A stretch of 64,000 bases of DNA from Muricea muricata (lineage: Eukaryota; Cnidaria; Anthozoa; Malacalcyonacea; Plexauridae), in the NCBI GenBank assembly GCA_963855995.1, contig OY979723.1, positions 6,694,176 through 6,758,175 on the forward strand, in the 5' to 3' direction. The number at the start of each line of letters is the position of its first letter. Positions within the stretch are counted from its first letter, which is position 1. Position numbers and translations under genes: made by a program. The notes below the pieces were generated by a model. That model saw nothing but the letters and a program-made list of their open reading frames with translations. It searched no databases and had not been told where the DNA came from. Below are positions 1 to 64,000 of the stretch, piece by piece.

Positions 1-1743
<1,743 letters not shown>

Positions 1744-1787
1744 TGGTAAATATTATGTACATAGTGTTGTGATATTGACTTTGTAAG

Positions 1788-1830
1788 TCAAGGTAGGGGA
1801 GAATGATCGGAAGTAACTTTGATATTTCAA
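1788..1830 (+). other. Likely polypurine tract and 3' LTR start of the BEL/Pao element
   Basis: A purine-rich tract (AGGTAGGGGAGAA, about 1790-1803) lies just after the end of pol and is followed by TGATCGG, which fits an LTR beginning with TG. The other LTR is outside the window, so the LTR length cannot be measured. Confidence 0.5.
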
Positions 1831-3372
1831 AATTCTAGTGCATCGCGTGAACATTGAACAATTATGCATACATGCATGCAAATTACTTGTTGGTTATAAT
1901 CGGACAGATAGAGAATGTGTGTTGTAAAAACTTCGTTACAGAACATCGAGATTAATAAAAGTTTAAAAAAATCGTTTCGCCTTCGAACCATTGACAGCAT
2001 TGAACAATGTTGGCTGCGAAACATTGTTTAGTGCTGTTTTCATCGACCCTGAACAATGGTTGCAGTTTGGCGGTCGCAATCTTTATCTCACAGAGTCGTA
2101 ACTAGAACGGTAATTAAGGGGGGCTGAATGCGAATATATGAATACCCCCCTCACTTAGTTAAAACGCTTTGTTGCTCTACTGGCTCCGTTCCATACTGGC
2201 CTATGTCTTGTTGATGATAATAGATATACGTACAGGTTACCACATAAGGCGCGAGGTGATATCAGTTTTAAATGATATTACCGAATCTCGAACGTGATAA
2301 CCTGTATTTATGACATACTTGCAACCTTTATAATAGTTGAAAACTGGATTTTATTTTGAAGTTACAGCTTGAACAGGCAAACCGAGGCTTCCTTTGGATA
2401 TCTTGTATTTTATATATATTTTATACAAATTGCTTTTGCATATCTTGTATTTTACATATATTTAATTGTATATTCATGACTGTCTAATTTTGGGCCTCTC
2501 ATTCGGTACATATAACCGGAAGAAGATTGCAAGTTAGTTACAATTACCCTTTAATTGTTGGTTCGGCCTAATTCGAAAACATTAAAAAAAGCAAAAATGG
2601 CTGCGGTTTGCCCTTTTGAGTTGCCAGTAATAATCATTTTTCGTTATATAATTCAAAAGAGTCGTTATAAAAATGCATTGAAAAAAGAAACACATCTTTT
2701 CATAGCTGGAAATATTTTTCTGTTATTGGCATTGTATCATGCATAGAGTATTTTCATGATTTTAGCTGTCAACTTTTAATACTGCGATCAATCGTTGTGC
2801 ATGCCAGACGCTTTGTTTTTTGCGTATACAAATTTGGCGGAAGTAAAAACGATATCGCGGATTAATGATAATGATTACAGTATGTCACCCTGATTTTCAC
2901 CCTGATAAAAATACGAGTGTGTAGTTTTGTTTTATTGAACGTTGTAAAACGTTATTAAACGTTGTTTTAATTTAAAAACGTTTTTAACGTTCCCAAGTAT
3001 TTCGAGTTTTTAATTCGAATAGCTATTTAGTTGCGCAAAACCTCTGCTTGTATTTCGTTAGTTGCACGATAATTGCCAGTGGGTTAGGTATAACCAAAAC
3101 ACATTAATTGAAATGCTATTAATGGACACTGCAATCGAGTGGCCCTCCTTTTGCTCGTGGTACCAAATTAATACCCTTTATACTCTACAATACTATTCCA
3201 TTTAATGAATGTTTTTATTAAAAACTATGTTAATTCATAGCAAATTTCAAATGCTTCAAATATTCTTGTAAATCGATTTATTTTGTAAGTTGATTTACAA
3301 GCATTTTTGTGATTATATAGACAAACGCATCATCGAAAAATCGCCAAGCCAAAACACAACGAAGAACGTTTA
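1831..3372. other. No recognisable gene (possible LTR remainder and AT-rich intergenic DNA)
   Basis: AT-rich sequence with short ORFs that show no motif. The first few hundred bases are probably the BEL/Pao 3' LTR. A duplicated phrase, TGC(A/T)TATCTTGTATTTTA followed by CATATATTT or TATATATTT, occurs near 2397 and 2433. Confidence 0.5.
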
Positions 3373-3765
3373 ATGATGAAGCATTTTCTAACAGGTGACA
3401 GTTTAATATTATATCATGACAATGACAATCAATGTTATAGTGTTGAACGGACTATCGAATTATTTGATCAATTATATACCAATATGTATACAAAGCCGCA
3501 AACACATAAACGCGGTAAACAATTTATGCATGTGCTGGCTGTTCTTGAAATGTATGCTTTTGGTTTGCAAAATATTTTACTTCGACGAAACGAAAATACA
3601 TTTTGGCAATTTAAAGCATGGAAGTGGGGGTATTTTGAAAACGCTTTTCGAATAACTAACAAGCCGTTTACGGCTTTTTCATATCTTGATTTTATGGGTA
3701 TCTTTGATAAATTCTTGAACTCATTACATGACGACATAATAGGAAAAGCCTTGAAGCGCATGTGA
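3373..3765 (+). CDS. Hypothetical 130-aa protein, unrecognised
   Basis: An open frame starts MMKHFLTGDS and ends ALKRM. Its composition is protein-like: mixed hydrophobic, charged and aromatic residues, and no low-complexity run. A central hydrophobic stretch (about residues 50-65) is too polar for a convincing membrane helix. No domain is recognised. It lies between the BEL/Pao remnant and the PLE fragment and has no obvious partner. It could be one exon of a host gene, part of an undescribed element, or chance. Only its length and balanced composition support it. Confidence 0.35.
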   Translation: MMKHFLTGDSLILYHDNDNQCYSVERTIELFDQLYTNMYTKPQTHKRGKQFMHVLAVLEMYAFGLQNILLRRNENTFWQFKAWKWGYFENAFRITNKPFTAFSYLDFMGIFDKFLNSLHDDIIGKALKRM

Positions 3766-4250
3766 AATAATTTTTATTTCTTCACTGGAAAATCAGTCGT
3801 AGCGAGACAATTCGAATGATAAATATCATTATTATTTATTGAAAATATTTTAGAAGTTTTGATTGGTTAAGAGCTAAAGGTGAAATCGTCATATCCGCTT
3901 GGTAGTTGCACAAATTTGGGGTTGAAAACAAATATATGACATTATGACTCATTTCGTCGTATATTAAAAACAAATATACGACGTATGACTGATTTTGTCG
4001 TATATTGACTGACCTTGTCATCTGACATGCAATTGTTTCAAGAATATTTTTTCGTTGTCTGATTGGCTTATTAAAGTTTCCGAACAATTTCATTTTTGGA
4101 GTTAAAATGACTCCCCGAAATTAACAGTATACTTGATGCGCTCGAAGACCAAATGCTCACTCTCATCGAGAATATTTAATTCAAAAAGTAACCAGTGACT
4201 TTCAACACGTACTGTTACAAGATGCCAAAAAATACGAGACGACACCAAAC
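3766..4250. other. Non-coding stretch with short internal repeats
   Basis: No gene is seen. Around 3930-4020 a phrase resembling ACAAATATA(T/C)GAC....ATGACT recurs two or three times with TCGTATATT, giving a small imperfect direct-repeat cluster. Confidence 0.45.
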
Positions 4251-4254
4251 CACT

Positions 4255-5140
4255 CATAGCTGCGGACAAATCAACTAATTTTTATCGCCTTGACACTGAA
4301 TCGTAGAACAAGCTCCTCACCACTAGCATCGACAAAGCTTACAAGAAAGCACAGGCAAACACTGTCAGCAACATTATATCACGAGAAAAGAAAATAGCAA
4401 AGAATCTCGCCCTTGCCGACCGAGCTGACGCGCTTGCTGAGAAGAACTCTTTCCGCACGAACCACAAACCAAATTTTAACAACAATCCAACGTGCAGACT
4501 CATTAATCCATCCAAGTCAGAAATCGGCAAAGTTAGCAAGAAAATCTTGGAGAGAATCAACTCGAAAGTGGTTAAAGCAACCGGGGTAAACCATTGGAAA
4601 GATACAGGATCGGCTCTCGCGTGGCTCAAGAACATTCCTGACAAACCAAATCACTCGTTCATCTGTTTTGACGTGGTTGATTTGTACCCATCAATTTCAG
4701 AGGACCTACTTACCAAAGCTTTATCGTTCGCGGCCGAATATGACGAGATAATCGAAGAAGAGAAGGAAATTGTCATCCAAGCTAAGAGGTCGGTGCTCTT
4801 TAACGACAATCAAACCTAGTGCAAGAAATCCGCCGACTCACAATTTGACAGCGCCGATATATGGGCAGCTTTGACGGCGCCGAAACATGCGAATTTGTTG
4901 GCTCCTAATCTACTGTCTAAATTACCCCTGGGTTAAAGATCTAATATTGGCCTCTACAGAGACGATGTTCTAGCTGCCTTCAACCTCCCACCAAGAAAAA
5001 TCGAGTGTATCAAGAAGAAAATATGTAGCACATTCGGCGAACACAACCTGAAGCTTACAATCGAAGCAAAAAAATGTGTTAACTTTCTTGATGTTACCCT
5101 TGACTTGAGAACGCAGTCCTTTAGACCTTATAAAACCTTA
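4255..5140 (+). pseudogene. Penelope-like element reverse transcriptase fragment
   Basis: A decayed reverse transcriptase of the Penelope-like (PLE) type common in cnidarians. Visible motifs are KPNFNNNPTCRLINPSKSEIGK (about 4470-4530, with an earlier frame change), FICFDVVDLYPSIS (RT motif A with its Asp, about 4660-4700), and GLYRDD (motif C YxDD, about 4950). It ends with the thumb-like block [11 protein letters not shown] (about 5080-5110). Stops (for example near 4304 and 4817) and a gap between motifs A and C show it is inactive. The GIY-YIG endonuclease expected downstream is missing here, but related copies follow at 5.5-7.1 kb. RT identity is confident. Confidence 0.85.
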
Positions 5141-5224
5141 CCTTACACAAAGAGCCCTTACACATAGTTAGTTTTGCGAAAGAGACCTTACACAAAGAGA
5201 CCTTACACAAAGTTAGTTTTGCGA
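5128..5224. repeat. Short tandem repeats (CCTTACACAAAGAG and TTAGTTTTGCGAAA units)
   Basis: CCTTACACAAAGAG-like units recur three to four times, and TTAGTTTTGCGAAA occurs twice (about 5168 and 5214). This marks the point where the PLE coding sequence breaks off. Confidence 0.7.
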
Positions 5225-5340
5225 AATACGTGAGTGCTCAATGACATATAGACAGAACGAAATGTATAATTGAGCGAAATACCTCAAAAACTTACCACTA
5301 CAGTCTGTTTCATTCCGAGGGAATCTTCAGGTGGGAATCG

Positions 5341-6651
<1,311 letters not shown>

Positions 6652-6655
<4 letters not shown>

Positions 6656-7138
6656 GCACGGAACTAAGTAAACACATCTGGGATCTGAAGCAAAGGGGTA
6701 TTGAGTATTGAGCGAAATCGTACAGTAATATATCTAAAAGATGCAACTTATGTCGATGGGAGAAATTTTTCATTATCTGTAAACCGGACATGGCTACACT
6801 TAACCGACGAAATGAACTTGTCTCTACATGCAGACATGCTAGTAAATTCCTATTAAAGAACTTTAGGTCTTAATTGCGAATATCCCACTTGAGGTGTAAA
6901 TTGATATGTAAAGATAATCGTTTAACCGTTTGTACATAATTTAAAAGTTCGTTGCTCTATAGATTATATAACATAGGCTGTTTGTCTGAAGAGTGCTACA
7001 CTAAGTGTAGTACGAAACTAAATGGTAATGAATATGCTTTACACAACTTGCTAAGTCTTTGTGTCTTATTTGTTGATTATGCTCTGGAATCCATTGAGCA
7101 CTTTATAATTGGTTTTTATAACCCAACACAAATTATTG
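6652..7138 (+). pseudogene. Second Penelope-like 3' fragment, opposite orientation
   Basis: This starts inside the GIY-YIG domain (TELSK..IW..KQRGI, about 6655-6705) and runs through the 3' untranslated part. About 6690-7025 is a near-exact inverted copy of 5530-5890: same residues, few substitutions, one deletion in the RGI-L region. It extends about 110 bp beyond the point where the minus copy meets its TA array, then meets its own array at 7139. No intact frame remains. Confidence 0.85.
6986..7027 (+). ncRNA. Hammerhead-ribozyme-like core (plus copy)
   Basis: The same arrangement as in the minus copy: CTGAAGA at 6986-6992, a 9-bp stem II with TAA loop (6993-7013), GAAA at 7014-7017, and a short stem III (ACT/GGT with one wobble pair). 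Conserved box spacing in both copies supports a real hammerhead fold. Flanking stem I pairing is weak here too. Confidence 0.55.
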
Positions 7139-7396
<258 letters not shown>

Positions 7397-7529
7397 GATA
7401 TCAAATACAAGAACAATACGCGCACGCGCGCAAATTTTACGCCGGACGATGCAAACGAACACGCGTCGGCAAACTTATTAGAGTAGCGTATGGAAGCATG
7501 TAATTTATACTTACCGTACCCCATTGAGT

Positions 7530-7864
7530 AATTAATTTTTGAAAGAGTCAGGTGACCGACCAACCAGGGTCTGTACCGCTGCGGGAGCGCAGGTAATGAC
7601 CTTGGCTTACGAGGTTGTAGCTTGTCATACCACTTTGCATATAAAATGCCTTCTTTACTGAAAACCCAGTCATCAAACTGACCCGTTCAAATGCTTTATC
7701 CTCTGATTCTTTATTCCAACAGGCAATGCTTTCTGTTACTCGTAATGGTGCCACAAGCTTCAACACCCTTTTTTGAAGTATTCTATAAGTGGTATAGAGG
7801 CGAAAATATTCTCAAAATACACATGGTTTTGTTTATTATGAAGATCATCAACCGCAATGCTTAA
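7530..7864 (-). pseudogene. piggyBac-like transposase remnant (downstream part)
   Basis: Minus-strand reading shows LLDDLHNK..HVYFENIFASIPLIEYFKK (about 7850-7765) and then, in other frames, CGTI-type and WYDK blocks (about 7750-7620). These are the conserved order of a piggyBac-family DDE transposase. At least three frame changes show it is dead. It ends at the TTAA (7861-7864) where Kolobok element 1 was inserted; the upstream half resumes at 12466. Confidence 0.6.
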
Positions 7865-8090
7865 AGGGACAGTCCACCCCCAAAACAAGTACCGCTTATG
7901 CCAAAGTTCTTCACGAGCATACCTTTGAATGGCCATTCATTCGCCTCAACTCTCTTTCGTTACCGAGATATTAGACTTTGTTTCACTGATTTCATGGCCA
8001 TTTCGCCGCGGCCATGTTTGTTTAGCTGGGGGGGGGGGCGCGGGGGCGCAAATATTGCTAATCGTTTAAGTGCTGTGACGTAATTGTGTG
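7865..8090 (+). repeat. Left terminal inverted repeat, Kolobok 1
   Basis: Pairs with 12240-12465 in inverse orientation, with long identical runs (for example GAATGGCCATTCATTCGCCT). It includes a G-rich run at 8030-8045 mirrored by a C-run at 12290. Confidence 0.9.
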
Positions 8091-8177
8091 ATAGAACAGG
8101 AATATAGAGTGAGCACTATCGTTTACCAAACTTGTACGAATTTCGTGGGTTTATTTCATTTCAAAGCGCTTTTAAAG

Positions 8178-8978
8178 ATGTTGCGATCGAGTTCTAGTAG
8201 TTCTTACGAGGCAGATGAAGATTTCATGCTGTCTGAGCAACCTGATATAAAGGTTGAAGAGGACGAAGCAGAATTCTCGCTACAGCCATATCTGTTCGAG
8301 CCGACTAGAAAACTGTCTTCTAGTATGGACAGCGACGAAGAATGCGATGATGAAGATTCCGATTCTTCCTCCGATGACGAGGGCCGCTTGAATAACCTAG
8401 AGTGGTAAGTTTTAATTTATTTGAAAAATATAGCGATATTTTCTATTCGTATATAATATACTAATATTTACGAGACTAGTGTGGTTTATTCCTGGTATCA
8501 TGTATAGATTGGGTGTGTTTATTCTCCTAATTTATAGCAAAACATCCTCAGGTGTAGATGTGGTCACTGCCAAAAAATAGATAGAGTAGATGAATCTGTT
8601 TGCTGTCAAGAAGTCACTGAAATGCTATTTCTTAATGAAGAAGCTGTGACGATTGACAAATTGAAAGAGCCCCTTACTTGTGTAACTGATAATCCAGCAT
8701 TTGCTGCAGTATGCCTAAATCACTGGGTACTCAGAACAGCCTGGTATCAATACAGGCAGCAGTATGAAAACCCATTTGAAGGACCTGAGCATCAAAGAAG
8801 CAGACATGTCGCATATAGGCAATTTGCACGATTGGGTTTGGGTGTTCTTGGGAGACATGTAAGGGTAATCCTACCATCCTGTGCAGTAAATTGTATCAGA
8901 GCACATTTTTCACCACCTGGACCCGAGGATGAACACACTTTTGTTGGTTTTAGGTCACCATCTGAGGAAGATGACTGA
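8178..8978 (+). CDS. P2X7 'ballast' (C-terminal cysteine/zinc) domain protein carried by Kolobok 1
   Basis: Two exons. Exon 1 (8178-8404) begins MLRSSSSS and encodes an acidic Ser/Asp/Glu-rich leader. It ends at a donor G|GTAAGT inside a Trp codon. Exon 2 (8552-8978) follows the acceptor CCTCAG. Together they give EWCRCGHC...CC, then C-TDNPAF-AVCLNHWVL, AYRQF, LPSCAVNCIR and GFRSP. This is the Cys-rich intracellular zinc- and guanine-nucleotide-binding 'ballast' domain of vertebrate P2X7. No membrane segment or P2X ectodomain is present, so it is not a receptor. Length is about 217 aa with no stop, while the transposase in the same element has several. Its role in the element is unknown. An upstream in-frame ATG at 8118 is possible, but 8178 starts the leader. 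Confidence 0.87.
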
Positions 8979-9193
8979 ACACTTCTTGAGTTTGAGAACA
9001 ATCAGTTAAGACCACTGATTTGAATAATACTGGATTATGCATCCAATATTAAATTTTGAATATGTAAATGTAACATTTGACTAAGTGAAGCCATCACAGC
9101 AGAGTAAAGCATTTGCCACAAAAAATGAATGGTCTCGCTTCAGTATGATATAATAATTATAGTCACTTTGAGTGGAATCGACTGATGTGTGCT
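8979..9193. other. Intergenic segment between the two convergent Kolobok 1 genes
   Basis: About 215 bp of AT-rich sequence separating the ends of the ballast gene and the transposase frame. It presumably holds both 3' ends; no clear gene is seen. Confidence 0.5.
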
Positions 9194-10700
9194 TTAATTG
9201 CAGCTTGTTTTTCCGGCTTTTCTTTGCATGCAATGTTTTTTGCTGTGGATTTTTTTTCTTTTCGCCCCCTTTGATTTTTTTTGTTTCAGGATGCTTTCCA
9301 TTAGTGCATGAAGGTGACCATAGCTTTTTTCTTCCTTTATTGGTTTAACCACCCATGTTTTCCGCACTTTAGGAAAGACCAAGTTGTAACGGAGAGAACC
9401 CAATGATGAACCGTAATTGACCACAGCTTGCTTCCTAGAACAATTGTGATTATGGTCAAGGGGAGCAAGTTGTGTTCAGGCAACCATCCCCTCATGGCTA
9501 CAGTGCTGTGTTTTAGGACAATACTTAAGCATCATGGAATGGTGAACTTCAAGATTTCCAGTGTGAAGGAACTCTGTGACCAACTTGAGATCCTTCAGAA
9601 GCTGTTTGTTGAAGACAACCTCCTCAAGGGCCACATGAGCAGCAGTGCCAAATTTTAGCCAAACTTTCGGTTTTCTTTCCCGTCTTGACAGTTCACGATA
9701 AGCACATTTCTTGAAATGCTTTGCACCTCTCCATGAATGCTTATTGGCAACATGGTTCACAATAGACGTCCATTTCTCTAATAAAACATCATAGCTGCCG
9801 TTACATGTAGCTACACTCCACCAGAAATGAGAAGAAACAGACCGGATCCATGCAGTTAGATCCTAAAACTCTTTCTTCTTGCTCTTCTTTGACAACTTCT
9901 TAACCACCCATTTGGAGAGGTGCCAGACATCATACTGGTGCATTATTTTAGAATGTTTTTTTCTCATTTCTGATGTATTGGTTGTGTGCCTATCGGTTGT
10001 TAAACACCTTACTTTGACTCCTTTACTTTTTAAATTCTTTAATACTCGATTGCATCTTTCTGCTTCCATTGGATTGGATGATTAAACTTCAATAACCTGG
10101 ACAACTTAGAAGTCTAGAATTTTATTGGTACTCTCAGCCATAACAGTGTATGTGCCATATTTTGCGCTATGCCCCGGGCTGTCACACCGTCCATCACCAC
10201 AGATATCTATTTTTTTTTGGTGGTCTTTCCAAGCCTTGTTAACTACCGGAAAAAGAAATTTCTTCTGGATATCGTAAAAGAAACTCTTACCAATGAAAGC
10301 CAAATTTAATCGTTGTGCAAAAGAGTTTATATTTTGAAAAGAATTCCCACTAAAGAGTATTGAGCCAACAAGTAACACATTCCCAGCTATGTTTGCATCT
10401 ATTTTTGGTTGTGATTGCCATTTGTTCTTGTGTCCATCCACACATAATGTATGGATCTCCACCATGCTACCAACCAGTGTTTTAGAGACCTCAGCATTGG
10501 GCTTGAAACAGGTAGAACAGGTGACAAACAGCTTATCAAGATTTTCCTCAAAAACTATAAACTTTTTTGCTCAACGGGACTTCTCTTTGTTTCTTCATCA
10601 CTTTCAGAATCTATATCATCTTGACTCTCTGCAGAACTTCCAGGCATGTAGATATCATCCGAATCTGTGTCACTACCTGTACATGTAAGTTCTGAACAGG
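9194..10700 (-). pseudogene. Kolobok transposase core
   Basis: One minus-strand frame runs from about 10550 to 9194 and is broken by in-frame stops near 10106, 10082, 9863 and 9476 rather than frameshifts. One frame change lies near 10570. Upstream is an acidic Ser/Asp-rich linker with GSDTDSDD and then C..C. Recognisable blocks are GDGRCDSPGHSAKYGTYT (first catalytic Asp, about 10190), TDRH (second Asp, about 10005), YDVWHLSK (about 9930), and WIRSVSSHFWW and KHSWRGAKHF (about 9850-9730). These match the Kolobok DDE transposase family, which mobilises the element at TTAA sites. It is the downstream part of the gene beginning with the THAP exon. CAA-to-TAA-type changes suggest decay by point mutation after insertion. 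Confidence 0.85.
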
Positions 10701-10972
10701 TGCTTTTTTGAGGAGATAGTTTTTCAGAGACTAATGTATTGTCGGAACTGACCGATAAGTTACCATTGTTATTTTAATTATTGCATGACGTAAAGGTTGA
10801 TTGACAAAAGTGAGGGAGTGAGTGATCTAGTCACGAAAGAGAGAGATGGTTGAGAGTCGGTGATTGTACTGTGAGACACGAGAGAGAGAGAGAGAGGATC
10901 TAATAGCCCGTGCGCTTGACACCAGTGTTTGTGATTTTATAATTTTAATTTTGTTAGTTTGTTACTGAATTT
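10701..10972. other. Linker or intron region of the Kolobok 1 transposase gene with a GA-rich run
   Basis: Includes a (GA)n run at about 10880-10898 and no clear coding block. It probably contains the intron between the linker exons and the transposase core. Confidence 0.4.
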
Positions 10973-11455
10973 TTAATATATTATTCGAAATAAATTGACG
11001 TCTATACGGTGTGGACATTGTGATTTATCGAGAACGACGTTTGGAGGCAAATTCTCGATAGTATTTCCAGGAAATGTACTAGTAGAAGGTTGTGTATCAA
11101 TAAAACTAATATCAGAAATGGTCAAACAAACAGTCAACAACAGCAATAGGAGTGCCTGGTTTGGCAATATCACTGACATCAACACTAGGTGGACAAACAT
11201 CTGCAGTTTGGATGGCGGTACTTGTCATTGCTACCTGATTTTCACACACTAAAAGTCCACATTGAATGCCAACTTCCTTAGTTAATCTCAAATTTTCTGT
11301 TGGATTTACAGTTACAGAACTTGAACTTGGAGCCTCTGGGCATGCATCTGTCTGAGAATATTCAAATACACCACAGCTAGATGGGCTGTCAATTGGCATT
11401 GATCGCCCCTGATGGATGATGGAAATTGTTGTGCAACAAGACAGTCTTCTATCAT
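10973..11455 (-). pseudogene. Middle exon(s) of the Kolobok 1 THAP-transposase gene
   Basis: After an acceptor (TTGTTAAAG at about 11456) the minus strand encodes a Ser/Pro/Thr-rich linker (SMPIDSPSSCGVFEYSQTDA, TAIQTADVCPP). The frame changes near 11130 and continues FIDTQPSTSTFPGN to about 11000. Such low-conservation linkers join the THAP finger to the transposase core. The exon ends are approximate. Confidence 0.55.
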
Positions 11456-11841
11456 CTTTAACAAAGAGAAGAATTATGTGCAGACTCGAACCATTTTTTG
11501 TGCATTTATTACTATAATATGTTAGGTTTATTGTGTACATTTATGTAATTCATGATAATGGTTCGTATGTGTGTGTTGTGTGTGCGTGATTTTATGATTT
11601 TTTACCTCAATAAGTATTGACTTATTTAGAAAATGTTGTTCTCCCAAGTGTGTATTATTTTATGTCTGATTGAGGAGAACATGCAATTTTCATGCACAGA
11701 ATTTTGTACATGTATCGAACCAAGTGTAAATTTATCTATATTTGTGTATATTTGGGTGTTTGTATACGTTTTAACTGTTAATGAAATTACACGTTCAATT
11801 GTACATTTGATACTGAAGTATTTTAAAGACCAGCGCTTTAC

Positions 11842-12162
11842 CTGTCGCTTTGCTTGTTCAGAGCGCATTTGTGTTCTCATGCGACCTGTCGTTCGTGGCG
11901 TTGTGGGCTCACTGCGGGGAAATATCGAAGGAACTGAGTTCGGTCTTAACCTTGCTCTACTTTGGTAGCCGTGTTCCTCAAAGCAATCAGGCGTAAAATG
12001 CTCCGCACAAACACACGAATTTTCAAGGTTGCGTGGATTTGCTCGTCGAATTCTGGCCATCCATGCTTGGCGCAAACGTTCATCTTTCGGGACTCGGTGG
12101 TAGGTAATGCCTGTAGTTTTCCGTGAGTTGTTGGTACATCCCGGAACCATGCAATGGGGCAT
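11842..12162 (-). CDS. THAP zinc-finger exon of the Kolobok 1 transposase
   Basis: The minus strand starts MPHCMVPGC at 12162 and shows the THAP C2CH pattern: C4 and C9, then C.EHF with the Cys and His (about residues 53-56), plus the conserved W in RQAWMARI and PDCFEE. THAP fingers bind specific DNA, here presumably the transposon ends. The exon ends at a donor (CGACAG|GTAAAG, 11842). It starts about 300 bp inside the right terminus, mirroring the ballast gene at the other end. No stop is seen in the exon. Confidence 0.88.
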
Positions 12163-12239
12163 TTTAAAAAGTATTTGACTGCGTTTATAGAAATTGCCTA
12201 GCTAAAGATGTAAAGCGCTGACTTGAAAATAAAGCTTTC

Positions 12240-12465
12240 CGCTTTGTATCACACAATGACGTCAAAGCGCTCAAAAATACACACAATCCCCCCCCCCCCC
12301 TCCAGTTCGACAAATATGGCCGCGATAATATGCGCAAAAATCAGTTAAACAAAGTCTGATATCTCGGTAACAAAAGAGAATTGAGGCGAATGAATGGCCA
12401 TTCTTAGGCATGCCAATGAAGGACTTTTACATAAGCGGCACTTGTTTTGGGGGTGGACTGTCCTT
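12240..12465 (-). repeat. Right terminal inverted repeat, Kolobok 1
   Basis: Inverse partner of 7865-8090, ending GGGGGTGGACTGTCCTT before TTAA. Confidence 0.9.
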
Positions 12466-12665
12466 TTAACCACATTTTCGCCCAACCTATGTACCTCAGT
12501 GTTTCTCCTCATGCTGTATTTTAATAATTCTTTTTGACTTAGAGGAGGGAAATTTCTTTCTCTCTGATTAGCATGCAGGTTCGTTTGAAATGGGATATTG
12601 TCAACCAAATCTGTATCAATGTACTTCCGGAAAACATCTATAATCGAGTAATCTTACAACGCTGC
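12466..12665 (-). pseudogene. piggyBac-like transposase remnant (upstream part)
   Basis: The minus strand reads DVFRKYIDTDLVDNIPFQTNLHANQ (about 12650-12570), then FPPLSQKELLKYSM. This matches the piggyBac N-terminal region, where a 'TN.YA.Q' block precedes the DDE domain. It joins the downstream remnant at 7864 across Kolobok 1, with roughly 100 residues of the family missing between the two parts. Assignment is moderate because the sequence is decayed. Confidence 0.5.
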
Positions 12666-12869
12666 TCAAATTTTGACCCTAAAATAAAGAAAGTATTTAC
12701 ATGTCAATTAAATGTGACATTACATTTAGGAAAAAGAAAGATCTATAACCCTGAGGCAGGTCAAAATTGCGATTTTGTGTCTGTTAGGAAACTTTTTCCA
12801 ACCATGGACTACAATCTCAATCAAGGACTTAATTTAACTGCAAACTGTTGTGTTTAACATCATATAAGT

Positions 12870-13400
12870 ACTCCAGCATTACCAAGAATGTCGTGAAGAG
12901 CCCGAGGCGACCGAATTAAACTTTGAGTACGACATCGTAAGGGATAAAGAAAGCATGTCGGCAACGAAGACGACGAAATTGTGGAACCAACAGCCAACGA
13001 AGCTAACCATTCTAAGACGAAAATCCAAACTGCTGCAAGCGTAGACATAGTGAAGTATTTGCAAGAGCTACATGATAAAATAGAAGCAAAATTTGAAGAG
13101 CTGGCCAACGATATCAGAAGCTTAAAAGCTAACACAGAACTGTCGGGCGAAAAAAGAAATTCACGTAACCGGCCTGAATGAATCGCTGAAACTTAAGGAA
13201 GAAAATTACAACCTGAAAGAGAAGTGAACAACCAATCTTATTTTATCTCAGAATCATCCGCAAAGGTAAAAGATCTTGGAAACGAACGAAGTAGTCTTCT
13301 GACTGTGATCTGGTTTCTTTCAACTGAAATTCACAATGCGCGAGAATGGAAATTGTTGAGCCGAGACGCCGAGTTACTCGAACCACAGAATAGAAAAGTA
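12870..13400 (+). pseudogene. CR1-like LINE ORF1 fragment (coiled-coil part)
   Basis: The plus strand encodes a charged helical stretch (KYLQELHDKIEAKFEELANDIRSL, about 13054-13125, shown with its neighbours) and, after a frame change, LGNERSSLLTVIWFLSTEI (about 13275-13330). The latter resembles HLENEKSSLLTAIQL in ORF1 of LINE-B in this window (minus strand, about 23650). It is probably a 5' fragment of a related LINE. Stops and frame changes are present. Confidence 0.5.
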
Positions 13401-13983
13401 ACCAGAAGGGGTTTTAATTACTCTATGCAAATCGCTAGTCCCGCTTTACGCAGTTTTGCGCGCTCGTTCTAGTTCCCTGTATTGTTATTTTCAATCCACC
13501 ACACTGACGTGATTATTTTCACAATTTTAATTTGAAGTATTTGTGCAGGTAGTCGTTTCTTATTGAATTACGATTTGGATTAGAGAGAATTTCAAATCTA
13601 TTTCAAAGGATCTTTTTTGTTTATTATCTTACTAAATGCGTGATATCAAACAGCAAGCAGAAAGTGGTTTCTCCTTGCTACACTGTATGACCATTGCTTG
13701 TCAATAGTTAAATGATCCCACTGGTGACGTGACATGCATGCCTTAAACATGCAAGATGTCCGACAGCTCGTGTGTTTCAGTGGAACGCATGCTTCGACGT
13801 GCAAATTGTTTTGGAAATGTTTGTGCGAGTCTTCAGGTTGTAAATCATGTCAGAGAACTGGTTATTCATACTTAAAAATCGAAAACATTTTCCGTGTGTT
13901 TCTATAGTTATAGAAACGCGAGGAGAACGCTCGAGAAACGAGAAGTTGCCTGGGAACACAAGTCCTCGTGCAATTTCGAGTTA
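13401..13983. other. No recognisable gene
   Basis: Ordinary AT-rich sequence; only short motif-free ORFs on both strands. Confidence 0.45.
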
Positions 13984-14340
13984 TAAAACAATACAATACA
14001 ATACAATAAAACGTTATTTAAACGCGGTAAAAACATCAGTACATTAATTATATTAGAATAAATAATACAACTGCTTTCCAAGTTTTCCGTGTGGGAGTCA
14101 CTTTATAGATTACAATAGTATTGGTTCAACGAATTATTAAACGAACTAAGCCTTCGTATATTTTGGGGCAGACTATTCCATAGTAATGCCCCACTGTAAC
14201 AAAAGCTCCGTTTTAGATAATTTGTTCTCGGTTTGGGCAGATTTAGTTTTATTTCAGAATTTCTTAAATCATACCAAAGTACCACGAGCAGAGAAAAGAT
14301 TTTGAAGATTAGCTGGTGCATCACCTTTCAGTATTTTACA
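13984..14340 (-). pseudogene. 5'-truncated LINE, reverse-transcriptase C-terminus and 3' tail
   Basis: The minus strand reads YDLRNSEIKLNLPKPRTNYL, then KRSFCYSGALLWNSLP..IR, ending at a stop near 14103. This is the typical C-terminal block of CR1/jockey-type LINE reverse transcriptases. The 3' end is a short (ATTGT)n tail (13985-14008 on the plus strand as ACAAT repeats). 5' truncation at about 14340 is usual for LINE insertions. Confidence 0.75.
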
Positions 14341-14382
14341 CATGTTTTAGCCTTAATCTTTTTACGGCGCAAACTAATGTTA

Positions 14383-14643
14383 TCTACAATCAGTGACATA
14401 ATTATTGGAACGATTGCCCAAAACGCACAACCTACCCCCCTTCCCCCGTTTCAATGTTGCTCAAATGGGAAATAATTTTAGTAGCAACTGCTATTGTTTT
14501 GTATGATGAAGCCAATGATTTTCGGGCCAAAATAGCAACATTGAAACGGGGGGAGGGGGGTTACAGGTGAATTTTCCATAAATATATTAAAAAATGTCTT
14601 TTTGATGTAAGTGTCCCTAATTTCAATGTCACTGATTGTAGTT
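14383..14643. mobile_element. MITE-like palindromic element
   Basis: Outer arms CTACAATCAGTGACAT (14384-14399) and its inverse (about 14626-14642) enclose a second inverted pair, CCCCCGTTTCAATGTTGC (about 14443) and GCAACATTGAAACGGGGG (about 14536). There is no coding content. Superfamily is not assigned. Confidence 0.65.
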
Positions 14644-15004
14644 CCCCAAGTGTTTCTGTAACTCAATAGAGACAACTAGTTTTTTAAACACAAAAGGTAA
14701 GTGCGTCGATTGAAATTACATTCAATGAAATAATCTTGCAATTTTTACCTTGTTCGTGTAAGATAAAAAAATTAACCTTTTTTAACAATTTGTAATTCAC
14801 AAGAATTAAAACTTCCCCTCCTTCCAATTCAATGTTGTGGGGATAGTTTTTTGCCTAGCTTAAGTCACTATACACCACAACAACATGGCGGCGCGTTGAT
14901 CACGTTTGTCGGCGCTCCAGTAAATTACCAAATAACATGCAGCGCTTACAGTTAAATCTCGATGATGATTTAAAACAAATTATTGTAACAAATATTCATA
15001 CATG
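14644..15004. other. No recognisable gene; 5' region of LINE-A
   Basis: Nothing coding is evident. It could be the 5' untranslated part of LINE-A. Confidence 0.4.
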
Positions 15005-15690
15005 ATGGTCAACGTTTCAAATGGACCTCAAACTGGGATAAGTGCAAGGATTTCGTGAAATATAGTCTCGAACTGAATGGCAAATGGACTTCCTTGGGCG
15101 GATACTCTAGAAAGTTTATTTGGTACCCTGGAAAGCAGAACTCGCTAATACTACACGGCAAGTTAAGTAATGACTTATCTAATATTCCAGAAGAAAACAA
15201 ATAGCTCAATAGTCGATATAAATGCCTTTCCTCTGAGTAATAATATAAATAACGGTTCTTTACCGATATCACAGCCACAAAATGTTGTCAATCCGCCTGT
15301 GATGCATGATAAAACTGAACCCGAGTCTAGCTGTGTAAAGTCTCTATGCAATATCCAGTGCGATTGTAAATGCGGCCTCCTGACTGCGGACTGGAAGGTA
15401 TTAAATTGGATATGGTCAGTATGTAGAGAAATATTGAATCCAATAATCTTGCATCTAACACGGTACCTGAGAACGAATTTAAACGCTTAGAAAAGGAGTT
15501 AGCTAAAGAGAAAGAAAAAAGAACGCAACTTGAGAAAGACATATCGATTCTAGTTAGGGGCAGAGATGCGGAGATATCTGAACTTGATAATATTATTATT
15601 TCCCTACAAAATAAGCTTGAATCTAATGGAGCATTAACAAACAAGTCAACCACGCCCAGAATCCATTATATTGATACATAATCGATTGCT
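15005..15690 (+). pseudogene. LINE-A ORF1 (broken)
   Basis: Plus-strand fragments read RFKWTSNWDKCKDFVKYSL, WTSLGGYSRKFIWYPGKQ and LILHGKL (about 15015-15165). After stops and frame changes comes a coiled coil, LEKELAKEKEKRTQLEKDI, followed by AEISELDNIIISLQNKLE (about 15485-15620). The W.SP.GG block and following coiled coil have the same order as ORF1 of LINE-B, and the coiled coil is nearly the same as that of LINE-C at 44.9 kb. ORF1 proteins of such LINEs bind the element RNA. Confidence 0.65.
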
Positions 15691-15859
15691 CATGCATAGA
15701 CTAAACGGAGCAAAAGAGCAGTTATTCAGCGAACCAATGCAGCACTTACTGTCCAACTAAAAAAGATGAAGGTATATTTTCAGTAAGCAACTACATGATT
15801 AACAACGACATTAACCAAACCAAGAAACAAGATCAAGTAAGCTAAAAGCAAAGTATGAT

Positions 15860-16377
15860 ATACATGTGTTTATATCTACAAATGTTAGAAAATTGGATTA
15901 CAAACTAGATGAAATACGTGAAGTTTCTATTCGAAACAATGCTAAAGTCATGCATAACTTACAACTCAAGTTCCTGATTATATTATTCCCATGCCGGGCT
16001 ATAACTCTTTCGAAAGGATCGAACACACGCAGCTGGAGGAGGAGGGGTGTGTATATATCCATGAGAGCATAAGAACCAATCGAAGCGCTTTGGATGCTGC
16101 TAAGACCACAGAAATTACCAAGAAATGTTACATGTATCATTTCAGTCGTGGTATACGACACAACATCTAATCCTGAACCAGAGAACCTTAAACTAAAAGA
16201 TCATATTCAGCGTAACCTGGATAACTTGCTGAGAAAATACCCAAATGCTTTGATAGTAATAACCGGCGATTTTAACTCAAATTCAGCAGGATTAAAACAG
16301 ACACACTTAATATCACCCAACCATGTTAAACAGTTAGTAACTTTTAACACTAGAGGATCAAATATTGTCGACTGGTT
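15860..16377 (+). pseudogene. LINE-A ORF2, endonuclease domain, first part
   Basis: An APE-type endonuclease of a CR1-like LINE: FISTNVRKLDYKLDEIRE (about 15870), GC.YIHESIRTN (about 16045), and VITGDFNSNSAGL (about 16257) with the catalytic GDFN. It then reads FNTRGSNIVDWF and is cut by a hAT insertion. The reading frame resumes exactly at 18172 after the duplicated target site. Frame changes show it is inactive. Confidence 0.8.
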
Positions 16378-18171
16378 CAGTGGGGTAGCTAGAAATTTTA
16401 ATAAGGGGGGCTGAAAATTTCCGACAAGAGGGTGTGGTCAAGAGGGCGTGGTCAAATCGGCATGGAACGAATACGTTTATTTGCTTTGTTTACACCTGGC
16501 ACTATTTCGCATCAACTAAATTGTTTACAATAGAAAGAAACTATATCGCATCAAATAGATTGTTTACAATAGAAAAGAAATGTGTTTGTCTTTCTTTCCA
16601 AACTATTATCTAAACATTGAATATTCCATGCATCATACTTAGTGCAACTTCCATTGAATTAGACACATGAAACGCACGACGTTTAGCCCAATAACGAAAT
16701 AATATTTACAAATTTCCAATTAATACTTACAGCAGTAGCCTAGTGAAAGTCAGGAAAGAAGTTGAAAGGATCTTTGTGAGGGAGAGCCGCGATAAAGCGA
16801 AAAAACAAGGCAGAATGCAAGAACAATAAGCAAACGGAAAAGGAACACGCGCGAGCTGAGGAAAAAAATAAGCTCACATTCCATCTTTGTTTTTTATGTC
16901 ATGAGCACTTCACCGATGCCCATCACAACGATACTTTCAACCACTTTCCCCCAGAAACGAACGCCTGCTACGAAGATACAAGAATTATGTTTAACAATAA
17001 ATGGTTTGGTATGTTTAGAACACAAACTGTTCGCTGTTCCATTATTAGATTAACACATCACTGAAAGATTCTTCTAGTTTTTGCATTCAAAAACTGTTGT
17101 TGAAGTTCCCTAACTGAAACAGTTGAAACAAGTTCGCGATTAATTGAGATACATGCAAGGTTAGAGAGTTGCTTTTCAGTCATTGTGCTGCGCAGGTATG
17201 TCTTTACACGCTTCAGGCAGCTGAATGCTCTCTCGTCATGTGCTGAGGAAACTGGTACAGTTAAAGCAAGCTTCAGCAATTTTACAATATTTTCAAATTG
17301 GGCTGAAAGGTTGTGCTTCTCCAAGAAGATTAAAAGGTCCTCGGTATCCCGGGGAATAGCTTCACCATTTCCAAACTCCCAAGCATTAAGCAGAGCGTGC
17401 ATATTCTTATACTACACCAAAACTATTTCCTCGGAGGAAATGTCTGAGTTTTTAGCTGCTTCAAACTTGATTCGACGGGAACTTCTTCGTGCTTGTCGAT
17501 GAATGTGGTCGGAGAGATACAATCAAAGGCCTTAAGAACACCGACTGTAGTGTCGTTGAAGCGTGTCTTGAGGTCCGTGATGATTGTATTCAGAACGACA
17601 TTGTACACGTCAATTTTGAACTTCTGTTAAGCATCATGGTTTTCAGTGGAATCAGCTTGTGGCTCATCAAAAAATCTTCTTCTTCTTCTTCTTGTGAGTC
17701 GTTATTGTGACTTGTGTGTAAAATGTAAACTCTATAATTAAGGTTCCAGCTTTGGGTTCATAATTATTCCTATTCGAGGTATTACGAGTGTCGAGCAGAG
17801 GCGCTGGATACAAGTGCCAAACTAAATTCTGCAAGTTTCTGGTATCGTATTTCATCACAAAAAGCTGTCAAGGTGATTATTAATAACCAGATATGCTTGT
17901 TATTGCGCAACGGAAGTTTGGCGTGTATGGTGTAAAACAATGTTTTGTGTCCAGTTTACGTTGTTTCTCGTCTATGTTTTCAATTCTCCTTGCGTTATTT
18001 AACAAACTACTAATCATAATTTACAACAAAAGCACAACTTGGTGTCAATTAGAGGCTTCTTTGGCCGTCTAGATTTCCGACCAGACCATCACGATTTTCC
18101 GACAAACAACCCTCGAGGGTCCTGTGGGGGGTCACCCGCCCCCCCTGCCCCCCCTTTAGCTACGCCACTGG
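16378..18171. mobile_element. hAT DNA transposon with 8-bp target duplication
   Basis: The ends are CAGTGGGGTAGCTA (left) and the inverse of CAGTGGCGTAGCTA (right). GACTGGTT is duplicated exactly on both sides (16370-16377 and 18172-18179). An 8-bp duplication with CAGTGGCGTAGCTA-type ends is diagnostic of hAT. The element is internally deleted (1.8 kb) and carries only the C-terminal transposase region. Confidence 0.93.
17058..17608 (-). pseudogene. hAT transposase C-terminal fragment (dimerisation domain)
   Basis: Read on the minus strand, the hAT C-terminal dimerisation domain is clear: VPVSSAHDERAFSCLKRVKT and YLRSTMTEKQLSNLACISIN (about 17250-17125). An upstream segment (about 17608-17423) reads NTIITDLKTRFND, typical of the region before it. 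The N-terminal zinc finger and most of the catalytic domain are missing, so it cannot act alone. Confidence 0.85.
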
Positions 18172-19605
18172 ACTGGTTCTTAACGAACAGAACAAAACTG
18201 TTTACAATATACCAACTCCCTAAAATTGCGTCATCAGACCATTACACAATTCTGGCAAAACCTATTAGCATAAATACAAATGATAAAGAGAATAAGAAGG
18301 TGAAACGACGAGATATGAAAGATAGTAATTGGAGGACTTTTGGCCGATGAATGACAACTAAGGACTGGACTGCTGTAATACAAAAAACTGCCTGCGAAGT
18401 TAGGTTTCAACTTTTTCTGTCTGAATTGAAAGAAAGAATGGATTCTTACTTACCCGAGAAAACAGTTATAATTCACCAGAACAATAGACCCTGGATGACG
18501 AAAGAACTCAAGTCCATGATAAAAAAGGCAAACAGCCTTTACTAAACATGGCGAAAATTCGAGACAGTATAAGAAGTGGCGAAATAAAGTACAGAAAAAG
18601 ATCAAAAGCGCCAAGGTTGCCTATTATAAGCATAAGATATCAAGCGTAGAACAGTATAAAAGTAAAAAATGGTGGAAAAGGCTAAAATCACTGACTGGGC
18701 GAATATTGAACAAGAATGGTACCACCAGTTCTTAAATGTGAAATCACTAATAAATAGAATTAATGATATGTACCTGAGTATTACGGAGGACTTCCAACCA
18801 CTTCCATCATTAAAGGGGAAAATTCAAGTACCCACAGATCTCCTTGCTACGGTAGAAGAGGTCCAATCGGCATTAAAACAAATCAAAGTATGCTAGTCAG
18901 TAGGTCCAGACAACAGACCAAATAAAGTGCTAAAGTAGTTTGCCCCAGAATTAGCTGTAGTTATACAAGATATTTATAACCAGTAACTGATTGAAAGTTA
19001 TCTTCCCCAGTTGTTAAGATGTTCCATCTTTTCTCCTATACCAAAAGAACCCCCCCCCCTCCCAAATCAATCAAAACTGATCTGCGCCCGATTTCACTCA
19101 CATGTACATTGGCGAAAGTGATGGAAGACCTGTTTTGCAAGCGCTGCTACCACAATTAGAGGGAAAGGTCGACACATATCAGTTCGCTCGAAAGGTGACA
19201 ATATAGTCCGGATATTCTTTACTGACTTTTCTAAAGGATTTGATCGTGTAGATCATAAAGTCCTGATGGGAAACCTTCAAACACTTGATATACACCGTGC
19301 TCGCAGAAATTGTTGTTTGCCTTTCTTTCAAATAGAATGCAAGCGACGCGTATTGCCGGAGTATTGTCTGATTGGAAATCCTCGAATGGCGGAATTCCGC
19401 AGGGAACTAAATTAGGTGTGATATTGTTCTCCGTAATGACTAATAAACTCCTCATGCATAGATTGCAATTTGAGAACAAAATTTGTAGATGATACTACAG
19501 CCTTAGAAATTATCTCAAGAACTCGACAAGTTTGATGAACATAGTAGCAGAAAATGTTAACGAATTCGCGGAAAAGAATCGTATGAAACTTAACCCTAGG
19601 AAATT
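18172..19605 (+). pseudogene. LINE-A ORF2: end of endonuclease and reverse transcriptase, first part
   Basis: It resumes at the hAT target duplication (DWFLTNRTKLF...SSDHYTIL, the endonuclease SDH motif near 18236). It continues through a linker (PWMTKELKSMIKKA, about 18490) into a reverse transcriptase with many stops: PDNRPNKVLK, SKGFDRVDHKVLM (motif A, about 19235) and GGIPQGTKLGVILF (about 19387). It ends at LNPRK where LINE-B is inserted; the frame resumes with CKEMVIDPL near 24565. Older than both insertions it carries. Confidence 0.8.
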
Positions 19606-19838
19606 ATTATTATTATTATTTAAATATATTTATACACGGTAGCCTTTCAGTTTCCTGATTTTCAAAGGGCCGTGCTTTACATAAATTACAATATATATGA
19701 ACAAAAACTATTGATTACTAATCTACAAGATTTAAAAATTACTTAATTAGACTACATGCATATCTATATACACAAATATTTACAACAATGTTTAAATTTC
19801 ACACTGTGATGAGTAATGTCATGCTCTACTATCGAGAA

Positions 19839-22591
19839 TTATAGGGTTTGTATTAGCCGTTTAAACGAGTCTTTCGAAAGAAATTGGTATTTTTCCACGA
19901 CTTTATCAGATAATTTATTCCATGCAAGTGCGCCTCCGTAAGAGAAGCTCTTTTTTAGAAAATTTGTTTTTGGTAAATGTAGTTTTCGATTATTGCTTCT
20001 CATACCATACGTATCATTCTGACAGGTACTAAATAATTCAGTTAGGTATTTTGGTGTCATTTCTCGTAGTGCCATAAATGTCATTAATTGTTGGCGTCTG
20101 TTAAAAATATTTTCAATTGGTTCCCAATGCAGGGTTTTGAAGATGTCAGTACTTCTAACTTCGTAGCTTGAGCCAGTAATAATTCGTGCTGCCCTTTTTT
20201 GTAATTTGTAAAGCTTATCCATGTGAGTAACGTTTCCTTGCTGCCATACTGTTGAGCAGTAAGTGAAATGTGGCAATACAAAGGCATTGTACATAGTAAC
20301 TAATGCATCTGTTGTAATATAGTTTTTTGCTCTTCTTAGTGAAGCAATGTTTTTGGAAATTTTTTTGCACTGTGTATCGACTTGTTCATGCCAATTGAGC
20401 TTTTCGTCTACAATTACGCCTAGAAATTCTTTGCGCGCTACTCTCTCTATCGTTTGTTCACCTATAACAATTTCTGGGTTTGAGTGTATTTGGTTTAACC
20501 TATTCCTGGATCCTATAATCATATACTCAGTTTTCTCGACATTTAGTGTTAGTTTGTTTGATATCAACCATTTGTGAACTTTCTCAAGGTCTGTGTTGAG
20601 TTTCTGCTCGATTTCCACTGATGAGCCTCCACAACAGGAGATATTTGTGTCATCCGCAAACATCGAAGCTTTTGTAGATGTCAAACAGTTTGGTAAGTCG
20701 TTTATATAAACTAAGAAGAGTAATGGCCCAAGATTTGGCCCTTGCGGCACTCCGCAAGTAATGCTGGCAGTATTTGATATTTCATTATTAATTTTGCAAA
20801 CTTGCTTTCTTCCCGAGAGATAAGATATAAACCATTGTAATGCGTGCCCTTGTACGCCATAAGTTTCTTGGCTATAAGTATTTTGTGGTCAACTGTGTCA
20901 AAGACCTTTTTTAAGTCGAGAAACAGCACACCGTTAATTAGTCCTCTGTCCATGTTTACAAGGTATTGGTTCGAGGAACATAAGAGTGTTGTCTCTGTTG
21001 AATGATGGGTTCGAAAACCTGACTGATTAGTTGATAATAGCTGGTAATTGTCAAGAAACTCACTTAATTGTCGGTAGACGAGTTTCTCAAAAACTTTCGC
21101 AACCGCTGATATTACTGAGATAGGCCTGTAGTTTCCACACTCTGTCTTGTCTCCTGATTTAAAAATAGGAGTTACTTTGGCTAGTTTCATATCATCTGGA
21201 AAAATTCCAGAATTAATGGATAAATTGAAAATGTAAGTTAGTGAATTTACGATGGTTTCACCAGCAGCTAATAAAAGTTTGTTAGAAATTTTGTCAAGAC
21301 CTGCGGATTTTTCATTTTTTATTTTGCTTATCTCGTTTTTGATATCCTCAAAAGTAATGTTTGTGAAGTTAAACACTTGTGAACTGGGCGTAACGTAACT
21401 CATTGGATTGATTTCAGAGCTAGGGAAATTATCTCCTAGTTTTGGACCTATTGTTGAGAAGTATCTTTTGAATTCGTCTGCAATGTTTTTGTCTCCAGTT
21501 ACTTCTACGTTCTCGGTTTTTATTTTGTTGATTATCGTAGATTTTGATTTCTTATTAAGAAGTTCGTTAATTGTTTTCCATCCGTCTTTGCAATTTTTTG
21601 AGTTCTCTAACTTATGCTTAAAGTATTCAGCCTTAGTATTTTTAATAAGTTGGTTTAGATTGTTACAACAGTCTTTGTATAATTCATGGTATCTCGTAGA
21701 GTTATGTTTGATTGCTTTCTTTTTCAAGAAGTCTCTATGATAACTGAGGTTCTTAATTTCATTTGTCATCCAAGGATTATATTCACTTTTAACTTTTCTT
21801 GTTTTTAATGGTGCGTGATGGTCAGCAACCCCCAGGAAGAGCATCTTCCAAGTATGCCAAGCAGCATCTGGATCCGTACAATTATACAAATGCACAGAGC
21901 CAAACGCCTGTCTGAGATCCTGCTGGAAATTGCCCGTGTTAAAGTTTTTAAATTGTCTAGTTTCTACTATTTTAGGTTTTTCCCTCGGAATGCTGACCTT
22001 TCTACAAACGTATACAAGGCTGTGATCACTAATACCCAAGTGGATGACCCCCGAATCTGTTATTTTAGTGTCATCTATTTTTGTGATTATGATATCAAGT
22101 AGAGTCTTATTGACTCTACTTGTTGGGGTTATCCTTGTTGGGTTCTTAATGATTTGTTGCAGTTGATATTCATTAATTAAGTCATTTAGTTTGTTAGTGT
22201 GTTCATTGTAATCTGGAGCTAGAAAGTTACAGTTAAAATCACCTGTTATGATAATATCCTTGTCTTCATCGTCTACTTTTTGTAAAAAGTTGTTAAAGTA
22301 GTCTAGTGGTTCTATATTAGCGCTTGGTGGGCGATACCATGTAGAAATTATCAAAGCTTTACTTTTTGGTTTGTTAATTTCAAGGAAGATTGCTTCAGCA
22401 TTATTCGTCAATAGGTCATGGCGGTCTGTGTATGGAATAGTTCTTCTAACATATATTGCGACGCCACCCCCGTTTCGGTTTCTGTCTTTCCTTATAAGAT
22501 CATAACCAGTGATCTTAACTTCGTCATTTGATATAGTATTGTCTAACCTTGTTTCGTTAATACTTAGTATGTCAAATGTTTGGTTTTGCAT
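19839..22591 (-). pseudogene. LINE-B ORF2: APE endonuclease and reverse transcriptase
   Basis: About 915 residues in two frames joined by a single frameshift near 20868. Endonuclease: SINETRLDN near the start, GGGVAIYVR, STWYRPPS, ITGDFNCNF and GISDHSLVY. RT: KVTPIFKSGDKTECGNYRPI, QSGFRTHHSTET, LDLKKVFDTVDHKIL (motif A), then after the shift PQGPNLGPLLFLVYINDLP and FADDTNI (motif C FADD). It ends with the usual CR1/jockey C-terminus (LPKTNFLKKSFSYGGALAWN). Endonuclease nicks the target, and RT copies the element RNA there. Apart from the frameshift it looks intact. Confidence 0.9.
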
Positions 22592-22660
22592 GAAAATTCT
22601 TAATTCTTCAATATGTTTAAAAAGACTTGCTATATTTAAGTGGCCAATTTTAAAAACCCC

Positions 22661-24510
22661 TTAATTTTCGGTAGGATGGGTTGTTGGTTTGCCTTCGTGG
22701 TTGAGTACATGAAGTCCCGAATTGTTCAACAGATTCACGGTGATGTTATTGTTCTTAATAAGCCCCCAATTTCTTGTTTCACATAACCTGGCTAAGCTAT
22801 TATTTACTAAATTTACCTTATTTGTCAGCGTGGGGTCGTCTGTTCTTGTTATAATTTCTGACCATATCAGATTGGTATTTTTGTTTGTATATTGCATGAT
22901 CATCTCCCCCAAGTCTTCCAGTGAAATCGGCAAGTTGGATGGTGTGTTGTTTCGTAAGTCGTTAGTTCCAATGTGAACAATAAGGGTATTAGGCTTTGTG
23001 GTTAAAGTTGGTACTGCATAATGTTTCATATCATCAATTCTTGCGCCGGGAAATGTTTTAATTGTCACTTTTCAGTTCTGCTGCCCATTTTGTATTCGTT
23101 TTGGATCTAAATGTTTAATCATAGAATCGCCTATAATTACTACCTTGGATTTGCTAGCTTGTGCGCTCGTTTCCTGAGATTTTTTTATCTTGTCATCGTT
23201 GGCTTCAGTCTGATTGCTTTGTTCTCGATTGTTAGTCGCGGAGTCGGTACCCATAACATTTCCTTGTGGGGCAGTTTTCCTTTTCTCCTTTGATATCGTT
23301 AGTTTTGTGATAGCACCTTTGTTAGTGCTGATCTTTTTCTGCCGTGTGGTTACTTCATCTTGCGTTAAGATTGGTTCTTCGTTGTCTTCAGAGAGTTCAG
23401 CATTGCTATCGCTAAGGATTTCATATCTGTTTACAGAACTGTAATTGATTACGTTATTGTTTAATGGGTGCTTTCCCTATAGCCGTATCATTGATGGAAT
23501 TGAACAGCGATTTAGATTGATTTTGATTACTCCTGTGATTAGTCACAACATTCCATGGCCTTTCTGTGGTATTTATCTTTCTGCTACATTGGTTATAATC
23601 ATTTTGTATAAGCTGTATAGCAGTTAATAGGCTTGATTTTTCATTTTCTAAATGTTTGTTAGATAGGCGCAATTCCGCTATAACGTGTGACATATTAGTA
23701 TTTATGCTCTCGAAGCTCATTATTAGCTTTTAATAGTTCGGTTCTCTCTTCCTTAAGTTCGTGAATAACTTTTTCTAGTACGACAATTGAGTATGGCTTA
23801 TTCTCCTTAATGGTGTTTAATTCGTTCGCGAGATCTGATAATGTTGTTGTAACCTCATCGGCAAAACTCTCAAGCTTCGATTTCAAAATGTCAATTTCGG
23901 TTCTACAAGTGTTGCTTGAGTTAGTGAGTCTCGAGGGATTATGCAACTTTGTCGTCGTATGCAAGGTCGGTAATTCGTTATTCAAATTTTCATTTGCTGG
24001 AAACGAGCTTGCTTTAACCTTTGTCCTTGCAAGATTTGAGGTGATTTCCTCATGTTCATAAAGATGATTGCTTGGGGATTTTTTAGCTTTTTCCGTATCA
24101 TTCGGTTCAGAAACCCCCGCTGTTGTCGATGCAGTCATGCGAACCGATTCTTCGTCAGCTAACAGATTGTAAATCGAGTTATTCAACTCAGTCTCGATAG
24201 GATTGGCACTTTCAAGGGCGTCTTCGCTCGCTGTTAAGAACATATATATTTGCTTCATTAGGTGGTTGCTTTTCTCACCTTTAAGATATATATTTTCACT
24301 TGCTTTGTGCCACGTAACTGACAGTGCTTCGCTGTCGAAGGTCCACTTTCCGCCGCTTGGTGATTTCCAGTTTACATTTTCGGCTGTATTTGCATCAATT
24401 TCTGCACGCACAAATGCCTTGAGATCCTCAAGCGTTCCTTTCCATTTAAGTTTACTCTTATTTAAGTAGAAGTTATCGTACCAAGCGTTTAAAGTAGTTG
24501 AAGAATTCAT
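22661..24510 (-). pseudogene. LINE-B ORF1 with coiled coil and SGNH/GDSL-esterase domain
   Basis: It starts MNSSTTLNAWYDNFYLNKSK at 24510. A W-rich N-terminal block (NWKSPSGGKWTF) is followed by a long linker, a coiled coil (about 23880-23640), and an SGNH-type esterase. The esterase shows VVIIGDSMIKHLD (GDS block, about 23145), FPGARIDDMKHY and VHIGTNDLRNN (GTND block, about 22970), ending with SGLHV and GKPTTHP (about 22690). CR1-group LINEs are known to carry esterase domains in ORF1. Defects are a frame change near 23700, another near 23450, and an in-frame TGA at about 23070. The C-terminal catalytic His/Asp region appears shortened (SGLHVLNHEGK). Confidence 0.8.
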
Positions 24511-24559
24511 ATTAAATCAGAGCAGTCAAAACACACGTCCGTCTCTGATGGCGTTGTTG

Positions 24560-25125
24560 CGCTCATGAAATGCAAAGAGATGGTAATTGATCCCTTAGAA
24601 TGTAACACTACGGTACTGAGACCCATAACCATTGGAAACACCACTATTGAAAAGGTTAAGAAATACAAACTCCTTGGAGTCATTCTAGCAGTCGACCTAA
24701 AATGGAAAGAGCATATTACATACATATACGGAAAAGCATGCAAAAGATTATATTCCTTACACGTACTACGTGAAGCTGGTGTCGGAGTAAAAACTGTGTT
24801 AAATGTTTATTTGGCAATTATAAGACCAATACTGGAATTATGCTGTACCAGTTTGGTAGTTATACCGGAATATCTGTTACAAAAAATCGAATCGGTCCAG
24901 AAGAGTGTATCAAACCCGTAACAAATTAATTATCAATTCAGTTATATTCATCAACCCCGCTTTTCCCCGGGGGGATATCAAATCCCTTCCCTTGCTTTTA
25001 GAATCTTACCCAAATAAAACCCTATTGAGAACAATAGAAATCCGCGCAAATTTGAACTAATTGTAAATAACATAGATCTAGACTGGGTAATTCAGCGTTT
25101 GCACTTAATTAACAATCTGCAAGAC
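24560..25125 (+). pseudogene. LINE-A ORF2: reverse transcriptase C-terminal part
   Basis: This continues LINE-A on the far side of LINE-B: CKEMVIDPL, then KKYKLLGVILAVDLKWKEH and RLYSLHVLREAGV, and IRPILELCC (about 24650-24840). Those blocks follow the YxDD motif in related LINEs (compare LINE-C at 49.4-49.7 kb). A degraded C-terminus extends to about 25125. Confidence 0.8.
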
Positions 25126-25881
25126 AGTCTAATAAACCTATACATATATGTACTTATTTGTTAATTTCGAGACTAACTTTAGTAAAAAAGTCTTATTCGC
25201 GAGGATTTATGCCAATCATCTCATTTTTGTTGTTAATATTATTTTTCTTTGTTTCCTCCGTTCTGGTTGGTTAAGAACTGTGCGATTAATTATTAATCGC
25301 GTGGAAACGATCCCACGCAACTTATGATTCGCATAATACGTCATGTAGTAAAATTTGTTTTATTAAAATTTGCCAATATTTGAGTGTTTTTATTTTAAAA
25401 TATTAAAAAAATCAACAGATTTATTTGAAAAAAAATGATTTTAAAATAGCTAAGCAACTTTTAAAAGGTTGGTGGTCGTGTTTGGTCATGTTTGTTTAAT
25501 TAAGAAAACGACAAACCTGGAAGTATTTACTACAAAAGTTTGCAACACTTAATCTTTATCAATCACGAAAACAGTTAAGTTAAGCATTAAATATTTAGTA
25601 AAATGATATTATAGGAAATTACACTTGTTCTCGAAGCTATATTTGCCAAACATGCGTGCGATTTCTCTTTAATACTTCTCGAATCGTGTGATTTCCTGTA
25701 CATACTTTATGGTACTAATTTCAACATTCCGGTGAAATACACGCTTGTTTTTCTATAAAGTCATAAAAATACGGGTTTTTCGAGCTTTCCACTAATCAGC
25801 GCCCATGTTTTCAAAAGACTGTTTTTATGATATTCTTTACCAGGATTCTTTGCTTATGCCTGTTCTGTTCGACATTGTTAG
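25126..25881. other. No recognisable gene
   Basis: AT-rich; no coding block recognised. It immediately precedes the 1.8-kb direct repeat and may hold the 5' part of the gene whose exons follow. Confidence 0.45.
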
Positions 25882-27699
25882 TAATGGCTTATAGTCTACT
25901 AGTTTGCAACTTTGGTTGTCTCCAAAACTCGTTAGTGTTAATGTTTGGCCAAGGTTTGTCAAGTCCCAGAAGCTTTAATTTCCTGTTTATTTCATACATA
26001 TTTCACAGGGGGCATTATTTTTTGTAGTTTACCTGCGTGCTTCAAGAGTGAAATAAACGTTGAAGATAAACATTCTGTTATTCGACCCGTGAAGATTGAT
26101 TTGTTCTCAAATGGAGATAATTTGTTGACAATTCTGGAAGCTAAATTTGATTTGGAACCGAACAGTTACTGCGTTCGTTTTAAGAAAAAATTGGTAATTG
26201 ATGTTATATTAATTATTTTTAGTCATTCTTAGAAAACGCTAACCTGATCTCAGACACTCTTTGTGGACTCTGGCCAATCCCATACGGACGTCCGATAACA
26301 TATTCACAATACATTTTTTCCTGTAATAAGATATATTAATAGTATATAATAACCACACCCTCGTGTCACACAGAAAACTGGTCAATCTCAAAATGTGATT
26401 GATTTCGGTTGACAATATATAATGAGACTCTTAATTCTTTAAGATCTATTGTATGAAAAATAGATTTTACTTTACCCTGCTTTGGTACTGTAATACATCA
26501 CAGATGGCAGCATAGCGTATAAATAATATATTTGTTAAATACGCTCTTCTATAAATGTTGCACAAAGTACAAATATTATACTATAAAAAGTATAGTGTAT
26601 TGTTGTTTTTCCAGTAATTTAGCGTTCTTTTTCCCCGCTAGTTGGATAAGGGAATATCCTTGTTTCACCAAGGCATATTTCATGGAACAACTGTTCGAGT
26701 AAATGCTGAGTTAAATGAACAAAGAAATATAGGTACAGTAAAATTATTTTTGAAGGGAAATATTATTATGTTAATAGCTACAATCATGGAGTTACTCAGT
26801 GCGTTTAGGGCTTTTTCAGATCCGTTAGAATACTTGTACACTTAGTAACCAGTGCTTCTGTTGTGTCTTTTTTTAAAGTTTTTCGACTTAGATTTTTTCC
26901 GTTCTGTAACTTATCCTTCGTTCTTTAAACAATTCACAAAAAGTCGATGATTATGTGTGATGTTTTATCCCCGATCTGATAAACAAGGTGCTCTAACCGA
27001 TTTGTAATAACCCTGACCACGCAACGCATGACACGGGATATTTGTGCAGAATACTAGCGTTTACTGTACCTTTTAAACATATGGTCTGCAGTAGATTATT
27101 TAACTAAAGATATTTTTGTATTTGTACGCGTACATGTACTTGTGTGTCAACAACGTAAAGAACTGAATATTCTATGCACATATGCTGAGTAGAAGTTTCA
27201 TTCATGTTTTTGCTTTTCAAGGTTCTGGCGTAGCTGATGTGAGACGCAAGAACTTGTACAAGAAAAATAAGACCATGGATATTCTAGGAAATAAAGTGAT
27301 TAATGGAAATGACAGGTAGATGCAGGCAATTTATAATTATGATACATTATAATGACTAACTGAAGCACGCCCGGTCCAATGTTGCCAGGTCGACAAAATT
27401 GACAAAGGACAAATGGCCGAATAGCACTAAAAAATATGTAGAAAATAATATAAAATATGCGGAAATTTTCATAATAATTTTCCAAAGAGGCTACTTCACA
27501 GATTGATTATTACACTCTGAAATTGCCATTTCCAACGATCTGGGTACTCAGATTTTCGTCACTACGACCTAGCTTTTTCAATCGAGTTCATACATATTTG
27601 TAGAGGTGATGCAGTGAAAATTTCAGAAAATATTTTGAGATTTGATAATCAAGTCCAAATTCACTCACCTGTTACTCTGCTAAATATACACTGCGATCC
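25882..27699 (+). repeat. 1.8-kb direct repeat, left copy (A)
   Basis: Matches 40207-42019 in the same orientation from TAATGGCTTATAG to CTGCGATCC, about 97-98% identical by eye with a few small indels. Copy A ends directly where the 12.5-kb DUF6589/RecQ unit begins. It carries three coding exons described separately. There are no TG...CA ends and no retroviral features. Confidence 0.92.
26009..27315 (+). CDS. Ubiquitin-like-fold gene, partial (copy A), three exons
   Basis: Exons 26009-26193, 26642-26732 and 27222-27315 have AG/GT borders and compatible phases (0, then 1). The spliced product contains VRPVKIDLFSNGDNLLTILE, a pair of Lys-Leu residues, then LDKGISLFHQGIFHGTTVRV. This resembles a ubiquitin-like beta-grasp: strand, helix with L..L, then a 'K.L.D..SL...GI..G.TV.V' ending. 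It continues GSGVADVRRKNLYKK. Function is unknown; the fold is inferred from pattern alone. A start may lie at the ATG at 25884. The last exon seen after copy B (about 42309-42593) is missing here. Confidence 0.55.
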
Positions 27700-27722
27700 C
27701 AATCTCGTACCCAGAGCAATGC

Positions 27723-27771
27723 CTGTTCGCGGGTTAGGCTGGCATTGGCTCTGGGGAAAGGGAATGAACTT
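27723..27771 (+). repeat. Left inverted repeat of the DUF6589/RecQ unit
   Basis: Inverse of 40149-40197. The sequence just outside (CCCAGAGCAATGCC, from about 27710) can also pair with GGCATTGGCTCTGGG inside the repeat, giving a local hairpin at this end. Confidence 0.8.
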
Positions 27772-29433
27772 TGCAATTTCATTGGCTGCGGTGAGATCAA
27801 TCGATGCACGCCCTGTGCACGCCATTCCTTGTGGGATTTTTGCAGAAATACGCGTGGAATAAAACGCATGGAGTGAATGGACGTAAACAAATTTATCGTG
27901 GTAATTTATCATCTCTGTTAGAATAAAAATATGTATATATTTTTGAAATACAATTGGCGAAGCGTCATTTCGCTGGATAAAAAACTTACATTGGAAATTT
28001 ATAGTAGCTGGAAGCCTGGAACTCAAGAGTAAGGAAATTGCCTTTACTGTCAGTTTTTATTGGCGTTTGGCCCGTGTCCATTTCCTGAGCGTCTGTTTTA
28101 CTGTATTTTGCATTCACGATGAAGTGTTTATGTTTGGAAATTTGCCCGCCAAGGACTGGCAGTTGTTTTGCTATGAAGGCTTTAATACAATAATACTGCT
28201 GTTTGATTTTATTTACAATAAAATTGTATGGATTTATTGGAGGCATTTAGATAATCTATTTTTGAGGTTTTATTGTATTCTAACCTTGAAAGTTTTATAA
28301 GTATAATTTTCTTGTTAATAATAATTGCATTATTTATATGGGTAGCTCAATAATTATAGCATGTGTGGAAAATAAATGTTAGAAAAATGTTCATACAGTG
28401 CATGTCCACATGGCACTTGTTATTTCTTTGTGCACATTTCCACAAGCCATCTCACAATGAGGTATGATATGTTTAGTTGTGAACTCGGAGATCTATTAAG
28501 AAATGACCTGCTAGTAGCATTTGTATTGTGCTCAAGACGTTTTATAAGTGTGGAAAATTGAAGTTGAACACACAGTTGTACAACCTACTCATATTTTAAG
28601 CAAGGTTTGTAAAATGTAATACTTTCATGTATCTATAGTAGTCACACATGAGTCACCACAGTCTCAGATAAAGTAATTTATCAACCAGAATCTATAAACT
28701 GCTTATTACCTTTGGAGTTAGGGCCTCAGAGGTCAAAGGAGTTGAATTAAAAATCCAATGAGCACAATCCAAAGAGTGCAATCTTCATTCCATCGGGGAA
28801 ATCTGGATTTCCACACAGAAAATAGAAGTTCAATAGAAAAAATGAAAATTTGGAGTCCAGGGAATCTGGAATACAAATACCTCTTAAATTACATTACAAG
28901 GGGGGGGGGGGGCTCGATATGAGGCTCGATTAATTGGTTTTTTGCAACTGGGTTTTGGTAGTAACATTATGAGAAGGAAGAAATCCTGGAACTGGGTTGT
29001 GGAACATGTATACAAAGCCATTTAACTGGAAAACAATAGACATACATGATAGGGTGATGTCATTGGCTGGTTATTTTTAGTTTGGTATCTTTTGGGCACA
29101 AAATCAATTCTCAGAGCATCCCCTATGAAATTTGCCCCTGCAACAACTCATTTAAGATCTGTTCCTGAGATTTGCACTCTTGTGTACAGTGTACCCCCAG
29201 CTTAGGGTGCATGGCCTTGTCTATATTATATTTATACAAAAATGGTATTATGATTTTTAAAATGGTTTAAGTAGAGGTATTTTTGGTAAAACCATAATAC
29301 ACAACTAAAATTGAATGAAATTTTGGTTCACATTGAACTTTGGGAACAACGCTAAAAAGTAAAATAAACATAAACACATTTTAGAGACCACCTGGATTCT
29401 AAGTGTTAATCGTTTTATTGTCTGCATATATTA
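27772..29433. other. Left non-coding arm of the DUF6589/RecQ unit
   Basis: No gene recognised. Contains a 13-base G run near 28901 and AT-rich sequence. It may include the promoter and untranslated leader of the DUF6589 gene. Confidence 0.45.
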
Positions 29434-29703
29434 TTGAAAACACGAAAAGTCTGTACTCCGTCTAAATTAATGTACAGACCTAAGCGCATTAGGCCATCCA
29501 CTTCCCCATCACGTCAGGCACAGTCGGACGACACTGCTGCCCATCGTTTGGCCCCGCGCGGGTGTCGTTTGACCAAGTTTGCATCGGCAACCGAGAAACC
29601 CGAATCGCAGCCCTTGTTACAACCTATCGGTAGATTTTCGTCAGCACAAGTGAACAAGACTCGAGGCCATGAAATTCTCCAATTTGCTGGACTACGAAGT
29701 CAG

Positions 29704-30527
29704 GTATTTACAGTGTATGTACTAGACGATATAAAACAGTGTCTAGTGGGGAGGGGAGGGGGCAAAAGGGGCATTTTGCCCCGAGGCCCCAGATGTAAGC
29801 CCCCCCAAAGCATGATAGAAGTAAAAAGCAAGTATCTTTATGCTGGGGGGGGAGGGTACAACTGAAACTTTTGCCCAGAGCTCCCAAAACTGTCTGTATG
29901 GCCCGGGCCAGCAGTGGTGTTGCCAAGGAAGGACGATGGGAAAAATGATCCCCTCCCCAATTACAGGCCACCAGGAAGGGGGGAGCAATTGCCCATGGCC
30001 AAAAGGCTGCACTACATGAAAAAGTACACTATACATAATTTATCAACTAAAAATCCTCCCAGAATTCAAAGTTTTCCCATGGGACCATGATCCAGACCAC
30101 CCTATGAATGTACTATGCTGCTGGAAGATAAAAACAGGAGATTTTGCCCTTGGAGCTCAAATGCCTTTGAACAGTCTGGCCCTAATACAGCAATATTGTC
30201 ATCAAGACCACTTCATTTAAAGTCCAACTCTGAATAAACTGTGGGGGGGGGGGGAAGGGTACATGTCCTACAATGCAAGCCCCAAGGTGTGAACAAACCT
30301 GTTACCAAGGCTTTGTTTCAAAATCTAAGAAATCCAATGTGCCTGCTAGAACTATTAAAATCTAAGTTTCTGCAGTTGTGCCCCCAGATCCTTTATTTAA
30401 ATCACACCGGCACTGATGCCAACCTGCTTTTGTTTCAGGTTTCGCGCAGATTTCGCGATACCTTAAATGGGTTTTAAAAAGGGAGTATATTTTTTCACAA
30501 AGGTAATGTAATTGTTTATTTTTTCAG
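29704..30527. other. Intron 1 of the DUF6589 gene with G/C-run repeats
   Basis: Donor CAG|GTATTT, acceptor TTTTTTCAG. It contains several G8-G12 runs (29752, 29846, 30242) and a self-complementary GGGGCATTTTGCCCC (about 29770). No gene. Confidence 0.55.
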
Positions 30528-32534
30528 ACCTTCCAAACGCAAACAATGTTAACGGAAAACTCTGCAAACCAAAATCCCCGAGGATATTTGTCGCGTAATG
30601 TTTTCGACACCCATTTTGAAAAGCGTGGTTAAGCATACTATGATGAAAGAGATCGACGAACAGTGTAGCAATTTAAGTGTACGCAAAATAAGCAAGTCTG
30701 GAAAGCAACCATCTGTGTTACACGTCACTCGAAAAGAAACGAAAAAAAAGTTGGAGGAATTCACGCGGACAAAAGTGAAGGAAAGAGCACCTGATGTCCT
30801 GGATTTTTTATGCGCTATCGGTGTACCCAAATTGAAAGATGGAGACAAACAAATCCCGCCGTTATGTACTGCATATGGTATCCTCTTGAACAACAGATGG
30901 AAAGAACTCAGTTTGATTCAAAAGGTGATAACGACTCTTTTTGGAGTGGGACATTGTACTGCGAAGGTTATTTTTACATATTGTTTCTGTTTTTATTTTG
31001 CATAGACGTTTGATTGTTGCAACACTCTTGGAATTTGCTAAGTGCGACATTCTTACAGGAATATTTTAGACGATCTGCAAGTTGGCGTTACAGACTACAT
31101 CAGGAAAATGGTTGATGAGGGAAGGGAAATTAGATGGACGTCTGAAAACTTAACAAATATCGTCATCAGCGGATATAAGAATTCGGATATGCATTGGATA
31201 TGCCAGTGTATCATATTTGACAGAGTTTCATTCACCCAGTTGGACGATACTAAACCTTTGGTTGAAGGTATGACTAAATTCGAGAATAAAGAGTACCTGC
31301 TGTCGAAAAGCGAACTGGAATTTCATTGAACTTTTTTCCCTGCCTTATCACGAATTTTATTGAACTATTTCCCTGCCTTAAAGTGATTAAGAACGTTGTA
31401 CCATAGCACATCGAGCATGAATTCTCCAAAGAAATGGCTGAGAAATCAGAAATCACAAATTTGCCGGTGGTTCCGTTTAATCAAAATAAGACGGCAGATG
31501 TTTGCAAGTACTTGGAGGACGTGACGGATGTTTTATACGACATTCATCACAAATCAGAAGACGACACGACAGACGCGGAAGATCCCGGTCACACGCCATC
31601 GTCAAACGAAATGGCAGCCAGAAAATCAGAAATACTGAAAGGCGTAAAAGTGCCACTCTTTGGAGATTTACTTGAAAGGGAAAGGTTGACTGGCGCTAAG
31701 AAGACCAGAGCAGGGTGCAACTTCTCAAGTGATAAATTTGAACAAGTGTTAGAGGTTCCAGCTGTTTGGCATGCCAAACAGTTTTTTTTAAGTGTAAGTG
31801 AATAGATAAATCTCAGACTTTAAATTTTACCAAGCCAAAAAGAGTACAAGCCTATAAAGTTTCTAAATAGACTTTTTTTCGGTAGGGTTTCATAGGGTTT
31901 CATATTTTCATTATAGGGCACTATAACTATTTCATAGCGCACAGGACAATGTCTGTCCTGGCCGCTTATTTTCCGTTTTTTTAATGTTGCAATCGAACAA
32001 GTTGCGCAATCGATAAAAATATGGTAACTCGCTTTCAATTACATTTTTTAGACTGTGTGGAAACACTTGTACAGTACAAAATGCGCAAGAGATATTGGCA
32101 CAATATATTATTTCCGTCAGAACCTAAGCAAAAAGAACGTGACCACCGATGTGAAGAAGAATTTCAAAGCGTCTGCTGAGTTGTTGGAAGAAGTGACGAA
32201 AGCATATATATGCGACGCGTTCATGGAGTGGGCAGGTTTGGTTGACATGGATGGCAAACCTTCAAAGATAACAATTCCACATGCTAACACTAACTTGGCA
32301 ACAAAAAAACAGTTTATGGAAAGTGTCATTGGAAACTTTGTTGACAAGTACATTCTTCAAGATCTAAATGCAGAGAAAACTTTGAACTTAAAGAGGCAAT
32401 CCCATGTAACAGGTATAAATACTAATATGCACGCTTACTCGCTAGGAAAAGAAAATTATAGGCAAATTATACTCATTATAGTGGCGACAAAATTTATCTG
32501 TTTCGACAAACAGATTTCATTTTTGCGTAAATCT

Positions 32535-32641
32535 GTACTGTAATAGATCACAGATGGCGTGCGAAGAACAAAAAAGTACGGCACTGTCGTGACTATTTGT
32601 TCTTCGCACGCAATGACGTCTTCTGTTATCTATTACGTACA
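32535..32641. repeat. Hairpin (MITE-like) in intron of the DUF6589 gene
   Basis: TACTGTAATAGATCACAGATGGCGTGCGAAGAACA on the left pairs imperfectly with the inverse on the right (TGTTCTTCGCACGC...TATTACGTACA), shown here in shortened form. The phrase TACTGTAATA(C/G)ATCACAGATG also occurs once in each 1.8-kb repeat (about 26488 and 40808). Confidence 0.65.
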
Positions 32642-33031
32642 GAGGCACAAAAGAAGTAAATCTATTTGTGTGATATAATAAAAAAAGTTTAGATAAACAA
32701 GTCGAAAACCCGCGAAAGGATTTTGCTGAAGCATGTCACGCCATCGAATGACGTCATCTGTGCGTGTGTGGTGTGTACTATTATAACCCACAAGCTCTCG
32801 ACCAATGAAAGTGCAGAATCCCTTTCATTATTAGGCCTATATAATATAGTTTACATTCACTTCTGCGAAAGAATTTCATAACAATAATGCCTTTTCTTTT
32901 TTTGTAAATCAAAATAAGACAACCTCAGCACAAAGTATAGAGCAAGCACCAACAAGTCTTAGTCAACAGCTCACTGTTACTGAAGTTGATGCGAAGATGA
33001 TATTTAAGCAAGGTAATAAGCAAAACGGATA

Positions 33032-33330
33032 TACTGTCGTTATCAAAAAGGTTGTCCACAGCAAGTATTGCAATATATCAGTTACGTGGGTTATCAGTAT
33101 GCATCAACGCGCGTGGTGTAGTTTCATTCAATTGTCAAATATGTATTGCAAGCAGAAAATCTGAAGACTTTATATTCAGATGATTAGAGATGACGAATGA
33201 TCTATCAACATCCTTTCACGGAAGGGACAATAACCAAGTAAAACTACATCACGCGCGTTGATGCATATCAATAAGCCACGTGACTGATATATTGCAATAC
33301 TTGCTGTGCACAACCTTTTTGATAACGGCA

Positions 33331-33333
<3 letters not shown>
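33032..33333. mobile_element. MITE with ~95-bp inverted repeats, TA-flanked
   Basis: The left arm TACTGTCGTTATCAAAAAGG and onward (33032-33127) is inversely repeated at about 33240-33333, with the shared tract AGCAAGTATTGCAATATATC. It sits 20 bp after an exon donor and its right end runs straight into a (TA)n array. The TA flank suggests a mariner-type MITE. Confidence 0.75.

Positions 33334-33416
<83 letters not shown>
33331..33416. repeat. (TA)n microsatellite
   Basis: Uninterrupted TA array adjoining the MITE. Confidence 0.97.
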
Positions 33417-33422
<6 letters not shown>

Positions 33423-33611
33423 GTGTGCTCAACAAACTGTGTGGTTGTTCAATAGCGTGTGTTGTGTGTCATCAATAGAGCGTATTGTGTGAGTTGTAAA
33501 TATGTAAAATAGGGACTAGCATGCTCGAGGAGAGACGCCAATTTTGGATTTGTCTGGTCATCGTTTGAAAGGTGTGTTTTTAGTTGTACACTGAGTGGGA
33601 AGATTGCACGT

Positions 33612-33836
<225 letters not shown>

Positions 33837-36344
33837 GTGTATGTATGTGTATTACATTCTAGATGAAACTGTAGTTCTGCTGGCAAACAATGTTAAGGAT
33901 GTTGTGGCAACCGGAAAAGTGCAAATATCAACGGGTGGAGGGGCAAGCGTGGCAAGTCAGGAAAATGAAGATTCTTGCAAGATAAATGTTACTGCAATTG
34001 TCAACGCCGGATTAATCGCCGAGAATTTGTGTAAACATCAAAATATTGAAATAGGAAAAGAGATTTTGTGGCCAAAAAATCTTGTAGGCAGACCGGTTCA
34101 AATGATTCAGATAAGAAAGCCTTCAGTACAAAATAATGGTGAAAGTCCTGATACTGAACGTAAAGATAAATCTCGTGATGAATCTCTAAATCCAGAAGAT
34201 CACGTTTTTAACTATGGCCTTCAGGTTATCCAAATGGGTTTGTTTTTCAATGCAGCTAGATGATTCGGAAAGTGAAGGAGATGGCGAAAGAATGATGAGA
34301 AACTGGAAGTTATTAATGCTGTATGCGAGATGCTCAGGGAGGTCAAAAAAGAACGCGTTTGAAGCTATGCGTTTGTTAACGTACTGTAGAGGATTACTTA
34401 CAGCCAAAATGGCACATCGAGTTATCCATGGGCAATTTGTCAACCTGTCGGGTGGAAAAGGGAAAAATTATATAAACGATTTAAAACAGGAACACTTGGT
34501 CAACTGCAATAAAGTCTTCTTGCGTGGTCTTTGTGGCAACAAAACATTGAAAGCAGTTACGAGAGCATCACAGAGCGCATATAATGTGAGAAAAATCTGT
34601 GAGAATTTCGACAAGCAGTCAAGCATCAAACCAGAATCACAGTCTCACACATATGGAGATGCAAGCACCGATATTAAACAGATGGCAGATGTTTTAAGGA
34701 AATTAAGACCATTCAACTTTGTTGCAGGTCGTAAACACACAGCGTTTCCCACAATTTCGAACAGCCCACTGAACAATGTTGATATTTCTTCCATTCATAC
34801 ATGGTTGACAAGTAAAAAGAAAGCTATCGCGAATAATCCACTTTTATGCCATGATCCTGACAATGAGGAGGAAACTGGACATGAACTTGAAGAAGAGGAA
34901 GAAAATATAGAAGATGCAGAAGAGGACTTATAACTTGCCTGTCTATGTCCAGTAAAAATTTGATGTTCTCTTGATGTTGGCAATTGCTACAGTTTACAAA
35001 TGGTTTTGGAATTTTGTAGATCACTTTATTGTTACTGAAATGACAAGTTTGTACAATATAAACTCTATGACAATAGAATTACATAACCCACCAACCTTTT
35101 CAGCATCAAGTATTATTCCAACTCAGAAGAGAATTTCTGAACAATATCAAATACAACTGTTGCATTTCTCTGCTGAAAACTGGCAGCAAGTTTTCAACCG
35201 CTTCAATTGACACTAAGTATTCACAATGTTCTATAGTCTTATTGATCAAATCTCGGGTAAAGCCAGTAGCCAAAGAAACACCACCAACACATGATGGGCC
35301 AAAATACAATGTTTCCATGTATTGTTCCTGAGCCTTCTTTATTTCATTTCTTTGGACAATGTTTATTGACAAAGGGGGTACCTGTATATCTTCTGCAAAA
35401 ACTTCAGGAACAGGTTTGTTTGCTTCTCTCACAACAGCATTTTCCAACTCAAGTGAAATTGTTTCAGTACAGTTGCTACAATCACAGTTAGCCGCACAAA
35501 TGTCACAGCAAGAATGCACAGCTTGGCTACAATCACGAACTAACGTATGGCCAAAGTACATCAAAATCAATTCTCTCTTGCAGTGTTTGCCTGTGACAAG
35601 CTCCTTCATGACAGCATCAACAGAATTCTTCCCTGAGCGTATGTCATAACTGTTGAAGTACATTGTTGCATTAGCTGGTAAACCATCGCGACCTGCACGA
35701 CCGATGTATTTCTTGGAAATATTCCTCCATTGTGTGAGGCACACCAATGTGAACAATTCTTATGGATGGCAAATCTATTCCGAGTCCAAATGCAACAGTT
35801 ACAAACAGAACTCGAGCTTTACAAACATTATTAACTAGATCATTAGTCAACCTATCCTTCTCATGTTTAGGGTATTGAGCATGGTACTGACCAAATAGCC
35901 TGTTCTCACTTTTTTGAGGGGCATCAGCTGGAAAGTATTGCTTCTGCCCAAGATTATTGCTGAAGAATAAAAAACTTTCTGCACAAATATTTAGAGTACC
36001 ATATACTAGAGTCAAAGGCATATCTATTTTCTTCTCCATCAATTCCTGGCACAATGGCTGTAAAATTGCATGTAGCCTATCTTCACCAGATGCAGGTCTT
36101 TCTTTAGATTGCAAAAAAATGTTTCCACGGTCAGGATTAACAGCAATAACTTTTGGAGTGTTTAACTGTAAAACATCACATATAGTCCTTTGAGACTTAA
36201 GAGTGGCTGTAGCTGTTGTTGCAAGGTGAGGTACTTCTGGGAAAATGCTTACCAGAATATCTAGCTTGCCATATGCTGGTCGGAAAGAATCCCTACAAAA
36301 ACAAAAAAGGTCAAACATATTATGTTAATGTTTGAGTTGTTAAT

Positions 36345-37374
36345 TGCTGCGGAGCGAGCGAGCCTGAAGCGAGCGAGCGTAGCAGCAGCCTAATTTGTGC
36401 AGAGAGGGAGTTTTGAACTAAATTTTAGTAAGCGCATGGAATTGTGGTCGTGCGCGCTTGCTATGCGCAGAGCACCCATTTTTAACTCGCTCATTTCCAT
36501 GTGCTTTCTGTGCTATTGTATTGAATAGAAGGACAGAGTGAATTCCCATCGAAATTTAGAGCTTTTTCAAGTCTATTTTGACCATTAAAGGTAAGACATC
36601 TTGTTTGTATTTTGTATTAGGATGCACTATCCAGTGGTCAAAACTTAAAAGCAAATGCCTTATCAAGGTTAAATTATATATGCGAGAGGAAGACAATTTG
36701 TTTTTCTGAATATATTCATTTTTGAAGTCTGTTGTTTGCGTTAATAGTCAAGTACTAGAATTTAAAACGAGTTTGTTATTCCCACGACAATATTAAATCT
36801 CGTATTAAATTACAGTGGCATTTTAATATACATTCATAGTATCGCGTCTGTGAAACTGTATTAAAGCGCGTTTGTTTTGCCGATAATAATTTTCCAACAT
36901 TACCATTTGTGCTAATAGTCAACTGTAATCGAAGTTAACAAACCACAGTTGAACAGAGACGCTGCATAATATATTCATGTTATGTTCTAAAACGCGTCTG
37001 CTGTTCACGCGACATTATTTGCCGTGGAATTATGACAGTTTTAAATTTCGTGCGTTTGTGAGCTAGCAAATATTTCCAACAAACGTAATTATAGAACAAC
37101 TAAGTATTTCAGAGTTCACTGTAGCTGTAAGAAAATCGTTAGCGTACTTTCCTTTATCGATAAGGCATTTGCTTTTCGACTTCGTTCATGGTTGACCCCT
37201 TTTGACCCCTAATGCTTAAGCCAGCCTGAAACATGATATCTTCTGGCAGACAAACTGAGTCAAGCCGAGTGATGTACTGGCAGGCTAGTAATGCACACTA
37301 TCTCACTGAATATATTTTGGGTTGCATAAATGTCATTTTCCAATAACCTATAAAATAATTAAAGCTCCGCAGCA
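36345..37374. repeat. Nested inverted-repeat segment in the RecQ intron
   Basis: TGCTGCGGAGC at 36345-36355 is inverted at 37364-37374. AAAAGCAAATGCCTTATC (about 36648) is inverted at about 37159. GCGAGCGAGC motifs recur near 36353-36380. No coding. It could be a small non-autonomous element, but no target duplication is clear. Confidence 0.4.
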
Positions 37375-39310
37375 TTCCCTACCTTGCAGGTAACCTAGTA
37401 TATGTGTTATTAATCAAATTAGCATCGGTAAATGAACTGCAATTTTTATTACACTATTAATTTATTACATTATGAAGATGAATTATGTTGTGAATTGTTG
37501 TAAATGTTGCTTTTTTGATAAAATATATGCATGCAGGATGCAAGACCATTCCTGCTGGCAAGATCACAGTATTTTGTTTTCTTCCTAGTACATGATTAGC
37601 ACCTAATTCAGCTAAAAGTTTAAGTTAAGAACCAGTTTGATTTGTCAGCCTGAAGTGGTTCTTTTATTTTGGGTACCTATTTGCCCAAATTTCAGGCTGT
37701 TGGTTCTTAACCCACTGGTTCTTTTATGCGGGGTTTTACTGTATTTAAATTTTTAGTTTCAATGGAGTTTAAATTAGAATATTTTGATAAAAAATATAAA
37801 ATCAAATATGTAATAAATTCAAACCATTGTATTTTGACTTGAAAGTATTTATCACAAGTGTCAAGTTTGGTTTCTTCATTGTTAGTGAGTAGATGTAAAT
37901 TTAATCAAGAACAACTCAATAACAGCGAAGAAAAGCAAATGATTACCGACGATGTTAAGTGGAATATAATGATGTCACGTCCCCCCTTAACAAATGGAGC
38001 TGCCTATTTCTTAAATGTGCCCGTTACTTTCGGAAGTAATGAGACCCCTGATTGCTAGTTGGACACTTGAAGCTTAATTTGGTCCAATCTCGTACCCAGA
38101 GCAATCATAGCTCTAAATACGAGATTGAATTTGGTCAAGTAGAATTTTTGCTTGTGAAGTTTGGATGAAAACACTCAAGAATACTGTTACCTATCGCAAG
38201 ATATTATAGAGTAAAACATAGCACATTTCCATTTTTCATAAGTTCATAAATAGATAACATACAGTATGTAAAACTTTAATATAACAAAAAATACATGAAA
38301 TAACATGCAAAGAAATAGACATTGTGTTTGATTATTCACTAATACTAGAAATACATGCATGCAGCAACCCCTCGCCACTAACTAAGAGCATGCAACTATA
38401 TTTTCGGAATTACATGAAGTATTGCATTAGGCTGTTGTCATAGCAACACGCCGATTGTTATTCTTTCTGAATATTTTTTCAAAATGACAAAATATTGAGT
38501 TTTTAATCCTTGTTTTATTGACAATTGTTTAAAATGGCACAACATTTGTCATCGGTATGTTATTACGCCTAATGTAAGCTTAAACTTGGTATAAAATACG
38601 ACCTATTAATTACATATATTAGACGTTTTGCAATAGCTATGAAACTAAATTTTTATCTACATAAACTTTGAGTTTGAAATAAAACCGTTTCAAGCCAATT
38701 TTGTATCTTCGCTCATATTCTTTTACATGTAAAGTTCGTCAATATTTTGAAATACAGTAATAAGAAGACAGTCTTGCATTTTAATACAAAACATAAACTT
38801 ACTCTGGAATTTAAACAGTGAATAGACTGGAGGAGTACGGCTACGCTGGCCTTTATAAAGCGTTAAAACACAAGTATAAATACGCATTATCAACAAGCTT
38901 ACCTTGTGTTTCATGCCGTAGTCAATTCTTGGCGCTTCTGTGTATTTTCCCAGAGTTAATCTCTCTTCAAGAGTCTTGTCGCAGTCGTTTTCGTCTCAGT
39001 TCTCGCCTTTTTGGATGCCTTAAGTGTTTGCTACTCCTGATATTCCGCCATACTCTTGAGATCATAAATGACCACCCTTCGTTGGTTGTGAAAGTTGCCA
39101 AATCTTTTTGCAAAAATACAAAATATTGTAGAGCAAAAAGCAAATTTAGATATTTGCTTGCTGTCAGTTGAATTCGTGATTAATCAATCAACAATAAATT
39201 TTAAATCCGGCCAATCAGTGTTAGCCATTCATGATAGTCCGCCATATTGTTGAGATCAGTGAGGACATACCACTTTTACTACCTATCACGAGCAACGACT
39301 TTGAACTCCG
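37375..39310. other. Remainder of the RecQ intron, no gene
   Basis: AT-rich with short motif-free ORFs. It contains the palindrome at 38085-38127. Confidence 0.45.
38085..38127. repeat. Short palindromic element (CAATCTCGTACCCAGAGC type)
   Basis: CAATCTCGTACCCAGAGC and the inverse of CAATCTCGTATTTAGAGC form a 43-bp imperfect palindrome. The same 21 bases as its left arm sit at 27700-27720, exactly between repeat A and the left inverted repeat of the 12.5-kb unit. Confidence 0.65.
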
Positions 39311-39405
39311 CTAATACGAAATTAGTAACCCTCGCCCCGGGCTTACGCCCGGAACGGCGCTTCGCGCCGTTGGCTCGGGGATAATATGTCCAGCTGTTAT
39401 TAGCA
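39311..39405. repeat. GC-rich double hairpin in an AT-rich intron
   Basis: Two adjacent perfect stem-loops (CCGGGCTTACGCCCGG and AACGGCGCTTCGCGCCGTT) are enclosed by outer pairs CCTCGCC/GGCTCGGGG and GCTAATA/TATTAGC. There is no coding potential. Confidence 0.6.
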
Positions 39406-40148
39406 ATCTAAATTCTGTGACACAGTTTAGTGTTTATCCAGAAATCAACAGACAAAATTAATACATGAATATTTACCAGTTTAAGACCAGGTGAGCTTCA
39501 TCAACGACTACACATCGCACGCGTTCCTGATAAATAGGGTAGTTAAAGAAGTGAACGATCTTTTTGCCGTTGACACATACTTTTGCATGCATCTACAGCA
39601 ACTGAATTACTGGGTTAGCCAGTTTGTCTAAGGGTAACTTGATACCAGAATCGATAGCAGCATCACCTTCCACTACGACGCCATGACATTGTTTCATACA
39701 AGCAGATATACCCCGATCTTTAAGTTTCGTAATTTGATCTTGCATTAGCGCATTTAATGGAGATATTACTAAAACCAAGGATTTTGCAGTGCCTTGCATA
39801 ATGTCAAAAATGTCGGCAAAATCTGATATATAACAGACTTTCCGTAACCAGTCGGCAATACAGCCAGCACGTCCCTTCCATCACAAACAATTGACGAAAT
39901 ACATTCTAGTTGCTTTTCTTTTAAGGTAAACCCGAACCCTCTCTTAATTAAAACGCTTTTTACAGCTTCCCGTAATCTTTCCATCGCAAATGATAAAAAA
40001 CTGAATAAATTCCTGTTACAACTCTCCTAGAAAGTATCGGTTTTTCCAGCAAAATAATTATAAATACAACAGTTGAGCCCGCATAAATAAAGCACAGCCT
40101 ATTAGTAAAGAGCATGCGCATTAAGTGAGCGCGTATGAAATCATACGC

Positions 40149-40197
40149 AGTTCATTTCGTTTCCCCCAGAGCCAATGCCAGCCTAACCCGCGAACAG
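40149..40197 (-). repeat. Right inverted repeat of the DUF6589/RecQ unit
   Basis: Inverse of 27723-27771; differs by one extra G and one or two substitutions. Confidence 0.8.
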
Positions 40198-40206
40198 TAA
40201 TATCTA

Positions 40207-42019
40207 TAATGGCTTATAGTCTACTAGTTTGCAACTTTGGGTGTCTCCAAAACTCGTTAGTGTTAATGTTTGGGTTTTGTCAAGTTCCAGAAGCTTTAAT
40301 TTCTTGTTTATTTCATACATATTTCACAGGGGGCATTATTTTTTGTAGTTTACCTGCGTGCTTCAAGAGTGAAATTAACGTTGAAGATAAACATTCTGTT
40401 ATTCGACCCGTGAAGATTGATTTGTTCTCAAATGGAGATAATTTGTTGACAATTCTGGAAGCTAAATTTGATTTGGAACCGAACAGTTACTGCGTTCGTT
40501 TTAAGAAAAAATTGGTAATTGATGTTCAATTAATTATTTTTAGTCAATCGTAGAAAACGCTAGCCTGATCTCAGACACTCTTTGTGGACTCTGGCCAATC
40601 CCACACGGACGTCCGATAACATATTCACAATACATTTTTTCCTATAATAAGATATATTAATAGTATATAATAACCACACCCTCGTGTCACACAAAGAACT
40701 GGTCAATCTCAAAGTGTGATTGATTTCGGTTGACAAAATATAATGAGACTCTTAATTCTTTAAGATCTATTGTATGAAAAATAGATTTTACTTTACCCTG
40801 CTTTGGTACTGTAATACATCACAGATGGCAGCATAGCGTATAAATAATATATTTGTTAAATACGCTCTTCTATAAATGTTGCACAAAGTACAAATATTAT
40901 ACTATAAAAAGTATAGTGTATTGTTGTTTTTCCAGTAATTTAGCGTTCTTTTTCCCCGCTAGTTGAATAAGGGAATATCCTTGTTTCACCAAGGCATATT
41001 TCATGGAACAACTGTTCGAGTAAATGCTGAGTTAAATGAACAAAGAAATATAGGTACAGTAAAATTATTTTTGAAGGGAAATATTATTATGTTAATAGCT
41101 ACAATCATGGAGTTACTCAGTGCGTTTAGGGCTTTTTCAGATCCGTTAGAATACTTGTACACTTAGTAACCAATGCTTCTGTTGTGTCTTTTTTTAAAGT
41201 TTTTCGACTTAGATTTTTTTCGTTCTGCAACTTATCCTTCGTTCTTTAAACAATTCACAAAAAGTCGATGATTATGTGTGATGTTTTATCCCCATCTAAT
41301 AAAAAAGGTGCTCTAACCGATTTGTAATAACCCTGACCACGCAATGCATGACACGGGATATTCGTGCAGAATACTAGCGTTTACTGTACCTTTTAAACAT
41401 TTGGTCTGCAGTAGATTATTTAACTAAAGATATTTTTGTATTTGTACGCGTACATGTACTTGTATGTCAACAACGTAAAGAACTGAATATTCTATGCACA
41501 TATGCTTAGTAGAAGTTTCATTCATGTTTTTGCTTTTCAAGGTTCTGGCGTAGCTGATGTGAGACGCAAGAACTTGTACAAGAAAAATAAGACCATGGAT
41601 ATTCTAGGAAATAAAGTGATTAATGGAAATGACAGGTAGATGCAGGCAATTTATAATTATGATACATTATAATGACTAACTGAAGCACGCCCGGTCCAAA
41701 GTTGCCATGTCGACAAAATTGACAAAGGACAAATGGTCGAATAGCACTAAAAAATATGTAGAAAATAGTATAAAATATGCGGAAGTTTTCATAATAATTT
41801 TCCAAAGAGGCTACTTCACAGATTGATTATTACGCTCTGAAATTGCCATTTCCAACGATCTGGGTACTCAGATTTTCCTCACTACGACCTAGCTTTTTCA
41901 ATCGAGTTCATACATATTTGCAGAGGTGATGCAGTGAAAATTTCAGAAAATATTTTGAGGTTTGATAATCAAGTCCAAATTCATTCACCTGTTACTCTGG
42001 TAAATATACACTGCGATCC
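40207..42019 (+). repeat. 1.8-kb direct repeat, right copy (B)
   Basis: Partner of 25882-27699. It begins 9 bp after the right inverted repeat of the 12.5-kb unit. At its far end (CTGCGATCC, 42019) it continues into unique sequence with a further possible exon. Confidence 0.92.
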
Positions 42020-42593
42020 ACGATATTAGTTCTAAATGAGATTCGTTCTAAATTAACAAAAGTCCCCTTAAATATAAGGGAATATCTTTTGGCTAGTGAG
42101 GAAATATCATTGCAAATCCAAACGTTCCTCTCTAAAAGAGGCGTTCCACGCTTTTAGTACTTTAATTCGTCGAGCCATAGGGAAAGTGGAAAAGATCAGT
42201 CAGGAGGCAAAAAAGTTCTTATAAAAGAAAAAAGCAAAGCAACTGAATCAATTTGTTAAAGAAAAAATAAATGACAGAAGTAGGTAAGACAGTAACAAGT
42301 TTTAAAAAAATCCTTCGAAGAGAAAACCTCCGTTTGGTCGCAGTGATTTGAAATCGTTGGCATTGGATGAGATGAATCGATTTAAAAAAAAGATGAGTAG
42401 AATATCTAGACCAACAGTCGAAAGGGACTTTAATGAAGCTAGGCTGCCAAATGTAGCAAACGCCACACGAAACGGTACCCTTATGGAAATGGCTTCGATT
42501 AAAAGTATGATTAAAAGATCTCTAGCGCCTAGGCAAAAACGTTTGCGCATGGATGCATGGAATGATGGAGAAAATGCATGGCGACTGATGTGA
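40330..42593 (+). CDS. Ubiquitin-like-fold gene (copy B), with candidate last exon
   Basis: Exons 40330-40514, 40963-41053 and 41542-41635 match copy A. Differences in the second exon include a silent change (ATA to ATT for Ile), and the third has D to N early on (LNKGISLF). Beyond the repeat, an open stretch ending at 42593 encodes a basic tail (FGRSDLKSLALDEMNRF, SRPTVERDFNEARLPN, then WRLM and stop). It may be the last exon, since copy A lacks anything comparable. This copy would therefore be the more complete one. Function is unknown; no catalytic motif is seen. Confidence 0.5.
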
Positions 42594-44335
42594 AGACTGA
42601 TTGACATTTAGAAGTTTATTTTAAAATCCACGTTTTTTAAGAAATTGTGGATTATGATGGATGAAGATAATCTTTTTCAGTCGTTGCCAGAAAATTATCT
42701 TGCTATTTTTCAATTAATTTAATTGCTTTTCCATGAAGTACACTACACACTGTACACAATAAACAAACATACACATTATTATGTAAACATATATAAGAAA
42801 GGCATAAAAAAACTTGATAGTTGAATGACCGCAACAGCGTTGAAACAATATCTGCGGGCCCAACGACAGAGACAAATTATTAATAACACAAACAACATAA
42901 TTATAAACTATGACTAAAAACAACCGAGACGGTTAAATTTAATCCTTTATGAACGGGCGATACGTATCAGCAGACAGCCGCAGTCCTTAAGTGCACCAAA
43001 GGAGCCAATGAGCTTATTCCAATCATTAAACCACTTCGTTGATGCCTTTTCTTGTCTGCACAATTATTGCCGCTGTAGAGACATTCTTCACCCAAGCTAC
43101 CGAGGCCATCTAAAGACGTTTCCGTCAGGTTCAGAAAAGGTCTGAAGATAAAAAATATCGAACAATAGAAAATACGTCCCTCAAGACGATTATGCAGTCC
43201 CGCGAAGGCGAATATAAACAAGCCTCAATAATCCCTGAAATTTTTTTCTAATGAAAGTTAAAAGGCAAAACTAATAACTTGTTTTTAGTTTTGCTGAATA
43301 ACAAATTTTGTGAACGTACACACAATTCTAATACGGGTCTGAAGAATGGTTACTCTACACCCTGAAAGGCTCTTTATTATGATCTTATTGTAAAATCGAT
43401 AAAGAATCAACCTTTAGATATGTTTGAAAACAATTATCAATTTAGTTTTATCTATTATTTCTATGGATATATGTTTTAAAACAGACAAGCGTAAAATTAT
43501 TTTAATATAATTGTTAATTACATAGACAGGGAAATTCCCTATCTCCACAATGAACTATTATTTATTATATAGCCATATACATTTAGTTTTCATTTTTTTC
43601 TATTTCTGGTACTTCTAGATTATTTCTGGACAAGTATTATTATATTTCTATATTTTTGTATTTTAACGGCAGTGCATTTTCTCACAAAAGTGACAAGAGT
43701 AGAGCAAGCAGCTACGAACTTATTCTTGCTCAACTTGTCCACCAAAATCTTAAACCGAGTCAAGTAAATGTCAAAGATGACAGTTTGTCCATGCATTGGG
43801 ACAACCTGGGTAGATGTTTATTTACTTATTACTTACTATGCTTTGCCATTTTTACATAATCAATACAAATAACAAATAAAACAATAAACAAGAATTATAC
43901 AACATCTCAGACAAGGCAAGGTATATGCTACAGCTTAAGCATATTACAGCAACCCTTACAAACGAACATGGCACATTTTATAGCACATATATACAGTACA
44001 ATCATACAAGGTCTTCCCAAGGACAGGAAAGAAGAGAACATTAGAATATGTTTTGTTCCGAGCATTACGATTACAATATCATTAAATCCGAGAATCAATA
44101 AATCCGAAAGTTATTCCAAAGAAAAATCCGGAAGAATTAAACGCGGAAGAATGTAGCTTCTATTAGAATATTCTATTTTCTGGTGTTTTGTTATTCTCAA
44201 GAATTTACATTTTTCAGCATTTAAGATCTGGCTATTTATTAACTATGCTTTGCCAAGTCATCATAGTCTACGCATATAGAAATCACGTGAGATTGTGCGA
44301 GCAAGCTATATCATGTGCAGTAAGCTTTCGATCAT
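42594..44335. other. No recognisable gene
   Basis: AT-rich, with motif-free short ORFs on both strands (for example 43656-43859 + and 42967-43221 -). Nothing supports coding. Confidence 0.45.
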
Positions 44336-44883
44336 GTCGGACGTCGAGGTGAATTAGACGGAAAGAAAGTCTCCTTTTTCCTTCAGAGGAAGACGAGGAC
44401 AGGTTGTTCAACGAAGAGGGCGACGACACTGAGGATCGTAACACCACCGGTGATACAAATATTGGTTCTAGCTGGATGTGGAAGGCCATCCACGTTATTT
44501 CACGGCCTTGAAAAGAAACTGGATCTTTTGGCGGGAACGCTAAGCACTTGCATCATCGATGCTCCACTGAAGCGGAAAACACCGCAAACAAGGCCCAGTG
44601 AGTCAGAAACCCCATCAGAGCCTTCTCGTAAAAAACAGAGAAAATTGTCGTCCGTTCCGGACGATGCATCTGATGATTCTGATCGACAACAACGATGAAA
44701 AATGCGGTCCAGACGTCAATGCCAACCTAGCAAACCTAGTAAACAAAAGATTTGCTGGCAAGCTCAAAGGAGCAAAGCTCAAAGAAAAATTTGATCTTCA
44801 TGTGCGACCCGGAAATTGCGATAAACTCAAACTGCCCCTCGTGAACCACGAACTGTGGGGCAAACTCAGACCACCGGTCAAAT
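44336..44883 (+). pseudogene. Gag-like N-terminal fragment of a retroelement
   Basis: Reading through frame changes, the plus strand shows an acidic/Ser stretch (SEEDEDRLFNEEGDD, about 44385), a basic segment (PSEPSRKKQRK, about 44615), and a conserved block, LANLVNKRF, LKEKFDLHVRPGNC and LPLVNHELWGKLRPP (about 44720-44875). This block resembles the gag-like ORF I associate with cnidarian DIRS-type elements, but the class is not certain. It stops abruptly at the LINE-C sequence. Confidence 0.55.
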
Positions 44884-45995
44884 CACAGTTTTAGTTGCGG
44901 GAAGAAATGCTGAGATTGAAGAGTTAAACAATACAATAGCCTCATTACAAAACAAACTAGAGCTATTTGATAGACAAAACAAATGCTTAACGGAAGAAAT
45001 TACCCGGATAAATTTGATACATCGATCATTAGAAGCAATGAAAACCGACCAACCGTGCGATCAATTAACAACCGAGGTTACGCAAATGAGTAACAACAAT
45101 ACTGAAGCAATAAAGCATAGTATTTTAAATTCGCAAATCGATGACTGCACAATACAGGGTGTCCCAAAAAACCCAGAAAATGATTGAAAATGATCTATTG
45201 TTAGAATTTCAATGCCTAGCACTAAATTGAGCCCACGAGTGGATAAACTATTGACATAACCGTCATAATAATAATAATACTCAGCGTTAACCACTTTTAT
45301 GCCAGACAAAAAACTAAGCCTACGAGTGCATATTAAAAATGCAATCAACTGAATTTTATGCATGGTTATTTTAGCCTATTCAATTTTTATCAATATTCCC
45401 ATGAGCAAAACAAACGTACTTTACAAAGATATTTTAATTTTTTAACAAGTGCTAGGGCATTCAAATGTTAACAATAGGTGATTTCAATAGTTTCTGGGTT
45501 TTTTTTGGGACGCCCTGTAGAAGTAAGTCAGCTATGCGAAGATCAATCAGAGAGCACGAGGGGGTCTTCACAGGAGACAAATAACGAAAGCTATAAAATT
45601 AAAGATAACAATCTTTCGACTCGGAAAAAAAAGAAATAAGAATAATTAATCATAACACAGAGGATAATGATCCCTTAATTCGGAAATTGGATGATTCACA
45701 TGTCATAAACCGAAAGGGTTGCGATCAAAAATTTATTACAACATCTCCTTTTTTTTTACCATCGAACCCGTTACCGACAATTTTCAAAATCAGAAGAATG
45801 GCAAAACCATCTTCGATCAGTTCATTTAAGAACAAGGGACATTGCCCTAAACTCCCAACGGGCATCCCCTCGCACTGCTCCCCCCCCCCATTACAACCAA
45901 CACCGTTGATGAAGATCCAGTGCTATCCGACTCAACCTTTACAAGAGGAACCCAGAATAATAGATCAATTAACTTGGTTCCGTTATTACTATTAG
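44884..45995 (+). pseudogene. LINE-C ORF1 (5'-truncated) interrupted by a MITE
   Basis: It starts with VLVAGRNAEIEELNNTIASL and QNKLELFDRQ, a coiled coil very like LINE-A ORF1 (AEISELDNIIISLQNKLE). It is broken by the MITE at 45155-45517 and resumes with a Ser/Asn-rich tail. A Pro-rich stretch (CSPPPLQPTP) lies near 45880. Frame changes are present, so no intact product. Confidence 0.65.
45155..45517. mobile_element. Tc1/mariner-type MITE with TA target duplication
   Basis: The ends CAGGGTGTCCCAAAAAACCC and the inverse of CAGGGCGTCCCAAAAAAAAC are flanked by TA on both sides (45153-45154 and 45518-45519). The 363-bp element has no coding capacity. CAGGGTGTCCC termini are typical of mariner-related elements. 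Confidence 0.85.
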
Positions 45996-45999
45996 ATAG

Positions 46000-48900
46000 T
46001 TGTTCGAAATTGTTAAAGCACCCCAGTATATCCCCATCCAAGTTACCCAACGGAAATACTGTAAAAACACTATTTTAAGGAAGCATAGAAACCCGAACAA
46101 CCTTGTTAAAGTCCCACTAAAATCATTTGCTAAATCAGAGGGGTCTAAATCTGCATACGTTCCAACTTTCCTACTTTCAAATGTAATGTCGCTTGCACCT
46201 AAAATCGATGAAGTGCGAGAGGTTGTCCAACAAGAAAACTATGACCTCGTGTGTTTAGTTGAGACTTGGCTGCAAGACCATATTCATGATAATGTAGTAC
46301 ATTTACCGGGATGTAACCTAATTCGTAGAGACAGGAGCGAGCGAATCCATGGTGGAGTATGTATATATGTGAAAGGCACCATTCAGTCCTCACGGCTTGA
46401 CGAATTATCTGATGACTCTTTCGAAGTACTTTGGATTAGTTTACACCCAGTTAATGTGTTCAACGGCTGTGTTATGTGTTGAGGTATTATGGTAACGGTA
46501 CACAAACAAAATACACGCGGTTTATGGGGTTACGGAAGTGTGGGACAATTGCTCAGTGTATTTCTTTTTAATATATCTGCGAAGAGCTGGGTACTGAGGA
46601 GCTCCTAGGGCAAACACTCATTGGAAAGCTGGGTCTTGGGGAAAGTCGATAAGGACATGCCCTGATTAACAGCTGGGTCCAAATCTGCCCAAAACAAACA
46701 CTTTTACCGCGCGGATTTTGAGCTGGGCCCTGGAAAATAGTGATCAGGTAAATATTACTTATAACACTGATCTGGCTCAGTACGTATACTCATATGCAGG
46801 AATAAAAGTGATTTTGTAAATAGGACTTGGCGTTATGCCAAATTTCGTAAAGAAAACGTGAGGCCTATGGTAAAATTGTGACTTCATACCAGATTAATTG
46901 CCTCGAGCACTTTATTCTTTATTACAAATTTTTGAAAGGACGTTTTTACATTGATATATGGATACCTGTCATGCTTATGTTTGTAATAGTTTTTATTTGT
47001 GTTCCGATATCTACTTTAATGTCATATAAGTCCAGGGGAGACAATGTTTCGATGATTCGTATTTAACTGCGGAGCAGGATTGATCATGGGCCTGGCTTTA
47101 AGTTCAGATATGGATCTTTTAATGTTACAAGTTATTTGCGACGAAGTTCCACCCGCGTAAAATGTAACATACCGTAGTTAATGTCACGTACCATCCTCTG
47201 CCTTGTTGGTATATGTGGGAGCAAGGGGTGGTTGGTGGGAGACTGTTTTAGTCAGCTCTCTCTCGTCAGAATCCAAGTAAGAATGATAGGCGGACAAAAC
47301 TAACTCAGATGTCTGCCAATGGCTTTAACTATAGCTTCATTGTTGGTTATGAATAGATCAAACATGTGGGAGTTTAGAGAATAATTAACAAACGGTACTG
47401 GGCGCAGTAGCCTACGGGTTTGGCAAGCAAATAGTGGAAGTCTTTGTTAGAGTCTTCCCTTGTTTTGACAATAGTAGCTTTCTGATTCGCTTGACATGAT
47501 ATCTTAGTCTATGACCTTCAAGTCTAGTGCGCTCGGTATCGTCCATTAATAATAATTTGTACTTGTAAAAATTCCATTTAGATTACCAAGAGGAATTACA
47601 AACCTAGTTGTAGCAAATGTGTATCACCCCCCAAGTACAAATGATACAGATATGTTAAATTACTTGTCCAATTCCTTGTCATTAATGGAGTCAAGATTTC
47701 CTTGCTGTGGATTTATACTTCTAGGAGACTTTAACAAACTCAACACAACACGTTTAAGAACTGGTTATGACTTAAAACAACTTGTTAAATTCCCTACTCG
47801 AGGAAATAATATTCTTGATATTGTATTAAAAAACTTGAGTATATTTTTCGACCAACCCACCAAGCGAGCGCCTTTCGGTCTGTCAGACTATATGTCATTG
47901 AAATAAACCCTATTGCGCGTAGTAAAATTCGTGAGCACACTGTGGTCGTGAAAGCGAGAGACTTAATACCAAGCTCCCGACTCGCAATGCGTCAATACCT
48001 CGAGCAAGTAGACATGCCTGGTATGTTGGATAGAGTAAAATCTTGTGATGAGAAAACCCTTTTATTGGAAACGATTGTCAACGCTGGTATGGATTATATT
48101 CTTCTGTTACGTAGTAAAAAGAGCAAAGCTAACGATCCACCGTGGATGAATTCGACACTATCAAACCTCATTAGAAATCGACAAAAAGCACTTAACCAAG
48201 GAAACATTGATGAATTTAAACGATTGAGAAACCATGTTAATCGAAAAAGGAAAAGTTGCCGAGCCAAGTGTTATGAGTCTAGTGTTCAACACTTGAAACA
48301 ATGCAAACCTTCTAATTGGTGGAAAGAAGTAAAGAGGCTCAGTGGTATGGAAGTAACTGATAACAATACTGATAAAATAGTGAAAGCTCTACGACCTAAT
48401 GAAAAATTATCAAGTGCAACAAAGAAAGCTCTATAGCAACACCTTCCTGTCTCCCATGTCCACTTTTGAACCTCTCCGCTTGGATTACTACCATCGCCCA
48501 GTCAGTGATAACGTGTGTATTGTGACACCCGCAGAGATCTTTAAAAAACTAATAAAGCTCAACCCAAAAAAAGCGTATGGCCCCGATGGTATACCGCCTT
48601 GGTTACTTAAAGAAAACGCTGATCTTTTTTCTGGCCCGGTAACAGATATTCTAAATTGTTCCTATCAAGAATGCCACTTGCCCCCATCATGGAAGAAAGC
48701 AGACGTAGTTGCAATCCCCAAAGAGAAGTATATTAAGGATATTAATAATCACCTGCGTCCCATCTCATTAACACCCATTCTGTCAAAACTTGGGGAGGAG
48801 TTTGTTGTGAACTTTTTCTTGAAGCCTGCTGTTTTGGAGAAGATCGACCAAACACAATTTGGGACTGTACCTAACTCTTGCAACACCCATGCACTTATAT

Positions 48901-49991
48901 CTATGTTACACACCTTGTTTAAAAACACTGATGGCAATGGCTCAACCACCAGAGTTATGTTATTTGATTTCCGTAAGGCGTTTGATCTGATCGACCATAA
49001 CATTTTAGCCAAAAAGTTATCAACATATAACATACCCGAAACTATTAAGTACTGGATTTTAGATTTCCTAAGTAACCGTAAACAACGAGTAAAATTGGGT
49101 AATGACTGTCAGTCAGAATGGAGTAATGTCCACGCAGGCGTACCTCAAGGCACTAAGTTAGGCCCCTGGCTATTTGCAATAATGATTGATGACAATGTAC
49201 CTGGTGGGGACGATTTCTGGAGATATGTCGATGACTCCACTATGTCTGAGTCAATCGCAAAAAATGATTTGACCTTACTTCAAAGCCATGTAAACGTATT
49301 TGCCGAAAAGTCCAAAGCAAATGGCATGGAACTGAAGGAAACCAAATGCAAAGAATTAAGAATAAGTTTCTCCACACTCAACAAATCTTTTCACCCTATA
49401 ATTATCAACAATAAGAACGTTGAAGTAGTAACTGTTGTAAAATTATTGGGCGTTACCCTATCTAACGACCTTAAATGGAATTCCCGTATGGCCAACACGT
49501 GTAAAAAGGTATCGACACGGCTATATTTCCTTAGACAACTAAAGCGTGCCGGGTTACCACCCGAAGATTTAATTCAGTTCTATGTGACATGTATTCGCCC
49601 TGTTATTGAGTATGCTTGTGAGGCATTCCACGACTCATTACCGCAGTACCTGTCTAATGATCTGGAAAGACTTCAAAAACGCGCTTTTCGCATAATTTTC
49701 CCAGAGCTGCATTATCAAGAAGTCTTGGAATCATTTAAGATTTTGTCACTACATGACCGGAGGGTGAAATTAACTACGAAACTATTTAATGAAATGATGA
49801 ACAAACCAAAACTAAAGAGCCTACTTCGTTCTGCCCAAGGAAAAATTGACGGTCCTTTCTTAAGGAAACAGAAATACTTTAATATTCCTGTGTGTAAGAC
49901 GAATAGATTAAATGACAGTTTTGTAATACATAATTCGAATAGATATTTAAATAACAATGCGATCAAATTTATAAGCATGATTATCTTGTAA
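46000..49991 (+). pseudogene. LINE-C ORF2: APE endonuclease and reverse transcriptase, interrupted by a 1.1-kb insert
   Basis: Endonuclease part 1 (46000-46462): SNVMSLAPKIDEVRE, CLVETWLQDHI, GGVCIYVK, then LHPV. It resumes near 47576 with RLPRGITNLVVANVYHPPS, LLGDFNKLNT and FPTRGNNILDIVL. After a frame change near 47900 comes the linker (PPWMNSTLSNLIRNRQKAL). A 530-residue open frame follows from 48399: GPDGIPPWLL, FDFRKAFDLIDHNIL (motif A, about 48965), GVPQGTKLGPWLF, YVDDSTMS (motif C YVDD, about 49230), LLGVTLSNDLKWN, and a C-terminus to 49991. The RT half is uninterrupted. It is of the same clade as LINE-A. Confidence 0.9.
46463..47575. mobile_element. Unidentified ~1.1-kb insertion in LINE-C endonuclease
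   Basis: Comparison with the expected protein (LHPV|RLPRGITN) places an insert here. It contains four AGCTGGGT/AGCTGGGC phrases (about 46585-46725) and no motif-bearing ORF. No inverted ends are evident, and CCAGTTA/CCATTTA at the borders could be a degraded target duplication. Class unknown. Confidence 0.6.
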
Positions 49992-50255
49992 ATATATTAA
50001 TCGAAGTTAAATCTTGTAAATATTGTATTTAAAGACATTTTAAATAATTCGAAATTCTGTAAACATAAGCACAATTCAGCTCTTAAGGCTGCATGGTCTT
50101 TTTGTTATAATAAACTACCTATCATAAAATAATCGCTATACTGTATGTAGTGTTCGTAAAGAGAATAGCGCTGATCTATCGGACCGTATCGTCGAGGTTT
50201 TGCTTTTTATTGCAAGAGTAATATGGAATATTAAACTAGTTTAAATTTCATAACA
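49992..50255. other. 3' untranslated region of LINE-C and intergenic DNA
   Basis: AT-rich with several TTGTAAATAT-like phrases. No poly-A or simple-repeat tail is certain. Confidence 0.4.
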
Positions 50256-50259
50256 TTAA

Positions 50260-50775
50260 AGGGAAATGGCAACAAAATTTTTATCGTCTTATTTGAAAGA
50301 GACTCCAAAACAATGTATAGAAGTCAATTACAGAATTTTTATATCTGCCTTATTTGGTGAGATATTTTGACTTGAAATCTATAGTTGTCCGCCATCTTGG
50401 ATATTTGTAGATATGCATGATACGTCACAACTTGGGTCACGCAATTTTTTTTCTTAGGACACAATGATTAATCTTCTCCAATAACCACACACATAGTAAG
50501 TGTTTTGGATTTCATCACGGACTGAAAAGGTTTCACAAATATTCCATTGGTGGTAGGTATTTAGGAGAAGCTTTGAATCGCTTATCCCTGTTGTGACGTC
50601 ACTAAAACATTGTTAATGAGGTTTAAAATTAATCCAAGATGGCGGACAGTTTGATTATTTAGGTCAGAATATCTTCCGAAGTAAAATAGATATAAAAATT
50701 TTGTAATAGACTTCTATATATTATTTTAGAGTCTCTTTCAAATGAGAAAATAAAATTTTTTGTTGCCATTTCCCT
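50260..50775. mobile_element. Kolobok-type MITE, TTAA-flanked
   Basis: The ends AGGGAAATGGCAACAAAA and its inverse are flanked by TTAA (50256-50259 and 50776-50779). Inverted similarity extends about 140 bp inward (GAAAGAGACTC, TGTCCGCCATCTTGG on both arms). No coding. Confidence 0.88.
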
Positions 50776-50779
50776 TTAA

Positions 50780-51878
50780 TTTCTTTTTCTCGTGCATTTC
50801 GTGGACGTCTCTTTTTTGTTTTTCGTGTTTTTTGTTTGTTGCAGTGCAGGAAACTTATGAGCAGTCGTTTCTCTAATCGCTACGAAACACACAATTTAAG
50901 ATTCACCTTATGTGTACAACTTGCAAGTTTGCATAAGCGTTTTTGGCATTTGCTGGCCCTTGCCTGTATAATTACAGTATAATTGCAAAGTATATTACAA
51001 ATTAAAATTTGCATATCAACGTAAAAGCGTACTATTCAAACTCATTTCTTCTAAAGCTCTGTGATTATTAATCCCTAACGAATTTCTATTGTGCTAGACA
51101 ATGGCCTTGCATTCTACAAGGCCAAAAGTTCTGTTCTCCTGAAAACAATTGCTGCGATACAAAATATGTCAAAATTTGAGATAAACGCAATTTTAATTTC
51201 TAATTTGTTACATATGGCCACTCAGAATAAAACTGTAGCTCATGTAAAGCTTCATCCATGATGCGATAGATGAAATGTATCAAGCACACACTTTACCAAT
51301 GAAATATGATATCAAAGGGGGTATAGATTATCTTGTTCCTCTATTAAACTCCTCTGATGTGACTAACTCACAGCAACATTGCGCGATACAACGCGACGGT
51401 ACTTTATCACGACACGTAGCTACATTCGCATATTGCTTTGTGCCTTTCTAAATCTGATTTAATTTTCGACTGCTAATTCGACTTTTCAATTTAATATTTT
51501 CGCTAATTTGTGACTTTCATTATATGTCTTCATTTCTTATCACAAACAATCATAATAGCTAAGTATATGTGAGGCTTTGGCAAGTTGATATGGCAACGGC
51601 AGAATTACTTCCGGAGTGGCCCACCAATTGTTATGCGCAGAAATTATGCGCACTCACCTGTCACCTACCTTTAAATACTGATATGCAATTGAACCTAAAC
51701 CCAAGTTTCCAGAAAGAAAATTATATGAACCGAGAGCACTTCGCGTTGTTCTGTGTTGGGTATTTAAGGTCACTTTCAGTACACGTGTGCATGCATGTTA
51801 GTAGAATATACCTCTCAATACTTCTTCTTCAGTAACTATAAATTTTTAAACTTAAATATTTTCTATCTCTTATTTAGC
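50780..51878. other. No clear gene; possible 5' exon of the ubiquitin-like paralog
   Basis: AT-rich. An ATG at about 51588 opens MATAELLPEWPTNCYAQKLC, which could be a first exon of the gene below, but no donor is convincing. Confidence 0.35.
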
Positions 51879-52049
51879 ATATCCGAAAGTTCAAAAGTAA
51901 AAAGTCAAATCCTTGCTCGTGACTCAATTTCAAATGTTCGACCAATTAACGTTGATCTGTTGGCTAATGGAACGGATTTAATTGAAAAGTTGTGTGCTAA
52001 ATTTGGTGATAAACTAAGCCAATGTGAGGTGTTTTATGGTTCGTCAAAG
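51879..52049 (+). CDS. Single exon of a third, diverged ubiquitin-like paralog
   Basis: Between an acceptor (TATTTAG) and a donor (CAAAG|GTATTG) the frame reads SNVRPINVDLLANGTDLIEK and LCAKFGDKLSQCEVFYGSSK. It aligns with the first ubiquitin-like exon of the 1.8-kb repeats (IRPVKIDLFSNGDNLLTILE...) with many substitutions but the same borders. The exons encoding the second half of the fold are not found with confidence downstream. Confidence 0.5.
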
Positions 52050-52575
52050 GTATTGAGATTTACGATTCCGAGATATATGTAACTATGTAACGCCTACAGT
52101 TTTGATAGAACCAAGTTTTAAAAAAAGAAAACATTCTAACATTTTAATAAAAAAAATCCCCCGTATTTTTGCTGCGTGTAAATTTAAACATTCAGGTGCA
52201 GGGCTGAAAAAGTGAAAGCAAATATTTGAAGTAAGACCGAATTATTTCAAAAAACGTCAGGGTTAGCCAATTTTTGTCTCGCTACTCTTTTGAAAAACGC
52301 GAGAATTGCAGGTTTACACTTGAAATCCTGTGTACCTAGTATTATTTTTTAACGGACAAAGAATGTATGTCACAATGATATGAACCAGTACCTCAGTGCT
52401 AGCAAATTTTTTTAGAAAATTTAGAGTGAATGTCAGTATAAATTCCAACAATTTTATATTTCCGTGGCCAAAGCTCAAAAATCGATTCTTCTTTTTTTCA
52501 TGCGTAGTTGAATGTGTCTTGAGATGTACCGTATGCTCTACGTAGTCATGCTTTTGCTTATTTTTGAGAAAATAA

Positions 52576-53470
52576 ATATGTTATTTACCGGATGGGAAGT
52601 CCGTACTGGAGAAATATTTTGTCGAGACAAAATATTTTTCCAGTACGGACCGACCCAAAACGGTAAATAACGTTTTTATTTTTTTCTGCGTGATGCATGA
52701 TTAAACTTTTACAAAAATCCAGTGTTGCGAACATGCTTTGAGATCAGCTAGTTTGTTACTTTTCTTCAATGTTTATTCAAGCATGGCTGACAAACAGCTA
52801 AACGAAGACTATACTTTCTGTGCTACTGATGTTTTTTACTCAATACAGCAATGAAAAAGGTAAAGTTAATACGATTTTTTATTTTATCGTTCGTTTTACA
52901 AAACAAACAGGGTTGAAATATGCGTTTTGACACAGAAAGTTTGATTTTCGATTAGCGAAAATCAGATTTAGTTTTTGACAACATTTAATAATAAAATTTT
53001 AAGTCCAGGAATCAACTTTAAACTACAGGTTAGTAGTCGAAGTGTTACTAAACAATATTATTTTTGGGTTTTTTGCTTATTTATATATATGAACAATATT
53101 TTTGCGTTTTACTTTTGGATGAGTACCGTGTATAATATGTACGCCGGCTTTTACATGTACGGCTTTGCTCGGCTTTGTTTGTAAAATTTTGTTATAGATT
53201 CTGCCGTTTTTTTCGTTGTTTCAAGTAAATTTTAATCTTCAAAAGACATCTGCTGAAGTCAATTCAGTCTATTTCCTATCTTTAATTTTGTTAGATTGTT
53301 TTTTGGCTTTTAGACACTTTTATTCAAGTTCAACAATCAGCTCCACTCCTTGGTCTGTTTTAAAAAAATAACTCTTTTGGCCCGCGGGCCAAAATATGGT
53401 AAAAAGCCGCCCGCTCGTGCAGCCAATCAAACTGCAGGAAATTACAAAATAACTCTGGTCGGGCACAAAA
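52576..53470. mobile_element. 0.9-kb insertion inside the left inverted end
   Basis: The uninterrupted right arm shows that TTTTTGAGAAAATA and AGGGATTTATAG are contiguous in the parent. Here about 895 bp separate them. The insert begins with a ~90-bp palindrome (52580-52671) and ends near a GGCCCGCGGGCC palindrome (about 53380). No ORF motif is recognised; class unknown. Confidence 0.6.
52580..52671. repeat. Long palindrome (possible cruciform)
   Basis: GTTATTTACCG...GTCCGTACTGGA.AAATATTTTGTC pairs with its inverse across a GA centre, leaving only a few mismatches in ~90 bp. Confidence 0.75.
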
Positions 53471-53740
53471 AAAGTAAGGATTTATAGCCACCTTTACGAA
53501 ATCGCTATTCTCATTGCGAAAGTCGAAAGTATGCACGAGTTTGGGAAACGAAATTTGTCCTCTAAAAATTTATCCGTACCGATTTAAAATCACCTTTAAC
53601 GTTTTCCTTGCGAAGTAGCTACTCAGTAAACCAACTTTTACGAAATTTGATATAAGATCTGTACACTAAATAATCTTTATTTTTAGAAATATATTGTTAC
53701 TCTACCAAAACTGTCCAGCATTTGGCAACGTTTTTGAATA

Positions 53741-54508
53741 TTTCTGATTTGAATTTTTGTGACTTCTAAAATATTTGAACTGTTGATTACTCCGCCTGCC
53801 CGTAGGACGTGACGGAGTTCGCCACGCTCAGTTTTTTGTTTTATTTTTTTGGTGTCGAGAGTTGGGCTGCCATTTCTGAGGTTCCTGGTAATTGAGCTTT
53901 TTTACCTAATTCTAAGTTACGAATGTCAATGAATAATTGAATATATCATAGCCTTTCCATAAGTGTTTGCTGCATGGGTTTGATGTTCAACTTCAATCGG
54001 TTCCTGATAACGCTCGTTTCCTCATTCACATCATGAAATATTTTTTGATATATTCGTATTTATCTGTCTCAATGATTAGTTTACTAGATGCTGTTTTCTT
54101 TAGATCGCATTTTTTACTTGCAGCAGTGAGTTGTTCGTTGACAAATTATTCGGAAGTGAAAATATCAACTTTAAAAAGACTTCGAGGCAAAATAATGTAT
54201 TTGGCTCATTGTTCATACAAAAAACAAAACACGAAATGTGTTTAATGCAATGTACATTTCAAATTTCCAAACAATAACTCTTATCTTCCTGCATTATTGT
54301 ATGTTTACGTACTGTGCAAATATAACATTGGTACTCAATGGCAGGTGTATAGTTGATGGTTGCTTTATCCTTGGCAGGTGCAGTTGCCTATAAAATTCTT
54401 TATAGGGCTTCTCCCTCTTTACCTTGATAAAGGAGGTGTCTAAGTCATAAAATGTGCATATTTCTTGCAACATCGATATCGAAAATTTCGAGAGCTTCGA
54501 GCCTGTTG
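53741..54508. other. No recognised gene inside the large element
   Basis: Only a motif-free 92-aa plus-strand ORF (53967-54245) occurs. This is probably the 3' flank of the minus-strand gene. Confidence 0.4.
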
Positions 54509-55454
54509 CTAAATCACTAGGTTGTAAGTATCAAAAATCATGGGTTGAATTAGACCTATTACGTTGATGATATTTGTGATAAGATTTTCAATATCTTCCT
54601 CTTCTAACTGAGCTTCTAATTCCTCTCCCTCATCCTTTGATTCGCCAACTTGAGCCGCACTCTTCTTGCAAGCGAGAGAAGAAACTTGGGATTTGCTCTG
54701 CTGTAAGGTACTCACTTGCATCGAACAAAAAAGAGCCGTCGAGCTTTCGCGCTTTTCTCATTGATATAGAACGTTATTAGCATCCACCTTGTGATCGGTT
54801 TGCTCTCCAGCTTCGAACAACTTGATATATAGATAAAGCTTTTGATTCTCAATAAATCTCTTTATCAGCACTGTTGGCTTTTCAGCGCCCAACCTTTTGG
54901 CAGTCGTTCTAAAGCGAGACATGAACTTAGGTCGTCCGGCCTCTGGCACTCAAGCGATGTACATAGTGTCAAGTTTCGTCGCGTACGCTAGCATAGCTTT
55001 GTCAAGAATGTTTCACGTTCCAGTGCATACTTATGCTTCCCGCTACCAAGGTGGTTTTCAAGGTCGGAAAATCGTTGAAACGACTTAAAGTGCTACTAAA
55101 CCCAAAATGGGTTTTTGTTGATTCAGATAGATCGTAAAAAGTTAGTTAATAAGTTCAAGATTAGTTTTTGTGTTAAACGCTTAGTTTCGGAGATATATCG
55201 GGTCAAAGTCGGAAATTTTGCCAGTTTTTGAGAAAAAGTCGCGCCGCCGATTTCGAAGCAAGAGGCCTGGGTCCGTGGAACACATTTTCGAAAACAACAA
55301 GACTTTTCTATTGAGTGACACCAATGTTGTGGGATTTTCGTTCGATAAATAACCAAACGTTGTGTCGTTTATGGGTTTTCAAACACTGCTGATAAAGACA
55401 ATGGTATATTCAAATACGAGATACCTTTTTGGAAAATAATTCGTCTGTAGCGGC

Positions 55455-55645
55455 TAAATGAATGAAGAAATATGTGAACTTCGTCCGACGCAAAAGAGAT
55501 AAATAGACGCCAACACGTTCAAAAGCACTTCACTGAAGATTGTTTTGAGTGCGGTTCTGTCACTATTGAGAAGTTCAAGACTCCAAGGCCTAAGAAAGAC
55601 AGTTTGGAGCTTGTGTCTTTGCTACGTTGGACACCAATAGAGAGC
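55455..55645 (+). pseudogene. THAP zinc-finger remnant in Kolobok 2
   Basis: VNFVRRKRDK, then after a stop and a frame change HFTEDCFECGSVTIEKFKT and PRPKKDSL. F.RRKR and H-F-T-E-D-C-F-E are the C-terminal half of a THAP finger (compare EHFTPDCFEE in Kolobok 1). The N-terminal C..C half is not recognisable. It starts about 360 bp inside the left end. Confidence 0.65.
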
Positions 55646-57369
55646 AAAGTGAACGCACAAAATGCGTGAAGCGAAGAGAAGTAAGCTGATTTTGCATACT
55701 AAATAACTCGGTGTATATATTTTAGTGAAGTCGCTTAACCAAACGATCTGTACTGGCGAGTACAAACTTGGGCACCCCCTCTACAATTGATTAACTATGC
55801 CTCCTAATCAATTTAAGAACGGGTGCCTAAAATTTTCAAGTTAGGGGGGTGTTACCACAGTGAGGTGGTACGTTAACGGTTGGCAATGTTTCTCTGCCAG
55901 TCAATGATATTTAATGTGAGAACATCAAACAGGAAATTTTATATGCCCATTTATCTGTTGTCAAGTCCATGTCTTTGAACAATATCCCAACACCTTATTA
56001 TTAAATACAATGATTGAGTAAAACATGAACAAGCATCCCGAACCGTTATTTCAAAAACGGAACTCCCCCCGGGATGATAAATTTTGTGAATATCTTCATT
56101 ACACCCCCAAAAACATTTCAATTTGACTTTGGAGTCGCGGGGAAAGAAATACTGACTTTGTCCGCTTTGTACAGATCTTGCCAATTTTTGCCGCTAAGCG
56201 ACCGGACTATTTGGTTTATAAAGCGTAAAGTCGAAAATTTAAAGTTACTGCGTATCATTTGCATATTATATATCATTCAGGATTCCTGATATAGATGCTA
56301 AAATGCATATACGTTTTTTTAATTATAATTCACTATTGTCTTTTGTATGAAATTTAATATCTGTGTCATGTCCTGTTTATAGAGTGTCATGAGCCATTGG
56401 TGAAAGGCGATGACGCCTACCGATGATGGAGCCTTCACATCATAACAGCATGTTAGTGCAGCAACTGAAACTGCAGCAATGGTGACTGATCTGCCCGTGG
56501 AACCAAAAGGAATGACAATACTAATAGAATATATTGAATTTTTACTTGCAGAGATATGTACAAATTGGTCATTGCAGGAAACATCCATACCACTGCCACA
56601 AAGAAAATGGACAATATCCTTCCTTTCCCCCTGACATCCAAAAACAGTCCAACACTCCATCAAAACCTAGAAATATTCCCCTTGATATTTAAGCATGCAT
56701 CATTAATTATTTTCACCCCTCCCTTCCCCAGGCATCTCAAAACAGTTTTTCTGCGTATTCCTCTGGGTATCATAAATTTCCTCTGTTGAGGTATATGTAT
56801 CTTTTCTGGAATTACCCAATATGCTCTTAGGCAAAAATGTTTTGAATCTAATGAACAGCACAGCATTCAGGTGTGAAAAAAGCAGAAATTAGTTATATAA
56901 AGTCCTTAAAAATAGTTCTGATATTTAGCAAAAAAATAACAGACAATGCAGATACTAGTTAAATCTATAGTATTTATGTTAAAGCATGCAAATATTTATC
57001 AGTTTAGTTTTATGTAAACAGCACTAAACTAAACTGATATTTCATGTTCACCATGCAAACATACATAAAGCTTAATGCAAAAAGTTGTTCAAGAAAACAT
57101 CTAAACTATTGTTTATAAACATATCAACTGTTAGGGGAACTTATTGTTATGTTCATCATGTAAGATACTGTAAATGGGTTGGGGGCTTGGGGGCTTAATT
57201 TCTAACATTTGATCCTCAATGATGAGCCAATATAAATGCTGTTTTGGGACCTTCTTGCATATTTTTATATGTATGTTTGGCATGTTGATCATGTATACCT
57301 GTACACTACATGGTCCATGATCTAAAAAGGTCAATAAGCACTTCTCCCATAACACAATTTGATATTTAG
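55646..57369. other. Interior of Kolobok 2, no recognised gene
   Basis: AT-rich with short ORFs of no recognised family (for example 56319-56663 -). The transposase core expected here is absent, either deleted or replaced. Confidence 0.45.
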
Positions 57370-58138
57370 TTACTGCCTGTCATCACTTGTTTCTAATTTT
57401 TCATAGCCAGTGAACCATTTGCCTTTGATCTCATAGGTTGATTGAATAATATTGTATGTACAAGCAGGTAAAAGAATCCTCTTGTTTTTCAGCTGGCCAT
57501 GTACCATACAAGTAAATTGCCTGTAGGCAACAACTCCAAGAAAACTAAATGAAAAATATTGATGTTATACTTTATATATATATAATGTTCATTAAACCAA
57601 AGTTATGTGGGTCAATATGTTGTTTACTTTTGCTTTTCACCATACTGGCTGTAGCGATGACCATCGCAAGTTTTAAAATTCTCAGCTGTATGTTCTAATC
57701 ACAATTAATTATAAGAAGTAGCAGGAAATCAAGGATAATCTATAATGCATTTCAGTGATGCTTCCTTATTTTGTTCCCCTGAATCTGAGCAAACGTTTCC
57801 CATGAATTTGATGCAGTTATCAATTTCTCGGCAACAATAACATTCTTTAGCATTTTGTAATAGTTCCATTTTACAATTTCCACAGCTAAACCTAAAATCC
57901 AGAAGCGATATTTTACTACACACACATTAACACATTCGTATACGGTAAGTGTAAAGTCTATGTTATGTAAAATCAGTAAAATTTACCATGTCATAACAGA
58001 TTCGCTTTCGCCAAAACGGAGTTGTTGCAGTCTTTCCTTGTCTTCTTCTCGTCTTCGATTATACTCTTCGAGTCAAGTTTCATCTGGCATGGGTTCATCA
58101 AAATAGGCCTCCATGTCACTATTGTCGTCGTCGTCCAT
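57370..58138 (-). pseudogene. P2X7 ballast-domain gene in Kolobok 2, three parts, broken
   Basis: Exon 1 (58138-57987): MDDDDNSDMEAYFDEPM, an acidic start, with one in-frame TGA and ending in a split Trp codon (ATG ACA TG|GTAAAT). Exon 2 (57891-about 57729): FSCGNCKMELLQNAKECYCC, REIDNC and LKCIIDYP, the Cys-rich zinc site. A final exon (57544-57370): LGVVAYRQFTCMVHG, RILLPACTYNII, WFTGYE, stop. These are the consecutive blocks of the P2X7 ballast domain (C..C..CC, then AYRQF, LP.C). The middle part (AVCLNHWVL in Kolobok 1) is not found intact. The intron after exon 1 lies at the same codon and phase as in Kolobok 1. Confidence 0.75.
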
Positions 58139-60807
58139 GTTGCTTCACGATCGGCTTCAATGCTGCTGTTCTCGCTTTCTTTGGCATATTAGATGAAGCA
58201 TCGCTGTAAACACTTGAATCAGATTGTAAGCTGGACATTTTTCTCTTACTTTTGACTTTTTGTTAGTATTTTCTCGGTTTGTCTTAGCAAAATTGGTCGA
58301 ACTGTAATGTTTTTCTCTAGTAATTGAAACACGAGCGTTCCACGGATCCAGTCCCCCAGCGTGCGCTACTTTTTTCCAAAAGTTCCGACTTTGACCCGTT
58401 ATATCTCCGAAACTAAGCGTTTAACGCAAAAACTAATCTTGAACTTATTAACTAACTTTTCACGATCTATCCGAATCATCAAAAACCCATTTTGGGTTTA
58501 GTAGCACTTTAACGTATCTGTTTTCTGGGCACGGAAACAGCTTAGACGCTTGTGAAATTTCCGCGGTTTCCACGGCGTTTACAGAGTAAAGGTACGCTTT
58601 TGTTTTGTTTTTGGTCGTCGCAGCTTTTCGATCACGAGCCCCTTTACCACCTTTGGGGTCCGAAAAATAAATTCTTAATTATCTCCACCTCGTATTCTGT
58701 TGCAATTTGCTGCATGGCCAATAAGTTGAATGCACTGTGGTAGCACCCGGGGTTGTCCTGACGAAGGAAAATCTTCTTGATTTCAGACCTGTCTAGGTAT
58801 AAGTTGGTTAACAACAATGTCGATAATCGCGAGTACTGGAAAACATGAACGAACGTCAAGGACCCTAAACAATCGTCTCGCCTTGTCATAGCTGCGAAAA
58901 AGTGCCATGAATCCCACTCTTTCCAATCCAATCGGATTAGCTTTCACCATAGGAAAGCTTTCACCAGAACTGAGTTCGAGTCGAGTTCGCGAAGGTGGTT
59001 AAGTCAGGCTTCGTCTTGGTTGATGTCACGTAGTAGGTGACCTTTCCAGGTCATTATATTCTTCTTAGATTGAGTAACAACGTATTCCATTTCGATTTTC
59101 TCTTCGTTGTCAATGGCTGATAAATCCTTCAAAGTCGTTTCAATGCCTTCGAAAATAGAAGGTATCAACTCACACCTGTCATATTTTAGGTCATGTTCAT
59201 GAGCACATTGAGTGTTGAAATCTCCATTATTTGCATCGCCCAGGGCATACGGCCTGCAATGGTCGACGACACGAGAGCTGGTCACAACGTGAACCCGAAA
59301 TATCAAGAAACATGTAGTTATATTTTTTTAGTTTTCAGGAAAAGAAAATAACCGATTATATTGCATACCTTGTAGTCACTTGTAGTGTGACCTCGCCCAT
59401 ATTCATAGCCTAACATCTCAATTACTTGGACGTCATCGGAGGCTATTGCAACATCTGCAGTAAAGTAGTCCAATCCTTGTAATGATTTCCTAATAGAAGC
59501 ACTGCATACATTCAAAGTTCTGCATCGACTACTGTGGCTCATTGGGGCGAATCCAGTTTCCTGGTAATAGCTCTGGTATTGCTGCACCTCTTGTTCAGGT
59601 ACAATGTGCGAACAACATTGGGAACTGTAACTTTTGTAGATAGCTTCATGGTCTTTTATTCAAATGCTGGTGACAAATGTTAATAAATGGTCAAGTTTAT
59701 CAGCTGAGATGCGAACACGAGTAGCTTTTCCAACGGTAAGTGGAGAACCCGGCCAAAATAGTAATGTGCGATGGCGAGCCACGTTAGAAAGGTATCTAGT
59801 GAGTCCTGAAACCCAACTTTTTAGGATGGGAAGGAGACTTTGTCGGCCATGATTGGTAATATCTGCCGTCTTATGCTCCATTGACATCCATTATTGTAGC
59901 AGTCGACAAGGGATTTCATTAGCGTCTTATCAACACTCTCCTGTCGTCTTCTAGTGTTGATTGTACAGAATATTCGTGCTGGCTGGGGCAATTTCCTCTA
60001 AAACTGCGGAAACAACTTGTTTCGCTTTACGGATATGGCGTCGCTTGGTTCTCTGCGAAGCTTTTTCCACGTGCAGCAAGAAATAAATTGAGGTCTGTCG
60101 GACTTTGTTTTGTGTCTCTTTCTTCTAGAAGCGAGGAATCAGATGGTGTGTATGTTGTGCATGGGGTGTCTATGCGGCAAGTTTTTGCGTGTAATGCAAT
60201 TCTGGACTGTTTTTAGCTGATGTACTTGTGACTTCGTCCCCCTATTAAATTTAAATCACAGTTGGACTGACATTGCATAATTTGGAACAAAATTTTATAA
60301 ATTACACACACTATCCTGTTAATAATAATGCTAGCTTTTCAGTTTCTTCTTCCAAAACTTGCATCACTGAATCTGATGTTCCATTTTCCAAGTCCTTCAA
60401 TACTCCGCGGCACTTTTTGCAAATATCTGAAATATCCACGGTACGCATGTTCTTTCGCTTTACAATGAATTTTTCGGGAAGAAATGAAGACAATTGCCTG
60501 AGCCAGGGGCGACAACTCTCCTGTATTTCGAAATATTATTTTCGGATCCTTGCGGCACTCTACATGTAGTATTACCTCCTCTTGTCAAACTTGTGCCTAG
60601 GGCTGCACGGTGGTAGGGACAGATCGTCATTGAGTCGATGCTTTCTTTGGGCTTGTCAGACCACGCCACCCGAGACAAAATGAGACCAATCTCATCCGTA
60701 AACCCCGAAAAGCTATGTGACGACAAAAGCCTTGTGATATCCTTTGGACATGACAATAAGGAATAATTTTGGTCTGGCGTTTTCGATCCTTGGCGTCGTA
60801 ACCGCAA

Positions 60808-61119
60808 GGACTACCTGCAATAGACTTGAACGAACAACATGCTTTTATTATCGGTAAAACTGCTTTAGTCGAATACTGCTGACTTCTATTTTAACGGGTA
60901 ATTTGACTGTAGTGAAATAGGACAACGGTGTAGGAGCGGGAATTTTGTAAGTAAAGAATGAAGGGAACACATTTTCTGTGTACCTGCATGTAAACAGAAT
61001 TGGTAGGCAAATAATGTTACCATACATGCAACTCTTAAAAGTTTGTTATTGAATGAGTTAAATATATTTAGTCTATTAGTATTTGCTGTCTTAATGACCT
61101 TTATACAGCCAAACCGGAT
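60808..61119. other. No recognised gene; 5' flank of the DDE-like gene
   Basis: AT-rich, no motif. It could hold the promoter of the minus-strand gene. Confidence 0.35.
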
Positions 61120-61456
61120 GTTGTCTTCCCGGCTACATTGCAATATTGCAACGCAATGTTGCAATTTTGGCGTGCAAGTTTCTCCGAGCAAATTGCAATC
61201 AATTTGAGAAGGTCGACCGTTACTCTTTTTTATAAAAATAGAGGTAAGTTTGTTCGACAAGCCTGTAATGTGCGTATATTTAAGCGTGTTTAGGTGTAAA
61301 CGTCAAATTTGTATGAAATACCGTAAAAAATAAATTACATTTTGTTACAAAATGTTCAAATATATTGTTAAAACATTGGACAGCAAGTTACGTTTTAAAA
61401 CGACCGCAATTTGCTGCGAGCAACTTGCACATCAATATTGCCATCCGGAAGACAAC
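61120..61456. repeat. Inverted-repeat (MITE-like) segment rich in TTGCAA motifs
   Basis: GTTGTCTTCCCGG...CAATATTG (61120-61148) is inverted at about 61432-61456 (CAATATTGCCATCCGGAAGACAAC, shown shortened). TTGCAA/TTGCAC words recur on both arms. No coding; target duplication unclear. Confidence 0.5.
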
Positions 61457-62195
61457 TTCGTTTAGCATAGTTTATGAACTCAGCACTGCGGTTATTATCG
61501 CCGGATGGGTGTGTTCATACGACATTGTGATGTCTTGATTTTTGTAAGTATAGTGGGAGCTTGTACTAAAGCTAAAGTCAGTCAGAATAAGATAAGACTT
61601 GGCATTGAAGTGCATTGATAACAGAAGTGGAAAAAAATTATGCAAAGTGAGAAATTTGACGTCAAAATTCTCCAATCTGTAATTCGACACCTGGTTATTT
61701 GCCAAAGAACAATTTATATCAATCGAAAACCAGAAATGCGGAGAGTAAAAAGTGATAATCTTAAATGATTTGAAACTTTATCGCAAGTTCAAAAACGTTG
61801 TCCAATGTTGGACAGTTGTGGTAGAGTAAAAATATGTTTCCAAAAATAAAGATTATTTAGTGTACAGATCGTAGATTAAATTTCGTAAAAGTTGGTTTGC
61901 TGAGTAGCTACTTCCCAAGGAAACTATTAAAGGTCATTTTAAATCGGTACGAATAAATTTTAGGGAACAAATTTTGTTTCCCAAACTCGTGCATACTTTC
62001 GCAATGAGAAGGGCCATTTCGTAAGGGTCACTATAAATCCCTATTTTCTCAAAAATAAGCAAACGCATGACTTCGTAGAGCATACGGTACATCTCAAGAC
62101 ACATTCAACTACGCATGAAAAAATACTGAGCCAAGTCGATTTTTGAGCTTTTGCCACTTATTGTTTGATTTTTGATGACATCCACTCTTAAGGTT

Positions 62196-64000
62196 TAAAG
62201 TGATTAACTAAAACTAAGCTCTGGTATCCCTTTTATTATTCCATAATTATTGATTTACGCGTAGTTTTTCTGATGCATGTCTACTTTTATAGTTTTCTTG
62301 AAATGTATAAAACATGCAAACCCAGAATTATGGAATTTTAACATTATGGAATTTTAACTGTAGATATCTTAATGTTAAACAAACAGTAGGTCTGTGAATT
62401 TTCGCCTGGGAAGGTATTAGACCTTCCTATGATATTGTAGCAAAATTAATTTCTTAATTTTAGCTATTTTGTGTATATAGTAGCTTTTTATGCTTTTGAA
62501 CATGAAGGTTTCTTTTTTATTATCAGTTGAATCTTACCACATCACTACTGGACCAAGGAATAAGTCATGGGTCTACTATTGACTTAAACTTCAGTCTTTG
62601 TGGAGGTAAACGAACTATTTGCAGATTGTTAATCATTTCTTTTTTACGGAGAGTGGCGTGACTAGGGTTTCCCCACTGAGCTATAATAATATTGCTGGAG
62701 AACTTGCTCCTATCTTTCTTCAGTCAAGCAAGTGAAGCCAAAAAAATGGCGGATTTTGGTCCTTGCTGATGCCATCTCCATGACAACTGGTCCACTATTC
62801 TCATGCGAATTACCACAGACCAGGCTCGTTTCTTGAGCCCGCTACTATTTTGAACCCCCCTGGTTTTCTCTATAAAAATATTAGCTTTTTTCAAGTTTTT
62901 GTTTCAACGAAGCTGGTTTAGCACTTTAGCGTTGTTCTTTTCAAAAATTTTATAAGTGATAAACCATTTCCTGTAAAAAAACCAAGTTATAGATCAATAA
63001 ATCATTTACATGACAAGAAGTTTGCGAGTAAAATTTACGAGCAAGATTGTTTTCTGGCATCTTCAAGTTCTCATGCCATATTGAAGGTACGTGTTTTGTC
63101 ATGTTTTTAATATTTTCTTTTACATCTGAGACTATTATGACATTGGTATTATGCTATAGACACCTAGTGACAAGTTTTGTAAATTCCAATTTTGTACAGA
63201 CACTATACTGAAACACAGGCCAGGGTTTTGCGGGCTTTCTGTATAGTGTATATTAATTATACCAATGTCTGCATGCTTTTTCTCATCTAATATCTTTCAA
63301 GTCATCATTTTTTATGTGCAATTATTATTCGTGGCTATTGAAATGCGGGACCCGAGTCTCACGAAAATGTGTAAGGCTTTTAATATGAGGAGTTGCTCAA
63401 TTAATTAAAGTAAACAAGCAGTGTATTTTGTGCATCAGTATGAACTAGTCACTTTTTTTACTGTATAAATTTGTATGTGTTTTAGATTATTTGGACCAGC
63501 TACTAATATGACTGTGAAGACTTGTATCTTTGGGGTGTTTACTATTCTTAGATATACTTTGACTTGATACAGATATTTTGTATTGAGTGAATATGTAAGA
63601 GTGGGTGTGTAATTGCTGGTTTAATTTTTTACTCGTTGCTTTCAGAATCTCATTCTCATTTTCTTCTTATTTCATGACTCATAGGTAGGCCTAAAATACC
63701 TTTACTAAATTACCCTATGTATTGTGCTTTATCAATTCCCATTGGCCTTGCTAAAACCCTGCATGGCAATGTTGTGAGTTTCATGTACATGCATGCATGC
63801 ATAATTAATTACCTTTCCCTTGGAGTTTAAATTTCTTGTATGTTCTCTGTATTTTTTTAGATCCATGTTCCATTGATCATTACCAATTTGGTTGAAAAAG
63901 AAGTTGCAAACTACAGTTCATGAATTTTATTACACTTTCATATTTATATATTTTAAATATATATTATTCATGTTCAAAAGTAATTATTAACTATTGCAAA
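62196..64000. other. No recognisable gene
   Basis: AT-rich, T-rich sequence. Short inverted words occur (GACACTATACTGAAA near 63200 and CTGTATAGTGT near 63238) but there is no supported gene or complete element. Confidence 0.45.

What the first reader, a model, noticed from the sequence alone, without database searches (positions are those of the whole stretch)
7865..12465. A Kolobok transposon carries a P2X7 ballast-domain gene opposite its THAP-transposase
Seen: intact TTAA-flanked ends, a spliced plus-strand gene without stops encoding the Cys-rich P2X7 C-terminal domain, and a minus-strand THAP + transposase with several stops. Known: this domain is described as an ancient module captured by P2X7 in jawed vertebrates and found stand-alone in invertebrates. 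Inference: many 'P2X7-like' invertebrate proteins may be transposon cargo, so Kolobok could have been the vehicle for the domain. That the cargo frame outlasted the transposase frame suggests it was maintained.
Basis: partly seen in the sequence, partly recalled or inferred. Interest (0 to 1): 0.9.

Follow-up and report, generated by a model that had tools for sequence, protein, structure and literature searches.

The report
Kolobok transposon with its KolX gene
This is an old jumping gene of the Kolobok group that carries, besides its broken transposase, a small gene related to the zinc-binding tail of the immune receptor P2X7; that link was already published in 2022, so the find is a good confirmation rather than a discovery.

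Summary
A Kolobok element spans 7865-12465, between TTAA copies (7861-7864, 12466-12469), with ~235-bp inverted ends at 80% identity. On the + strand it encodes a predicted two-exon, stop-free 217-aa protein matching Pfam P2RX7_C (E 3.3e-16). On the - strand it encodes a THAP domain (E 4.1e-19), then a transposase relic with four in-frame stops and a frame change. A second element with unrelated ends (55089-58508) holds decayed pieces of the same gene pair in the same convergent layout. That argues against a single accidental capture, though the evidence is weaker.

Kojima & Bao 2022 (PMC9587614) report that KolX, the second protein of the Kol0 lineage of Kolobok, is the P2X7 ballast domain, and that P2X7, and probably nanor, arose from it. 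The gene is a native accessory gene of a known transposon lineage, not incidental cargo. That the ballast frame "outlasted" the transposase is not significant (P = 0.23), and the second copy's ballast gene is broken. dN/dS and genome-wide copy counts could not be obtained. Verdict: already known, low interest.

The parts
7861..7864 (.). TTAA target-site copy, left end of element 1
   Evidence: read directly
7865..8096 (+). left inverted end of element 1
   Evidence: 79.7% over 236 aligned positions to the right end
8178..8404 (+). KolX-1 exon 1: acidic, low-complexity N-terminus
   Evidence: predicted splice; no transcript
8405..8551 (+). KolX-1 intron, GT-AG, phase 2, splitting the Trp codon just before the first zinc-type Cys
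8552..8978 (+). KolX-1 exon 2: ballast (P2RX7_C) domain and stop codon
9197..10570 (-). transposase catalytic region, relic; four in-frame stops
   Evidence: Pfam RNase H-like match weak, below cut-off; no related solved structure
10558..10773 (-). probable transposase linker piece, in a different frame from the catalytic part
   Evidence: no Pfam match; assignment by position
11115..11540 (-). open frame between THAP and catalytic part, probably transposase linker
   Evidence: no Pfam match; assignment by position
11842..12162 (-). THAP DNA-binding domain exon (start codon at 12162)
   Evidence: PF05485, E 4.1e-19; exon end inferred by eye from a donor-like GT
12244..12465 (-). right inverted end of element 1
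12466..12469 (.). TTAA target-site copy, right end of element 1
55085..55088 (.). TTAA, left end of element 2
55089..58508 (.). element 2: second Kolobok-like element with unrelated ends; inverted arms of 136 nt (TTAA included) at 96%
55360..55666 (+). decayed THAP relic of element 2
   Evidence: (tblastn E 0.008); no Pfam match when read through with X
57370..58238 (-). decayed KolX-2 relic of element 2 (frame change and stops; first zinc-type Cys lost), read by eye
   Evidence: (tblastn E 8.6e-5); no Pfam match
58509..58512 (.). TTAA, right end of element 2

Best explanation
Element 1 is a decayed copy of a Kolobok DNA transposon of the Kol0 type. Its two convergent genes are a THAP-DDE transposase (-), which cuts and pastes the element at TTAA, and KolX (+), a small zinc-binding protein of the P2X7 ballast family. 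Shown here: ends, TTAA copies, THAP, the ballast match, the open KolX frame and the broken transposase frame. Taken from the literature: KolX is the second protein of Kol0, and P2X7 and probably nanor descend from it. Inferred: KolX serves the transposon as an accessory factor, probably by binding nucleic acid or the transposase and regulating or targeting transposition, and this copy can no longer make a working transposase. Confidence is 0.93 for the identity and about 0.4 for the accessory-factor role.
For: TTAA flanks and inverted ends; P2RX7_C at E 3.3e-16 for the spliced protein; THAP at E 4.1e-19; alignment to P2X7 residues 476-594 (chain 9e3m_A) with W-C-x-C-G-x-C, CC, C and PSC positions matched, although that match alone is weak, E 0.097; a second element with different ends and pieces of the same two genes in the same layout; both KolX genes are predicted to have an intron splitting the same Trp codon. 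Literature: PMC9587614 (KolX = ballast); PMC6004289 passages (Kolobok transposases usually carry DDE, THAP and H2CH motifs).
Against: No match to a Kolobok-named profile came up in the Pfam scans (the only profile library I used). The catalytic region only weakly resembles an RNase H-like family, below cut-off, had no related solved structure, and its catalytic residues were assigned by eye. No tree places this copy in Kol0. Element 2's genes fall below Pfam thresholds. No direct evidence for any KolX function was found. The structure prediction of the ballast part was unusable (mean pLDDT 48.7), and the full KolX-1 had no solved relative at E 0.001.
Confidence: 0.93

Rival explanations
1. Single accidental capture: the element picked up a host ballast gene once, as passenger cargo.
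For: The ballast frame is open while the transposase is broken; ballast genes outside P2X7 have been treated as host genes (PMC7016195).
Against: A second element with unrelated ends in the same window carries relics of the same pair in the same layout. KolX is reported as the second protein of Kol0, a lineage found in vertebrates, annelids, cnidarians and sponges (PMC9587614).
Confidence: 0.04
2. Domesticated ballast gene: the host has co-opted KolX of this copy and keeps it intact while the transposase decays.
For: 217-aa frame with no stops beside a transposase with four stops and a frame change.
Against: The contrast is not significant (P 0.233 that all four stops fall in the transposase). 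The gene still sits inside complete ends and TTAA copies. No transcript, dN/dS or synteny evidence could be had.
Confidence: 0.08
3. Two adjacent unrelated relics (a ballast gene and a THAP gene) that happen to lie between chance inverted repeats.
For: Transposon-rich window with several other relics.
Against: ~235-bp inverted ends with exact TTAA copies and RR/YY termini enclose both genes, and the layout recurs in element 2.
Confidence: 0.01

Closest known systems
Kolobok, Kol0 (Kolobok0) lineage with KolX, type Kolobok-1_XT (Kapitonov & Jurka 2007, not seen, as cited in PMC9587614; Kojima & Bao 2022)
   Same: TTAA copies, RR/YY termini, a transposase plus a ballast-fold KolX protein; THAP as in Kolobok transposases (PMC6004289 passages)
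   Different: No difference in kind was found. The copy is decayed, and whether the family is listed in Repbase could not be checked. PMC9587614's main text does not mention THAP (0 occurrences), and I did not find the strand of KolX or an intron in it stated there (supplements not seen).
Stand-alone ZCD / nanor-like proteins (PTHR36981; Rump et al. 2020, PMC7016195)
   Same: Short protein, variable N-terminus, C-terminal ballast domain with the three cysteine clusters
   Different: Rump et al. treat these as host genes; their main text has no word beginning with 'transpos'. This one lies inside a transposon.
P2X7 receptor C-terminal ballast domain
   Same: Cysteine clusters W-C-x-C-x2-C, CC, C and PSC, and the RH..AYR stretch, align
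   Different: No channel part; the single-sequence match to a solved P2X7 chain is weak (E 0.097).
KolobokP and other Kolobok lineages (KolobokE, D, H)
   Same: Transposase plus an accessory protein; in KolobokP the accessory gene is also on the opposite strand (PMC9587614)
   Different: The accessory protein there is a nuclease or helicase, and KolobokP has long terminal direct repeats; the longest direct repeats listed around element 1 are 24 nt.

Membership tests
Kolobok superfamily | TTAA target-site duplication | tested here: met
   7861-7864 and 12466-12469; element 2: 55085-55088 and 58509-58512
Kolobok superfamily | termini 5'-RR ... YY-3' (separates it from piggyBac) | tested here: met
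   AG...TT in element 1, AG...CT in element 2; the rule is from PMC9587614
Kolobok superfamily | N-terminal THAP domain | tested here: met
   PF05485, E 4.1e-19; a usual feature per PMC6004289 passages
Kolobok superfamily | DDD/E RNase H-fold transposase with C/DxxH and H2CH motifs | tested here: inconclusive
   PF21787 E 0.0021, below cut-off; no related solved structure; DxxH-like and zinc-like motifs seen by eye, motif pattern partly recalled
Kol0 lineage | encodes KolX with the ballast domain | tested here: met
   PF20478 E 3.3e-16; fold itself not shown (unusable)
Kol0 lineage | position in the transposase tree | not tested
P2X7 ballast (ZCD) family | seven conserved zinc-coordinating Cys in three clusters | tested here: met
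   WCRCGHC, VCC, TC and LPSC in the spliced KolX-1 against the motifs in PMC7016195 section 9, compared by eye; the first Cys is lost in KolX-2
P2X7 ballast (ZCD) family | GDP-contact residues of rat P2X7 | tested here: inconclusive
   RH and one arginine (IR) align with the P2X7 chain, the others do not appear to (by eye); binding not testable here

The most novel reading that the evidence does not exclude
The 'ancestral synteny' of stand-alone ballast genes with two neighbouring markers from sponge to sea urchin, and the THAP-ballast fusion protein of Ixodes (PMC7016195), are the transposon's own convergent THAP-transposase/KolX pair read as host genes. On that reading nearly all invertebrate stand-alone ballast genes are Kol0 genes, and the receptor P2X7 and nanor are separate captures. 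The first half is my inference; the captures are already claimed in PMC9587614.
Probability: 0.45. Interest if true: 0.35.

Novelty: already known. Interest (0 to 1): 0.17.

Why it matters
P2X7 is a major inflammation receptor whose tail came from elsewhere. This window gives an independent view of the donor: a Kolobok transposon that still holds its ballast gene, plus a probable second, differently ended element with the same gene pair. It supports the published origin story without adding a new principle. What it may add is a layout (convergent THAP-transposase and KolX, intron just before the first zinc Cys) that could make it easier to recognise other 'stand-alone ballast genes' as transposon genes.

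Tried and rejected
Maintained cargo: rejected as unproven. The contrast in stops is expected by chance in about one case in four (exposures weighted transitions 2: transversions 1).

Structure route: AlphaFold2 on exon 2 alone gave mean pLDDT 48.7. I did not run a fold search on it, since matches would mean nothing.

Solved structures: the full 217-aa KolX-1 found nothing at E 0.001. The ballast part alone, at E up to 10, gave 3 rows: two P2X7 chains (E 0.097 and 0.21) and an unrelated chain between them (0.16). By itself that is weak; the Pfam profile carries the claim. The transposase relic gave 1 row, unrelated, at E 1.5.

Element 2: its pieces do not reach Pfam at E 10, neither apart (0 of 6 frames matched) nor read through (0 of 2). 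It rests on tblastn (E 8.6e-5 and 0.008), on second and third rank among 2002 window segments for the KolX-1/P2X7 profile (E 0.0005 and 0.51) and for THAP (E 0.67 and 0.85), and on shuffles (8, 0, 0 and 2 of 5000). With KolX-1 alone as query the two KolX-2 pieces ranked second and fourth (E 0.0011 and 0.92). The fragments for the shuffles were chosen after looking. The four transposase pieces of element 1 had no match inside element 2.

Viral contigs: 3 stretches matched a pattern, 0 encoded a relative. Rfam, gathering threshold: 0 matches.

Literature: 7 searches. The two that asked for all of P2X7, ballast and transposon/transposase terms each returned one paper, PMC9587614. The broader lists were capped (20 of 823, 40 of 162, 20 of 42), and the library lacks most subscription papers.
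Full report
WHAT IS THERE. Its ends are inverted repeats, 135 nt at 88% without gaps (TTAA included) and ~235 bp at 79.6% with gaps, E 7e-53 to 2e-52. The left side holds a + strand gene with ATG 8178, exon 1 8178-8404, a 147-nt GT-AG intron and exon 2 8552-8978, encoding 217 aa without a stop. The splice is predicted, not seen in transcripts. The protein matches Pfam P2RX7_C at E 3.3e-16 (60.2 bits, cut-off 23.5). Its cysteine clusters (WCRCGHC, VCC, TC, LPSC) line up with P2X7 residues 476-594 of chain 9e3m_A (the output names no species; human by recall), though that single-sequence match is weak on its own (E 0.097).

On the - strand from the right end come a THAP domain (PF05485, E 4.1e-19), linker frames without a Pfam match, and a catalytic region over 10570-9197 with four in-frame stops (positions 10108, 10084, 9865 and 9478). 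The piece before it is in another frame. The catalytic region matches PF21787 only weakly, below cut-off (E 0.0021), and had no related solved structure. Its assignment as a Kolobok transposase therefore leans on TTAA, RR/YY termini, THAP and position.

A SECOND ELEMENT. A tblastn of these proteins against the window found a second ballast-like match (57379-57531, E 8.6e-5) and a second THAP-like match (55361-55549, E 0.008). They lie inside another TTAA-flanked element, 55089-58508, with inverted arms of 136 nt (TTAA included) at 96%; a blastn of element 1 found no match to these ends at E 1e-3. Again the two genes converge. By eye the ballast relic is broken (a frame change, stops and loss of the first zinc-type Cys), yet a predicted intron splits the same Trp codon as in element 1. 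Pfam does not recognise these relics (0 of 6 frames, 0 of 2). In shuffles, the four pieces were matched or beaten by 8, 0, 0 and 2 of 5000; the pieces were picked by eye beforehand. I take element 2 as probable (about 0.85), not proven.

WHAT IT MEANS. Kojima & Bao 2022 (PMC9587614; I read parts 1-4 of 6 of the text and passages; no supplements) state that KolX proteins of the Kol0 lineage show clear similarity to the P2X7 C-terminal part and adopt the ballast fold. They write that earlier reports of ballast proteins had not pointed out that these belong to Kolobok, and they conclude that P2X7 arose by fusion of a P2X4-like gene with KolX and that nanor is probably a domesticated KolX. Passages of PMC6004289 say that Kolobok transposases usually carry DDE, THAP and H2CH motifs. 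The main elements of the finding are thus part of a described lineage. The convergent layout and the intron position are details that I did not find stated in the text that I read.

MAINTENANCE. Weighting each frame by its one-step changes to a stop (KolX 108, transposase 246), the chance that all four stops fall in the transposase is 0.233. In element 2 the ballast gene itself looks dead. dN/dS could not be computed, because close copies were not obtainable: the protein database was switched off, and the genome search did not answer nine times.

HOW IT LIKELY WORKS. THAP is a DNA-binding domain, and in such transposases it presumably reads the element's ends; the DDE core cuts and rejoins at TTAA (established for the kind, not tested here). 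KolX has an acidic N-terminus and a ballast domain with the cysteines of the two-zinc site. Its presence beside the transposase in differently ended elements suggests a role for the transposon itself. My best guess is an accessory that binds nucleic acid or the transposase and tunes transposition (about 0.4). No data here bear on this directly.

A TESTABLE SIDE READING. PMC7016195 (abstract, sections 9-11 and 14, passages) reports that stand-alone ballast genes lie beside two markers from sponge to sea urchin, and that an Ixodes protein fuses a THAP-like ('TAHP' as printed) domain to a ballast domain. Its main text has no word beginning with 'transpos'. The layout seen twice in this window suggests that these neighbours may be the transposon's own transposase. 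I could not see Figure 6 or the gene names, so this remains inference.

VERDICT. Observation confirmed; main interpretation correct in substance but already published; maintenance claim unsupported. Interest 0.17.

Noticed in passing
window 55089-58508: Second TTAA-flanked element with inverted arms of 136 nt (96%, TTAA included) and decayed THAP (+) and ballast/KolX (-) relics in convergent layout; ends unrelated to element 1.
   Followed up: yes
window 27723-40197, flanked by 25882-27699 and 40207-42019: A ~12.5-kb stretch with ~49-bp inverted ends (94%) that encloses two DUF6589 matches (31407-31802 and 34190-34930, +) and a Helicase_C match (35674-36324, -), set between two 1.8-kb direct repeats at 97.6% identity. 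It looks like another large DNA transposon; Academ-like is only a recalled guess.
   Followed up: partly
window 19842-22660 (-) and 48387-49988 (+): Two LINE-type retrotransposon relics with reverse transcriptase matches; the first also has an endonuclease match, the second an ALKBH8_N match.
   Followed up: no
window 50255-50402 / 50632-50780: Short element of about 0.5 kb with inverted ends of 149 aligned bases at 82%; both ends hold TTAAAGGGAAATGGCAACAAAA, so it may be a further TTAA-type miniature element.
   Followed up: no
window 52464-52574 / 62042-62157 and 53471-53738 / 61788-62047: Inverted repeat pairs (87-90%) that enclose element 2 and could be the ends of a larger ~9.7-kb element into which it is nested.
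   Followed up: no
window ~7109-7486 and ~33595-33866: Long (TA)n-rich microsatellites read as Ile-Tyr repeats.
   Followed up: no
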